A stretch of DNA of 36,453 bases from a virus: IMG/VR virus record IMGVR_UViG_3300025407_001093, positions 1-36,453 of that record; one strand, written 5' to 3'. Within the stretch, counting starts at the first letter, position 1, and each line of letters starts with the position of its first letter. Below, in pieces: positions 1 through 36,453 of the stretch. The notes under the pieces were generated by a model. The model was not told the DNA's origin. It saw only the letters and a list, made by a program, of their open reading frames with translations, and did not search any database. The position numbers were made by a program, and so were the translations under genes.

Positions 1-1160
1 TGTATTGAACCATCAGGAAATACTAACGTACCACTTAAAGTACTGTTAGGTAAGGTTAATGCACCGCTTGTATCAAATGTCCACCGCGAGCCGTACCCAG
101 CCACATCAGGATATGAATCTCCTGTACCAATAACCATAGCACCATCGGCGCGAGTTCTTGCGTATTGAGAATCATTACCTAAAAATAGACTTGTTGCACT
201 TAATGCTCCAGTAGTTAAATGTAAATGATTACCTTCTGCTACTGTTGGGTATAGTAATAACTGTTGGTTAGGATCACTACCACCAGCTGGGGTAAGTGTT
301 ATAGCATTGCCTATACCTGCAGGGCTTGTACCTTCTGTAATAGTTCCACCTGTAGGTAGGGTAAACGTACCACCGTTAGTACTACTATATGTCCAAGTAT
401 TTGCTGGACTATTGACAGTAGTAATTTGTACCCCGGTTGAATTAGCTGTAACATAAGACTGATTGTTGTAGTTTAATGTTACATAGCCGTAGGAAGAGGT
501 GTTATTAATAATATCTAAGCCAGCATTACTATTAACTCCGATTTGTCCTTGACCACTTGGTAATATTATAGTACCAGGTAATGTTAATGTGCCATCTGAT
601 CCAAAGTGCCATTCGTACTCATTGTTCTCATAGTCAGTGTATAAGTAGATTCCACCCGACTGAAGGTCAATGTAACTATTACCATCGCTGTCAACTAACC
701 CTAAACTACCACTATTAGATTTAATAAAGCTATTATCTGGAGTTTTTAATACCCCATCTGTGTCAAATGTCCAAGTCTTGCTACTACCACCACTTGAACC
801 TGCCCCTGGTGTGTTTGTAGCTAATGTAATAACACCAGCGTTAACTGTACCTATAGCAATATTATCTACTGTTGGGTTTGTTCCACCGTTACCCCACACG
901 CTAACATAGCTCTTACCATAGTTACCTAATGTAACACCACCTTGTAGAGCACTACTTTCAAATATATGTATGTCGTTATCTACCGTAGGGTAAAGAGCTA
1001 ATGTATTAGGTGAATCAACAGTAGGCTGTATGTTGATACGACCACCGTCAACACTGTAACCTGGTCCTGTTAAAGTAGAAGCACTAAATGATATGTTGCC
1101 TGTACCACCGCCACTACTACCACCTGATAAACCGGGAAATAAGTTTCTGTTCCAATACAT
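1..1160 (-). CDS. Tail fibre-like structural protein (C-terminus cut by window edge)
   Basis: The reading frame is open from an ATG at 1160 to the first base of the window, so at least 386 residues are present and the C-terminus is missing. The protein begins MYWNRNLFPGL and is rich in Gly, Ser, Thr and Asn. It contains a degenerate repeated block of the type W-T/H-F-x-(S/T)-(D/S)-G-x-L-T-L-P-(G/N): WTFDTDGVLKTP, WHFGSDGTLTLPG, WTYSSTNGGTFTLPTGG and WTFDTSGALTLPN. Phrases such as LALYPTVDNDIHIF and LLLYPTVAEGNHLHL also recur. Repeats of this kind occur in long beta-rich tail fibres of marine T4-like phages. It follows another fibre-like gene on the same strand and has its own late-promoter-like element just before the ATG. 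The role in host attachment is inferred from composition and context; no receptor-binding tip is visible because the end is missing. Confidence 0.7.
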   Translation of the reverse strand, partial: MYWNRNLFPGLSGGSSGGGTGNISFSASTLTGPGYSVDGGRINIQPTVDSPNTLALYPTVDNDIHIFESSALQGGVTLGNYGKSYVSVWGNGGTNPTVDNIAIGTVNAGVITLATNTPGAGSSGGSSKTWTFDTDGVLKTPDNSFIKSNSGSLGLVDSDGNSYIDLQSGGIYLYTDYENNEYEWHFGSDGTLTLPGTIILPSGQGQIGVNSNAGLDIINNTSSYGYVTLNYNNQSYVTANSTGVQITTVNSPANTWTYSSTNGGTFTLPTGGTITEGTSPAGIGNAITLTPAGGSDPNQQLLLYPTVAEGNHLHLTTGALSATSLFLGNDSQYARTRADGAMVIGTGDSYPDVAGYGSRWTFDTSGALTLPNSTLSGTLVFPDGSI

Positions 1161-1165
1161 GCTTA

Positions 1166-1171
1166 TACTTA
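1166..1171 (-). promoter_or_regulatory. Late-promoter-like element TAAGTA before tail fibre gene
   Basis: On the minus strand the sequence reads CTAAGTATAAGC directly before the ATG at 1160. The TAAGTA core lies five bases from the start codon. It resembles the TAAATA core of the T4 late promoter TATAAATA, and the same spacing is seen at several other virion genes here. Confidence 0.45.
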
Positions 1172-1221
1172 GAAAACCAAACTAGTAAAACATATTGAGT
1201 TGGTTATAATATATGGATATA

Positions 1222-2301
1222 TTAAGGACCAGTACTGTTTAGTACTTTAATCGCTGCAGCTATCCTATCTAAAGCTTGTTGTACAGTGGTAGGTGGTGTA
1301 CCATTCCAATCTGAAGGTGTTGTAGGGGTGTAGTTGCCTGTCCATGCCGTAGTTTGTACTGAACTATCAGTAAATGTAACTGCCCCTACTGAACCAATCT
1401 GTAAAGTGGTTGTAGATTCAGCAGCACTTAAATAAACCGTGCTTGTATTATCTGTAAAGATATTTAAATTAACACTAGATACTGGAGGTGCATCAACAGG
1501 ACTATATAAAGGAGCGTTGCCTATTTGTAGTTTACGTACTAATGCTCCGTTAGGTCCCACCAACTCTATTGGTGTACTGCTTAAAGAACTATTATTAATA
1601 GAAGGAATATATATACTTGGTACTCCGTTTGTATAACCAGGTCCAGCGCCTAAGAATAGACTTGTGTTGCTTGTATTACCGTAAAACTGTAAACCCTCGT
1701 TAGGGTTAACTCCATCTCGTATTGGCCAGTGTGGTGCATCAGCAATAATATAAACAGAACCGTTGAGTACGTTAGAACTACTTAAAGCATTTGCTCTATA
1801 AAACTCTACCCACGTACCAACCCCGGCTGTTTGTTGCAAGTCATCAATAAACTGTGTACCCGGGCCGTCTGTGATGTGTTTAATATAACCATTATTAGCA
1901 GAAAGTGTAATATTACCGTTTAACAACGGACTTAATGTGCCAATAAATACATTAGCACCTCTTACATTTACAGTGTCATTTATTTGTCCGTATAAACGAC
2001 CGTTGTTTACAACTTCAAGATTACGAGATGAAACACCTGGATTATTAGTTAAATAAATAACATCTGCACTTAGAGTCGTAACATTGCTATTAGTTGTGTT
2101 TAAATCTGCACTTAAAGTTGTAACATTACTATTAGTAACATTTAGACTAGCACTTAAAGTTGTAACAGCAGACGAGTTTACACTTCCCAAACTTGCACTT
2201 AAAGCAGATAGACCGAGATTTAAGTTTGTAAAATTTTGATTAAGAGTGGTTCGACTATTCTTAAGAAAATCTAAAGGCTGTAATAATGTAATCTGGGCCA
2301 T
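1222..2301 (-). CDS. Tail fibre/virion protein with N-terminal 14-residue repeats
   Basis: This 359-residue protein starts MAQITLLQPLDFLKNSRTTL. Residues about 46-87 are three copies of a 14-residue unit beginning VTTLSA, probably a short trimeric coiled or beta-helical stalk. The middle is a Gly/Asn/Ser-rich beta-type region. The C-terminus is distinct: it ends WTGNYTPTTPSDWNG followed by a predicted helix VQQALDRIAAAIKVLN, a tail-end pattern I recognise from fibre and structural proteins of marine T4-like phages. The gene lies between the truncated fibre gene downstream and the gp15-like gene upstream, all minus strand. A late-promoter-like TAAATA sits 12 bases before the ATG. I infer an adhesin or fibre component; an exact T4 counterpart cannot be assigned. 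Confidence 0.65.
   Translation of the reverse strand: MAQITLLQPLDFLKNSRTTLNQNFTNLNLGLSALSASLGSVNSSAVTTLSASLNVTNSNVTTLSADLNTTNSNVTTLSADVIYLTNNPGVSSRNLEVVNNGRLYGQINDTVNVRGANVFIGTLSPLLNGNITLSANNGYIKHITDGPGTQFIDDLQQTAGVGTWVEFYRANALSSSNVLNGSVYIIADAPHWPIRDGVNPNEGLQFYGNTSNTSLFLGAGPGYTNGVPSIYIPSINNSSLSSTPIELVGPNGALVRKLQIGNAPLYSPVDAPPVSSVNLNIFTDNTSTVYLSAAESTTTLQIGSVGAVTFTDSSVQTTAWTGNYTPTTPSDWNGTPPTTVQQALDRIAAAIKVLNSTGP
2041..2166 (-). repeat. Three tandem 42-bp coding repeats (14 residues each)
   Basis: Residues 46-59, 60-73 and 74-87 of the fibre-like protein are VTTLSASLNVTNSN, VTTLSADLNTTNSN and VTTLSADVIYLTNN. The DNA is correspondingly repetitive with a 42-bp period (acttaaagttgtaacat repeated with changes). 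Such units are prone to copy-number change by recombination. Confidence 0.8.
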
Positions 2302-2313
2302 GATGGTGTTAAA

Positions 2314-2319
2314 TATTTA
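2314..2319 (-). promoter_or_regulatory. Late-promoter-like element TAAATA before fibre gene
   Basis: The minus strand reads CTAAATATTTAACACCATC before the ATG at 2301, placing the TAAATA core 12 bases upstream. The core matches the T4 late promoter, but the spacing is longer than at most other sites here. Confidence 0.4.
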
Positions 2320-2337
2320 GTATATTTGATTCGATGT

Positions 2338-3561
2338 TTATACTGTAAGCCAAGTATATGTATTACCGTCCCAAGTGAATGTAGCGTTGTTCCATTGTAT
2401 GTCTATTGGATTAACTGTTACAGTTTTAATACCACTTAAAGCATAAGGCTGCTGTACTGGAAATGTAGGCTGATACGAATCTTTAGTTAAAAAAGAATAT
2501 CCAGCAGCATTAACAACTATAATATCAAAATATCCACCGTTAGTAGCATCAGCCGGTGCTTGATAGTTAACTATCATTTTATTGTTGTTAACTATTGTAT
2601 AGTTTAAGGCTGGTACTAGTCCAGGTAGATTTGGGTACTTTGCAGAAAGAGAAGGTATGGTCGAGAATGTAGATAATGTGATAACATTAGTATATCCAAA
2701 CATTCCCACCACTGAACCGCTTAAATAAACAGCGTCAGTATAATCATACATGTCTCCTAACAATGTACATGTACCAGAAAGCCCTGTTGGAGTTAACCAA
2801 CGATCAGTAAAACGAGTTACCGGGCGTGCAGAAACCGTGACTGTTTCAAGATAAGGGGTACCGTTTAACTCATTTATTATATTTGATATTGAACCGTATG
2901 CTTCTTCGTTTTGTGGTATAGCAGAAACAGCATAAAAGTTACTATCAATCTTAAACACTCTACCAACTGTACCTTGCTCTGATTTAAACAACCAACCCTT
3001 TATGGTAAAAGTAGTATCACAAGTTACTCTTGTACGTTGTAGATCGTTAAGATCCATTGGATAGCCCATTTTGAGGTTACCATCCCATAAAACTTCAGTT
3101 CTTATTTCTTGATTAGGCGCAGCTTGGTTTGTCCAAGAAATAACAAAATAAGGATCACTCCATGGTACAAAGTTACTCAATATTTGATCCATGTCTGTCT
3201 GAAATCGAGTAATAATGCTAATGTTAACCGCTATGTTAACCGGTACTGGTTGTAATGTGTGTATACTAGCAGTATCGGTAGAATTATAGTTATAATATTG
3301 ACCACCTAGTTTATTAAAGACTCTAGTAGAGTCACGAGATATTGAAGCTATGTTAAAAGAAACAACAGGAAGCGTTAATGTCTGCGCTTTATCAACAATA
3401 TCATAAAGTACGCGCTGTTTTGGTGCATAAACATACCGAACTGCAATCGCTGTTCCGGGCTTTCTTTGATTATCAAAGCGTTTTACTATAGCCCCGTCAA
3501 AAGCGTGTAGGAATTGGGTTAGTAAATCCTTTATTTCCCAGTTATAGTTGTATATCTGCAC
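2338..3561 (-). CDS. 15: gp15-like tail sheath stabiliser/completion protein with extra C-terminal domain
   Basis: In T4, gp15 caps the finished tail, stabilises the contracted sheath and binds the head-neck complex. Residues about 1-210 of this 407-residue protein follow the T4 gp15 pattern: an aromatic N-terminus (YNYNWEIKDLLTQFLHAFDG), then 'KRFDNQRKPGTAIAVRYVYA', a LPVVSFNIASI strand, and the hallmark VPVNIAVNISIITRF followed by DMDQILSNFVPWSDPYF, close to the T4 segment around LSIFTRYEDDMFQIVEQILPYFQP. T4 gp15 is 272 residues, so about 130-190 extra residues are present at the C-terminus. These look beta-rich and Ig/IPT-like (YTIVNNNKMIVNY and GGYFDIIVVNAAGY). The start is a GTG five bases after a late-promoter-like core. 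The family assignment rests on remembered T4 motifs. Confidence 0.7.
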   Translation of the reverse strand: MQIYNYNWEIKDLLTQFLHAFDGAIVKRFDNQRKPGTAIAVRYVYAPKQRVLYDIVDKAQTLTLPVVSFNIASISRDSTRVFNKLGGQYYNYNSTDTASIHTLQPVPVNIAVNISIITRFQTDMDQILSNFVPWSDPYFVISWTNQAAPNQEIRTEVLWDGNLKMGYPMDLNDLQRTRVTCDTTFTIKGWLFKSEQGTVGRVFKIDSNFYAVSAIPQNEEAYGSISNIINELNGTPYLETVTVSARPVTRFTDRWLTPTGLSGTCTLLGDMYDYTDAVYLSGSVVGMFGYTNVITLSTFSTIPSLSAKYPNLPGLVPALNYTIVNNNKMIVNYQAPADATNGGYFDIIVVNAAGYSFLTKDSYQPTFPVQQPYALSGIKTVTVNPIDIQWNNATFTWDGNTYTWLTV

Positions 3562-3566
3562 AACTA

Positions 3567-3572
3567 TACTTA
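3567..3572 (-). promoter_or_regulatory. Late-promoter-like element TAAGTA before gp15-like gene
   Basis: The minus strand reads GTAAGTATAGTT then the GTG start at 3561, giving exactly five bases between the TAAGTA core and the start codon. The core overlaps the TAA stop of the upstream helicase gene. Confidence 0.45.
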
Positions 3573-5177
3573 CATCACTCTATTTAAAAAGTGTCCCGGC
3601 AATATACTTCTATTTGACGTTATGGTTTTTGGTGCTAATCCATCGAGAATATACGTACAACTCTCATCATCCTTAGTTCTTGTACATCTTCCTGCGGCTT
3701 GGATTAACGTTATGAACATTTTCATACGATACCACTCCTTATCGTTATCAAAAAGCATCTTAATTCGCTTACTTCCTAAGGATAAATACGGTAATTTTAT
3801 AATAATCTGCCACTTTCCAGTATCTCCTTTAAGGTCTAACCCCATAGTCAACGAAGGACTCACTAAAACAGTAGGGTCTGTACGTAAAAAATGCTCTTTT
3901 ACTATGGTTTCATTAGTGGTTCCCTCTTCTCTATATAAGAATCTCTTACCATTTAGCTTATTTTGCAAAGCTTGGGTTATCTCAAACGAGTTTGTATGAA
4001 TAATACCCTTTTCGTCTTTGTGGTGTTCAGCGATTTTCTTAATCTCATCAATAATTTTAGGCAAATACTTGCTTAAAGTCTCTTTACTTAAAGGGTATTG
4101 GTTACTCAAATAGATAGGACTCTTCTTTGGGTCAAAAGTAGACTGTAACTCTATGTACTTGTAGTCTTTTATACCAAGGTTTTTAGTAAAGATGTCTTTA
4201 TCTACAATGGTAGCACTCATGAGTATTACCACCTCTGCATAATCAAACAAACAACTAGTGAGTTTGTCGATTTTTAATGGGGTGACTAATACTTTTTCGG
4301 CGTCTTTTTCAACAATATACTGTGCGTCTTCCCAGTGGTTAATAGTATGTACGACGGCTTCGTATAAATCTTTACGTTGCTGTTGTTTAAGTAGTTCGGC
4401 TTTGTGTTTTTCATATCGCGGTCTATCAGAAAATTCATCTATTGCGTTTTCTAGTGCAGAACAAACGTCAGATAACCAACCGAGCACCTTCTTAGGTACT
4501 TCTGAAGTGAGTTTTTCAATCTCTACACCTAGGTAGTTAAACTGTCTATAGTTAATAACTGCAGAAAAGTTTTTTACTATTTCTTCTTCTAGTTCTGAAC
4601 ACTCATCACATACAATAATTTGACGTTTTTTGAGGTAATCAGGTAAGTTAAAGAAAGAAGCATAGTTTAGTACAGTAAACCTCTCTACTAGCGCTACATT
4701 ACGTGCTTCGTAGTAAGGACAAATACAATCGTTCCAGCATTTACGCTTAAGGTTTTGTGAAATAACACAAGGAGCATGATCTACTGTAAAATCGCTATCT
4801 ACCTCACATTGATAGTTAGTCTTACCTTTGAATATTTCACAATCGTCAAATAAAGCTTTATACTGATCTTGTAAAGTTTTAGTAGTAGTTAAAGCAAACA
4901 TACCATGCGGTGCAAATCTTGTAAAACTACCCTCGAAGTCTTTGTCGTATGCCTGGTAGCTCTGTATTAACTTTGCATATTCAGGATCTGCCCCGTTAGT
5001 TGTATTAGAAAGGGTCTTACTGAAAAAAGATTTACCAGAGCCTGTAGGCGCTTGTACAACAATAAACTTAGCTCCAGAGTTTATTGCCTCCTCTATTTGG
5101 TTTAATCCTGAAATCTGATGCTCTCTAGGCTCATATTTTTCAGGAAAGTAACTTAGCAATGGTTTTTCTATCTTCAT
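3570..5177 (-). CDS. DinG/XPD-type superfamily 2 DNA helicase with probable Fe-S cluster
   Basis: This 535-residue protein has the motif order of Rad3/XPD/DinG helicases, which are ATP-driven 5'-3' DNA translocases. Walker A is APTGSGKS at residues 43-50 and motif II is DECS at 191-194, a variant of DEAH. A cysteine-rich segment between them (C124, C137, C147, C151 and C153) sits where XPD-type enzymes hold a 4Fe-4S cluster. Later motifs are VVILMSATI (motif III), VSPSLTMGLDLKGD (motif V) and QAAGRCTRTKDDE (motif VI). A role in phage replication, recombination or removal of R-loops is inferred, not shown. It is followed downstream by the gp15-like gene, only 8 bases after its stop. It could be annotated simply as a DEAD-like helicase; the DinG-like group fits best because of the cysteines. 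Confidence 0.85.
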   Translation of the reverse strand: MKIEKPLLSYFPEKYEPREHQISGLNQIEEAINSGAKFIVVQAPTGSGKSFFSKTLSNTTNGADPEYAKLIQSYQAYDKDFEGSFTRFAPHGMFALTTTKTLQDQYKALFDDCEIFKGKTNYQCEVDSDFTVDHAPCVISQNLKRKCWNDCICPYYEARNVALVERFTVLNYASFFNLPDYLKKRQIIVCDECSELEEEIVKNFSAVINYRQFNYLGVEIEKLTSEVPKKVLGWLSDVCSALENAIDEFSDRPRYEKHKAELLKQQQRKDLYEAVVHTINHWEDAQYIVEKDAEKVLVTPLKIDKLTSCLFDYAEVVILMSATIVDKDIFTKNLGIKDYKYIELQSTFDPKKSPIYLSNQYPLSKETLSKYLPKIIDEIKKIAEHHKDEKGIIHTNSFEITQALQNKLNGKRFLYREEGTTNETIVKEHFLRTDPTVLVSPSLTMGLDLKGDTGKWQIIIKLPYLSLGSKRIKMLFDNDKEWYRMKMFITLIQAAGRCTRTKDDESCTYILDGLAPKTITSNRSILPGHFLNRVM

Positions 5178-5214
5178 TAATATAGAAGATATATTGTACT
5201 ATACTTTACAGTTT

Positions 5215-5547
5215 TTACAAGCTCGAAATGGTCAAAACACTGTCATAAAACCGACTATTTTTGACTTTATTAACACTTTTCAATGTTAATAAAAGTTTAT
5301 AATCGTTTTCTGCTAAAGTATCTAATCTATAATCAAAATGTACCTTACTATTTTCATTATATGCTGAATAAGGAAACGGAACTTCAAAGGTTTCTCGTTT
5401 CTTTTCATTAACTAATATAAAAGATAAGTAGTTTCCGGAAAGTTTATACAAAAGAAGCTTGCCACTTTTGTAAGTTTTATGCTTGAGGTTAAATGTAACT
5501 TCTTTTAACAAATAGGGCTTAATAAGATTGTCGATTTGATCGGTCAT
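5215..5547 (-). CDS. Hypothetical protein, 110 aa
   Basis: I do not recognise this protein. It starts MTDQIDNLIKPYLL and appears mixed alpha/beta, with alternating hydrophobic strands (VTFNLKHKTYKSGKLLLYKL, YLSFILVNEKK, HFDYRLDTLAENDYKLLLTL). It has no cysteine or obvious catalytic motif. The start overlaps the stop of the upstream gene by four bases, so translation is probably coupled. It lies in an early/middle-type minus-strand array between replication genes and the helicase. Confidence 0.6.
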   Translation of the reverse strand: MTDQIDNLIKPYLLKEVTFNLKHKTYKSGKLLLYKLSGNYLSFILVNEKKRETFEVPFPYSAYNENSKVHFDYRLDTLAENDYKLLLTLKSVNKVKNSRFYDSVLTISSL

Positions 5548-5918
5548 GAGTGCATAAACGCCACTTTTTGGCTTTCTGACATTTTAGATAAAACTCTATT
5601 GAAGAAGTCCCAAAACTCGTCGGGTGGAGTCGTTTTAATAGCTCTTACTATTTCTACATTTTCAGCAGGTATAAGCCTATAATCTTGTAAGAATATGTCC
5701 CATACTTGTACTAAGCCTTTATCTTGAGGGCTAAACTTTAATCTACCAGAGGCTCCGTGAAAGTTCAGTGCAAGTGTGCCAGGCACACTAGTTAAAAGGT
5801 TTGTATCATTAGTTGCAAGCATTCTTCTTACTGTATTACCAGGTAAAGGTCTACGTCTGACGAATCTAAGTTCGACAGCGTGACTGTTTAATATTTGTAT
5901 TAAAGTACCAGGTGACAT
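5544..5918 (-). CDS. Small beta-barrel protein, possibly WYL_2/DUF2693-like
   Basis: This 124-residue protein starts MSPGTLIQILNSHAVELRFVRRR. The pattern is an N-terminal strand with basic residues, a central 'R-x-M-L-A-T' stretch, then VQVWDIFLQDYRLIPAENVEIV and a helical C-terminus. A 'V-W-D-...-R-x-I-x-x-x-x-V' ending recalls the small SH3-like WYL_2 (DUF2693) proteins common in T4-like phages, but the match is weak and from memory. It overlaps the downstream 110-residue gene by four bases and follows the GroES-like gene by five, so it belongs to one operon. Function unknown. Confidence 0.55.
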   Translation of the reverse strand: MSPGTLIQILNSHAVELRFVRRRPLPGNTVRRMLATNDTNLLTSVPGTLALNFHGASGRLKFSPQDKGLVQVWDIFLQDYRLIPAENVEIVRAIKTTPPDEFWDFFNRVLSKMSESQKVAFMHS

Positions 5919-5923
5919 CCATA

Positions 5924-6382
5924 TTACTTAGCAGGGGCTGCTCTGCCGAAAATACGTTCTTCATTAAGAAATACGATATTCTTTAATCCGTTCATTTTGG
6001 CACATTTAATGCCGAAGTTGCTTGGAAAAATAACGTGCTCTCCTACCTTGGTTTTACAACGAGGCCCAGCGATAATAACTTTAGCTACACGCCAAGCAGA
6101 TTGTACCATGTTTACAGGAACAAAAATACCATCTCTCATGATTTGGGTGTTATCTTCATTACAGTCTGCAAATTGACACATCATAATATCATCTAAAAGA
6201 GATTCTAACTTCCAGTCACTGAGATTGATATCTGAACCTGCATAGTTATCAAGTTGTACCAAACCTTTAACATTGTCTGTTTGTATGTCTTCATTAGCTC
6301 TTAAAGCTTTTTCGCGATCTTCAGCATTAAGGCCTTGAGCTTTTAAATCTTTTTCGATTTTATATGTTAGATTTTTCTTCAT
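5924..6382 (-). CDS. GroES/gp31-like co-chaperonin candidate
   Basis: The protein has 152 residues. The second half (about residues 95-150) reads like a GroES barrel: VAKVIIAGPRCKTKVGEHVI, then FPSNFGIKCAKMNG and FLNEERIFG. This matches the GroES order of 'V-x-x-V-G-x-G', 'K-V-G-D-x-V-x-F', 'G' and 'E-x-D-I-L-G'. T4-like phages encode gp31, a GroES substitute used with host GroEL to fold the capsid protein. The N-terminal 60-90 residues are acidic and helical and are not part of GroES. The gene overlaps the upstream gp62-like gene by 23 bases. The assignment is an inference from motif order; no mobile loop can be identified with certainty. Confidence 0.5.
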   Translation of the reverse strand: MKKNLTYKIEKDLKAQGLNAEDREKALRANEDIQTDNVKGLVQLDNYAGSDINLSDWKLESLLDDIMMCQFADCNEDNTQIMRDGIFVPVNMVQSAWRVAKVIIAGPRCKTKVGEHVIFPSNFGIKCAKMNGLKNIVFLNEERIFGRAAPAK

Positions 6383-6752
6383 TTGGTAATTTTAAGTTAA
6401 AATACTCTATGTAATGATTTACCTCTCGGCTTGATATTTCAAGGTTGTTTGCAACCTTAAGAACAACTTCATTAGATTTCTTTACAGTCTCTTTTTTGGT
6501 TTTTTTTATGTAGTTAAATCGCTTAAACTTGCAAGTCGGTATAACAGTATCTAAAGCTGTATACCAATCATTATTATTTTCAAAACTTTTCCAATATCTA
6601 TTAGTGGTTTCGTTTACTAAGCTACAAATAGAAGTAGAATACATAGAACACCAACGCTGAATAAGAAACGGTTGAAAATCCTTATTCTCGTTTATGGTGT
6701 CTATGTGTTCTTTGTTCTTTTTATATAATATACTGTTTAAATGATTAAACAT
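6360..6752 (-). CDS. 62: Probable sliding-clamp loader small subunit (gp62-like)
   Basis: This 130-residue protein contains FQPFLIQRWCSMYSTS, a Val-Asn-Glu segment, and then a Trp/Tyr helix leading to VIPTCKFKRFNYIKK. T4 gp62 has the same order (F-M-V-E-N-A-L-S-x-F-P, A-M-N, then a helix and V-P-R-G-K-R-Y-G-K-W). It works with gp44 to load the gp45 clamp onto DNA for polymerase gp43 and for late transcription. The remaining residues are lysine-rich and helical, also like gp62. It is shorter than T4 gp62 (187 residues). gp44 and gp45 are not in the window, which is unlike the T4 arrangement and lowers confidence. It overlaps the upstream DUF366-like gene by one base. Confidence 0.5.
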   Translation of the reverse strand: MFNHLNSILYKKNKEHIDTINENKDFQPFLIQRWCSMYSTSICSLVNETTNRYWKSFENNNDWYTALDTVIPTCKFKRFNYIKKTKKETVKKSNEVVLKVANNLEISSREVNHYIEYFNLKLPNEEKSNI

Positions 6753-7333
6753 TAAACAATAATCTTAGAAGTAGCTACAAATATATTATCTACCATACTA
6801 TAGAATAGAGAATGTACTTGTAGTTGAAAGTTTTCAGCGTCTGATTGAGATAAGTTAGTACTAAACGCAAAAGCAGGAGCTTTTTTACCGGCACTAATAT
6901 TAATACCAGTATGTCCAATAGCTATACTATCTTTAGAGTATGTAATGCTGACAGAAGCTTTACCTTTTTGTTGTACAATACCGCCTTGATTGTGTTCAGC
7001 GTGTACGATCAAGTCATCACCCTTCATTTGAATAGGCTTTTTAATAAAGCTATGTAAAATATTAGCAATACCAGTATTAAATAAGCGCTGAAAACAAACC
7101 GCCCCAAATGGGTCTAAGTTAGGTATTTCCCAACAAAAGTTAACCATAGAATCGCTATAAATATAGTCTTTTTCTAAAGAATCTTCTAAATCAATAAGAT
7201 TTATTGTAACTTCAACTGGAGCTACAAAGCTAACAATATTACCCACAGCTAGAGTCTTATCTCTAAAATACTTATAAGCAAAACGCTTGTGAATAAAATC
7301 GCCGTTATAGATAGTTTGGTCTTTAATGATCAT
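6752..7333 (-). CDS. DUF366-family protein, possible 7-deazaguanine pathway enzyme
   Basis: The 193 residues follow the DUF366 pattern as I remember it: IYNGDFIHKRFAYKYF near the N-terminus, then a Val/Phe strand, LIDLEDSLEKDYIYSDSMVN, 'F-W-E', QRLFNTGIANIL, GDDLIV, and SVSITYSKDSIAIGHTGINI. The conserved His, Asp and Glu residues in these blocks suggest an enzyme. DUF366 was mostly known from archaea. I recall, without being able to verify it, that phage members have been proposed as the 7-carboxy-7-deazaguanine decarboxylase DpdL. The presence of QueD, QueE, QueC, QueF and a DpdA-like gene in the same window makes a pathway role plausible. The downstream gp62-like gene overlaps it by one base. 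Confidence 0.6.
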   Translation of the reverse strand: MIIKDQTIYNGDFIHKRFAYKYFRDKTLAVGNIVSFVAPVEVTINLIDLEDSLEKDYIYSDSMVNFCWEIPNLDPFGAVCFQRLFNTGIANILHSFIKKPIQMKGDDLIVHAEHNQGGIVQQKGKASVSITYSKDSIAIGHTGINISAGKKAPAFAFSTNLSQSDAENFQLQVHSLFYSMVDNIFVATSKIIV

Positions 7334-7354
7334 AGTATTATTGTATTATAAAAA

Positions 7355-8041
7355 TTAATATTGTCCAGTCCTTGCTTTATTGATAAACCAATCTTCTGCA
7401 AGTCTAAACTCGTCGGTAGGGTTTCTTAACCCCTGGGAACCGTGAATAACTTTAATATTGGTTGTGCCGAGTTTAAGTTTAGCTTTATTACATTGTAAGC
7501 TAAAGTCTAAATCATAAAAATGAAACTTAGCAGGATTACTTTCATCAAATTTTATACCTGCTTGAGCTATTTTCTTAGGGTTAAATGCTAAAAATAGTCC
7601 GTCTAATAAAACCACTCTACCGTTTTTACCGAAAGGTGTTACAAATACTGCATTACGTCCCATATCAACATGGCTAACTTCCCCTCTCTGATCTGCTCTT
7701 GCACACATTAAGTGCCATAAAGCAGGCTGTCGTATTACAGGATTAATACCACCTGCTAACCCTACTATATCATATTTTTCTAAGGCTTGATGTAACTTTT
7801 CTAACCATTTATCATCTGTAATAAGTACATCATCGTGAGTTAACACTAATACACAATCCTCGTCTTTGTAGGAATCAATAACAGAGTTATAAATTTTAGC
7901 TATAGCAGTCTTATTATTAAAGACTCCGTGTGTGGTAGTAACTTCGTTTAAGTATTCACTATTAACTATAGTGTATTTGCTTCTGTTCTTGAGTTCTGAA
8001 AAAGAAGCAGCTGTAGAACAAAAACTTAAATACGTGTTCAT
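7355..8041 (-). CDS. GT-A fold glycosyltransferase-like protein
   Basis: This 228-residue protein resembles family 2-type glycosyltransferases of the short phage kind. It has an N-terminal nucleotide-binding strand region, then CVLVLTHDDVLITDDKWLEK, where the HDD corresponds to the DxD-like metal/nucleotide-sugar site. Downstream are VVLLDGLFLAFNPKK and KFHFYDLDFSLQCNKAKLKL, matching the acceptor-side 'D-G-x-F-x-A...F-D-E...Y-D-x-D' block, and a late His (VIHGSQGL). It probably transfers a sugar to a virion or DNA target; substrate unknown. It overlaps the 86-residue upstream gene by one base (ATG/TAA). Confidence 0.7.
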   Translation of the reverse strand: MNTYLSFCSTAASFSELKNRSKYTIVNSEYLNEVTTTHGVFNNKTAIAKIYNSVIDSYKDEDCVLVLTHDDVLITDDKWLEKLHQALEKYDIVGLAGGINPVIRQPALWHLMCARADQRGEVSHVDMGRNAVFVTPFGKNGRVVLLDGLFLAFNPKKIAQAGIKFDESNPAKFHFYDLDFSLQCNKAKLKLGTTNIKVIHGSQGLRNPTDEFRLAEDWFINKARTGQY

Positions 8042-8301
8042 TAATCAATAATCTGAGTTTCTTGTGGTATATTAGGAAAATGTTTTACTATTTCTTCTAG
8101 TGTCGAGTCATCACTAATACCAGTTTTATACACAAAAATATTATGCAGTTTAATGTTTTTGTCATTAACTTTTTCCGCTATTTCTAGCAAGCGACGGCGA
8201 TGAACCGCGGTGTGGTCAGAACACACATCACAACTAGCAGTGAATAGTAATGCTTCTACTAAGAGTTGTTTTTCTTCTGTATTTAACTGTAAGCCTTTCA
8301 T
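8041..8301 (-). CDS. Hypothetical protein, 86 aa
   Basis: Unrecognised. The N-terminal half is helical (LNTEEKQLLVEALLF), then ASCDVCSDHTAVHRRRLLEI, in which a Cys-x2-Cys and two His residues could bind metal, although no second Cys pair is present. The C-terminus is acidic. It is the upstream partner of the glycosyltransferase gene, with overlapping stop and start. Confidence 0.55.
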   Translation of the reverse strand: MKGLQLNTEEKQLLVEALLFTASCDVCSDHTAVHRRRLLEIAEKVNDKNIKLHNIFVYKTGISDDSTLEEIVKHFPNIPQETQIID

Positions 8302-8329
8302 ATAGTGCTTACAGTATAAAGGTTTATAA

Positions 8330-8351
8330 AAATAAATCTACTGATTTATTT
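8330..8351 (-). terminator. AT-rich hairpin, possible terminator
   Basis: AAATAAATC and GATTTATTT form a perfect 9-bp inverted repeat around a 4-base loop. It covers the stop codon of the membrane coiled-coil gene. On the minus strand the right arm runs into TTA, so it could act as a weak rho-independent terminator. The stem has only one G-C pair per arm, so efficiency is doubtful. Confidence 0.35.
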
Positions 8352-8714
8352 AAAAAAATGCATAATAAGCGAAGTTATACTACTTATTAATGCAACCCAA
8401 ATAGCTGTTTGCATGTGCCAGTGTAGACCCTGCTGTTTTTGATGTTTTGCTTCACACTTACCTACGGCAGTATATATCTCGTTATGGTATACTTCCATTA
8501 AGTCCCGTGTTTCGTTAAAACGGCTATCCATTTCAGCTCTTATATGAGTTATATCATTATTAATAGTTGCAACCTGTTGCATCAAGCTAGGGTGACCATT
8601 ACCATCTCGTACAATCTTACTGATATTGGCAAGATCTTCTTTTACATTAACTATATCTCTGTTAATGTAATCAATGGCTGTGTTTCTTTCGGATGAAGCT
8701 TTTTTAACGGGCAT
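8346..8714 (-). CDS. Coiled-coil protein with C-terminal membrane anchor
   Basis: This 122-residue protein starts MPVKKASSERNTAIDYINRD. Residues about 15-85 are a heptad-rich coiled coil (DLANISKIVRDG, ATINNDITHIRAEMDSRFNE). Residues about 100-120 form one hydrophobic segment (TAIWVALISSITSLIMHFF) ending in Lys. The layout is that of XhlA-type and other small phage membrane proteins that assist lysis or anchor the tail-lysis machinery; a true holin is also possible. A late-promoter-like TAAATA lies exactly five bases before the ATG, consistent with late expression. The specific role is unproven. Confidence 0.65.
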   Translation of the reverse strand: MPVKKASSERNTAIDYINRDIVNVKEDLANISKIVRDGNGHPSLMQQVATINNDITHIRAEMDSRFNETRDLMEVYHNEIYTAVGKCEAKHQKQQGLHWHMQTAIWVALISSITSLIMHFFK

Positions 8715-8719
8715 GTATA

Positions 8720-8725
8720 TATTTA
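8720..8725 (-). promoter_or_regulatory. Late-promoter-like element TAAATA before membrane protein gene
   Basis: The minus strand reads CTAAATATATAC then ATG at 8714. The TAAATA core is five bases from the start codon. The core overlaps the TAA stop of the amidotransferase gene upstream. Confidence 0.5.
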
Positions 8726-9379
8726 GAAAACAAAGTACGGAGACTTGTGTTTAAATCTACCTGCAGGCACTATACTATTGTAATCTTGTAATGCGTATAC
8801 AATTCCCTCTTTTAAGGATTCACTACCTTCAAACTCGGTAGACGAAAAACACCCTGTAACTGGATTAGCAAATAATGTACTCGCACTTCTGGCTAAGTAA
8901 GTTTTCTTGTGTTTGTTATTAAAAGCCCATATAGCATATGTACCTTTAAGAGATTCCATAGCTTCTGATACTTTTATCTTTATTTCTAACATACGCGGTA
9001 TAATACAGCTGTCTGTCCTATCGGTAAAATCTTCGTCGGGAAAATACTCTCTACATAAACTCTCAAAATTACTAATAATACCGTTATGAGCCACTATCCA
9101 ATCACCATAAATGAACGGGTGATTGTTTATCGCTTCAAATGATTTTGTTTCAACAGTAGGGCCACGGGAATGATATAAAAAGTAACGACCGTGAGTGTCT
9201 ATACCCGGCGGGTTAAAACAGTCTATAGGTTCATTAAAAATACCTTCAGTTTTGTGTACGTGGTATTGATCATTAGAGTCTAATGTTAGTGCACCTGAAC
9301 TATAATAACCTCTTGCAAGATTATCTTTGTATAACTTAAAAGCTATATCTTTATTTTTACTACCTGCTATACCGCACAT
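8723..9379 (-). CDS. Class II glutamine amidotransferase (stand-alone GATase domain)
   Basis: The protein starts MCGIAGS, so Cys2 is exposed as the N-terminal nucleophile of an Ntn-type glutaminase once Met1 is removed. The expected substrate-binding motifs follow: YHSRGPT, NNHPF and VAHNGIISN, then DRTDSCIIPRML. At 218 residues it is only the glutaminase domain, with no isomerase, PRTase or synthetase domain attached, so it must pass ammonia to a partner. It lies one base after the stop of QueC. In some archaea and phages a GAT domain joined to QueC (Gat-QueC) turns preQ0 into the archaeosine base. A split Gat plus QueC pair is therefore the leading hypothesis; aminosugar synthesis for the many glycosyltransferases is the alternative. 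Confidence 0.85.
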   Translation of the reverse strand: MCGIAGSKNKDIAFKLYKDNLARGYYSSGALTLDSNDQYHVHKTEGIFNEPIDCFNPPGIDTHGRYFLYHSRGPTVETKSFEAINNHPFIYGDWIVAHNGIISNFESLCREYFPDEDFTDRTDSCIIPRMLEIKIKVSEAMESLKGTYAIWAFNNKHKKTYLARSASTLFANPVTGCFSSTEFEGSESLKEGIVYALQDYNSIVPAGRFKHKSPYFVF

Positions 9380-9380
9380 A

Positions 9381-10103
9381 TTATGTTAAATAGGTTAAAG
9401 GTTTGCAATCGTATTGTTCCCAAGGAATGTTACGTGAATATTTAATAGGGTCAATAGCTTTGTTGTCAATAAAACCTTTGATGCGTGCTGCACATGATAC
9501 ACATTCCCCGCAAGCTGGGTCAGTACCCTCATAACAGGTATGTGTTTGTCTAAAGTCTACTTGTAAGTCAATACCGGTTTTAATAACCTCTTCTTTAGAG
9601 TAACGCATAAACGGTGCATTAACCTTGATCGTGTTTTTGCGATTAAGACCGTATATGTCGTTAACCTTATTAAGAAACATTGACGTGCAGTCCCAATAAC
9701 CACTAAAGTCGTCGGTTTCTACTGCACCGTAAAACAGGTCTTGAGCCCCAATAGATTCAGCCCAACCAGCAGCTGAAGTAAGTAAAAGTAAATTTCTAAA
9801 AGGAACGTAACTCAAGGGCTGTGCATTACCGATATCATCTTTAGCTTTCGGTATTTTGAGATTAGTATTAGTTAAAGCAGACATCGTGGAGATATCTCTA
9901 AAGAAATCCATATTAATTACTTTATGCTCTTTAACATTACACGCTTTAGCTTGAAACTTAGCACATTCAATCTCTCGAGCAATCCGCTGCCCGTAGTTAA
10001 AAGTAACAGCATATACTTCATCGTATTTGAGCGTTTTAGTTACATAATGTAATAATACGGTACTATCCATACCGCCTGATAATATGACTAGTGCTTTTGA
10101 CAT
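9381..10103 (-). CDS. queC: 7-cyano-7-deazaguanine (preQ0) synthase QueC
   Basis: QueC converts 7-carboxy-7-deazaguanine to preQ0 using ATP and ammonia. The PP-loop SGGMDST occupies residues 9-15, followed by the family pattern VTFNYGQR and QPLSYVPFRNLLLLTSAAGWAE. The C-terminal zinc site is clear in HTCYEGTDPACGECVSCAAR, which supplies four cysteines. At 240 residues it is full length. The start ATG is preceded by a short divergent intergenic region and no Shine-Dalgarno. It is co-transcribed with the amidotransferase downstream. With QueE, QueD and QueF in the same window it belongs to the 7-deazaguanine DNA-modification pathway rather than to host tRNA queuosine. Confidence 0.93.
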   Translation of the reverse strand: MSKALVILSGGMDSTVLLHYVTKTLKYDEVYAVTFNYGQRIAREIECAKFQAKACNVKEHKVINMDFFRDISTMSALTNTNLKIPKAKDDIGNAQPLSYVPFRNLLLLTSAAGWAESIGAQDLFYGAVETDDFSGYWDCTSMFLNKVNDIYGLNRKNTIKVNAPFMRYSKEEVIKTGIDLQVDFRQTHTCYEGTDPACGECVSCAARIKGFIDNKAIDPIKYSRNIPWEQYDCKPLTYLT

Positions 10104-10109
10104 ATGGTT

Positions 10110-10137
10110 ATAATAGTGTAGATTTATAGAAATTCAA
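10110..10137 (-). promoter_or_regulatory. Sigma70-like promoter candidate for queC
   Basis: On the minus strand TTGAAT and TATTAT are separated by 16 bases, and TATTAT ends six bases before the queC ATG. The spacing is typical of a primary-sigma promoter, but the region is AT-rich and chance is a real alternative. Confidence 0.3.
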
Positions 10138-10148
10138 TAAAAAAGTAG

Positions 10149-10154
10149 TAAATA
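10149..10154 (+). promoter_or_regulatory. Late-promoter-like element TAAATA before 10.2-kb gene
   Basis: The plus strand reads GTAAATAATGTAT before the ATG at 10161, giving a six-base gap. This spacing agrees with other late genes here and is one reason to prefer the ATG at 10161 over the one at 10155, which abuts the motif. Confidence 0.4.
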
Positions 10155-10160
10155 ATGTAT

Positions 10161-10967
10161 ATGAAAAACTTGTTTCAAGATGCATTCGTCCAATCCCTCA
10201 AAGAAGATCTAGATAAAGAAGGTACCGCTTTTACTGGTGCTTTGAATGCAGCTGAAAAAAACCATAAAAGTACTATGAAAGTTCCTGGTACAGATAAAAA
10301 TATAAAGGTTACTGGTCATAAACTAGAAACAGAAAAAGATAAAAAATGGATTCAACATGCACATGTTAAAAAAGGCGGTCTTCATAAAGCACTACATGTA
10401 AAGCAAGGTGAAAAGATTCCTGCTGCAAAATTAAATAAAGCTTTACATAGCAAAAACCCGCACATGAAGCACATGGCCCAGTTTGCTAAAAATGTACAAA
10501 AAGAAACCATTAAAGAACATTTAATGACAAATATGGAAGCTAAGCCAGCTCCAACAAACGCTGCTTCAGCTCCTGCCCCTGCACCAGTAACGAATGATGC
10601 TGATGCTGAAAAAGCAGCATACGGTAAGACTTTAGATCCTAATACCAAGCCAGATGCTTTTGATGGAGCAAAGAACCCAGCTCTTAAACTTGATACAGAA
10701 GGCGTAGCTAAAGCACGTGAATGGATTAAGAAGCTTGATGATATGGCTACTTTTATTAACGGTACAGATGAAAGCAGTTTAAATGCGCAGATTAATGCGT
10801 TAGAAATGCGTAACTCTATTCCTTTTAAGGGCATTGTTCGTCGTGAAGAAAAACGTATCACTAAGTTAGCTGAAAATTTACGTGGTTTAGCAGAACTGTT
10901 TAAGACTGTTGTTACAAGTTCTGGTAAAAAGATTCATGATGCTACTAGCCGCATTACTTCTCGTTAA
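10161..10967 (+). CDS. Putative internal head/virion protein with MKxF...LKE N-terminus
   Basis: This protein has 268 residues from the ATG at 10161; an ATG two codons earlier (10155) is also possible. It starts MKNLFQDAFVQSLKED, resembling the T4 capsid-targeting peptide with a prohead-protease-type L-x-E site. Residues about 75-115 contain 'VKKGGLHKALHVKQGEKIPA' followed by lysine- and histidine-rich helix to FAKNVQK, a basic motif I have seen in phage virion proteins. A Pro/Ala linker (ASAPAPAP) leads to a helical C-terminus. It is a lone plus-strand gene in a minus-strand region with its own late-type promoter, and its stop overlaps the primase stop by four bases. A DNA-binding or packaged role is inferred; no enzyme motif is present. 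Confidence 0.6.
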   Translation: MKNLFQDAFVQSLKEDLDKEGTAFTGALNAAEKNHKSTMKVPGTDKNIKVTGHKLETEKDKKWIQHAHVKKGGLHKALHVKQGEKIPAAKLNKALHSKNPHMKHMAQFAKNVQKETIKEHLMTNMEAKPAPTNAASAPAPAPVTNDADAEKAAYGKTLDPNTKPDAFDGAKNPALKLDTEGVAKAREWIKKLDDMATFINGTDESSLNAQINALEMRNSIPFKGIVRREEKRITKLAENLRGLAELFKTVVTSSGKKIHDATSRITSR

Positions 10968-11980
10968 ACCGGCTTTTTAACTAAAGAATACTGTATAAAA
11001 CCTCTCATACCTTTAAAGGTATTTTGTAGTATATTGTTGTGCGGTATTTCATCCTGCTTTTGTTTGGTACAAAGCTCGTTTAAGTCTTTATACTGACTAT
11101 ATTCTTTAGGCCAAATAAACACCGACTCTCCTCTATCTAATAACTCTTTAGTTACTTTATAAGAAGTAACATCAACCCACTGATTGTCTAGTACATATAC
11201 TAGTTCGTGCATAGGGTATGATTTTTGTATTAACTCTAACTGTTCTTCAGTAGGGTGAATACCAGCTAGTGCTACACTATTACGTAAAAACATAGCATCA
11301 ATAGGGCCTTCTTGTAAGAATATATATTCTATATCAGGCGATACTTTATCTAGATTAAATACCCCTTTATCGCTGTTAACTTTAGATAGATACTTTGCTT
11401 TATCTTCATCCTCTTTATACAATGCTCTTGATTGATAGGTTACAATCTTACCTTCTGTATTATAAAACGGAAACACTACTCTATTTTTATGAGTAACGTC
11501 AGTTAAGCTAATCCAAAGCGATTTAGGTTTGTTTATAGCAGTGTTTAAGCGTCTCTTATTGATAAACTCAAGAGCATCCTTAACTACCTGGTTCTCTTTA
11601 TAAAACGATACCTGATTACTGTCGAATAAGTTTATACTATCGTATGGTAAAGGATTAGGGTTAGCTTTCTTATAAAAGTCTGACTTCTTAATAACATCTT
11701 CTACTGTATCTGCATGAGAACCGGCTTGAGAGAGTATTTCGCACAGAGGCAAGTTAGTCATTTCTTTAACAAACTCTAATCCGTTCTTACTTTCATTACA
11801 GTTATGACAGTATAGGTGATCGTCTTCAGGAATATAGAAAAACCTGCGTTTCTTACCAGCACTCTTACCTTCATGACAGTATGGACATTCGCCAGTATAC
11901 GTGTTAGTATTCTTTTTATACGTAGGACGCTTTGTATACTGATAGAACGTCTGTATTACAAAGTTTTGCGGTATAATCAT
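10964..11980 (-). CDS. 61: DNA primase (gp61-like)
   Basis: Primase lays RNA primers for lagging-strand synthesis in complex with the gp41 helicase. The 338 residues match T4 gp61 in length (342). The N-terminal zinc ribbon has Cys32-x2-Cys35 and Cys58-x2-Cys61 (ECPYC...LYCHNC), a form that reads template bases. The TOPRIM core is visible as IEYIFLQEGPIDAMFLR (catalytic Glu) and LVYVLDNQWVD (Asp), followed by KDLNEL. Before it, 'R-V-V-F-P-F-Y-N-T-E-G' and YQSRAL are typical of the polymerase domain. The ATG lies 21 bases from the divergent gp4 start. Its 3' end overlaps the convergent gene by four bases. Confidence 0.88.
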   Translation of the reverse strand: MIIPQNFVIQTFYQYTKRPTYKKNTNTYTGECPYCHEGKSAGKKRRFFYIPEDDHLYCHNCNESKNGLEFVKEMTNLPLCEILSQAGSHADTVEDVIKKSDFYKKANPNPLPYDSINLFDSNQVSFYKENQVVKDALEFINKRRLNTAINKPKSLWISLTDVTHKNRVVFPFYNTEGKIVTYQSRALYKEDEDKAKYLSKVNSDKGVFNLDKVSPDIEYIFLQEGPIDAMFLRNSVALAGIHPTEEQLELIQKSYPMHELVYVLDNQWVDVTSYKVTKELLDRGESVFIWPKEYSQYKDLNELCTKQKQDEIPHNNILQNTFKGMRGFIQYSLVKKPV

Positions 11981-11984
11981 AAAG

Positions 11985-11990
11985 TAAATA
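11985..11990 (+). promoter_or_regulatory. Late-promoter-like element TAAATA before gp4 gene
   Basis: The plus strand reads GTAAATATATAATATAAT before the ATG at 12002, an 11-base gap. It lies within the 21-base divergent gap between primase and gp4. Confidence 0.4.
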
Positions 11991-12001
11991 TATAATATAA
12001 T

Positions 12002-12457
12002 ATGTCTTCAAAGAATAGCAAATATATTCAAGGAATTTATACCCCTATTAACAAAAACAAATATATGGGTAATGGTAATCCTGTGTATAGGTCTTCATTA
12101 GAAAGAGATTTCTTTTTATTCTTTGATCAAAATCCAAATGTTACTGCTTGGGTAAGTGAGGGCATAGTTGTTCCTTATTATAGTAGTATTGATAATAAAG
12201 TACATAACTATTATGTAGATTTAGTAGCAGCAATCAAGGAAAAAGACGGTACAGTACAAAAATATTTGATTGAGTTAAAACCACACTCTCAAACTCAACC
12301 ACCACAATCTAATGATAGAAAAAGAAAAAGCACTATACTGTACGAACAGTTAATGTGGCACAAGAATCAGAGCAAATGGAAAGCCGCGAGTGAGTACGCG
12401 GCTAAAAAAGGTATGAAGTTTGTAGTTCTTACCGAAAAATACTTAACTCAATCCTGA
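12002..12457 (+). CDS. 4: Head completion protein gp4
   Basis: In T4, gp4 (also called gp50) is needed to complete the filled head before tail joining. The 151-residue protein matches the conserved pattern of marine T4-like gp4: YIQGIYTPINKNKYMGNGNP, YRSSLERDFFLFFDQNPNV, then 'W-V-S-E', VVPYYSSIDNKVHNYYVDL and YLIELKPHSQTQPP. The E...E...D...E-x-K arrangement (SLER, VSEG, YVDL, IELK) is that of a TnsA/PD-(D/E)xK nuclease-like fold, so the protein may trim DNA at the portal; that activity is an inference. It is a single plus-strand gene with a late-type promoter, and its 3' end overlaps the convergent neighbour by ten bases. Confidence 0.88.
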   Translation: MSSKNSKYIQGIYTPINKNKYMGNGNPVYRSSLERDFFLFFDQNPNVTAWVSEGIVVPYYSSIDNKVHNYYVDLVAAIKEKDGTVQKYLIELKPHSQTQPPQSNDRKRKSTILYEQLMWHKNQSKWKAASEYAAKKGMKFVVLTEKYLTQS

Positions 12458-13104
12458 CCTTCGTAGTCGTAAGGGTTTTGACTTCCTGTACCGCCAACGA
12501 TTTCTTCAGGTTCTGGTTCTTTAAAACCAGCTAGCTCTTCACCAGAAGGTTTTCTACCTCTTGATTTAATTTTACCAATAGAAGCCTTGAGCTTATCTGC
12601 AGCTTTGCTCTTATCTACTGGAGTAACCTTCATACCGAACTTTGCTAAACGATCTCTAATAGCTGCTTTCCTTAGTTCAGCAGGATCGATTTGAGGTTCT
12701 TCTAAATCAGCAGGTGCCTCTTCTCCTTGAGCAGCATTAATCATTGCTTGCACATCTTGCATGTTACCAACAAAAGGTCTTTCACCTGGTAAAGTATTTT
12801 TTAATGATTTGTAGATCTCTTCTGGTGCAACTCCCTGTGCAACTAAAGCGTCTACTTTTTCTTGATCTCTAGGATCAATCTTAGTAGCACCAGTAGGGGC
12901 TGAAGCTTTAGGGGCAGGTGCAGCACCGTCACCGATTTTACCTGCATTAAACTCTTTACGAGCATAAGCATAAGCTGTATTTTTTGAAAGACCTTGTTTT
13001 TCAAGTTCTGCTGCTCTTGCTAAGATAGCAGGATTCTTTGGTTTAGCCATCTCTACATCGAGCATGTTTTCAGAGATATAGTTAACTGCTTCGTTAAATT
13101 TCAT
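12448..13104 (-). CDS. Putative internal head/virion protein, Pro/Ala-rich
   Basis: I do not recognise the family. The 218 residues start MKFNEAVNYISENM, where ISE resembles a prohead-protease site within a capsid-targeting-like peptide. A short helix (AILARAAELEKQGLSKNTAY) recalls helix-turn-helix or SAP-like DNA contacts. The rest is low-complexity, rich in Ala, Pro, Glu and Lys (APAPKASAP, EEAPADLEEPQIDPAEL), with a basic stretch KIKSRGRKPSG near the C-terminus. A TAAGTA late-type element lies six bases before the ATG. It overlaps gp4 at the 3' end. A packaged or scaffold role is inferred from composition, promoter and N-terminus. Confidence 0.55.
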   Translation of the reverse strand: MKFNEAVNYISENMLDVEMAKPKNPAILARAAELEKQGLSKNTAYAYARKEFNAGKIGDGAAPAPKASAPTGATKIDPRDQEKVDALVAQGVAPEEIYKSLKNTLPGERPFVGNMQDVQAMINAAQGEEAPADLEEPQIDPAELRKAAIRDRLAKFGMKVTPVDKSKAADKLKASIGKIKSRGRKPSGEELAGFKEPEPEEIVGGTGSQNPYDYEGQD

Positions 13105-13110
13105 ATTATA

Positions 13111-13116
13111 TACTTA
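13111..13116 (-). promoter_or_regulatory. Late-promoter-like element TAAGTA before 12.4-kb gene
   Basis: The minus strand reads ATAAGTATATAAT before the ATG at 13104, a six-base gap. The element sits directly after the stop of the P-loop kinase gene, so it could start late transcription of the distal gene only. Confidence 0.4.
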
Positions 13117-13836
13117 TTATATTTTAATCTGATTCTTATCAGGTGGTAATCCAAGTTGAGTAGCTAAGAGTTCTTGTTCTTTAATGTCTTTTGCTATTAA
13201 AGAGTCTTCTTCTCCAAAAAACTCACACTTTTCATTAATATATAATGAGATTTGTGCAATACGTTCTAATGGATTTCCGTAAACCGGAATAATAGGCGGG
13301 CAATCATCAGCATCGAAAAATCCCGATTTACCGCTTTCCCAAGCTTTAAATAAACCATCAAATAATAATGCTATTTCACCACGATACACTGGGTCTATAT
13401 CTCTATTTTCCTTCATTTGAAGAAGTACATCGTTTTCTTTAGTTAAAGGTATATAGAAGATAACGGAGTAGAACTTGACCGCTTCTCTCACCTGCTTTAC
13501 ACATTTATCAATAAAAGCTTCATCAATATCTCCTAAGCCTTTTTCAAACAACCATAAAGAATAAACCAAGTTATCAATAGGTGTACGATCGAAAACCATT
13601 TTCTTTTTACCGTAGTTAGCCATTGCTTCATCAACAAGAAAATTAAGTATAGTTTCTTGAGATTTTTTATTGCCTTCTTTATTAATCTTGAGTTTCTTGC
13701 TTTTAATAAGGTCTCGATAAGATTTTTCAGGTCTTACAAGTTGTGACCATTGTATAATCATGTCATCAACAAGTGTAGATTTACCTACACACTGTGTACC
13801 AATGACACCTATTTTGCTAAGTTTAGAATGACTCAT
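13117..13836 (-). CDS. P-loop ATPase/nucleoside kinase-like protein (AAA_28 type)
   Basis: This 239-residue protein has a Walker A GTQCVGKST near residues 13-21 and the downstream MVFDRTPIDNLVYSLW segment, where Asp-Arg forms the DRx substrate site of deoxynucleoside and NadR-like kinases. The strand VIFYIPLT follows, then a lid-like stretch with 'E-N-R-D-I-D-P-V-Y-R'. It probably phosphorylates a nucleoside, nucleotide or related small molecule. A second, distantly similar kinase is encoded beside QueF at 34.3 kb. It overlaps the 87-residue gene upstream by four bases. The substrate is unknown; salvage kinase and NadR-like functions both fit. Confidence 0.7.
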   Translation of the reverse strand: MSHSKLSKIGVIGTQCVGKSTLVDDMIIQWSQLVRPEKSYRDLIKSKKLKINKEGNKKSQETILNFLVDEAMANYGKKKMVFDRTPIDNLVYSLWLFEKGLGDIDEAFIDKCVKQVREAVKFYSVIFYIPLTKENDVLLQMKENRDIDPVYRGEIALLFDGLFKAWESGKSGFFDADDCPPIIPVYGNPLERIAQISLYINEKCEFFGEEDSLIAKDIKEQELLATQLGLPPDKNQIKI

Positions 13837-14096
13837 TTTTTAAATTTACGCTTTATACTAATATTGGCAACCTCATCATCTTCAGGTGGTTGACCAGTTT
13901 CAATATCTACCCAATCAAGTACACAGTTGTCTGACGGATAATAACCCATAGCCCTAACAAAAGCATTAAACTGTTCTGTTAGTTCTTCTAAACCAACTTG
14001 ACCATCAAGTGTAATTTCAATCTTACAAGGTACACTAACGTTGGTGTCGTCATCAGTATGCTCTAACGTATATGTGAATTTTATTTCTTGTTTCAT
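13833..14096 (-). CDS. Hypothetical acidic protein, 87 aa
   Basis: Unrecognised. It has an N-terminal pair of strands (IKFTYTLEH, CKIEITLDG), a helix LEELTEQFNAFVRAMGY, and then the acidic C-terminus VLDWVDIETGQPPEDDE. The helix plus 'A-M-G-Y' ending is common in small phage proteins of unknown role. It overlaps the P-loop kinase gene by four bases (ATGA type), suggesting co-translation. Confidence 0.55.
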   Translation of the reverse strand: MKQEIKFTYTLEHTDDDTNVSVPCKIEITLDGQVGLEELTEQFNAFVRAMGYYPSDNCVLDWVDIETGQPPEDDEVANISIKRKFKK

Positions 14097-14099
14097 ACA

Positions 14100-14261
14100 T
14101 TATACCATTTCTTCAATTATACCGAGTATTTCTGCTACGATTAGTAACACACCAGTAACCCAAAAGCTACCAAAGCAAAGGCACGTACCCGCAATAATGC
14201 GGATAATGCTTTTAATGATACTAATGTTTTTATGTTTTTTAGGGTCAGGAATATCGTTCAT
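14100..14261 (-). CDS. Small membrane protein, 53 aa
   Basis: An ATG at 14261, three bases after the QueE stop codon, opens a 53-codon frame starting MNDIPDPKKHKNI and ending at TAA 14100. Residues about 14-48 are strongly hydrophobic with one polar break (IIKSIIRIIAGTCLCF, then FWVTGVLLIVAEIL), giving one long or two short membrane segments after a basic N-terminus. It fills an otherwise empty gap of 168 bases in a packed operon, which supports it being real. Function unknown. Confidence 0.5.
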   Translation of the reverse strand: MNDIPDPKKHKNISIIKSIIRIIAGTCLCFGSFWVTGVLLIVAEILGIIEEMV

Positions 14262-14264
14262 ATA

Positions 14265-15071
14265 TTAAACCTTGAGTGCGCGATCCCAGACCTGCAAGTG
14301 CATTCTGTTAGAGAACTTAAAATTATATTTCTTACATAGTTCAGCCACTACAGGCCCAACTTCTAGTAGCTCTTTACGGCTACCGCACATTGGCATAATC
14401 CATACTTGACTTGAACGTACAGCTACTTCAGGGCTATTAAGATAGTTTTCTAATACTTCATTTAAGTCTGACTCTTGTTTAGCTACAAACTTAAAACAAG
14501 CATCATGTACAGCTAGATAACGCAATACTTCTGGTTTATAACGTTTATCAGCAGGATCTCCGTTACTTGATAGTTTAGGCGAAGTAGTATATGTTACATG
14601 TACGCCAATACGAGACCATTCTTCATCCGGCATAATAGTGCCGTTAGTTTCAAAGTCTACATGCAATGTAGGCCTACCAATATCTTCCATTGTTAATGTT
14701 CTGCTGTAGTTTTTAAAACCCCAACGATCTCTAATAAACTTAACAAATAGTAATAAGTTCTTTTGCTGAATAAAAGGTTCACCACCAGTTAACTTAAGTA
14801 ATGCACCTTCTTTTAAACGTTCATGATAATCGTTTTTCTCAAAGAGTTGTGCAACCTCTTCAAATGTCATTTTGTTTTTCTTAGACCAGCTAATATAGCT
14901 ATCACAACCGTTCGGTGAGTCTTCACTCTTAAAACCGATACATGTTAAGTTACACATAGCCATTCTCATAAACACTGAAGGATGACCGATATAACGGCCC
15001 TCTCCTTCTAGCGTATAGAACACAAAATCGTCTGAAATAAATAAAGTTGTATTAGGGTCAATATTAGACAT
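14265..15071 (-). CDS. queE: 7-carboxy-7-deazaguanine synthase QueE (radical SAM)
   Basis: QueE rearranges carboxy-tetrahydropterin to 7-carboxy-7-deazaguanine with SAM and a 4Fe-4S cluster. The N-terminus has the family signature LEGEGRYIGHPSVFMRM followed by CNLTC and a third cysteine in NGCDSY. The spacing is C40-x3-C44-x11-C56 instead of the classical C-x3-C-x2-C, a divergent cluster loop. The SAM-binding motif GGEP is at residues 96-99 (LLKLTGGEPFIQQ). Later, VDFETNGT and YTTSPKLS match the family. At 268 residues it is full length. It lies downstream of QueD with a 22-base gap, so the two form a biosynthetic pair. Confidence 0.9.
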   Translation of the reverse strand: MSNIDPNTTLFISDDFVFYTLEGEGRYIGHPSVFMRMAMCNLTCIGFKSEDSPNGCDSYISWSKKNKMTFEEVAQLFEKNDYHERLKEGALLKLTGGEPFIQQKNLLLFVKFIRDRWGFKNYSRTLTMEDIGRPTLHVDFETNGTIMPDEEWSRIGVHVTYTTSPKLSSNGDPADKRYKPEVLRYLAVHDACFKFVAKQESDLNEVLENYLNSPEVAVRSSQVWIMPMCGSRKELLEVGPVVAELCKKYNFKFSNRMHLQVWDRALKV

Positions 15072-15093
15072 AGAGGTATTATATTATATGTTA

Positions 15094-15558
15094 TTAGCTT
15101 TTCCACCCACTTTGAGGTATAGTTTCAAATATAGCACTATTGCCTTCATGTTCCCAAACTTCTACTTTTTCACACCAGCATCTTCCGTTAGTTAAGTCTT
15201 TAACGTGTTCGTTTGCTAGTTTATGACATAGTTCAGCAAACCTTTCAATACCTACTCCGTCTTCAAGAATTACTAGTTCAATCATCTTACGTTCTTCTAG
15301 TTGTTTAAACATATCTAAGTCAGGGTCTTTAGCCCAAACCACTGTTTTATGGTCGAAATATTCTTCTAGAGCAGTTTTAAGTTGCTTAAGACCGCCGAAA
15401 TCAACAACCCAGTTGTTGTTATCTAATGTATCACAAGAGAACCAAAACTTGGCCTGTAAACGATAGCCATGAATAAAATGACAATGGCTTTGAGCGTAGG
15501 GCTGTCTGAAAGCAGCCGAACCCAACGGAATGACTTTAGTTGATGTAAATTTACCCAT
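15094..15558 (-). CDS. queD: 6-carboxy-tetrahydropterin synthase QueD (HGY variant)
   Basis: QueD makes carboxy-tetrahydropterin from dihydroneopterin triphosphate and is the first dedicated step to 7-deazaguanine. The 154-residue protein has the PTPS/QueD core: SAAFRQPYAQSHCHFIHGY, then WVVDFGGLK and EYFDHKTVV. Catalytic Cys26 is followed by the zinc motif His30-Gly-Tyr32, so the usual second His of HGH is Tyr, and the usual upstream His is replaced (AAFRQ). I know this form from a QueD/PTPS subgroup with CxxxHGY, so it is likely active, but its zinc site must use other residues such as His25 or His27. It is upstream of QueE on the same strand. Confidence 0.85.
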   Translation of the reverse strand: MGKFTSTKVIPLGSAAFRQPYAQSHCHFIHGYRLQAKFWFSCDTLDNNNWVVDFGGLKQLKTALEEYFDHKTVVWAKDPDLDMFKQLEERKMIELVILEDGVGIERFAELCHKLANEHVKDLTNGRCWCEKVEVWEHEGNSAIFETIPQSGWKS

Positions 15559-15592
15559 ACCCTATGGTAGAGGTATTTAAAATAATATCAAC

Positions 15593-15946
15593 TTAAATTA
15601 AGTCTTTTGTGTGTTTTTCAATCCAACCTTCTAGTATACTAGGCTTTATATCGGGCGGGGTAGATATAACAGCATTGCTTTCTTCGTTAGAGTTAAACAA
15701 ATACCGTTGTATGTCTTTTTTCTCCGCAATACTATCCAATCTAACATGTAAAGCAGCTCTTTTATTCTTTACTACTGTGTTGCCAAGTAAAGCAATATCT
15801 ATACAGTTTAACTTAATAAAAACACCAGAATCTTCATAGTTTGCCAATATATCAATAAACTCTCTTTTGTTAGCATCCGATCTAAAAAACAAAAATATGG
15901 GTACATCATCACTGCTATACTTTTTGTTTTTGTATTTTACTATCAT
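15593..15946 (-). CDS. Hypothetical protein, 117 aa, with T4-type late promoter
   Basis: Unrecognised. It starts MIVKYKNKKYSSDDVPIFLF and appears to be a small alpha/beta protein (FIDILANYE, FIKLNCIDIALLG, ALHVRLDSIAEKKDIQRYLF) ending in a helix EGWIEKHTKDL. A perfect TATAAATA, the T4 late consensus, stands five bases before the ATG. This suggests late expression, and the product may be a virion or assembly factor. It is divergent from the lysozyme gene. Confidence 0.6.
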   Translation of the reverse strand: MIVKYKNKKYSSDDVPIFLFFRSDANKREFIDILANYEDSGVFIKLNCIDIALLGNTVVKNKRAALHVRLDSIAEKKDIQRYLFNSNEESNAVISTPPDIKPSILEGWIEKHTKDLI

Positions 15947-15951
15947 ACATT

Positions 15952-15959
15952 TATTTATA
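15952..15959 (-). promoter_or_regulatory. T4-consensus late promoter TATAAATA
   Basis: The minus strand reads TATAAATAAATGT then ATG at 15946. This is an exact match to the T4 late promoter octamer with five bases between the core and the start codon. It is the best single site in the window. Confidence 0.6.
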
Positions 15960-15966
15960 TTGATAG

Positions 15967-15972
15967 TAAATA
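15967..15972 (+). promoter_or_regulatory. Late-promoter-like element TAAATA before lysozyme
   Basis: The plus strand reads GTAAATATTGAT then ATG at 15978. The spacing is exactly five bases. With the opposite-strand TATAAATA it makes a compact divergent late promoter pair. Confidence 0.5.
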
Positions 15973-15977
15973 TTGAT

Positions 15978-16547
15978 ATGGCTGCAACAGGAAAAAGTTT
16001 AAAAAAGGAATTTATCGTGCCAAATACTACCCCTCCTCCACCCCCACCTACGTTCGCTCAGCACTATATACATAACAGCCGGTTTCAAGTTACCCCTGAT
16101 TTTATTAATTACATAAAAAGTGTAGAGAACGGTATAAAAGCAGGCTTTAAGCACGGTTTATGGCATCCGCACAAGAGTGTAGAGGGTGGTGCAGATACTA
16201 TTGCATATGGCCACAAGTTACAGCCTGGTGAGAACTTTTCTCGTGGTATTACAGATGTACAGGCTACTGAAATGTTGAAAAAAGACATACAAACTGCTGC
16301 TACCAGGGCAAAACAAATAACAGACTTTAGATTCGGGCCTGGTGCATTTGATCGTCTTGACAACAGCAAAAAAGAAATGCTAACAGACTTTGCCTTTAAT
16401 GGTGTATTAGGAAAGTTTCCTAGATTTTTAGATGGTGTAGTTACCGGAAATGATAAAGAAGTTAAAGCTCAATACATACGACATGTAAACGGCAAAGAAA
16501 TGACCGGTCGTAACCAAGCTTTTGCTAACAGATACTTAAAGCCTTAA
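15978..16547 (+). CDS. Lysozyme-like muramidase (GH24-type endolysin)
   Basis: The ATG at 15978 gives a 189-residue protein; an earlier in-frame ATG at 15867 is rejected because it lies inside the opposite-strand gene and before the late promoter. After a Pro-rich N-terminus (TTPPPPPPTF), the core has SVENGIKAGF with a candidate catalytic Glu, then HKSVEGGADTIAYGHKLQPG, aligning with the T4 lysozyme block around 'E-G-Y-Y-T-I-G-I-G-H'. VQATEMLKKDI and LDNSKKEMLTDFAFNGVLG match the helical lobe. It probably cleaves peptidoglycan either at lysis or as a virion enzyme. No signal peptide is evident, so export would need a holin or tail location. It overlaps the convergent gene by four bases. Confidence 0.82.
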   Translation: MAATGKSLKKEFIVPNTTPPPPPPTFAQHYIHNSRFQVTPDFINYIKSVENGIKAGFKHGLWHPHKSVEGGADTIAYGHKLQPGENFSRGITDVQATEMLKKDIQTAATRAKQITDFRFGPGAFDRLDNSKKEMLTDFAFNGVLGKFPRFLDGVVTGNDKEVKAQYIRHVNGKEMTGRNQAFANRYLKP

Positions 16548-16903
16548 GCTTTACCCTGTAGTTTACCAAGCACCGCCATAATACCAGCATCTTTATTTTG
16601 CTGTGTAACTGGTGTGGTAAGTACTTTAGCATCTTCATCGCTTATTAGGTTAGGGTTGTCTCTAACTGTCATAATAGCGTTTTTAGCCATATCTAATAAA
16701 GTAGTCTCCCAGTTTGTTGTCTCCTGAGAAGTTTGTGGCACTTGTTCAGGTTGACCTCCTAACGGCTGAGGTGGTTGTCCAGTTTGATTTAAACCAGCAG
16801 CAGGCGTAGTAGGTTGCTGTTCTGGAGTAGCAGCTACAGGAGGTACTGGTGCTTCTAATAAAGTACGAAATATACTATCTGCTATTGCGTCAAATTTTTT
16901 CAT
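16544..16903 (-). CDS. Putative internal head/virion protein, Pro/Gln-rich
   Basis: The 119-residue product starts MKKFDAIADSIFRTLLEAPVPP. The LLE|A at residues 15-18 fits the T4 prohead-protease rule (cleavage after L/I-x-E) inside a capsid-targeting-like helix. The middle is disordered and rich in Pro, Gln, Thr and Gly. The C-terminus is a short helical domain (WETTLLDMAKNAIMTVRDNP, then AGIMAVLGKLQ). It follows the next upstream gene by one base, so they share a transcript. No known family recognised. Confidence 0.55.
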   Translation of the reverse strand: MKKFDAIADSIFRTLLEAPVPPVAATPEQQPTTPAAGLNQTGQPPQPLGGQPEQVPQTSQETTNWETTLLDMAKNAIMTVRDNPNLISDEDAKVLTTPVTQQNKDAGIMAVLGKLQGKA

Positions 16904-16904
16904 A

Positions 16905-17234
16905 TTAAACAGCTGGTGTTACACCTGAAGAAACACTTGGTGTACTACCTTGAGTGCCACCAGCTGTACCTTTACTTTTCACAACTAAATCTGCTAAAGC
17001 TTTTGATGCTGTTGCTGTATCCCCGGATTGTAATGCTTTAAGAAAAGCTGGATCGTTATAAACAGCGTGTATGCCTTGAAGTGTATTACTTGCCGCAGCT
17101 GCAGTTGCTGCTTGTGCTGCGTCTACAGATTTTTTTGCAACGTCTGATTGCTGATCAGGTGCTATTACATCTGTCAGTCCTTCATCAATAGTAATTTGAT
17201 TTAATAACGTTAAAAACTTACTTTTTGGCTTCAT
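16905..17234 (-). CDS. Putative internal head/virion protein, Ala-rich
   Basis: The chosen ATG at 17234 gives 109 residues starting MKPKSKFLTLLNQITIDEGL. A longer in-frame opening from 17423 would cross a non-coding GC-rich hairpin region and the late promoter, so it is rejected. IDE|G at residues 16-19 resembles a prohead-protease site. The rest is helical and Ala/Ser-rich (KKSVDAAQAATAAAAS, ATASKALADLVVKSKG) with a Gly/Ser/Thr tail. A TAAATA late-type element lies seven bases upstream. It forms a two-gene unit with the following Pro/Gln-rich gene. Confidence 0.55.
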   Translation of the reverse strand: MKPKSKFLTLLNQITIDEGLTDVIAPDQQSDVAKKSVDAAQAATAAAASNTLQGIHAVYNDPAFLKALQSGDTATASKALADLVVKSKGTAGGTQGSTPSVSSGVTPAV

Positions 17235-17241
17235 TTCAATA

Positions 17242-17247
17242 TATTTA
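17242..17247 (-). promoter_or_regulatory. Late-promoter-like element TAAATA before 16.9-kb gene pair
   Basis: The minus strand reads CGTAAATATATTGAA before the ATG at 17234, a seven-base gap. The site fixes the start of the downstream gene by placing the longer reading frame upstream of transcription. Confidence 0.45.
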
Positions 17248-17325
17248 CGACTTTTTTGTATATTTGCACTTGATTTTATTTGGCAATAAAGTAATATAAA
17301 GTGTCGTCGGTTTAAGGAGTATACC

Positions 17326-17346
17326 ACATATAATAGTATTATATGT
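17326..17346. repeat. 21-bp perfect palindrome
   Basis: ACATATAATA and TATTATATGT flank a single central base, giving ten perfectly paired bases per side. It lies in the 222-base gap between the nuclease region and the Ala-rich virion gene. It could be an operator, a recombination or nuclease target, or the stem of a weak terminator for either strand; the sequence does not decide. Confidence 0.6.
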
Positions 17347-17354
17347 ATTAATAA

Positions 17355-17424
17355 TAGGGACTCAGGAGCAAAGCTCCTTCGTCTCAGTCTTGCAGACCTT
17401 TTTAACAAGTTCGCTGCGCTCACT
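17355..17424. other. GC-rich hairpin island, possible structured RNA or insertion scar
   Basis: About 70 bases here are roughly half G+C, in contrast to the AT-rich surroundings. AGGAGC-AAA-GCTCCT forms a tight 6-bp hairpin at 17364-17378, and TTCGCTGCGCTCAC follows. No tRNA cloverleaf with a GTTC arm could be built. It sits beside the GIY-YIG nuclease gene. It may be a small RNA, a regulatory hairpin, or the footprint of a past insertion. Confidence 0.35.
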
Positions 17425-17456
17425 ATATATTATATAATTAGAGCGAGAAATCCAGC

Positions 17457-17975
17457 TCATGGTTTGAATACGGATGCTAAGTTTTCTATGCCAAATTTCG
17501 TGCAAAACCGTTTGATTTTGTTAAAACTATACTTGCTATAATCAATAGAATAGCGAAACTCTTTGAGCTCGGTAGTTACTTCTGTGTATTCCGCAGTATT
17601 TTTGTCAACTAATGCTGTTTTATATGGTTTACTGGTAATATAAAGTAGTATTGGGAAACACTTCTTTACCTCTTTTATAAACGGTAATATATCCATATTA
17701 CACGTTGTTTTATTAATCCAGTATATAGTGTTCTTTTTATCTTCTAAGCTAGAATATTCGGTAAAAAGAGTGTGAAGAGTAAAATAATGTATAAGCTTGA
17801 GATAATCCTGCCGAGGTAAACTGTCATATGTTTGTATATTAAGTTTGCGTAGTTCCTTCTGAAAGGAGCTTAGAATCTGACTTTCCGTCTCTTGAAAGTT
17901 TTTCAGATACAGGTTGTACTTTAACGGGTAAGGTTTCACCGAATAATAAGATAGGCTCTTTATTGCTTTGTGCAA
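17457..17975 (-). CDS. Hypothetical protein downstream of GIY-YIG nuclease, start uncertain
   Basis: Unrecognised. The open frame of up to 172 residues begins with a TTG at 17975 inside the nuclease gene and overlaps it by 137 bases. A GTG 13 codons in (SVKPYPLKYN) is another possible start. The certain part is downstream: QDYLKLIHYFTLHTLFTEYS, then IYWINKTTCNMDILPFIKEV and a Tyr/Lys-rich C-terminus. The large overlap could mean a frameshift product of the nuclease gene or a decayed second reading frame. It ends beside the GC-rich hairpin island. Confidence 0.4.
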   Translation of the reverse strand: MHKAIKSLSYYSVKPYPLKYNLYLKNFQETESQILSSFQKELRKLNIQTYDSLPRQDYLKLIHYFTLHTLFTEYSSLEDKKNTIYWINKTTCNMDILPFIKEVKKCFPILLYITSKPYKTALVDKNTAEYTEVTTELKEFRYSIDYSKYSFNKIKRFCTKFGIENLASVFKP

Positions 17976-18390
17976 GCTTTTTTAGCAAAGCATCTGGTGC
18001 TCTACCAATACGGCAGTTTATAATGCCGTTATAATAACCACCTTTAAGTAACACATCATGATCAAACTGTATTTTAGCTTCATAATAAGCTAACTCAAAC
18101 TTACTGTCACAAAAACGTAGTATTTCAAACTTAAATTTGTCTTTACCAATCTTCTTTATATCTTCATTAACATCATTAGAGGATGAAGTATAAGTCTTCC
18201 AATCTGTCTCTACGTCAAAGTGTCTTTTGTTTTTTCTTCCTTTGAGAGGCTTAAGTTTTTTAACGCTTTTAATCTGCTTTTTACCGAAATAGACCTTACC
18301 ACTGACCAGGTTTGTAATACGATAAATAAAACCGTAAGGCAAAATATCGTTGTTGAAAGTTTCATTTGTTGTCCAATGGCCTATGTCCAT
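17839..18390 (-). CDS. GIY-YIG endonuclease (SegE-like, probable homing type)
   Basis: The 183-residue protein starts MDIGHWTTNETFNND and has the GIY-YIG core as YGFIYRITNLVSGKVYFGKK. It then shows the SegE-type pattern: a Lys/Arg-rich stretch (KKLKPLKGRKNKRHF), DWKTYTSSSNDVNEDIKKIG, FKFEILRFCDSKFELAYYEAK with the catalytic Glu, and IQFDHDVL. Such T4 Seg nucleases are free-standing homing endonucleases that spread by cutting related phage genomes. Gly-Phe-Ile-Tyr replaces Gly-Ile-Tyr and Val-Tyr-Phe-Gly replaces Tyr-Ile-Gly, which is common in this group. It lies between late virion genes and next to a palindrome and GC-rich island, as expected for a mobile insertion. Confidence 0.78.
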   Translation of the reverse strand: MDIGHWTTNETFNNDILPYGFIYRITNLVSGKVYFGKKQIKSVKKLKPLKGRKNKRHFDVETDWKTYTSSSNDVNEDIKKIGKDKFKFEILRFCDSKFELAYYEAKIQFDHDVLLKGGYYNGIINCRIGRAPDALLKKLAQSNKEPILLFGETLPVKVQPVSEKLSRDGKSDSKLLSEGTTQT

Positions 18391-18399
18391 GCATCCTAC

Positions 18400-18645
18400 T
18401 TACATCCCTTTTGGAAATGTTCTACGTTGTAATGGAAGTAACGGTTGAGGCTCACCATTCATTTTTTTCTTTTTGTCCTTTTTAGGTTTTTTACTACCAG
18501 TACCCCATATATTTCTTGCATCTCCTGGTGCATAAAAATCACTTGATTGTCCTGTTACAGGAGCATGAGCCTGGTCTGCACCAAAAGCACTACCAGTTGT
18601 CATGTCTTCTAAAAGCTTAGTATACAAAATATTAAAGTTTTTCAC
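18400..18645 (-). CDS. Small basic putative internal head protein
   Basis: This 81-residue protein has a GTG start (MKNFNILYTKLLEDMTTG). LLE|D at residues 11-14 is placed like the cleavage site of the T4 capsid-targeting peptide. The middle has 'F-Y-A-P-G-D-A-R-N-I-W-G-T', a phrase I associate with small virion proteins of marine T4-like phages, then a lysine run KKPKKDKKKK that could bind DNA. A TAAGTA element occurs 25 bases upstream, further than at the other late genes. It is divergent from UvsY. Confidence 0.55.
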   Translation of the reverse strand: MKNFNILYTKLLEDMTTGSAFGADQAHAPVTGQSSDFYAPGDARNIWGTGSKKPKKDKKKKMNGEPQPLLPLQRRTFPKGM

Positions 18646-18670
18646 GTAGATTTATTAATTTTATAATATA

Positions 18671-18676
18671 TACTTA
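18671..18676 (-). promoter_or_regulatory. Weak late-promoter-like element TAAGTA in divergent gap
   Basis: The minus strand reads CTAAGTATATATTATAAAAT, 25 bases before the GTG start at 18645. The sequence matches the other late elements but the spacing does not, so this transcript would have a true leader. Confidence 0.3.
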
Positions 18677-18685
18677 GTAAGATTT

Positions 18686-19087
18686 ATGGACTTACTCAAT
18701 ATAGATAAAATTATTAGTGACTTTCAATCTGAACTTACTAATGATATTAAAATGGATGAACTATCCATTAAAGAAAAAGCTATGTTAGCACCTACTACTA
18801 AACATAAGTGGGTTGCAAAAACAATGCAATACAAGAGTGCACTACTCAAGTTAGAATATACCAAGAAGCAAAAGATTAAAACTAAAGCATTTAACTCTCC
18901 TGTAGTACTGTCAAAAACGGCTCAAGAACAAGCTATAGCAGGGGATGATGAGATTGTTTCTATTAATGCTTGTATTGATCAAGTGAAGATAATCTTAGAG
19001 TACCTTGAAAAAATAGAAAAACTAACCAGCTCGTTAACGTACGACTATAAAAACGTAATAGATTTACAAAAACTTGAGACAACATAA
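18686..19087 (+). CDS. uvsY: Recombination mediator UvsY
   Basis: UvsY helps UvsX displace single-strand-binding protein and load on ssDNA. The 133 residues match T4 UvsY (137) in length and layout: an N-terminal helix (LLNIDKIISDFQSELTND), then HKWVAKTMQYKSALLKLEYT aligning with the T4 'Y-S-K-W-L-N-K-H...L-R-I-E' region, a basic KKQKIKTKAF, and a helical C-terminus VSINACIDQVKIILEYLEKI. Its position directly before UvsW, overlapping by one base, is the T4 gene order and strengthens the call. It opens the plus-strand replication and recombination operon. Confidence 0.82.
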   Translation: MDLLNIDKIISDFQSELTNDIKMDELSIKEKAMLAPTTKHKWVAKTMQYKSALLKLEYTKKQKIKTKAFNSPVVLSKTAQEQAIAGDDEIVSINACIDQVKIILEYLEKIEKLTSSLTYDYKNVIDLQKLETT

Positions 19088-20541
19088 TGGTAGTTGAGTT
19101 CCAATATGACCCAAAGCGTAAGGAAGTAAAAATCGTTTCAGAATATCTTCCTAATATAAAAGAGCACTTCAGTGTTAAGAACCCGGGTGCTCGTTTTAAT
19201 CGTTTTGCTAGGTTCATTCCTCAGCGCATATATGCTATTACACCTGCAGGGTATTGTGGTATTGGTTTAGTACCTGGTATTATAGAGTTTTTAAACAATC
19301 AGAACATACCGTTTGAGATTAAAGTTAATCAAGAATATAAAGACATCGTACAAAAGACTCATATACTCGACCCTGATAGGTTTAAAACATTAAGTAGTGA
19401 ATTTAAACTTAGAGACTACCAAGAAACAGCAGTTAGTAAAGCACTAGACAATGGTTACGGAGTTGTAGAGTTAGCAACAGGTGGTGGTAAAACTTTAATC
19501 ATTGCTAACTTGGTATATGCTGCATTACATCAAATAGAACCTACTGAAAAAATATTAATAGTAGTTCCAGACTTAGGTTTAGTGTCTCAAACTCATAAAG
19601 ACTTTACTTCTTATAACTTTCCTATGGAAATAGTAAGTAAGTGGACCGGCAATACTGAAATAGACCCTAATGCTCGGGTTATTATTGCTAATATGGGTAT
19701 ATTACAGAGTAAGAACTCAGATATTAGTTGGTTTAGTAAAGTAGGTTTATTAGTTGTAGATGAATGTCATAAACTACGTAGAGGTAATAAGGTTTGCAAA
19801 CTACTTGACAAAGTACCTACATTAAGACGTATTGGTTTTACAGGTACGTTACCAGAAAATAATATCGATACATGGAATATTAACAACTTTATTGGTCCGG
19901 TTGTATTTAAAAAGACAACTACGGAGTTAAGAGAAGCTGCTGGTGGGGAGTATATTGCTAATGCACAATGCTTAGCTATTAAACTTAATTACGACTTTAA
20001 ACCAGATTATACAGCTGTATCTTCTGCACAAAGATACTTGCTAGAACTAGATTATATACATAACAATAAGTTTAGAAACAAAGTAATCAGACAACTAGCT
20101 CATAACTTTAAAAACAACTGTCTTATTCTTATAGATCATATAGCTCATGGAGACAATCTCTATAAAGAGCTATCTACTTTAACGGATAAACAGGTATACT
20201 TTATACAGGGTAGCGTAGAGGTGGAAGAACGCCGCAGAGTACAAGAAATCATGGAACAACATAATAATGTTGTGTGTATTGCCATTAGTAAGATATTTTC
20301 TACTGGCATTTCTATAAAAAACATACATTATATAGTGTTTGCTGCAGGCGGTAAATCAAAAATTAAAACTCTACAGTCTATTGGTCGTGGATTACGTGTT
20401 CACGAAAACAAAGACATATTGACATTGGTCGATATTGTCGATGATTTAATTTATGGTATTAAGCACTACGACAAACGAAAAGAATTTTATGACCTTGAAA
20501 AAATCAAAATTACCGAAAAAACAATTACTGAAGCAGTCTGA
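19087..20541 (+). CDS. uvsW: UvsW-type DNA/RNA helicase
   Basis: UvsW is a superfamily 2 helicase that unwinds R-loops and branched DNA and shifts the phage from origin- to recombination-dependent replication. The 484 residues have an N-terminal substrate domain, a Q-like segment FKLRDYQETAVSKAL, Walker A ATGGGKT at 130-136, DECH at 225-228, GFTGTLPEN (motif III) and QSIGRGLRVHE (motif VI). T4 UvsW is 503 residues. The start ATG overlaps the UvsY stop (TAATG), implying translational coupling. The gene end overlaps gp55. Confidence 0.93.
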   Translation: MVVEFQYDPKRKEVKIVSEYLPNIKEHFSVKNPGARFNRFARFIPQRIYAITPAGYCGIGLVPGIIEFLNNQNIPFEIKVNQEYKDIVQKTHILDPDRFKTLSSEFKLRDYQETAVSKALDNGYGVVELATGGGKTLIIANLVYAALHQIEPTEKILIVVPDLGLVSQTHKDFTSYNFPMEIVSKWTGNTEIDPNARVIIANMGILQSKNSDISWFSKVGLLVVDECHKLRRGNKVCKLLDKVPTLRRIGFTGTLPENNIDTWNINNFIGPVVFKKTTTELREAAGGEYIANAQCLAIKLNYDFKPDYTAVSSAQRYLLELDYIHNNKFRNKVIRQLAHNFKNNCLILIDHIAHGDNLYKELSTLTDKQVYFIQGSVEVEERRRVQEIMEQHNNVVCIAISKIFSTGISIKNIHYIVFAAGGKSKIKTLQSIGRGLRVHENKDILTLVDIVDDLIYGIKHYDKRKEFYDLEKIKITEKTITEAV

Positions 20542-21025
20542 AGGGCCGTCGACTGTAAAAATAACTAAAATAGCTAAAGCAGATAAGCCTAAGAAGCCAT
20601 TAAGTGAATCTGCTAAAGCTAAAAAGGTATACTATGTGAGCCCAGCTGAATTTACAGAAGAACTTCGAAAATATTACGCAACTAATGTAATGAGTGATAA
20701 TCTCGCCATTATGATACGCAATATTGCTTATGGGTTAGCACATGCATCTAACTTTATTAACTATACATTTAAAGAAGAAGCTATTGGAGACTCTCTTATC
20801 AATATGTTTAATGCATTAAAAGATAAGAAGTATAACTTCGACAAAGGCTTTAATCCTTTTTCATATTTTAACTCTATTGCCTTTAACTGCTGGCGTTCTC
20901 GTATTAAGAAAGAAAAACGTATGAGAGACACACTAGCAGCATATCAAGAAGAAGTATATAGCGCCATTGGACCTCAAGTAGGTATCGATGACCCAGTAAA
21001 CCCTATTAATAAACATGTTGATTAA
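20489..21025 (+). CDS. 55: Late-transcription sigma factor gp55
   Basis: gp55 directs host RNA polymerase to late promoters. The protein aligns with T4 gp55 in its core: NLAIMIRNIAYGLAHASNFI, FKEEAIGDSLINMFNALKD, YNFDKGFNPFSYFNSIAFN and RIKKEKRMRD (T4 has 'G-L-A-I-M-L-I-A-E-G-L', 'Y-K-N-P-H-A-Y-I-T-Q-A-C-F-N-A-F' and 'R-I-K-K-E-R-K'). The ATG at 20489 gives 178 residues; an upstream ATG at 20453 is possible but lies deeper in uvsW. The N-terminal 40 residues are lysine-rich. Its likely targets are the TAAATA/TAAGTA elements found in front of virion genes here. T4 gp55 also needs gp33 and the gp45 clamp, which are not in the window. Confidence 0.85.
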   Translation: MTLKKSKLPKKQLLKQSEGPSTVKITKIAKADKPKKPLSESAKAKKVYYVSPAEFTEELRKYYATNVMSDNLAIMIRNIAYGLAHASNFINYTFKEEAIGDSLINMFNALKDKKYNFDKGFNPFSYFNSIAFNCWRSRIKKEKRMRDTLAAYQEEVYSAIGPQVGIDDPVNPINKHVD

Positions 21026-22067
21026 AAACTCAGAAGTCGGTATATTTTCAGATCCTCATTATGGTGTACATCGTAACAGCGCAACCTGGCACAAGATTGC
21101 TCTAGATCATGCAAAATGGGCTGCTGAACAGTTTAAAAAGAACGGTATACAAGACATAATAATACCAGGAGACATATTTCATGATCGTAATGACATTGCT
21201 GTTAATACTCTTCACGTGGTTACTGACATTTTTGATGTATTGCGTGATTTTAATATCATTATTACCGTGGGTAATCACGATGCTTACTACCGGGATAATT
21301 CTACTGTTAATTCCGTATCCATTCTTCGTGGTTGGAGTAATATTACTGTTGTTGACACTCTTACCGTCGAAACACTCCAAGGAAGAAAAATAGCATTTTG
21401 TCCTTGGGGTCAAGATATTAATGAAGTACTTAAGTGTGATTTAATCATTGGTCATTTTGAAGTTAACAGCTTTAAGATGAACTCGTTTAAAGTATGTACA
21501 AATGGGTTAAAATCATCTGATTTAACTGATAGAGCACCTTTAACTATTACTGGTCATTTTCACCACAGAGAAGAGCGCAAATATAAAGACGGTACTATAC
21601 TTTATGTAGGTTGTCCGTATCAACAGGATTGGGGTGACTTTGGTACAACTAAAGGTTTGTATATATTAGATCTTGCTGATTTGAGTTACAAGTTTATAGA
21701 AAATAATGTTTCTCCGTCTTATAGACGATTACAGTATACTGAACTTACTAGCGGCATATATACACCGGAAACGCTTAAAGCTGCTATACAAGGTAATATC
21801 GTTAAGTTTATTGTCGATAAACCTGTAGATCCGATCACTTTAGAAACCATAGTACGTAAACTCGTTGCAGTTAAACCTGTAGAGTTCACAATGGAGCATG
21901 ATGTCACTGAACAAAGTAAAATTAATATTGAAGAAGCTGCTAATAAGGAGTTTAACATAAGTGTAGAGAAGTCTATTGACGAGTTTGTTGAGTTAATGGA
22001 TGTAAAAAACAAAGAAGCAACTAAACTTTATGTTAACGATCTTTATTCCAGAGCAGTAAAAATGTAA
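21015..22067 (+). CDS. 47: Recombination endonuclease subunit gp47 (SbcD/Mre11-like)
   Basis: gp47 is the nuclease partner of gp46 in processing DNA ends for recombination-dependent replication and host DNA degradation. The calcineurin-like phosphoesterase motifs are all present: FSDPHYGVH (DxH), IIPGDIFHDR (GDxxHD), ITVGNHDAYY (GNHD), GHFEVN (H) and ITGHFHHRE (GHxH). The 350 residues match T4 gp47 (339). It overlaps gp55 by 11 bases. Its usual partner gp46 is five kilobases away, separated by six glycosyltransferase-like genes. Confidence 0.93.
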   Translation: MLIKNSEVGIFSDPHYGVHRNSATWHKIALDHAKWAAEQFKKNGIQDIIIPGDIFHDRNDIAVNTLHVVTDIFDVLRDFNIIITVGNHDAYYRDNSTVNSVSILRGWSNITVVDTLTVETLQGRKIAFCPWGQDINEVLKCDLIIGHFEVNSFKMNSFKVCTNGLKSSDLTDRAPLTITGHFHHREERKYKDGTILYVGCPYQQDWGDFGTTKGLYILDLADLSYKFIENNVSPSYRRLQYTELTSGIYTPETLKAAIQGNIVKFIVDKPVDPITLETIVRKLVAVKPVEFTMEHDVTEQSKINIEEAANKEFNISVEKSIDEFVELMDVKNKEATKLYVNDLYSRAVKM

Positions 22068-22068
22068 T

Positions 22069-23064
22069 ATGAATATTGCCTTACACTCAAATCAATTCGA
22101 TAACCGCGGTTCTACCCGCGTAACCTATGATTACGGTCTAGCACTAAGAGATATACTTGGTCACAACGTAACATTTGTTACCTCTAGTATGAATGCTAAC
22201 GAGGGTATTGAAAAAATATCTAAAGAGTTTGAAGTCATTACATACGATTCTAAAGTAGAAGTATCTCTTGCTTCTGTAGTAAAAACTGATATAAGCAGAG
22301 TAGTAGATGATAAAAAAATAGACTTCCTATACATGTTTAAATCTGGTACTATAGATCACATTACACCAGATAACTGTAAAACAGGTATACATTGTGTTTT
22401 TAACTGTAGTGAGCCTCATGGAAGTGTTTATGCTGCTATATCAGAAAACTTAGCTAAAAAATACAATATAAACAAGTTTGTACCCCATATTATTAATAAG
22501 GTAGCACCTAATAAAGATATTAAAGCTGCACTAGGCATACCTAAAGATGCTTTAGTTATTGGTAGACACGGAGGTAATGATTCATTTGATTTAGCATTTG
22601 TACATAGAGCAGTAGAAACTATTCTTAAAACAAGAAACGATGTTTACTTCCTATTTTTATCTACTAATGCTTTTATTAAACATGATAGAGCTATGTTTTT
22701 TCCGTGGATAACTAATGATGTTGGTATATCTAATTTTATTAATGCATGTGACATTATGATACATGCTCGTCATATGGGAGAGACATTTGGTTTAGCAGTA
22801 GGAGAGTTTTCCTCTCATAACAAACCTGTGATGACCTGGAGCGGTAAAATGCCATGGAGTGGAGAAACCAATCTTGGTTACGATACCGCTCATATAGATC
22901 ATTTAGGAGATAAAGCTATACTTTATCATGATTATAACAGTCTAGTTAACATTATGGAAGGTCTAGATGTGCAGTATTTACGTAGTCAAAACTGGGACAT
23001 GTTTTCAGAGAAGTTTAGTGCTAACAATGTAATTAACCAATATAAGGATGTATTTTTAACATGA
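22069..23064 (+). CDS. GT-B glycosyltransferase (GT4-like)
   Basis: This 331-residue protein looks like a two-Rossmann-fold glycosyltransferase. The N-terminal half has NRGSTRVTYDYGLALRDILG and HNVTFVTS. The C-terminal nucleotide-sugar domain shows LVIGRHGGNDSFDLAF, VYFLFLSTNAF and METFGLAVGEF-type sequence at HMGETFGLAVGEFSSHNKPV, the usual E-x7-E donor site. It is the first of six glycosyltransferase-like genes inserted between gp47 and gp46; gp47 ends one base upstream. The acceptor is unknown: virion proteins, host surface glycans or modified DNA bases are possible. Confidence 0.78.
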   Translation: MNIALHSNQFDNRGSTRVTYDYGLALRDILGHNVTFVTSSMNANEGIEKISKEFEVITYDSKVEVSLASVVKTDISRVVDDKKIDFLYMFKSGTIDHITPDNCKTGIHCVFNCSEPHGSVYAAISENLAKKYNINKFVPHIINKVAPNKDIKAALGIPKDALVIGRHGGNDSFDLAFVHRAVETILKTRNDVYFLFLSTNAFIKHDRAMFFPWITNDVGISNFINACDIMIHARHMGETFGLAVGEFSSHNKPVMTWSGKMPWSGETNLGYDTAHIDHLGDKAILYHDYNSLVNIMEGLDVQYLRSQNWDMFSEKFSANNVINQYKDVFLT

Positions 23065-23885
23065 AAATCGGTGTTGGTATTATTACCTGTAACAGAAACA
23101 ACTACTTAAAAGCTTTAATAACTACACTTCCTATGGACGTGGTAGATGCTTTAGTCGTAGTTAACGACGGTAAGGCTGAAAATCAAATAGAGGTACCAGG
23201 TACTTGGTTACAGAATGAAGTCAATCTTGGTGTAGGTAAATCTAAAAACAAAGCAATGAAGTATCTTTATGATGCTGGTTGTAATTATATTTTTATTATT
23301 GAAGATGATATGCTTATTAAAGATAAAAATGTATTTATGAAATACATTGAAGCATATCAAGAAACCGGTATACAACATTTTAACTACGGACCTGGTTCAC
23401 CATTTAACCGTAAACAAAACATAGAGTTTGATCTTCATAATAGACATTTACTCGATCAAAAGAGTCCTGTTAATCCTCGTATTGTTATTGAGTATCCTGG
23501 AGAAATTAAGATTGCATTATATACTCATACAGTAGCAATGTTTTCGTTTTTTACAAGAGAAGTACTCGAGAAGGTAGGCTATATTGACGAGCAGTTTTAT
23601 AATGCTTGGGAACACGTAGACCATACCTATCGTATTGCACTAGCTGGTTACCATCCTCCATTTTGGTGGTTTGCTGATATAGCTGATAGTGAGAAATACC
23701 TCGAAGAAGCTCCTGGTGCTATCGATAACTCATCTATTGCAGACAAGAAAGAACAATGGCATAAGAACGTGTACGGTGGTAGAGAGCTTTACAAGACTAA
23801 ACACGGACACTATCCGAACGAACCTAAAAACTATACTCAAAACGAGGTTTTAAATATACTTAAACAAATAAAATACCGTAAATGA
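23061..23885 (+). CDS. Family 2 glycosyltransferase
   Basis: The 274-residue protein has the GT-A start KIGVGIITCNRNNYLKALIT, the nucleotide-binding VVVNDGK, the helix NLGVGKSKNKAMKYL, and the DxD-type IFIIEDDMLIKD. A late acceptor block FFTREVLEKVGYIDEQFYNA and WEHVDHTYRIALAGY matches GT2 enzymes. It overlaps both neighbours by four bases (ATGA), so the cassette is translated as a coupled unit. Confidence 0.85.
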   Translation: MKIGVGIITCNRNNYLKALITTLPMDVVDALVVVNDGKAENQIEVPGTWLQNEVNLGVGKSKNKAMKYLYDAGCNYIFIIEDDMLIKDKNVFMKYIEAYQETGIQHFNYGPGSPFNRKQNIEFDLHNRHLLDQKSPVNPRIVIEYPGEIKIALYTHTVAMFSFFTREVLEKVGYIDEQFYNAWEHVDHTYRIALAGYHPPFWWFADIADSEKYLEEAPGAIDNSSIADKKEQWHKNVYGGRELYKTKHGHYPNEPKNYTQNEVLNILKQIKYRK

Positions 23886-24631
23886 ACGAAATCATTACAT
23901 ATGGACAGAACTACAGTCTTAACAAAGGTATAGAAAACTTTGTTAAGTCAGCTGTAAAAACTAACAATACTGTCACTGTTATAGGCTACAATCTTAAGCA
24001 AGATGTACTAGATTATCTCAAGAAAAATAACTGTAACTTTGTTGATGCTGATCAAATAGCGAAAAAGTATAATGTGGATATGAAACTATCACCTTATACA
24101 CTTAAAGTTATTTTCTTTTATCTGTATTGCAGTAAAATTTCTACAGCTGATAATGTGTTTTTGTGTGATTTTACCGATGTTTATTTTAATAAAAACATAT
24201 TTGATTTCGTTTCAGTAAAACCAATGGTATTTGGGGAAGGTCAGATAATACGTAACTGTCAGACTAATACTACTTGGATAAACTTATGTTATAATCAAGA
24301 CATATACGGATTGTTACAAAAGTATGAGATTATTAATGGAGGAGCCATACTTGGTTGGAGATCTCAGTGTATAGGTTTATTAAAAGAAATGTGTTTAGAT
24401 ACTTCTATTATATTAGGTAGAATAGGAAACTATGCTAATATAGATCAGGCCATACTTAATAAGGTGGTTCGTTTTGATCAATACAGATACGAAATAGGGT
24501 CTAAAACAACTGTACTAAACTTAGCACAAGTTAGCATACAAACTAAATGGAATAAGAGCAATGTACCAGCTGTATTTCATCAATATGACGGGCACCCAGA
24601 TGTAGAAAGTTTTATTAATGAGCAAAGTTGA
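23882..24631 (+). CDS. GT8/PLOD-like glycosyltransferase candidate
   Basis: This 249-residue protein has a central strand NVFLCDFTDVYFNKNIFDF in which D-F-T-D resembles the DxD metal site of GT8-like or lysyl-hydroxylase-type (PLOD) glucosyl/galactosyltransferases. It is followed by YEIINGGAILGWRSQCIGLL, NIDQAILN and VFHQYDGHP, the expected order of acceptor and terminal His motifs. The N-terminus TVTVIGYNL is Rossmann-like. The overlap pattern (4 bases upstream, 14 downstream) places it in the cassette. The fold assignment is from motif order. Confidence 0.65.
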   Translation: MNEIITYGQNYSLNKGIENFVKSAVKTNNTVTVIGYNLKQDVLDYLKKNNCNFVDADQIAKKYNVDMKLSPYTLKVIFFYLYCSKISTADNVFLCDFTDVYFNKNIFDFVSVKPMVFGEGQIIRNCQTNTTWINLCYNQDIYGLLQKYEIINGGAILGWRSQCIGLLKEMCLDTSIILGRIGNYANIDQAILNKVVRFDQYRYEIGSKTTVLNLAQVSIQTKWNKSNVPAVFHQYDGHPDVESFINEQS

Positions 24632-25358
24632 TGTAATCATTTTATCTCTTGTTAACGATGACAAGAGCTTTGAAGTAACTAAAAGATGTATTGATTCTTA
24701 TATTAATACAGCTGATGAACTCATTAACAATATATTTGTTATTGAAACTAATAAAACCTTTAATAGAGATTATAATCAACCTAAAGTAGAGGTAATAATA
24801 CCCCCTTACGAGTTTAACTATAACCAGTTTTTTAATATAGGTTTAAGCCGTTGTAAATCAGATTATATAATAGGCCCTAATAACGATTTAATAATACAAG
24901 AAAACTGTATACAAAACATCGTAAAAGAGTTTGAAACCAACTCTACTATCAGTTCTATTAGCCCTATTGATAGAAATTGGCATCGTCATACTAAACAGTA
25001 TTTTCCTGATGATAATAAACTTTATTATGGGTATGAAACATCTTTACACTTGTTTGGTTGTATATTTGCAGCAAGACGCGGAGTATTTGAAGTTATAGGT
25101 TATCTTGATGAACGTTTCTTTTTCTTTTATCAAGATAATGATTACTCAATGTGTTTAGAAAGAAACAAACTGTTACATGGTGTATTAACCAGTGCTAGAG
25201 TTAAACATAAAGTAGGTGGTACATCTGCTAAAGGCTCTTCTAGAACAGATTATACCCCAGAGAACATGAACAAACAGGGTAATATTTTAGCAGATAAATG
25301 GAATAACGAGCCGTTCAAATCAGGTGGATTTAAACAGTTCAAACCGTATATACTTTAA
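24618..25358 (+). CDS. Family 2 glycosyltransferase
   Basis: The 246 residues begin KVDVIILSLVNDDKSFEVTK, then show FVIETNKTFN, NYNQFFNIGLSRCKSDYIIG and 'P-N-N-D-L-I-I' as the DxD-type site. GCIFAARRGVFEVIGYLDER, then FFFFYQDNDYSMCLERNKL, is the classic GT2 acceptor block with a Gln-Asp-Asn-Asp. The start lies inside the preceding gene. It is most like rhamnosyl- or galactosyltransferase-type GT2 enzymes, but the donor cannot be read from sequence. Confidence 0.83.
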   Translation: MSKVDVIILSLVNDDKSFEVTKRCIDSYINTADELINNIFVIETNKTFNRDYNQPKVEVIIPPYEFNYNQFFNIGLSRCKSDYIIGPNNDLIIQENCIQNIVKEFETNSTISSISPIDRNWHRHTKQYFPDDNKLYYGYETSLHLFGCIFAARRGVFEVIGYLDERFFFFYQDNDYSMCLERNKLLHGVLTSARVKHKVGGTSAKGSSRTDYTPENMNKQGNILADKWNNEPFKSGGFKQFKPYIL

Positions 25359-26249
25359 ATGAACATTTCGTTTTTATATCCTAGAACCCCTCAAGATGTT
25401 TGGAATACTTCAATAGCCATACAAAATGCTTTTGACAAACTAGGACACACTACAAAATGTTACTCTTCAATGACTGTTGAAGATCAATACTCGGAAGACG
25501 GGTTAAAAGCATTACTAACAGACGCAAACAATGGTACATTTGTACCAGATGTTATTATTAACTTTGATTATGGACGCTTTCAAAGCCCGTTACTTAAAAA
25601 GAGCTCATTCCCATCTGCAATATGGGTATTAGAGTCTGGAGATGACCCTCAAAGCTTTAATAACAACTATATTAAAGCTAAAGCTGGTAACTTTGATATT
25701 ATTTTATCTCCAGATATTAGATGTTGTGCTACATACAACTCCCAAGGCTATAATGCTATGTGGTTTCCGCACTTTGCAGATACTGATATGTATCCTGAAA
25801 GAGTGTATAGCATTGAACCTGATTTAGATGCTGTATGTACTAGAGATGTTTCTGACAAGTTTTTTCAAAGTGTAAGAGCCCGATTAGGTAAACGTTTTGA
25901 TACTCGTAGCGGGTTGCATGCTTTAGAACATTCATCATATCTTAGAAGAGGTAAAATAGTATTACAAAACAGTCAATATAAAGAGGTTACACGACGTATA
26001 TTTGAAGGCATGCTAGCTAATAGAATGGTCATTGCTGATAGACCTGAACCAGGTACTCGTATTGATTTAATATTTGAAGAAGGTAAAGAGATTGTTTATT
26101 TTGATTCTTTAGATGATTGTATCAATAAAGTTAACTACTATACTGAACACAAAGATGAAAGACTTAAGATAGCGCAAGCTGGGTTTGATAAAGTATCAAA
26201 GTATCATACTGCTATGTCTAGAGTTAAGTCATTATTAAAACATTTATGA
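25359..26249 (+). CDS. CgeB-like GT-B glycosyltransferase
   Basis: This 296-residue protein starts MNISFLYPRTPQDVWNTSIA. It has FDIILSPDIRCCATYNSQGY and MWFPHFADTDMYPE in the middle. The C-terminal domain reads YKEVTRRIFEGMLANRMVIA, then GKEIVYFDSLDDCINKVNYY and ERLKIAQAGFDKV, the donor-domain pattern of Glyco_trans_1_2/CgeB proteins. It starts immediately after the preceding stop codon. Its target is unknown. Confidence 0.78.
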   Translation: MNISFLYPRTPQDVWNTSIAIQNAFDKLGHTTKCYSSMTVEDQYSEDGLKALLTDANNGTFVPDVIINFDYGRFQSPLLKKSSFPSAIWVLESGDDPQSFNNNYIKAKAGNFDIILSPDIRCCATYNSQGYNAMWFPHFADTDMYPERVYSIEPDLDAVCTRDVSDKFFQSVRARLGKRFDTRSGLHALEHSSYLRRGKIVLQNSQYKEVTRRIFEGMLANRMVIADRPEPGTRIDLIFEEGKEIVYFDSLDDCINKVNYYTEHKDERLKIAQAGFDKVSKYHTAMSRVKSLLKHL

Positions 26250-27106
26250 AAATACTTTATTTAACAAAAGGCGATCACGTAGACTATCAAAACGATGCGT
26301 TGTTGATAGGCTTGAAACAGTTATACGGTGCAGATGTAGTAGACTATAATAAACAAGCCCATAACTACGACACTTATGATGCTGAAAAGGCTAGTAAACT
26401 TTATGGTATGGGTATGACAGTAACCCGTGTGTTGCCAGATTTAGAAGTTGATCGTACTGATATTACTTCTAAGATAAAAAACAAACACTACGATCTTATT
26501 GTGTATGGTTCTATTTGGAGATGTAATGATTATATCGATGATATATTAAAATATTACCCGTTTGATAAAGTTGTAGCAGTAGACGGTGAAGATGAAACAA
26601 ATATACACCCGGTTTATAATCGCGGTATAATGTATTTTAAGAGAGAACTTGTTTATCAAAAAGACCGTTTGTTTCCTATTACTTTTGCTATACCAGATTC
26701 TAAAGTTAACTTCAACACGAATAAAACACGTAATGGGGCATTTATTACTCCTTTAGATAAGAGTACATACATATACAAAAACGAAAAAGATTATTATAAT
26801 GATTATAATCAATCGAGATTTGGAGTAACAGTTAAAAAAGCTGGTTGGGACTGTTTAAGACATTACGAAATACTTGGTAACGGATGTATTCCTGTGTTTT
26901 ATAATATAGAAAACTGCCCTTCATTAACCATGGCAACGTTTCCTAAAAAGGAATGTCAAGAGGTAATGAGCTTGCTTCAGAAGAAAACAGATCCAGTTAA
27001 AGTGTATGAACAGTACATTGAAACTTTCAGGAAAGCACTTTACGAAAACTGTACAACAAGTGCGGTTGCAAAATATTTTCTAAACACGTTGAAAAAGAAT
27101 AGCTAG
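26246..27106 (+). CDS. Exostosin-like/GT-B glycosyltransferase candidate
   Basis: The 286-residue protein starts MKILYLTKGDHVDYQNDALL. The strongest feature is near the C-terminus: SRFGVTVKKAGWDCLRHYEI, LGNGCIPVFYNIENCPSLTM and FPKKECQEV, the pattern of exostosin-like enzymes (GWDCxRHYE, GCIP, FP). The N-terminal half contains HYDLIVYGSIWRCNDYID, as in a nucleotide-binding half-domain. It ends the six-gene cassette, and its stop falls at the edge of a hairpin before gp46. Confidence 0.65.
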   Translation: MKILYLTKGDHVDYQNDALLIGLKQLYGADVVDYNKQAHNYDTYDAEKASKLYGMGMTVTRVLPDLEVDRTDITSKIKNKHYDLIVYGSIWRCNDYIDDILKYYPFDKVVAVDGEDETNIHPVYNRGIMYFKRELVYQKDRLFPITFAIPDSKVNFNTNKTRNGAFITPLDKSTYIYKNEKDYYNDYNQSRFGVTVKKAGWDCLRHYEILGNGCIPVFYNIENCPSLTMATFPKKECQEVMSLLQKKTDPVKVYEQYIETFRKALYENCTTSAVAKYFLNTLKKNS

Positions 27107-27124
27107 AGATTATAATGATCTCTA
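27104..27124 (+). promoter_or_regulatory. Hairpin abutting the gp46 start codon
   Basis: TAGAGAT and ATCTCTA form a perfect 7-bp inverted repeat around a TATAATG loop. The right arm ends at the base before the gp46 ATG. It also covers the stop of the preceding gene. It could limit ribosome access to gp46, bind a regulator, or shield an RNA 5' end; no Shine-Dalgarno is present. Confidence 0.45.
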
Positions 27125-28948
27125 ATGCAGTACGTATTTTTTAAGTCTTTAAAGATAACTAACTTTTTATCTGTTGGTAAACGCCCGGTTACTGTAGATT
27201 TTAAGCCAGGCTTAAACATTATTACTGGCCGCAATCTAGACAAGGCAGATCGTGCTAACGGTGTAGGTAAATCTACTATTGCAGATGCTATTCATTTTGC
27301 TCTATACGGCTCTACTATTAGAGAGCTTAAAAAAGAGAATATTGTCAATAATCTCTATCCAGAAGATGTTTGTGAAGTAGAGATCGAGTTTACTACAGAT
27401 GTTAATCATGTTAAGACAGAATATAAAATAGTAAGAACACTTAATCCTACCAAATGTTTTCTCTTCGTAAACGGAGAAGATAAAACCCGTTCAGGTGTAC
27501 CACAAACAACTGAATATATTATTGATATTATTGACACTTCACCAGAAGTATTTCAGAATAGTGTAGTAATGACCATAAACAATACAGTTCCGTTTATGGC
27601 TCAGAAAAAGATCGAGAAACGTAAGTTTATTGAGGGTATACTTGGTTTAGAAGTGTTTAGCAATATGTTAAGTATTGCTCGTTTTGACTTTAATGAAGTA
27701 AAACGTTTATTAGATGTTGAACACGCTAAGGTAGACGAAAATGATAGAGCTTTACAAGATAGTATTAAACAAAAACAAGTTTATGAAGAGAGTAAGTTAA
27801 AACGTAAAGAAGTACTACTTACTCGTCAGCGTAACAATCAGCAAGAGATTGCGCTTATTAACGAAAAGATCGGTAAGCTCGAATCAGTCGATACTGAAGC
27901 TGAGAAAAAGATATTAGATAATATGGCAGCCCTTAAAACTGCTGAAACTTTATGCGATCGTAAAATAGCTGCGGTTAATAAGCTTATTACTGAAGCAGAA
28001 ACCCATATTAAGCTTAATAATGACCGTATTAAAAAACTTAAAAAAGTAGATAGTAAATGTCCACATTGCGGTAAAGATCTCGCTGAAGCAACTAATACTC
28101 AATACGAAAAAGATAAAGCAGAGTGTCATGCAGAAATACAAAAATATACAGAGATTGTTAATACTCAAAAACCACTTTTAGTAGAAGCACAAAGTCAGTT
28201 AAATAAAGTTGAGACTCATATTACTAATGCACAGAAAAAGATAAACGATTTTAATATTCGTAAAAAAGAAGTAGAAAACATTAATAATCGTTTAAATCAA
28301 CTCAATGTATGGCAATCTCAACTTGTAGTAGATATTGATGCTCTTAATAACGAGGATAATGTATATACAGACAATATTAAAAAGATTGAAGACCGTATAT
28401 CTGAAGTAAAAGCTAAAGTAGATGAACTACAGATTAAGATCGATATTATTGAATCAGCTAAGTTTATTACTTCTGAAGAAGGTGTAAAATCGTTTATTGT
28501 TAAAAAGATATTAGAGGTACTCAATCTTAGACTTGCTTACTATCTTAAGAAGCTTGAAAGTAACAGTACAGTTAAGTTTAATGAGTTCTTTGAAGAAACT
28601 ATCACTAATGAACGTGGTGCAGTATGTAGTTATTTTAACTTCTCTGGAGCTGAACGTAAAGCTATCGATCTTGCAATGATATTTGCGTTTCAAGATATCC
28701 GTAGAGCACAAGCTAATGTATGGTTAAATATATCTGTATTTGATGAACTACTTGATTCGTCTTTAGACGAAAAAGGTATTGAACTAGTATTGGATATAAT
28801 ACGGGATAGAGTGGAAAAGTACCAAGAGGCAGTGTATATAATATCACACCGCAAGGAAAGTATGAAGTACTGTACAAGTGGTGAAATCATATTCCTAGAA
28901 AAGAAAAACGGCATAACAGTAAGATCAAACAACTTTAATAATGAATAA
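27125..28948 (+). CDS. 46: Recombination endonuclease subunit gp46 (SbcC/Rad50-like ATPase)
   Basis: gp46 is the SMC-type ATPase that drives gp47 in DNA end resection. The 607-residue protein starts MQYVFFKSLKITNFLSVGKR. Walker A is NGVGKST (about residues 44-50). A long coiled coil carries the zinc hook Cys312-Pro-His-Cys315. The ABC signature is FSGAERKA and Walker B is ISVFDELLDSSLD near the C-terminus. T4 gp46 is 560 residues, so the coiled coil is slightly longer. The start follows a hairpin. It overlaps the next glycosyltransferase gene by eight bases. Confidence 0.93.
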   Translation: MQYVFFKSLKITNFLSVGKRPVTVDFKPGLNIITGRNLDKADRANGVGKSTIADAIHFALYGSTIRELKKENIVNNLYPEDVCEVEIEFTTDVNHVKTEYKIVRTLNPTKCFLFVNGEDKTRSGVPQTTEYIIDIIDTSPEVFQNSVVMTINNTVPFMAQKKIEKRKFIEGILGLEVFSNMLSIARFDFNEVKRLLDVEHAKVDENDRALQDSIKQKQVYEESKLKRKEVLLTRQRNNQQEIALINEKIGKLESVDTEAEKKILDNMAALKTAETLCDRKIAAVNKLITEAETHIKLNNDRIKKLKKVDSKCPHCGKDLAEATNTQYEKDKAECHAEIQKYTEIVNTQKPLLVEAQSQLNKVETHITNAQKKINDFNIRKKEVENINNRLNQLNVWQSQLVVDIDALNNEDNVYTDNIKKIEDRISEVKAKVDELQIKIDIIESAKFITSEEGVKSFIVKKILEVLNLRLAYYLKKLESNSTVKFNEFFEETITNERGAVCSYFNFSGAERKAIDLAMIFAFQDIRRAQANVWLNISVFDELLDSSLDEKGIELVLDIIRDRVEKYQEAVYIISHRKESMKYCTSGEIIFLEKKNGITVRSNNFNNE

Positions 28949-30104
28949 CTCATTCGTAATCGGTGCACCAGCATTACCATTAGGAGCTCCTACTTTAGGG
29001 GTAACTACACCTAACTCTCAACCAGTACTTCCAAGCGTACCACCTACAAAGATGGCAATGAGCTTTGCTGCTGACCATGGTGGATGCGGTTTTTGGCGTA
29101 TGCACTGGCCAGAATCTATAATCAACTCTTCAGGTAAAGGAGTTGTACAGAACTCTACGATGATGATACTTGACCCAAGACAGTATCAAAATATACAATC
29201 AGTTAAGATACAACGTCAAGTCACTGAACCACAACTTCAGTTTGCTAAGTTCTTAAGACATACTTCTGATAATGGAAGCAAGTTTAAACTGTATTATGAA
29301 ATCGATGACGTTATTTTCCCAGAAGATATTCCATTATACAACAAGTCTAGAGAAGCATTTGTTAACCCTATTATTGGTAAAACAGCAATAGAGATTATTA
29401 AGCTCTGTGATGCTATTACTTGCCCTACCAAGTACATGGCAGATTATTATACAGAAAAGACTGGTGTACCCGCTATTGTAGTACCTAACTACCTACCTAA
29501 GTTTTGGATGGATCGTTTTTACAGTAAACAAAGAGTGGCGGAGAACTTTGATCGCAACAAGAAACGTCCTCGTATCGGTTATGTTGGTAGTCCAACCCAC
29601 CTTAATGTACAGCGCTTGCCTGGAGTGGTAGATGATATTGAACCATTTACTGATATTATTCGTAAGACTTACAAAGATTACAAGTGGGTGTTTTTTGGAG
29701 CCGCTCCTTTCGGTGTGCAAGATTTAATTGCAGCTGGTGAAGTTGAATATGTACCTTGGAAGAGCTTGTATGAGTATAGTTATACGTTTGATTCGTTAAA
29801 CTTAAACTTAGCATTTGCACCTTTACAAAATAACAGGTTTAACTATGCAAAAGCACCCATTAAGTATCTTGAAGCAGGTGCATTAGGTATTCCATGTTTA
29901 TGCCAAGATGCTCCACCATACAATACAGATCCTGTAGCACCTCTACGGTTTAATACTCCTGATGAAATGATGGATCTAGCTAAGAAGCTACTAAAAGATC
30001 GTAGAATGTACTTAAATGAGTCGGATGATGCTCGTAAGGTTGCAACCAAGTATTGGTTAGAAGATCACATTGATGAGCATATGAAAGTTTACTTTCCTTC
30101 TTGA
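28941..30104 (+). CDS. GT4-like glycosyltransferase
   Basis: This 387-residue protein starts MNNSFVIGAPALPLGAPTLG, a Pro/Gly-rich N-terminus unusual for the family. The acceptor half contains FKLYYEIDDVIFPEDI and CDAITCPTKYMADYYTEKTG. The donor half contains RPRIGYVGSPTHLNV, YKWVFFGAAPFG and NYAKAPIKYLEAGALGIPCL, where K-x3-K-x-L-E-x-x-A-x-G-x-P is the GT4 donor motif. It is the seventh glycosyltransferase of the plus-strand operon, lying between gp46 and gp43. Function in surface or DNA glycosylation is inferred only. Confidence 0.8.
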   Translation: MNNSFVIGAPALPLGAPTLGVTTPNSQPVLPSVPPTKMAMSFAADHGGCGFWRMHWPESIINSSGKGVVQNSTMMILDPRQYQNIQSVKIQRQVTEPQLQFAKFLRHTSDNGSKFKLYYEIDDVIFPEDIPLYNKSREAFVNPIIGKTAIEIIKLCDAITCPTKYMADYYTEKTGVPAIVVPNYLPKFWMDRFYSKQRVAENFDRNKKRPRIGYVGSPTHLNVQRLPGVVDDIEPFTDIIRKTYKDYKWVFFGAAPFGVQDLIAAGEVEYVPWKSLYEYSYTFDSLNLNLAFAPLQNNRFNYAKAPIKYLEAGALGIPCLCQDAPPYNTDPVAPLRFNTPDEMMDLAKKLLKDRRMYLNESDDARKVATKYWLEDHIDEHMKVYFPS

Positions 30105-30135
30105 TTAGTTTGTAAAATGGTACATAATATGTTTT

Positions 30136-32697
30136 GTGTATCGTAACGTATATTATAACTCAAGAGAATCTTCTGCATACCTATTTACCTGGGACAAAAA
30201 CGGTAAACGGGTTGTTAAGAAAGAACTGTATAGTCCTTACTTTTATGTAGAGACTAATCAGGACAATCACGATGCTATATCTATTTTTAACACTAAGTTA
30301 AAGAAGAAGGTATTTAAGAACTCGTATGAACGTAATAAGTCTGCACAAGATGGTGCTATTAAACGTTTATATCACAATATTCAGGTAGAGCAACAGTTTC
30401 TTATCGAAAAGTATAAAGATGACTACGAAAAACCTGAGTTTTCTGCTAACCCGTTAAAGGTTTGCTTTCTTGATATCGAAGTTTACTCGCCAGATGAGTT
30501 TCCTGAAGCTAAGGATGCAAAGCACCCTATTAACCTTATAACCATATATGACAACTTATCTGATACGTTTTATACTTGGGGTGAAAAACCTTATACACCA
30601 ACACGCGACAATGTTGTATATACAGAGTGTCGTAGTGAGGTGGATTTGCTTAATAAGTTTCTAGAGTTCTGGGAAAACGATTATTACCCAGATATTCTTA
30701 GCGGGTGGAACACGGACTTTTTCGACTTTCCTTATACTATTAATCGTATCAATAACTTATTAGGTGAAGATGCTGCAAAGCGTTTATCTCCATTAAAAAG
30801 TCTTTGGTGTCGTAAAGGTATCTTTGTTAAAGGTCAAGAGCTAGATCGTTGGTACATTCACGGTATATCAGCTATGGACTACATGGAAGTGTATAAAGGC
30901 TTTGCACGTGGTTTATTAGAGTCATATGCACTAAACTTTGTAGCACAACATGAACTAGGTGAAGGTAAACTAGCTATTAACGCTACTAACCTAGCCGCTT
31001 TAGCCGGTAGCGATTGGAAAAACTTTGTAGACTATAATATTCAAGACGTTGATCTGTTAGTACGAATGGAAAAGAAACTACAGTTTTTTAAGATCATACG
31101 TATGTTAGCTTACAAAGGTTTAACTAGCTTTGAAGCTGCTTTAGGTAAAGTTCAAATTGTTACCGGTTGTGTTGCTTTAGAAGCATACAAGCACGGTTTG
31201 GTTATACCAACGTTTGTGTCTGGTCCTACTAGAGATGAAATCGAAGGTGGGTACGTTAGAGATCCTGAACGCGGTTTAAAGACTGCTATTGTGAGTTATG
31301 ACGCTAACTCTCTATACCCTAACACCATTATTACTCTCAATATATCACCAGAAACTAAAATAGGCAAAATCGTACGCAAGACAGATACAGAAGCAACGTT
31401 ATTATTAGCTAGTGGTGCAGAAAAGACGGTACCACTCGATAAACTTGAAAAGTTTATGGAGATAGAAAAGTTAGCTATATCTAAAGCTAATGTTTTATAT
31501 ACTCAAAAGAAAAAAGGCGTTGTGCCTTCATTGATTGATGGTCTTTATAGTGAACGTGTAAGAAATAAGAACCAATACATTGAATACAAAAAACAACTAA
31601 GTAATTTACCCCCAGATACAGATGAGTACAAAACGTGTAAGTTTAATATGGAACGAGCTGACACCATCCAGCACGTTATTAAAATTCTTCTTAATTCTAT
31701 TTATGGTGTTTTTGCTAATAAGTTTAGCCCTATTTGCGATAGTGATCACGCCGGTAGTATTACTCTTACTGGTCAGTCAGTGGTTAAGCAGGCGGGTATC
31801 ATCCTTGATAAATACGCTAAAGACAAATACGGGGTTAATACGTCCCTTAACATTTACGGTGATACTGATAGTACTCATATTACTATTAGACCTATCCTTG
31901 ATAAAATTAAGCTTAACATATTTAAAGACGGTAAAGTAACACCAGAAGGTATAGATTTAATAGACAAAGAGATTGGTACATACTTAAATAGTGAGATTAA
32001 AAAGTGGTCTGCTTCTGAGTTTAAGTCTATCGATCCTCGTTACTTCTTTAAACGGGAGTCGATTTGTGATGTAGGTGTTTACCTGCAAAAGAAACGTTAT
32101 ATTATTCATGTATTAAACGATGAAGGTGCAAATGTTAGTAAGTTTAAGTACGTTGGGGTTGAAATCGCTAGGTCTACAACGCCAAAGAAAGCAAAAGAAC
32201 TGATTAAGAAGGTTATTGAGAACTCTTTGTTAGGTCAGGATCAAATAAAGGCAAACAGTCTTTATAAAGAGGTTTACGATGCATTTAAAAAGTTAAATGT
32301 TGATGAAATAGCTATCCGTGGCGGTCTTAGTGATTTAGAGAAGTACGAAGTAAAAGCAGATGGCTTTAAGATAGGTACCGGCACACCTAATCACGTTAAA
32401 GGTGCATTATGGTATAACCAACTACTAAAACATTTACATTTGGAAACAAAGTATGAACGAATTACTTCCGGTGGCAAAGTAAAGAAGATTTATATTGCAC
32501 CAAACAAGTATAATATCGATACTCTTTGTTACCCTTACAACTTTCCACCAGAATTTAATGAATTTCAAGTAGACTATATTGAAATGTTCGATACAATAAT
32601 TAAACCGCCGATATTAGCTGTATATGAAGCTATTGGATGGCGTTTACCAGATTTAACTAACGAAGTAACAACAGACTTATTTGACATATTCTCATGA
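30136..32697 (+). CDS. 43: DNA polymerase gp43 (family B)
   Basis: Replicative polymerase with proofreading exonuclease. The 853 residues show Exo I (Asp113, Glu115 in FLDIEVYSP), Exo II (DILSGWNTDFFDFPY), Exo III (YNIQDVDLL), polymerase motif A (YDANSLYPN), motif B (KILLNSIYGVFANKFSP) and motif C YGDTDS with Asp576 and Asp578. T4 gp43 is 898 residues. The start is a GTG at 30136 after a 31-base gap. The DpdA-like gene overlaps its stop by four bases (ATGA), directly coupling polymerase and DNA-modification enzyme expression. Confidence 0.96.
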   Translation: MYRNVYYNSRESSAYLFTWDKNGKRVVKKELYSPYFYVETNQDNHDAISIFNTKLKKKVFKNSYERNKSAQDGAIKRLYHNIQVEQQFLIEKYKDDYEKPEFSANPLKVCFLDIEVYSPDEFPEAKDAKHPINLITIYDNLSDTFYTWGEKPYTPTRDNVVYTECRSEVDLLNKFLEFWENDYYPDILSGWNTDFFDFPYTINRINNLLGEDAAKRLSPLKSLWCRKGIFVKGQELDRWYIHGISAMDYMEVYKGFARGLLESYALNFVAQHELGEGKLAINATNLAALAGSDWKNFVDYNIQDVDLLVRMEKKLQFFKIIRMLAYKGLTSFEAALGKVQIVTGCVALEAYKHGLVIPTFVSGPTRDEIEGGYVRDPERGLKTAIVSYDANSLYPNTIITLNISPETKIGKIVRKTDTEATLLLASGAEKTVPLDKLEKFMEIEKLAISKANVLYTQKKKGVVPSLIDGLYSERVRNKNQYIEYKKQLSNLPPDTDEYKTCKFNMERADTIQHVIKILLNSIYGVFANKFSPICDSDHAGSITLTGQSVVKQAGIILDKYAKDKYGVNTSLNIYGDTDSTHITIRPILDKIKLNIFKDGKVTPEGIDLIDKEIGTYLNSEIKKWSASEFKSIDPRYFFKRESICDVGVYLQKKRYIIHVLNDEGANVSKFKYVGVEIARSTTPKKAKELIKKVIENSLLGQDQIKANSLYKEVYDAFKKLNVDEIAIRGGLSDLEKYEVKADGFKIGTGTPNHVKGALWYNQLLKHLHLETKYERITSGGKVKKIYIAPNKYNIDTLCYPYNFPPEFNEFQVDYIEMFDTIIKPPILAVYEAIGWRLPDLTNEVTTDLFDIFS

Positions 32698-33500
32698 TTA
32701 AAATATCACACGAATCTCCCTTAAGTATGCTCGAGATATCTCGTACATACAACGATTACTGCTATGCACTCGTGCACCTCTTTGAAACTCACCCGCAATA
32801 CTACAAGTTCTTTGAAGACAGTGTTAAAGGTGGTAGGCATGTTTTATTAGATAACTCTATATTTGAGTTAGGTACCTCTTTTGACTCTAAACGTTATGCT
32901 CACTGGATACAAAAGCTTAACCCTACAGAATATATTATACCAGACGTGTTAGAAGATTGTCAAGGTACTATTGATTCAGCTAAGAAGTGCTTATGGAAAG
33001 ATTGGGACTTTGTTAGTAGCTCTAAAACTATTGGTGTTGTGCAAGGAAAGACTTACGGTGAACTAGTTAAGTGTTATGTAGCACTAGATCAAGAGATCGG
33101 CGTAGATAAACTAGCTATTTCATTTGACTATTCTTATTACCTTAAAGCATTTCCTCATCCTAACAAGTGGGTATCTTATATGATGGGTAGAGTAATAACT
33201 TTAACTCAGTTAATGAATGACGGTATCATTAATAAAGATAAACCTCATCATTTATTAGGTTGTGCACACCCAAGAGAGTTTAGTTTCTATCAAGGACCTG
33301 AATATAACTGGATCGAAACACTAGATACTTCTTCTCCTATTGTACATGGTATTAAAAGAGTAAGATATTCTGATGTTATTGGTAACTGGAAGAAAGAATC
33401 TACCAAACTTGTAGATCTTTTAGATGTAGTACCAGATGAAATACAAGAAAGAATCATTGCAAGCAATCTGATTCAGTTTAGAAACTATGTTAATGGATGA
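32694..33500 (+). CDS. dpdA: DpdA-like DNA guanine transglycosylase
   Basis: DpdA enzymes, relatives of tRNA-guanine transglycosylase, exchange guanine in DNA for a 7-deazaguanine base after replication. The 268-residue protein has the family landmarks in order: HVLLDNSIFELG (like the TGT D-S-G-G-F site), EYIIPDVLED, IGVVQGKTYGELVKCY (like I-V-Q-G-G), KLAISFDYSYY, HHLLGCAHPREFSFY (like the TGT G-V-G-T-P loop) and IETLDTSSPIVHGI, with Asp211 as the likely nucleophile. It lacks the TGT zinc site and is shorter, as expected for phage DpdA. It overlaps gp43 and the following small gene by four bases each. QueF, a formyltransferase and, elsewhere in the window, QueC/D/E supply the pathway. Confidence 0.85.
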   Translation: MIKISHESPLSMLEISRTYNDYCYALVHLFETHPQYYKFFEDSVKGGRHVLLDNSIFELGTSFDSKRYAHWIQKLNPTEYIIPDVLEDCQGTIDSAKKCLWKDWDFVSSSKTIGVVQGKTYGELVKCYVALDQEIGVDKLAISFDYSYYLKAFPHPNKWVSYMMGRVITLTQLMNDGIINKDKPHHLLGCAHPREFSFYQGPEYNWIETLDTSSPIVHGIKRVRYSDVIGNWKKESTKLVDLLDVVPDEIQERIIASNLIQFRNYVNG

Positions 33501-33727
33501 CAACTTTAGAAGCTATAACTAATTCTGTACATGCAAACTATCCTCACTTACTGGCCGATTCTGTTTATATCCGCGATTATTCTTTCTGGGATTGTATTCG
33601 TAATCATGAACTCCCGGTAAAAGAGCTTGCAGATGTTAAACCTTACCTAATAAAACACGGTATTGTTGACTTTACACTTGTAATTTTCTTTAGTGATAAT
33701 ACAATAGGGTATCGACTAAACATATGA
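33497..33727 (+). CDS. Hypothetical protein, 76 aa, in DNA-modification operon
   Basis: Unrecognised. It starts MTTLEAITNSVHANYPHLLA and has a Trp/Tyr-rich middle (YIRDYSFWDCIRNHELP) and a hydrophobic strand FTLVIFFSDN. It is joined to DpdA and to the formyltransferase by four-base ATGA overlaps on both sides, so all three are probably made together. A role as an accessory subunit of the modification system is a guess from position. Confidence 0.6.
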   Translation: MTTLEAITNSVHANYPHLLADSVYIRDYSFWDCIRNHELPVKELADVKPYLIKHGIVDFTLVIFFSDNTIGYRLNI

Positions 33728-34302
33728 AACGTACCTTAATCTGGAAAACCTTTTTCTCTCAGAGTGGATCTGAGATATATGAGATATCTAAGCATATCGG
33801 TAGGTTTCCAGATGCAATCATAACTAATAAAAGCTTTGAAGATATGGACAAAATCAATCCTAATCTTCTAGAAAAATGTTTTGATCGTTTTATATTTTTA
33901 CCTAAGAAACCAACAGTAGAAGAATATAGAGAGGCTATTAAGCATACCGATATTATTACTCTTCACGGTTATCTTCGTATACTACCGCCACAGATCTGCG
34001 GTAGATTCAAGATATACAACGGACATCCAGGTCTTATAACTAAGTTTCCTGAGTTAAAAGGTAAAGATCCTCAGGCTAAAGTGTGGTTCAGTCACGCCGA
34101 AAGACCTTACTATCAGCACGGACACGTTATACATGAAGTTATACCTGAAGTAGATGCTGGTAAAGTAGTGTCTGAGAAAGAGTTTTATAGCAAGAATATC
34201 TACAATGAATTTGATAGCTTAGACGATTATATTGGAAGACTGCATAAACTGGCAATCGAAAATTGGGTTGGCTTTATGCGCAAAAGCCTATTAAATAAAT
34301 AA
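33724..34302 (+). CDS. dpdN: PurN-fold formyltransferase, candidate dPreQ1 formyltransferase DpdN
   Basis: The 192 residues contain the formyltransferase core: DIITLHGYLRILPPQICGRF, then IYNGHPGLITKFPELKGKDP, where Asn99 and His101 match the catalytic Asn-x-His of PurN and Met-tRNA formyltransferase, and EVDAGKVV, where Asp144 matches the PurN Asp. The cofactor would be 10-formyl-tetrahydrofolate. Phage DpdN has been described as the enzyme that formylates preQ1 in DNA. The placement one small gene after DpdA and two genes before QueF makes that role more likely than purine synthesis. The substrate is inferred from context, not from sequence. Confidence 0.75.
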   Translation: MKRTLIWKTFFSQSGSEIYEISKHIGRFPDAIITNKSFEDMDKINPNLLEKCFDRFIFLPKKPTVEEYREAIKHTDIITLHGYLRILPPQICGRFKIYNGHPGLITKFPELKGKDPQAKVWFSHAERPYYQHGHVIHEVIPEVDAGKVVSEKEFYSKNIYNEFDSLDDYIGRLHKLAIENWVGFMRKSLLNK

Positions 34303-34305
34303 CTT

Positions 34306-34881
34306 ATGAGATCAAACTATAAAGCTGCAATCTGTGGCGCTCATTCACAAGGTAAGACAACGTTAGTAAAAGCACTAAAAGATGATCTGTTTTTAGACGA
34401 TCAGCATTTTAGTTTTAGAACTAATCTAACGAGAGGTCTTAAAGATTTAAATGTACCTATTAATGAAGGCGGTACTTCTTTAACTCAGTATTTGATAATG
34501 GCTAGACATTTAGAGTACGGTTTAACTCCGGGTAACTGGATATTAGATAGAGGTGCTTTAGATGGTATTGCTTACACGACTTACTTTTATGAAAAAGGTC
34601 AAGTTAGTAAAGATGTGTATCAAGCTGCTTTAGCTGTTTATGAAGAACTGCTAAAAGTATATGATAAGATTTTTTATGTTGTACCTGAACTTGAAGTAAA
34701 AGATGATGGTGAGAGAAGTACAGGTAAGGAGTTTTTTGATGGTGTTGTTAAGCAGTTTGACTTTTATCTAAAACACCATTCAATGCCTACAGATAAACTT
34801 GTTTATGTAATGGGTTCTGTAGAAGATAGAGTTAAGATTGTAACTGATAACTTAAAGAAAGATTTTACCAATGAGCTATAA
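34306..34881 (+). CDS. P-loop NTPase/nucleoside kinase-like protein beside QueF
   Basis: This 191-residue protein starts MRSNYKAAICGAHSQGKTTL with Walker A GAHSQGKT. WILDRGALDGIAYTTYFYEK gives the Asp-Arg substrate motif, and IFYVVPELEVKDDGERSTG is a lid-like region. It is an AAA_28/NadR-type kinase and a distant relative of the one at 13.1 kb. It overlaps QueF by 11 bases. It might phosphorylate a pathway intermediate or salvage nucleosides; neither can be decided here. Confidence 0.7.
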   Translation: MRSNYKAAICGAHSQGKTTLVKALKDDLFLDDQHFSFRTNLTRGLKDLNVPINEGGTSLTQYLIMARHLEYGLTPGNWILDRGALDGIAYTTYFYEKGQVSKDVYQAALAVYEELLKVYDKIFYVVPELEVKDDGERSTGKEFFDGVVKQFDFYLKHHSMPTDKLVYVMGSVEDRVKIVTDNLKKDFTNEL

Positions 34882-35788
34882 TACTAATAATATTGACAAA
34901 GTACTTGGTCAGAGAGTTGATTCTCCTACCACCTACACGCCTGAGATCTTAGTGCGTGAAGAACGTCAACGCAATCGTACCTACTTAGGTTTACAGAACG
35001 ATTCCTTACCATTCGTAGGTTACGATATCTGGAACGGTTATGAATGTAGTGCATTAACAAATAACGGTTTACCTGTTACCTGTGTTGCTAAAGTAGTGTA
35101 TCCAGCTACTAACCCTTATATTGTAGAGTCTAAGTCAATGAAGCTCTACTGGAACTCATTTAATATGCAGCCTATGGGTAAGACTGTAGCAGAAGCATTA
35201 AACAATATTAAAAAGACTGCTTCAGAAGACCTATCTAAACTATTAGAGACAGATGTAGAAGTTGATCTATTTCCACAAGTACAAATAAAAGACTTTGCTG
35301 CTCGTGAAGTTTGGTTAAGAGATTATGATCCTGGTATCTGGTTACCGTTAGAAAGTATTAAGAGCGCAGAAAGTATTAAGTTTACAATATTCAACGAATC
35401 AGCTGATTTGTTAGTAGCTAATGAATCTGAAGTGAATAAAAAGCACTTCTATATGAGCACTCTATTACGTTCTAACTGTAAGATTACAAAGCAACCAGAT
35501 TCAGGTGATATCTTTATCTACTATAAAAGCGATAAAGAAGTAACTGAACAATCTTTACTAGAATGGATCGTATCATTCCGTAATGAATGTCATTTCCATG
35601 AAGAAATCTGTGAAGCTGCTTATAAACGTCTTTGGGACTTATTAGAACCAGATGAACTTATGGTAACTTGTTTTTATGCCCGTCGTGGTGGCTGGGACAT
35701 CGTGCCAACTCGTGCATCTGATAAAAAACTATTAGATCAACATTTAATAAACTCAAAGTACCCTTATTTTAAGTTTCCTCGTCAATAA
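34871..35788 (+). CDS. queF: NADPH-dependent 7-cyano-7-deazaguanine reductase QueF (long form)
   Basis: QueF reduces the nitrile of preQ0 to the aminomethyl group of preQ1 with two NADPH. The 305 residues follow E. coli QueF (282) closely: LPFVGYDIWNGYECSALTNN with GLP, then ESKSMKLYWNSFN with ESKS at 86-89, the catalytic Cys203 in RSNCKITKQPDSGDI with Asp210, SFRNECHFHEE with FHEE at 242-245, and YARRGGWDIVP. It is the two-domain type. Its presence shows the phage goes past preQ0 to preQ1, which is the substrate expected for the formyltransferase nearby. It starts inside the kinase gene. Confidence 0.92.
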   Translation: MSYNTNNIDKVLGQRVDSPTTYTPEILVREERQRNRTYLGLQNDSLPFVGYDIWNGYECSALTNNGLPVTCVAKVVYPATNPYIVESKSMKLYWNSFNMQPMGKTVAEALNNIKKTASEDLSKLLETDVEVDLFPQVQIKDFAAREVWLRDYDPGIWLPLESIKSAESIKFTIFNESADLLVANESEVNKKHFYMSTLLRSNCKITKQPDSGDIFIYYKSDKEVTEQSLLEWIVSFRNECHFHEEICEAAYKRLWDLLEPDELMVTCFYARRGGWDIVPTRASDKKLLDQHLINSKYPYFKFPRQ

Positions 35789-35824
35789 CCTTGATTAAAA
35801 CAAAAACTATATTAATATAAACAT

Positions 35825-36172
35825 ATGAGCCAAGATAAACTAGTAACATTCCTAGATAATATTCAACGTACGATTATCGCCACTCTAGTAAGTGAAGATA
35901 AAACTACTTTAACAGTAACTAAGCCTGTTATCTTACAGGTTACACCTACACCAGACAAGAAACTACAAGTACAACTCTATCCTGTATTCTTTAGAGAGTT
36001 TACAGCAAATCGTGATGAGTTTGCTAACTGGACGTATTCTAAGTCTACTGTAGTAGTAAGTGACGTTGAACTTGAAGCTAACCTACAACTACAATACGCA
36101 CAAATGTTCGCTACTACAGCTATTAACGCTAATACACCTGTAGTAAAGTTGTTTGACGACGAAGCTAAATAA
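35825..36172 (+). CDS. Hypothetical protein, 115 aa, upstream of UvsX
   Basis: Unrecognised. It starts MSQDKLVTFLDNIQRTIIAT and is rich in Thr and Val with alternating strands (TLTVTKPVILQVTP, LQVQLYPVFFREF) and a C-terminal helix. It follows a 36-base AT-rich gap after QueF, the largest in this stretch, so it may open a new unit with UvsX one base downstream. Confidence 0.6.
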   Translation: MSQDKLVTFLDNIQRTIIATLVSEDKTTLTVTKPVILQVTPTPDKKLQVQLYPVFFREFTANRDEFANWTYSKSTVVVSDVELEANLQLQYAQMFATTAINANTPVVKLFDDEAK

Positions 36173-36173
36173 T

Positions 36174-36453
36174 ATGGCACGTAAACCACGTACAGACGTA
36201 AACAATGACGAGACTAAGGTTTCGTCAATGAAAGATATCTTTGAAGCAGTAGATGCACTAAATGCAGATGCATCTCTGCTTTCAGATGATAACTCTCTTT
36301 CTATTGTAGGCGACTGGATCGATACAGGCTCTTATGCACTTAATGCTATCTTTTCTGGATCTCTTTACAAGGGTATTCCTGTTGGTAGGGTTACTGGTTT
36401 TTCCGGGCCTTCCGGTGCGGGTAAGACGCTTATTGTTAATAAGATCATTGCGA
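36174..36453 (+). CDS. uvsX: UvsX recombinase (RecA-like), N-terminal part
   Basis: The frame is open from ATG 36174 to the window end (93 codons) and starts MARKPRTDVNNDETKVSSMK. The core begins with WIDTGSYALNAIFSGSLYKG, then GRVTGFSGPSGAGKTLIVNK, a Walker A GPSGAGKT as in RecA/UvsX proteins. UvsX carries out strand invasion in recombination-dependent replication with UvsY and UvsW, both in this window. The C-terminal two thirds lie outside. T4-like position near other recombination genes supports the call. Confidence 0.88.
   Translation, partial: MARKPRTDVNNDETKVSSMKDIFEAVDALNADASLLSDDNSLSIVGDWIDTGSYALNAIFSGSLYKGIPVGRVTGFSGPSGAGKTLIVNKIIA

Follow-up and report, generated by a model that had tools for sequence, protein, structure and literature searches.

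What does a protein of the DUF366 family do in a virus that also encodes QueC and QueF? The question is raised by a 36-kb virus record with T4-like replication genes (IMG/VR record IMGVR_UViG_3300025407_001093, positions 1 to 36,453), which is likely a fragment of a virus genome and is called the window below, meaning the whole stretch of 36,453 nucleotides that was analysed. Its DNA polymerase (30136-32697) matched 2,554 phage records, every one of them at less than 60% identity. A sequence-only reading had assigned one gene of the window to DUF366 and linked the family with DpdL, an enzyme that would decarboxylate 7-carboxy-7-deazaguanine (CDG) in competition with QueC and leave the phage with a mixture of bases, unless the protein does something else.

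The DUF366 gene and the modification genes around it

The assignment to DUF366 holds. PF04017 aligned with residues 2-191 of the protein over profile positions 5-183 of 184 (E 4e-20; 72.5 bits, the curated cut-off being 29.9), and a genome-level profile search agreed with this (71.7 bits). No PHROG family and no NCBIfam family matched the protein at E <= 0.1. Relatives were encoded in 532 of the 537 pattern-matching stretches of a viral contig scan, and 80 were kept; dN/dS between the window gene and kept relatives was 0.065-0.160 in all eight pairs computed, which indicates that the gene is maintained by purifying selection. The Pfam entry assigns no function to the family. No mention of DUF366 or PF04017 was found in a literature search that had most subscription papers outside its scope, so that this absence is weak, and within the same scope nothing was found on DpdL together with 7-deazaguanine and phages. 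DUF366, PF04017 and Dpd are all absent from the available part of the main text of PMC13329287.

Table 1. Genes of the window that bear on the role of DUF366
Feature	Position	Strand	Basis
DUF366 (PF04017) protein, predicted biotin/lipoate-ligase fold	6752..7333	-	ORF, ATG start, 193 aa; profile, predicted structure, dN/dS
QueC	9381..10103	-	PF06508 E 2.4e-62; TIGR00364 above cut-off; motif YWDCT vs canonical YPDCR
Gat, class II glutamine amidotransferase domain, directly downstream of QueC	8723..9379	-	PF13522 E 9.7e-9
QueE-like radical SAM protein (7-carboxy-7-deazaguanine synthase)	14265..15071	-	TIGR03963 E 4.8e-14, under curated cut-off
QueD (6-carboxytetrahydropterin synthase)	15094..15558	-	PF01242 E 1e-16
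DpdA-type DNA guanine transglycosylase	32694..33500	+	48.9% to annotated DpdA of Flavobacterium phage immuto
Small ORF between DpdA and formyltransferase	33497..33727	+	no Pfam match
Formyltransferase, candidate dPreQ1 formyltransferase	33724..34302	+	PF00551 E 4e-7; 43% to immuto protein
AAA_28 nucleotide-kinase-like protein, same cassette	34306..34881	+	PF13521 E 4.6e-10; 36% to immuto protein
QueF, preQ0 nitrile reductase, two-domain type	34871..35788	+	PF14819 E 1.1e-28, PF14489 E 8.4e-18
Glycosyltransferase-like neighbour adjoining DUF366	7355..8041	-	PF13712 E 6.1e-11
Possible clamp-loader small subunit, directly downstream of DUF366, neighbour only	6360..6752	-	phrog_225 E 0.0014
Possible GroES-like co-chaperonin, neighbour only	5924..6382	-	phrog_3188 E 0.0073

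The 7-deazaguanine setting proposed for the locus was right as well: besides QueC and QueF, which are present as claimed, the window encodes QueE, QueD, a DpdA-type transglycosylase and a formyltransferase (Table 1), and its phage probably rewrites guanines of its DNA. No FolE was found in the window. The DpdA-type protein also matches, at 43%, a CP220 protein annotated as hypothetical, and its match to the Pfam TGT family reaches only E 0.12. The formyltransferase is presumably what has been named DpdN. Flavobacterium phage immuto has DpdA, a small ORF, formyltransferase, kinase and QueF in the same order as the window, the likeness of the small ORFs being one of position, and like the window it also has QueC, QueD and QueE. 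Unlike the window, however, immuto has no DUF366, and its QueC keeps the arginine discussed below.

On the other strand, the order QueD, QueE, QueC, Gat, glycosyltransferase, DUF366, clamp-loader-like gene and GroES-like gene is kept in the 80 viral loci, as far as the stretches reach. In two long records (G323 and G325) Gat and a glycosyltransferase-like gene are adjacent although QueC lies about 2 kb off, and Gat may therefore also serve a sugar-linked function. At one locus (L268) the kinase, DUF366 and the clamp-loader-like gene each occur twice in tandem, which is either a real duplication or an assembly artefact. Elsewhere in the window, several glycosyltransferase-like ORFs were seen by eye to form a run (22069-30104) near recombination-type genes and ahead of the DNA polymerase, possibly for DNA or surface glycosylation. 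A TnsA-like N-terminal nuclease domain (12002-12457; PF08722, E 2.6e-17) may, we presume, belong to a head-completion protein, as in T4-like phages.

QueC beside DUF366 in viruses and in cells

DpdL is reportedly a predicted 7-carboxy-7-deazaguanine decarboxylase, as Cui and colleagues are said to have written in 2023, and DUF366 resembles it in that the target of both, in phages with 7-deazaguanine, would be CDG. A DUF366 protein of this kind would make 7-deazaguanine. Apart from the suggestion of the earlier reader, this idea seemed to gain from one set of viral loci. In the first search QueC was found in 16 of 17 DUF366-bearing viral records, the sole miss being a 24-kb record. A second viral scan, with the divergent L100 protein as query, gave 149 relatives, of which 80 were kept, and 66 of these loci had no QueC in the stretch; 61 of the 66 make up the L267-L327 set, where QueE occurs at eight loci, and this looks like CDG synthesis with DUF366 and without QueC. 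The whole records overturned that support. QueC was found in nine of the 25 that were searched, including all records of at least 55 kb, and the 16 without it were all 53.2 kb or shorter. The whole records behind L267-L327 loci in which QueC was found are G321-G325 and G327, where the gene is cut by the contig end. Over both searches together, 11 fetched viral records with DUF366 are 55 kb or longer, and every one of them has QueC.

Viral records speak also to the idea that DUF366 fills a missing FolE, QueD or QueF step, which was rejected for phages. All three enzymes occur in one record of 122 kb (G323) together with QueE, QueC, Gat, DpdA, formyltransferase, kinase and DUF366. Among eight DUF366 viral records tested, QueD was found in seven, QueF in six and FolE in three (G012, G015 and G018), the misses falling in incomplete or possibly incomplete records. 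Another long record (G325, 111 kb) has FolE, QueD, QueE, QueC, Gat and DUF366; DpdA, formyltransferase and QueF were not found in it.

The phages phiST and MA9V-3, where QueD, FolE and a DpdA relative are present and QueC is not, were also without a detectable DUF366, and this speaks against a decarboxylase. In all, DUF366 was absent above the cut-off from 24 of 25 records or genomes searched for it, the only exception being Microcystis phage MaAM05 (MW495066.1); CP220 gave a DUF366 profile score of 11.6 bits across two stops, which is chance level. MaAM05 was likewise the only match when three DUF366 queries were run with tblastn against GenBank phage records. The 40 kb of this record (L082) that was read carries annotations for glyS, murJ, secDF, fliM and ompA, and it shares stretches as long as 6.4 kb with two Vampirovibrio contigs (L097 and L091) at 80-89% identity. 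MaAM05 is probably a piece of a Vampirovibrio-like bacterial genome under a wrong label. Since the sole GenBank phage match thus looks bacterial, it is disfavoured, short of exclusion, that DUF366 is a DpdL known from isolates.

In bacteria the family was followed in two sets, a profile scan with 11 loci and a sample of one phylum in which PF04017 occurs in 51 of 291 genomes; two genomes are shared, which makes 60 in all. In 37 of 51 distinct bacterial loci (L103 and L137, repeats of L094 and L099, were left out of this count) the next gene after DUF366, at most 200 bp away and on the same strand, is QueE, and in 16 of the 37 adjacent pairs the matched stretches of the two genes overlap. The 14 loci without an adjacent QueE include two that end at or near the contig edge there (L109, L138), one with QueE about 1.9 kb off (L134) and five from Vampirovibrio. 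QueC lies directly upstream of DUF366 in 7 of the 51 loci, and in G006 and G010 QueD is directly upstream of QueC. The linkage of DUF366 with QueE and QueC in operons is thus conserved, as would be expected of a member of the preQ0 machinery.

At the level of genomes, QueC (E <= 1e-20) occurs in 46 of the 51 DUF366-bearing genomes of the phylum sample vs. 160 of the 240 others. The 11 genomes of the profile scan all have QueC and QueD, and eight have QueF. The search for FolE, which covered type I, found it in two of the 11, so that a FolE role of DUF366 in cells is formally possible. TGT was found in 37 of 38 DUF366-bearing genomes tested (of the 60). Among the control genomes DUF366 occurs only in M. 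jannaschii and M. acetivorans, and QueC also in Haloferax and Sulfolobus. Because of the QueE operons and the co-occurrence of QueC, QueD, QueF and TGT, DUF366 in cells appears to be part of preQ0/queuosine synthesis, where discarding CDG would make little sense.

A decarboxylase competing with QueC is therefore unsupported by the distribution of the gene, and we consider it improbable. The linkage with QueE does suggest that DUF366 acts near CDG, and five DUF366-bearing genomes of the phylum sample (G222, G284, G296, G297 and G305) gave no QueC match. However, DUF366 accompanies QueC and, unlike what the DpdL idea implies, does not replace it; the pattern that we ourselves would ask of such an enzyme, CDG made and QueC missing, is not the one in which DUF366 is found. 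Its predicted fold is, moreover, unfamiliar to us as that of a decarboxylase. The other option left by the sequence-only reading, that the protein does something else, is favoured by the co-occurrence with QueC, by the operons with QueE, QueC and QueD, and by the carboxylate-activating ligase fold that the structural model suggests.

A QueC without the arginine of its YPDCR motif

QueC was read in 52 of the 55 DUF366-bearing bacterial genomes that have it (all but G001, G003 and G005), and every one of the 52 has a QueC in which Ser or Thr replaces the Arg of the canonical motif YPDCR. Among 34 genomes without DUF366, counted irrespective of completeness and taken non-randomly from 160 with QueC (13 by low PF06508 score, 21 others from the list), Arg is kept in 30, Ser stands in three (G033, G292 and G312) and the copy is frameshifted in one (G147). 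One genome (G274) has two QueCs, of which the Arg-less copy adjoins DUF366 and the other keeps the Arg. DUF366 phages have Thr or Ser in all 64 near-complete QueCs, the window included, a set in which some loci are near-copies and from which two short matches were dropped, and in five of five from G321-G325.

QueCs were also read from phages without DUF366 (n = 18), and here ten have the Arg and eight do not: KVP40, Vibrio 1.081.O, pf16, 9g, PSTCR7, PhiXhv-15, Iggy and Motura. The profile found a Gat next to QueC, or fused with it, in five of these eight (KVP40, Vibrio 1.081.O, pf16, PSTCR7 and PhiXhv-15) and, within the stretches examined, in none of the ten with Arg. Phage 9g carries a Gat-QueC as well (PMC6884629, in the part available), its Gat having been missed by the profile. 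At bacterial loci there was no Gat match (0/143) in the stretches examined, many of which cover only about 1 kb around QueC. KVP40, 9g and their relatives are therefore like the window in that their QueC adjoins a glutamine amidotransferase or is fused with one and lacks the Arg after YPDC, and unlike it in having no DUF366. Since Gat-linked QueCs without DUF366 have lost the Arg too, its loss in phages is confounded, and in the window QueC it may reflect Gat and not DUF366. That the loss is specific to DUF366 was accordingly weakened for the window and kept for bacteria only.

A tree of 22 randomly chosen QueCs of DUF366-bearing bacteria, 29 of more than 190 residues from genomes without DUF366 and 36 from phages placed the first group in one clade (100/99) next to the Gat-QueC of 9g-like phages; G292 and G312, with an Arg-less QueC and no DUF366 found, fall inside it. 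The QueCs of DUF366 phages, the window among them, fall in another clade, with KVP40 and pf16 (100/99), where their single origin is weakly supported (37/1). With two QueC lineages in the tree, the associations of DUF366 with Arg-less QueC in bacteria and in phages are separate. As the bacterial Arg-less QueCs form one clade, the correlation over 52 genomes comes close to one event, and so does that in phages. The QueCs of G321-G325 read WTCYSNRE...SSSLR or SSSMR and keep SGGxDS and VPFRN. Those of G321, G322, G324 and G325, and that at L332:14472-15221 (G323:90472-91221), have no C-terminal zinc cysteines in the aligned stretch, and the same is true of immuto QueC.

The QueC relative Cap9 is also without the Arg. 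The Tyr and Asp of the YPDC motif, both present in B. subtilis QueC as well, make contact with the base in Cap9 (PMC13279940, as far as the text was available); E. coli QueC Y131A is inactive, according to an excerpt of PMC13329287. In a strain lacking queC, the 9g Gat-QueC made dG+ (PMC6884629, available part), which implies that QueC needs neither the Arg nor DUF366 to use CDG as such. As Cap9 makes the amide from CDG and stops there (PMC13279940, same excerpt), DUF366 might instead serve the second half-reaction, from ADG to preQ0, or repair ADG, with QueC making the amide only. The nitrogen for the first half could come from the Gat next to phage QueC. We nevertheless hold this reading to be improbable: to our knowledge, proteins of the biotin/lipoate-ligase fold work on acyl groups or carboxylates and not on amides. 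KVP40, of which phage nt-1 is presumably a relative, carries an Arg-less QueC and lacks DUF366. The DNA of nt-1 contains dPreQ0 (PMC6884629, available part). The host may, however, supply preQ0.

Fold of DUF366 and its possible role

The AlphaFold2 model of the window protein (pLDDT 89.8, pTM 0.88) superimposes on the solved DUF366 structure 2ddz with Z 21.3 and an rmsd of 2.4 over 178 residues. Among the 50 rows listed, with candidates taken from the list of Foldseek, 2ddz is followed by biotin protein ligases (Z 13.2-10.6) and LipB (1w66, Z 11.7); in Foldseek itself the first biotin and lipoate ligases appear at E 4e-6 to 2e-5. By this model DUF366 is a protein of the biotin/lipoate-ligase superfamily fold, shared over the catalytic domain and spanning nearly the whole protein as in biotin protein ligase, LplA and LipB. 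GDD..K of DUF366 aligns with PND..KK of the biotin ligase 2eay, that is, with the Asp and catalytic Lys motif of the superfamily; the sequence match is sub-threshold (E 0.32) and its register is right. The Pyrococcus horikoshii protein 2ddz also matches the profile over its full length and has the GDD..K..SI..H.G.N core in common with the window, and the window-type phage proteins differ from the 2ddz type by an insertion between GDD and K. No second domain was seen by eye in the long open frames read for DUF366 fusions.

An alignment of 21 phage and bacterial DUF366 sequences has 20 invariant columns, the polar residues being D48, D51, E69, R83, D106, D107, K125, H141 and K190. A loop of the type GRGR, which we take to be the ATP-binding motif of biotin ligases, was not seen by eye in this alignment. 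DUF366 thus differs from biotin protein ligase proper, and it is set apart from biotin protein ligase, LplA and LipB also by its linkage to QueE and QueC.

The missing loop would suit a protein without catalysis of its own, either a carrier of CDG or a scaffold that links QueE to QueC and hands over CDG, perhaps together with the ammonia set free by QueE; the tight coupling to QueE, down to overlapping matches, and the co-occurrence with an altered QueC fit such a partner too. Yet the invariant polar residues look like an active site and the fold family is enzymatic, and we think a non-catalytic partner unlikely. Very improbable, in our view, is a role in which DUF366, in parallel with Cap9 and in the manner of a biotin ligase, couples CDG to an amine of a protein. 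The fold and the genetic tie to CDG synthesis agree with such a protein deazaguanylation, and conjugation of CDG to protein exists in CBASS (PMC13279940, available part), but an unsystematic look noticed no partner protein beside DUF366, and base synthesis explains the conservation in ordinary queuosine operons more simply.

The reading that we prefer, as a tentative one with somewhat less than an even chance of being right, is that DUF366 works with the Arg-less QueC on CDG, in the part of the pathway leading from CDG to preQ0. Enzymes with the biotin/lipoate-ligase fold activate or transfer carboxylates, and CDG has one. DUF366 would bind CDG, its conserved Lys would play the part towards the 7-carboxylate that Lys plays in biotin ligase, and the carboxylate would be activated or amidated (CDG to ADG), after which the Arg-less QueC would complete the nitrile. 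DUF366 may serve either half-reaction, amidation of CDG or the step from ADG to preQ0. On the other side of the balance, canonical pathways manage without DUF366, the Arg-less QueCs of the eight phages and of G292 and G312 go without it, and the ATP loop of biotin ligases is not visible in the alignment. In the window phage, QueF would then reduce preQ0 to preQ1, and after insertion of preQ1 in DNA by DpdA the formyltransferase would add the cap. The immuto cassette suggests by analogy that the base to expect is formylated dPreQ1 and not plain deoxy-7-deazaguanine; a base fdPreQ1 reportedly exists and is said to go with DpdN in the 2023 work of Cui and colleagues.

A more specific form of this proposal, possible if on the unlikely side, is a two-protein preQ0 synthase, in which DUF366 activates and amidates the CDG carboxylate and the Arg-less QueC carries out only the conversion of amide to nitrile. 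This alternative route would supply bacteria, and the archaea with DUF366, with precursors of queuosine or archaeosine, and one group of T4-like phages would have adopted it for DNA modification. QueC is presented as a single enzyme with two ATP-dependent steps (PMC13329287, in the part available). If DUF366 is indeed a second enzyme for this step, coupled to a subfamily of QueC whose substrate loop is changed, there would be more than one solution to the step, and a family whose structure (2ddz) is solved but unexplained would gain a function. The presence of DUF366 in a phage would then not be a reason to read plain 7-deazaguanine into its DNA.
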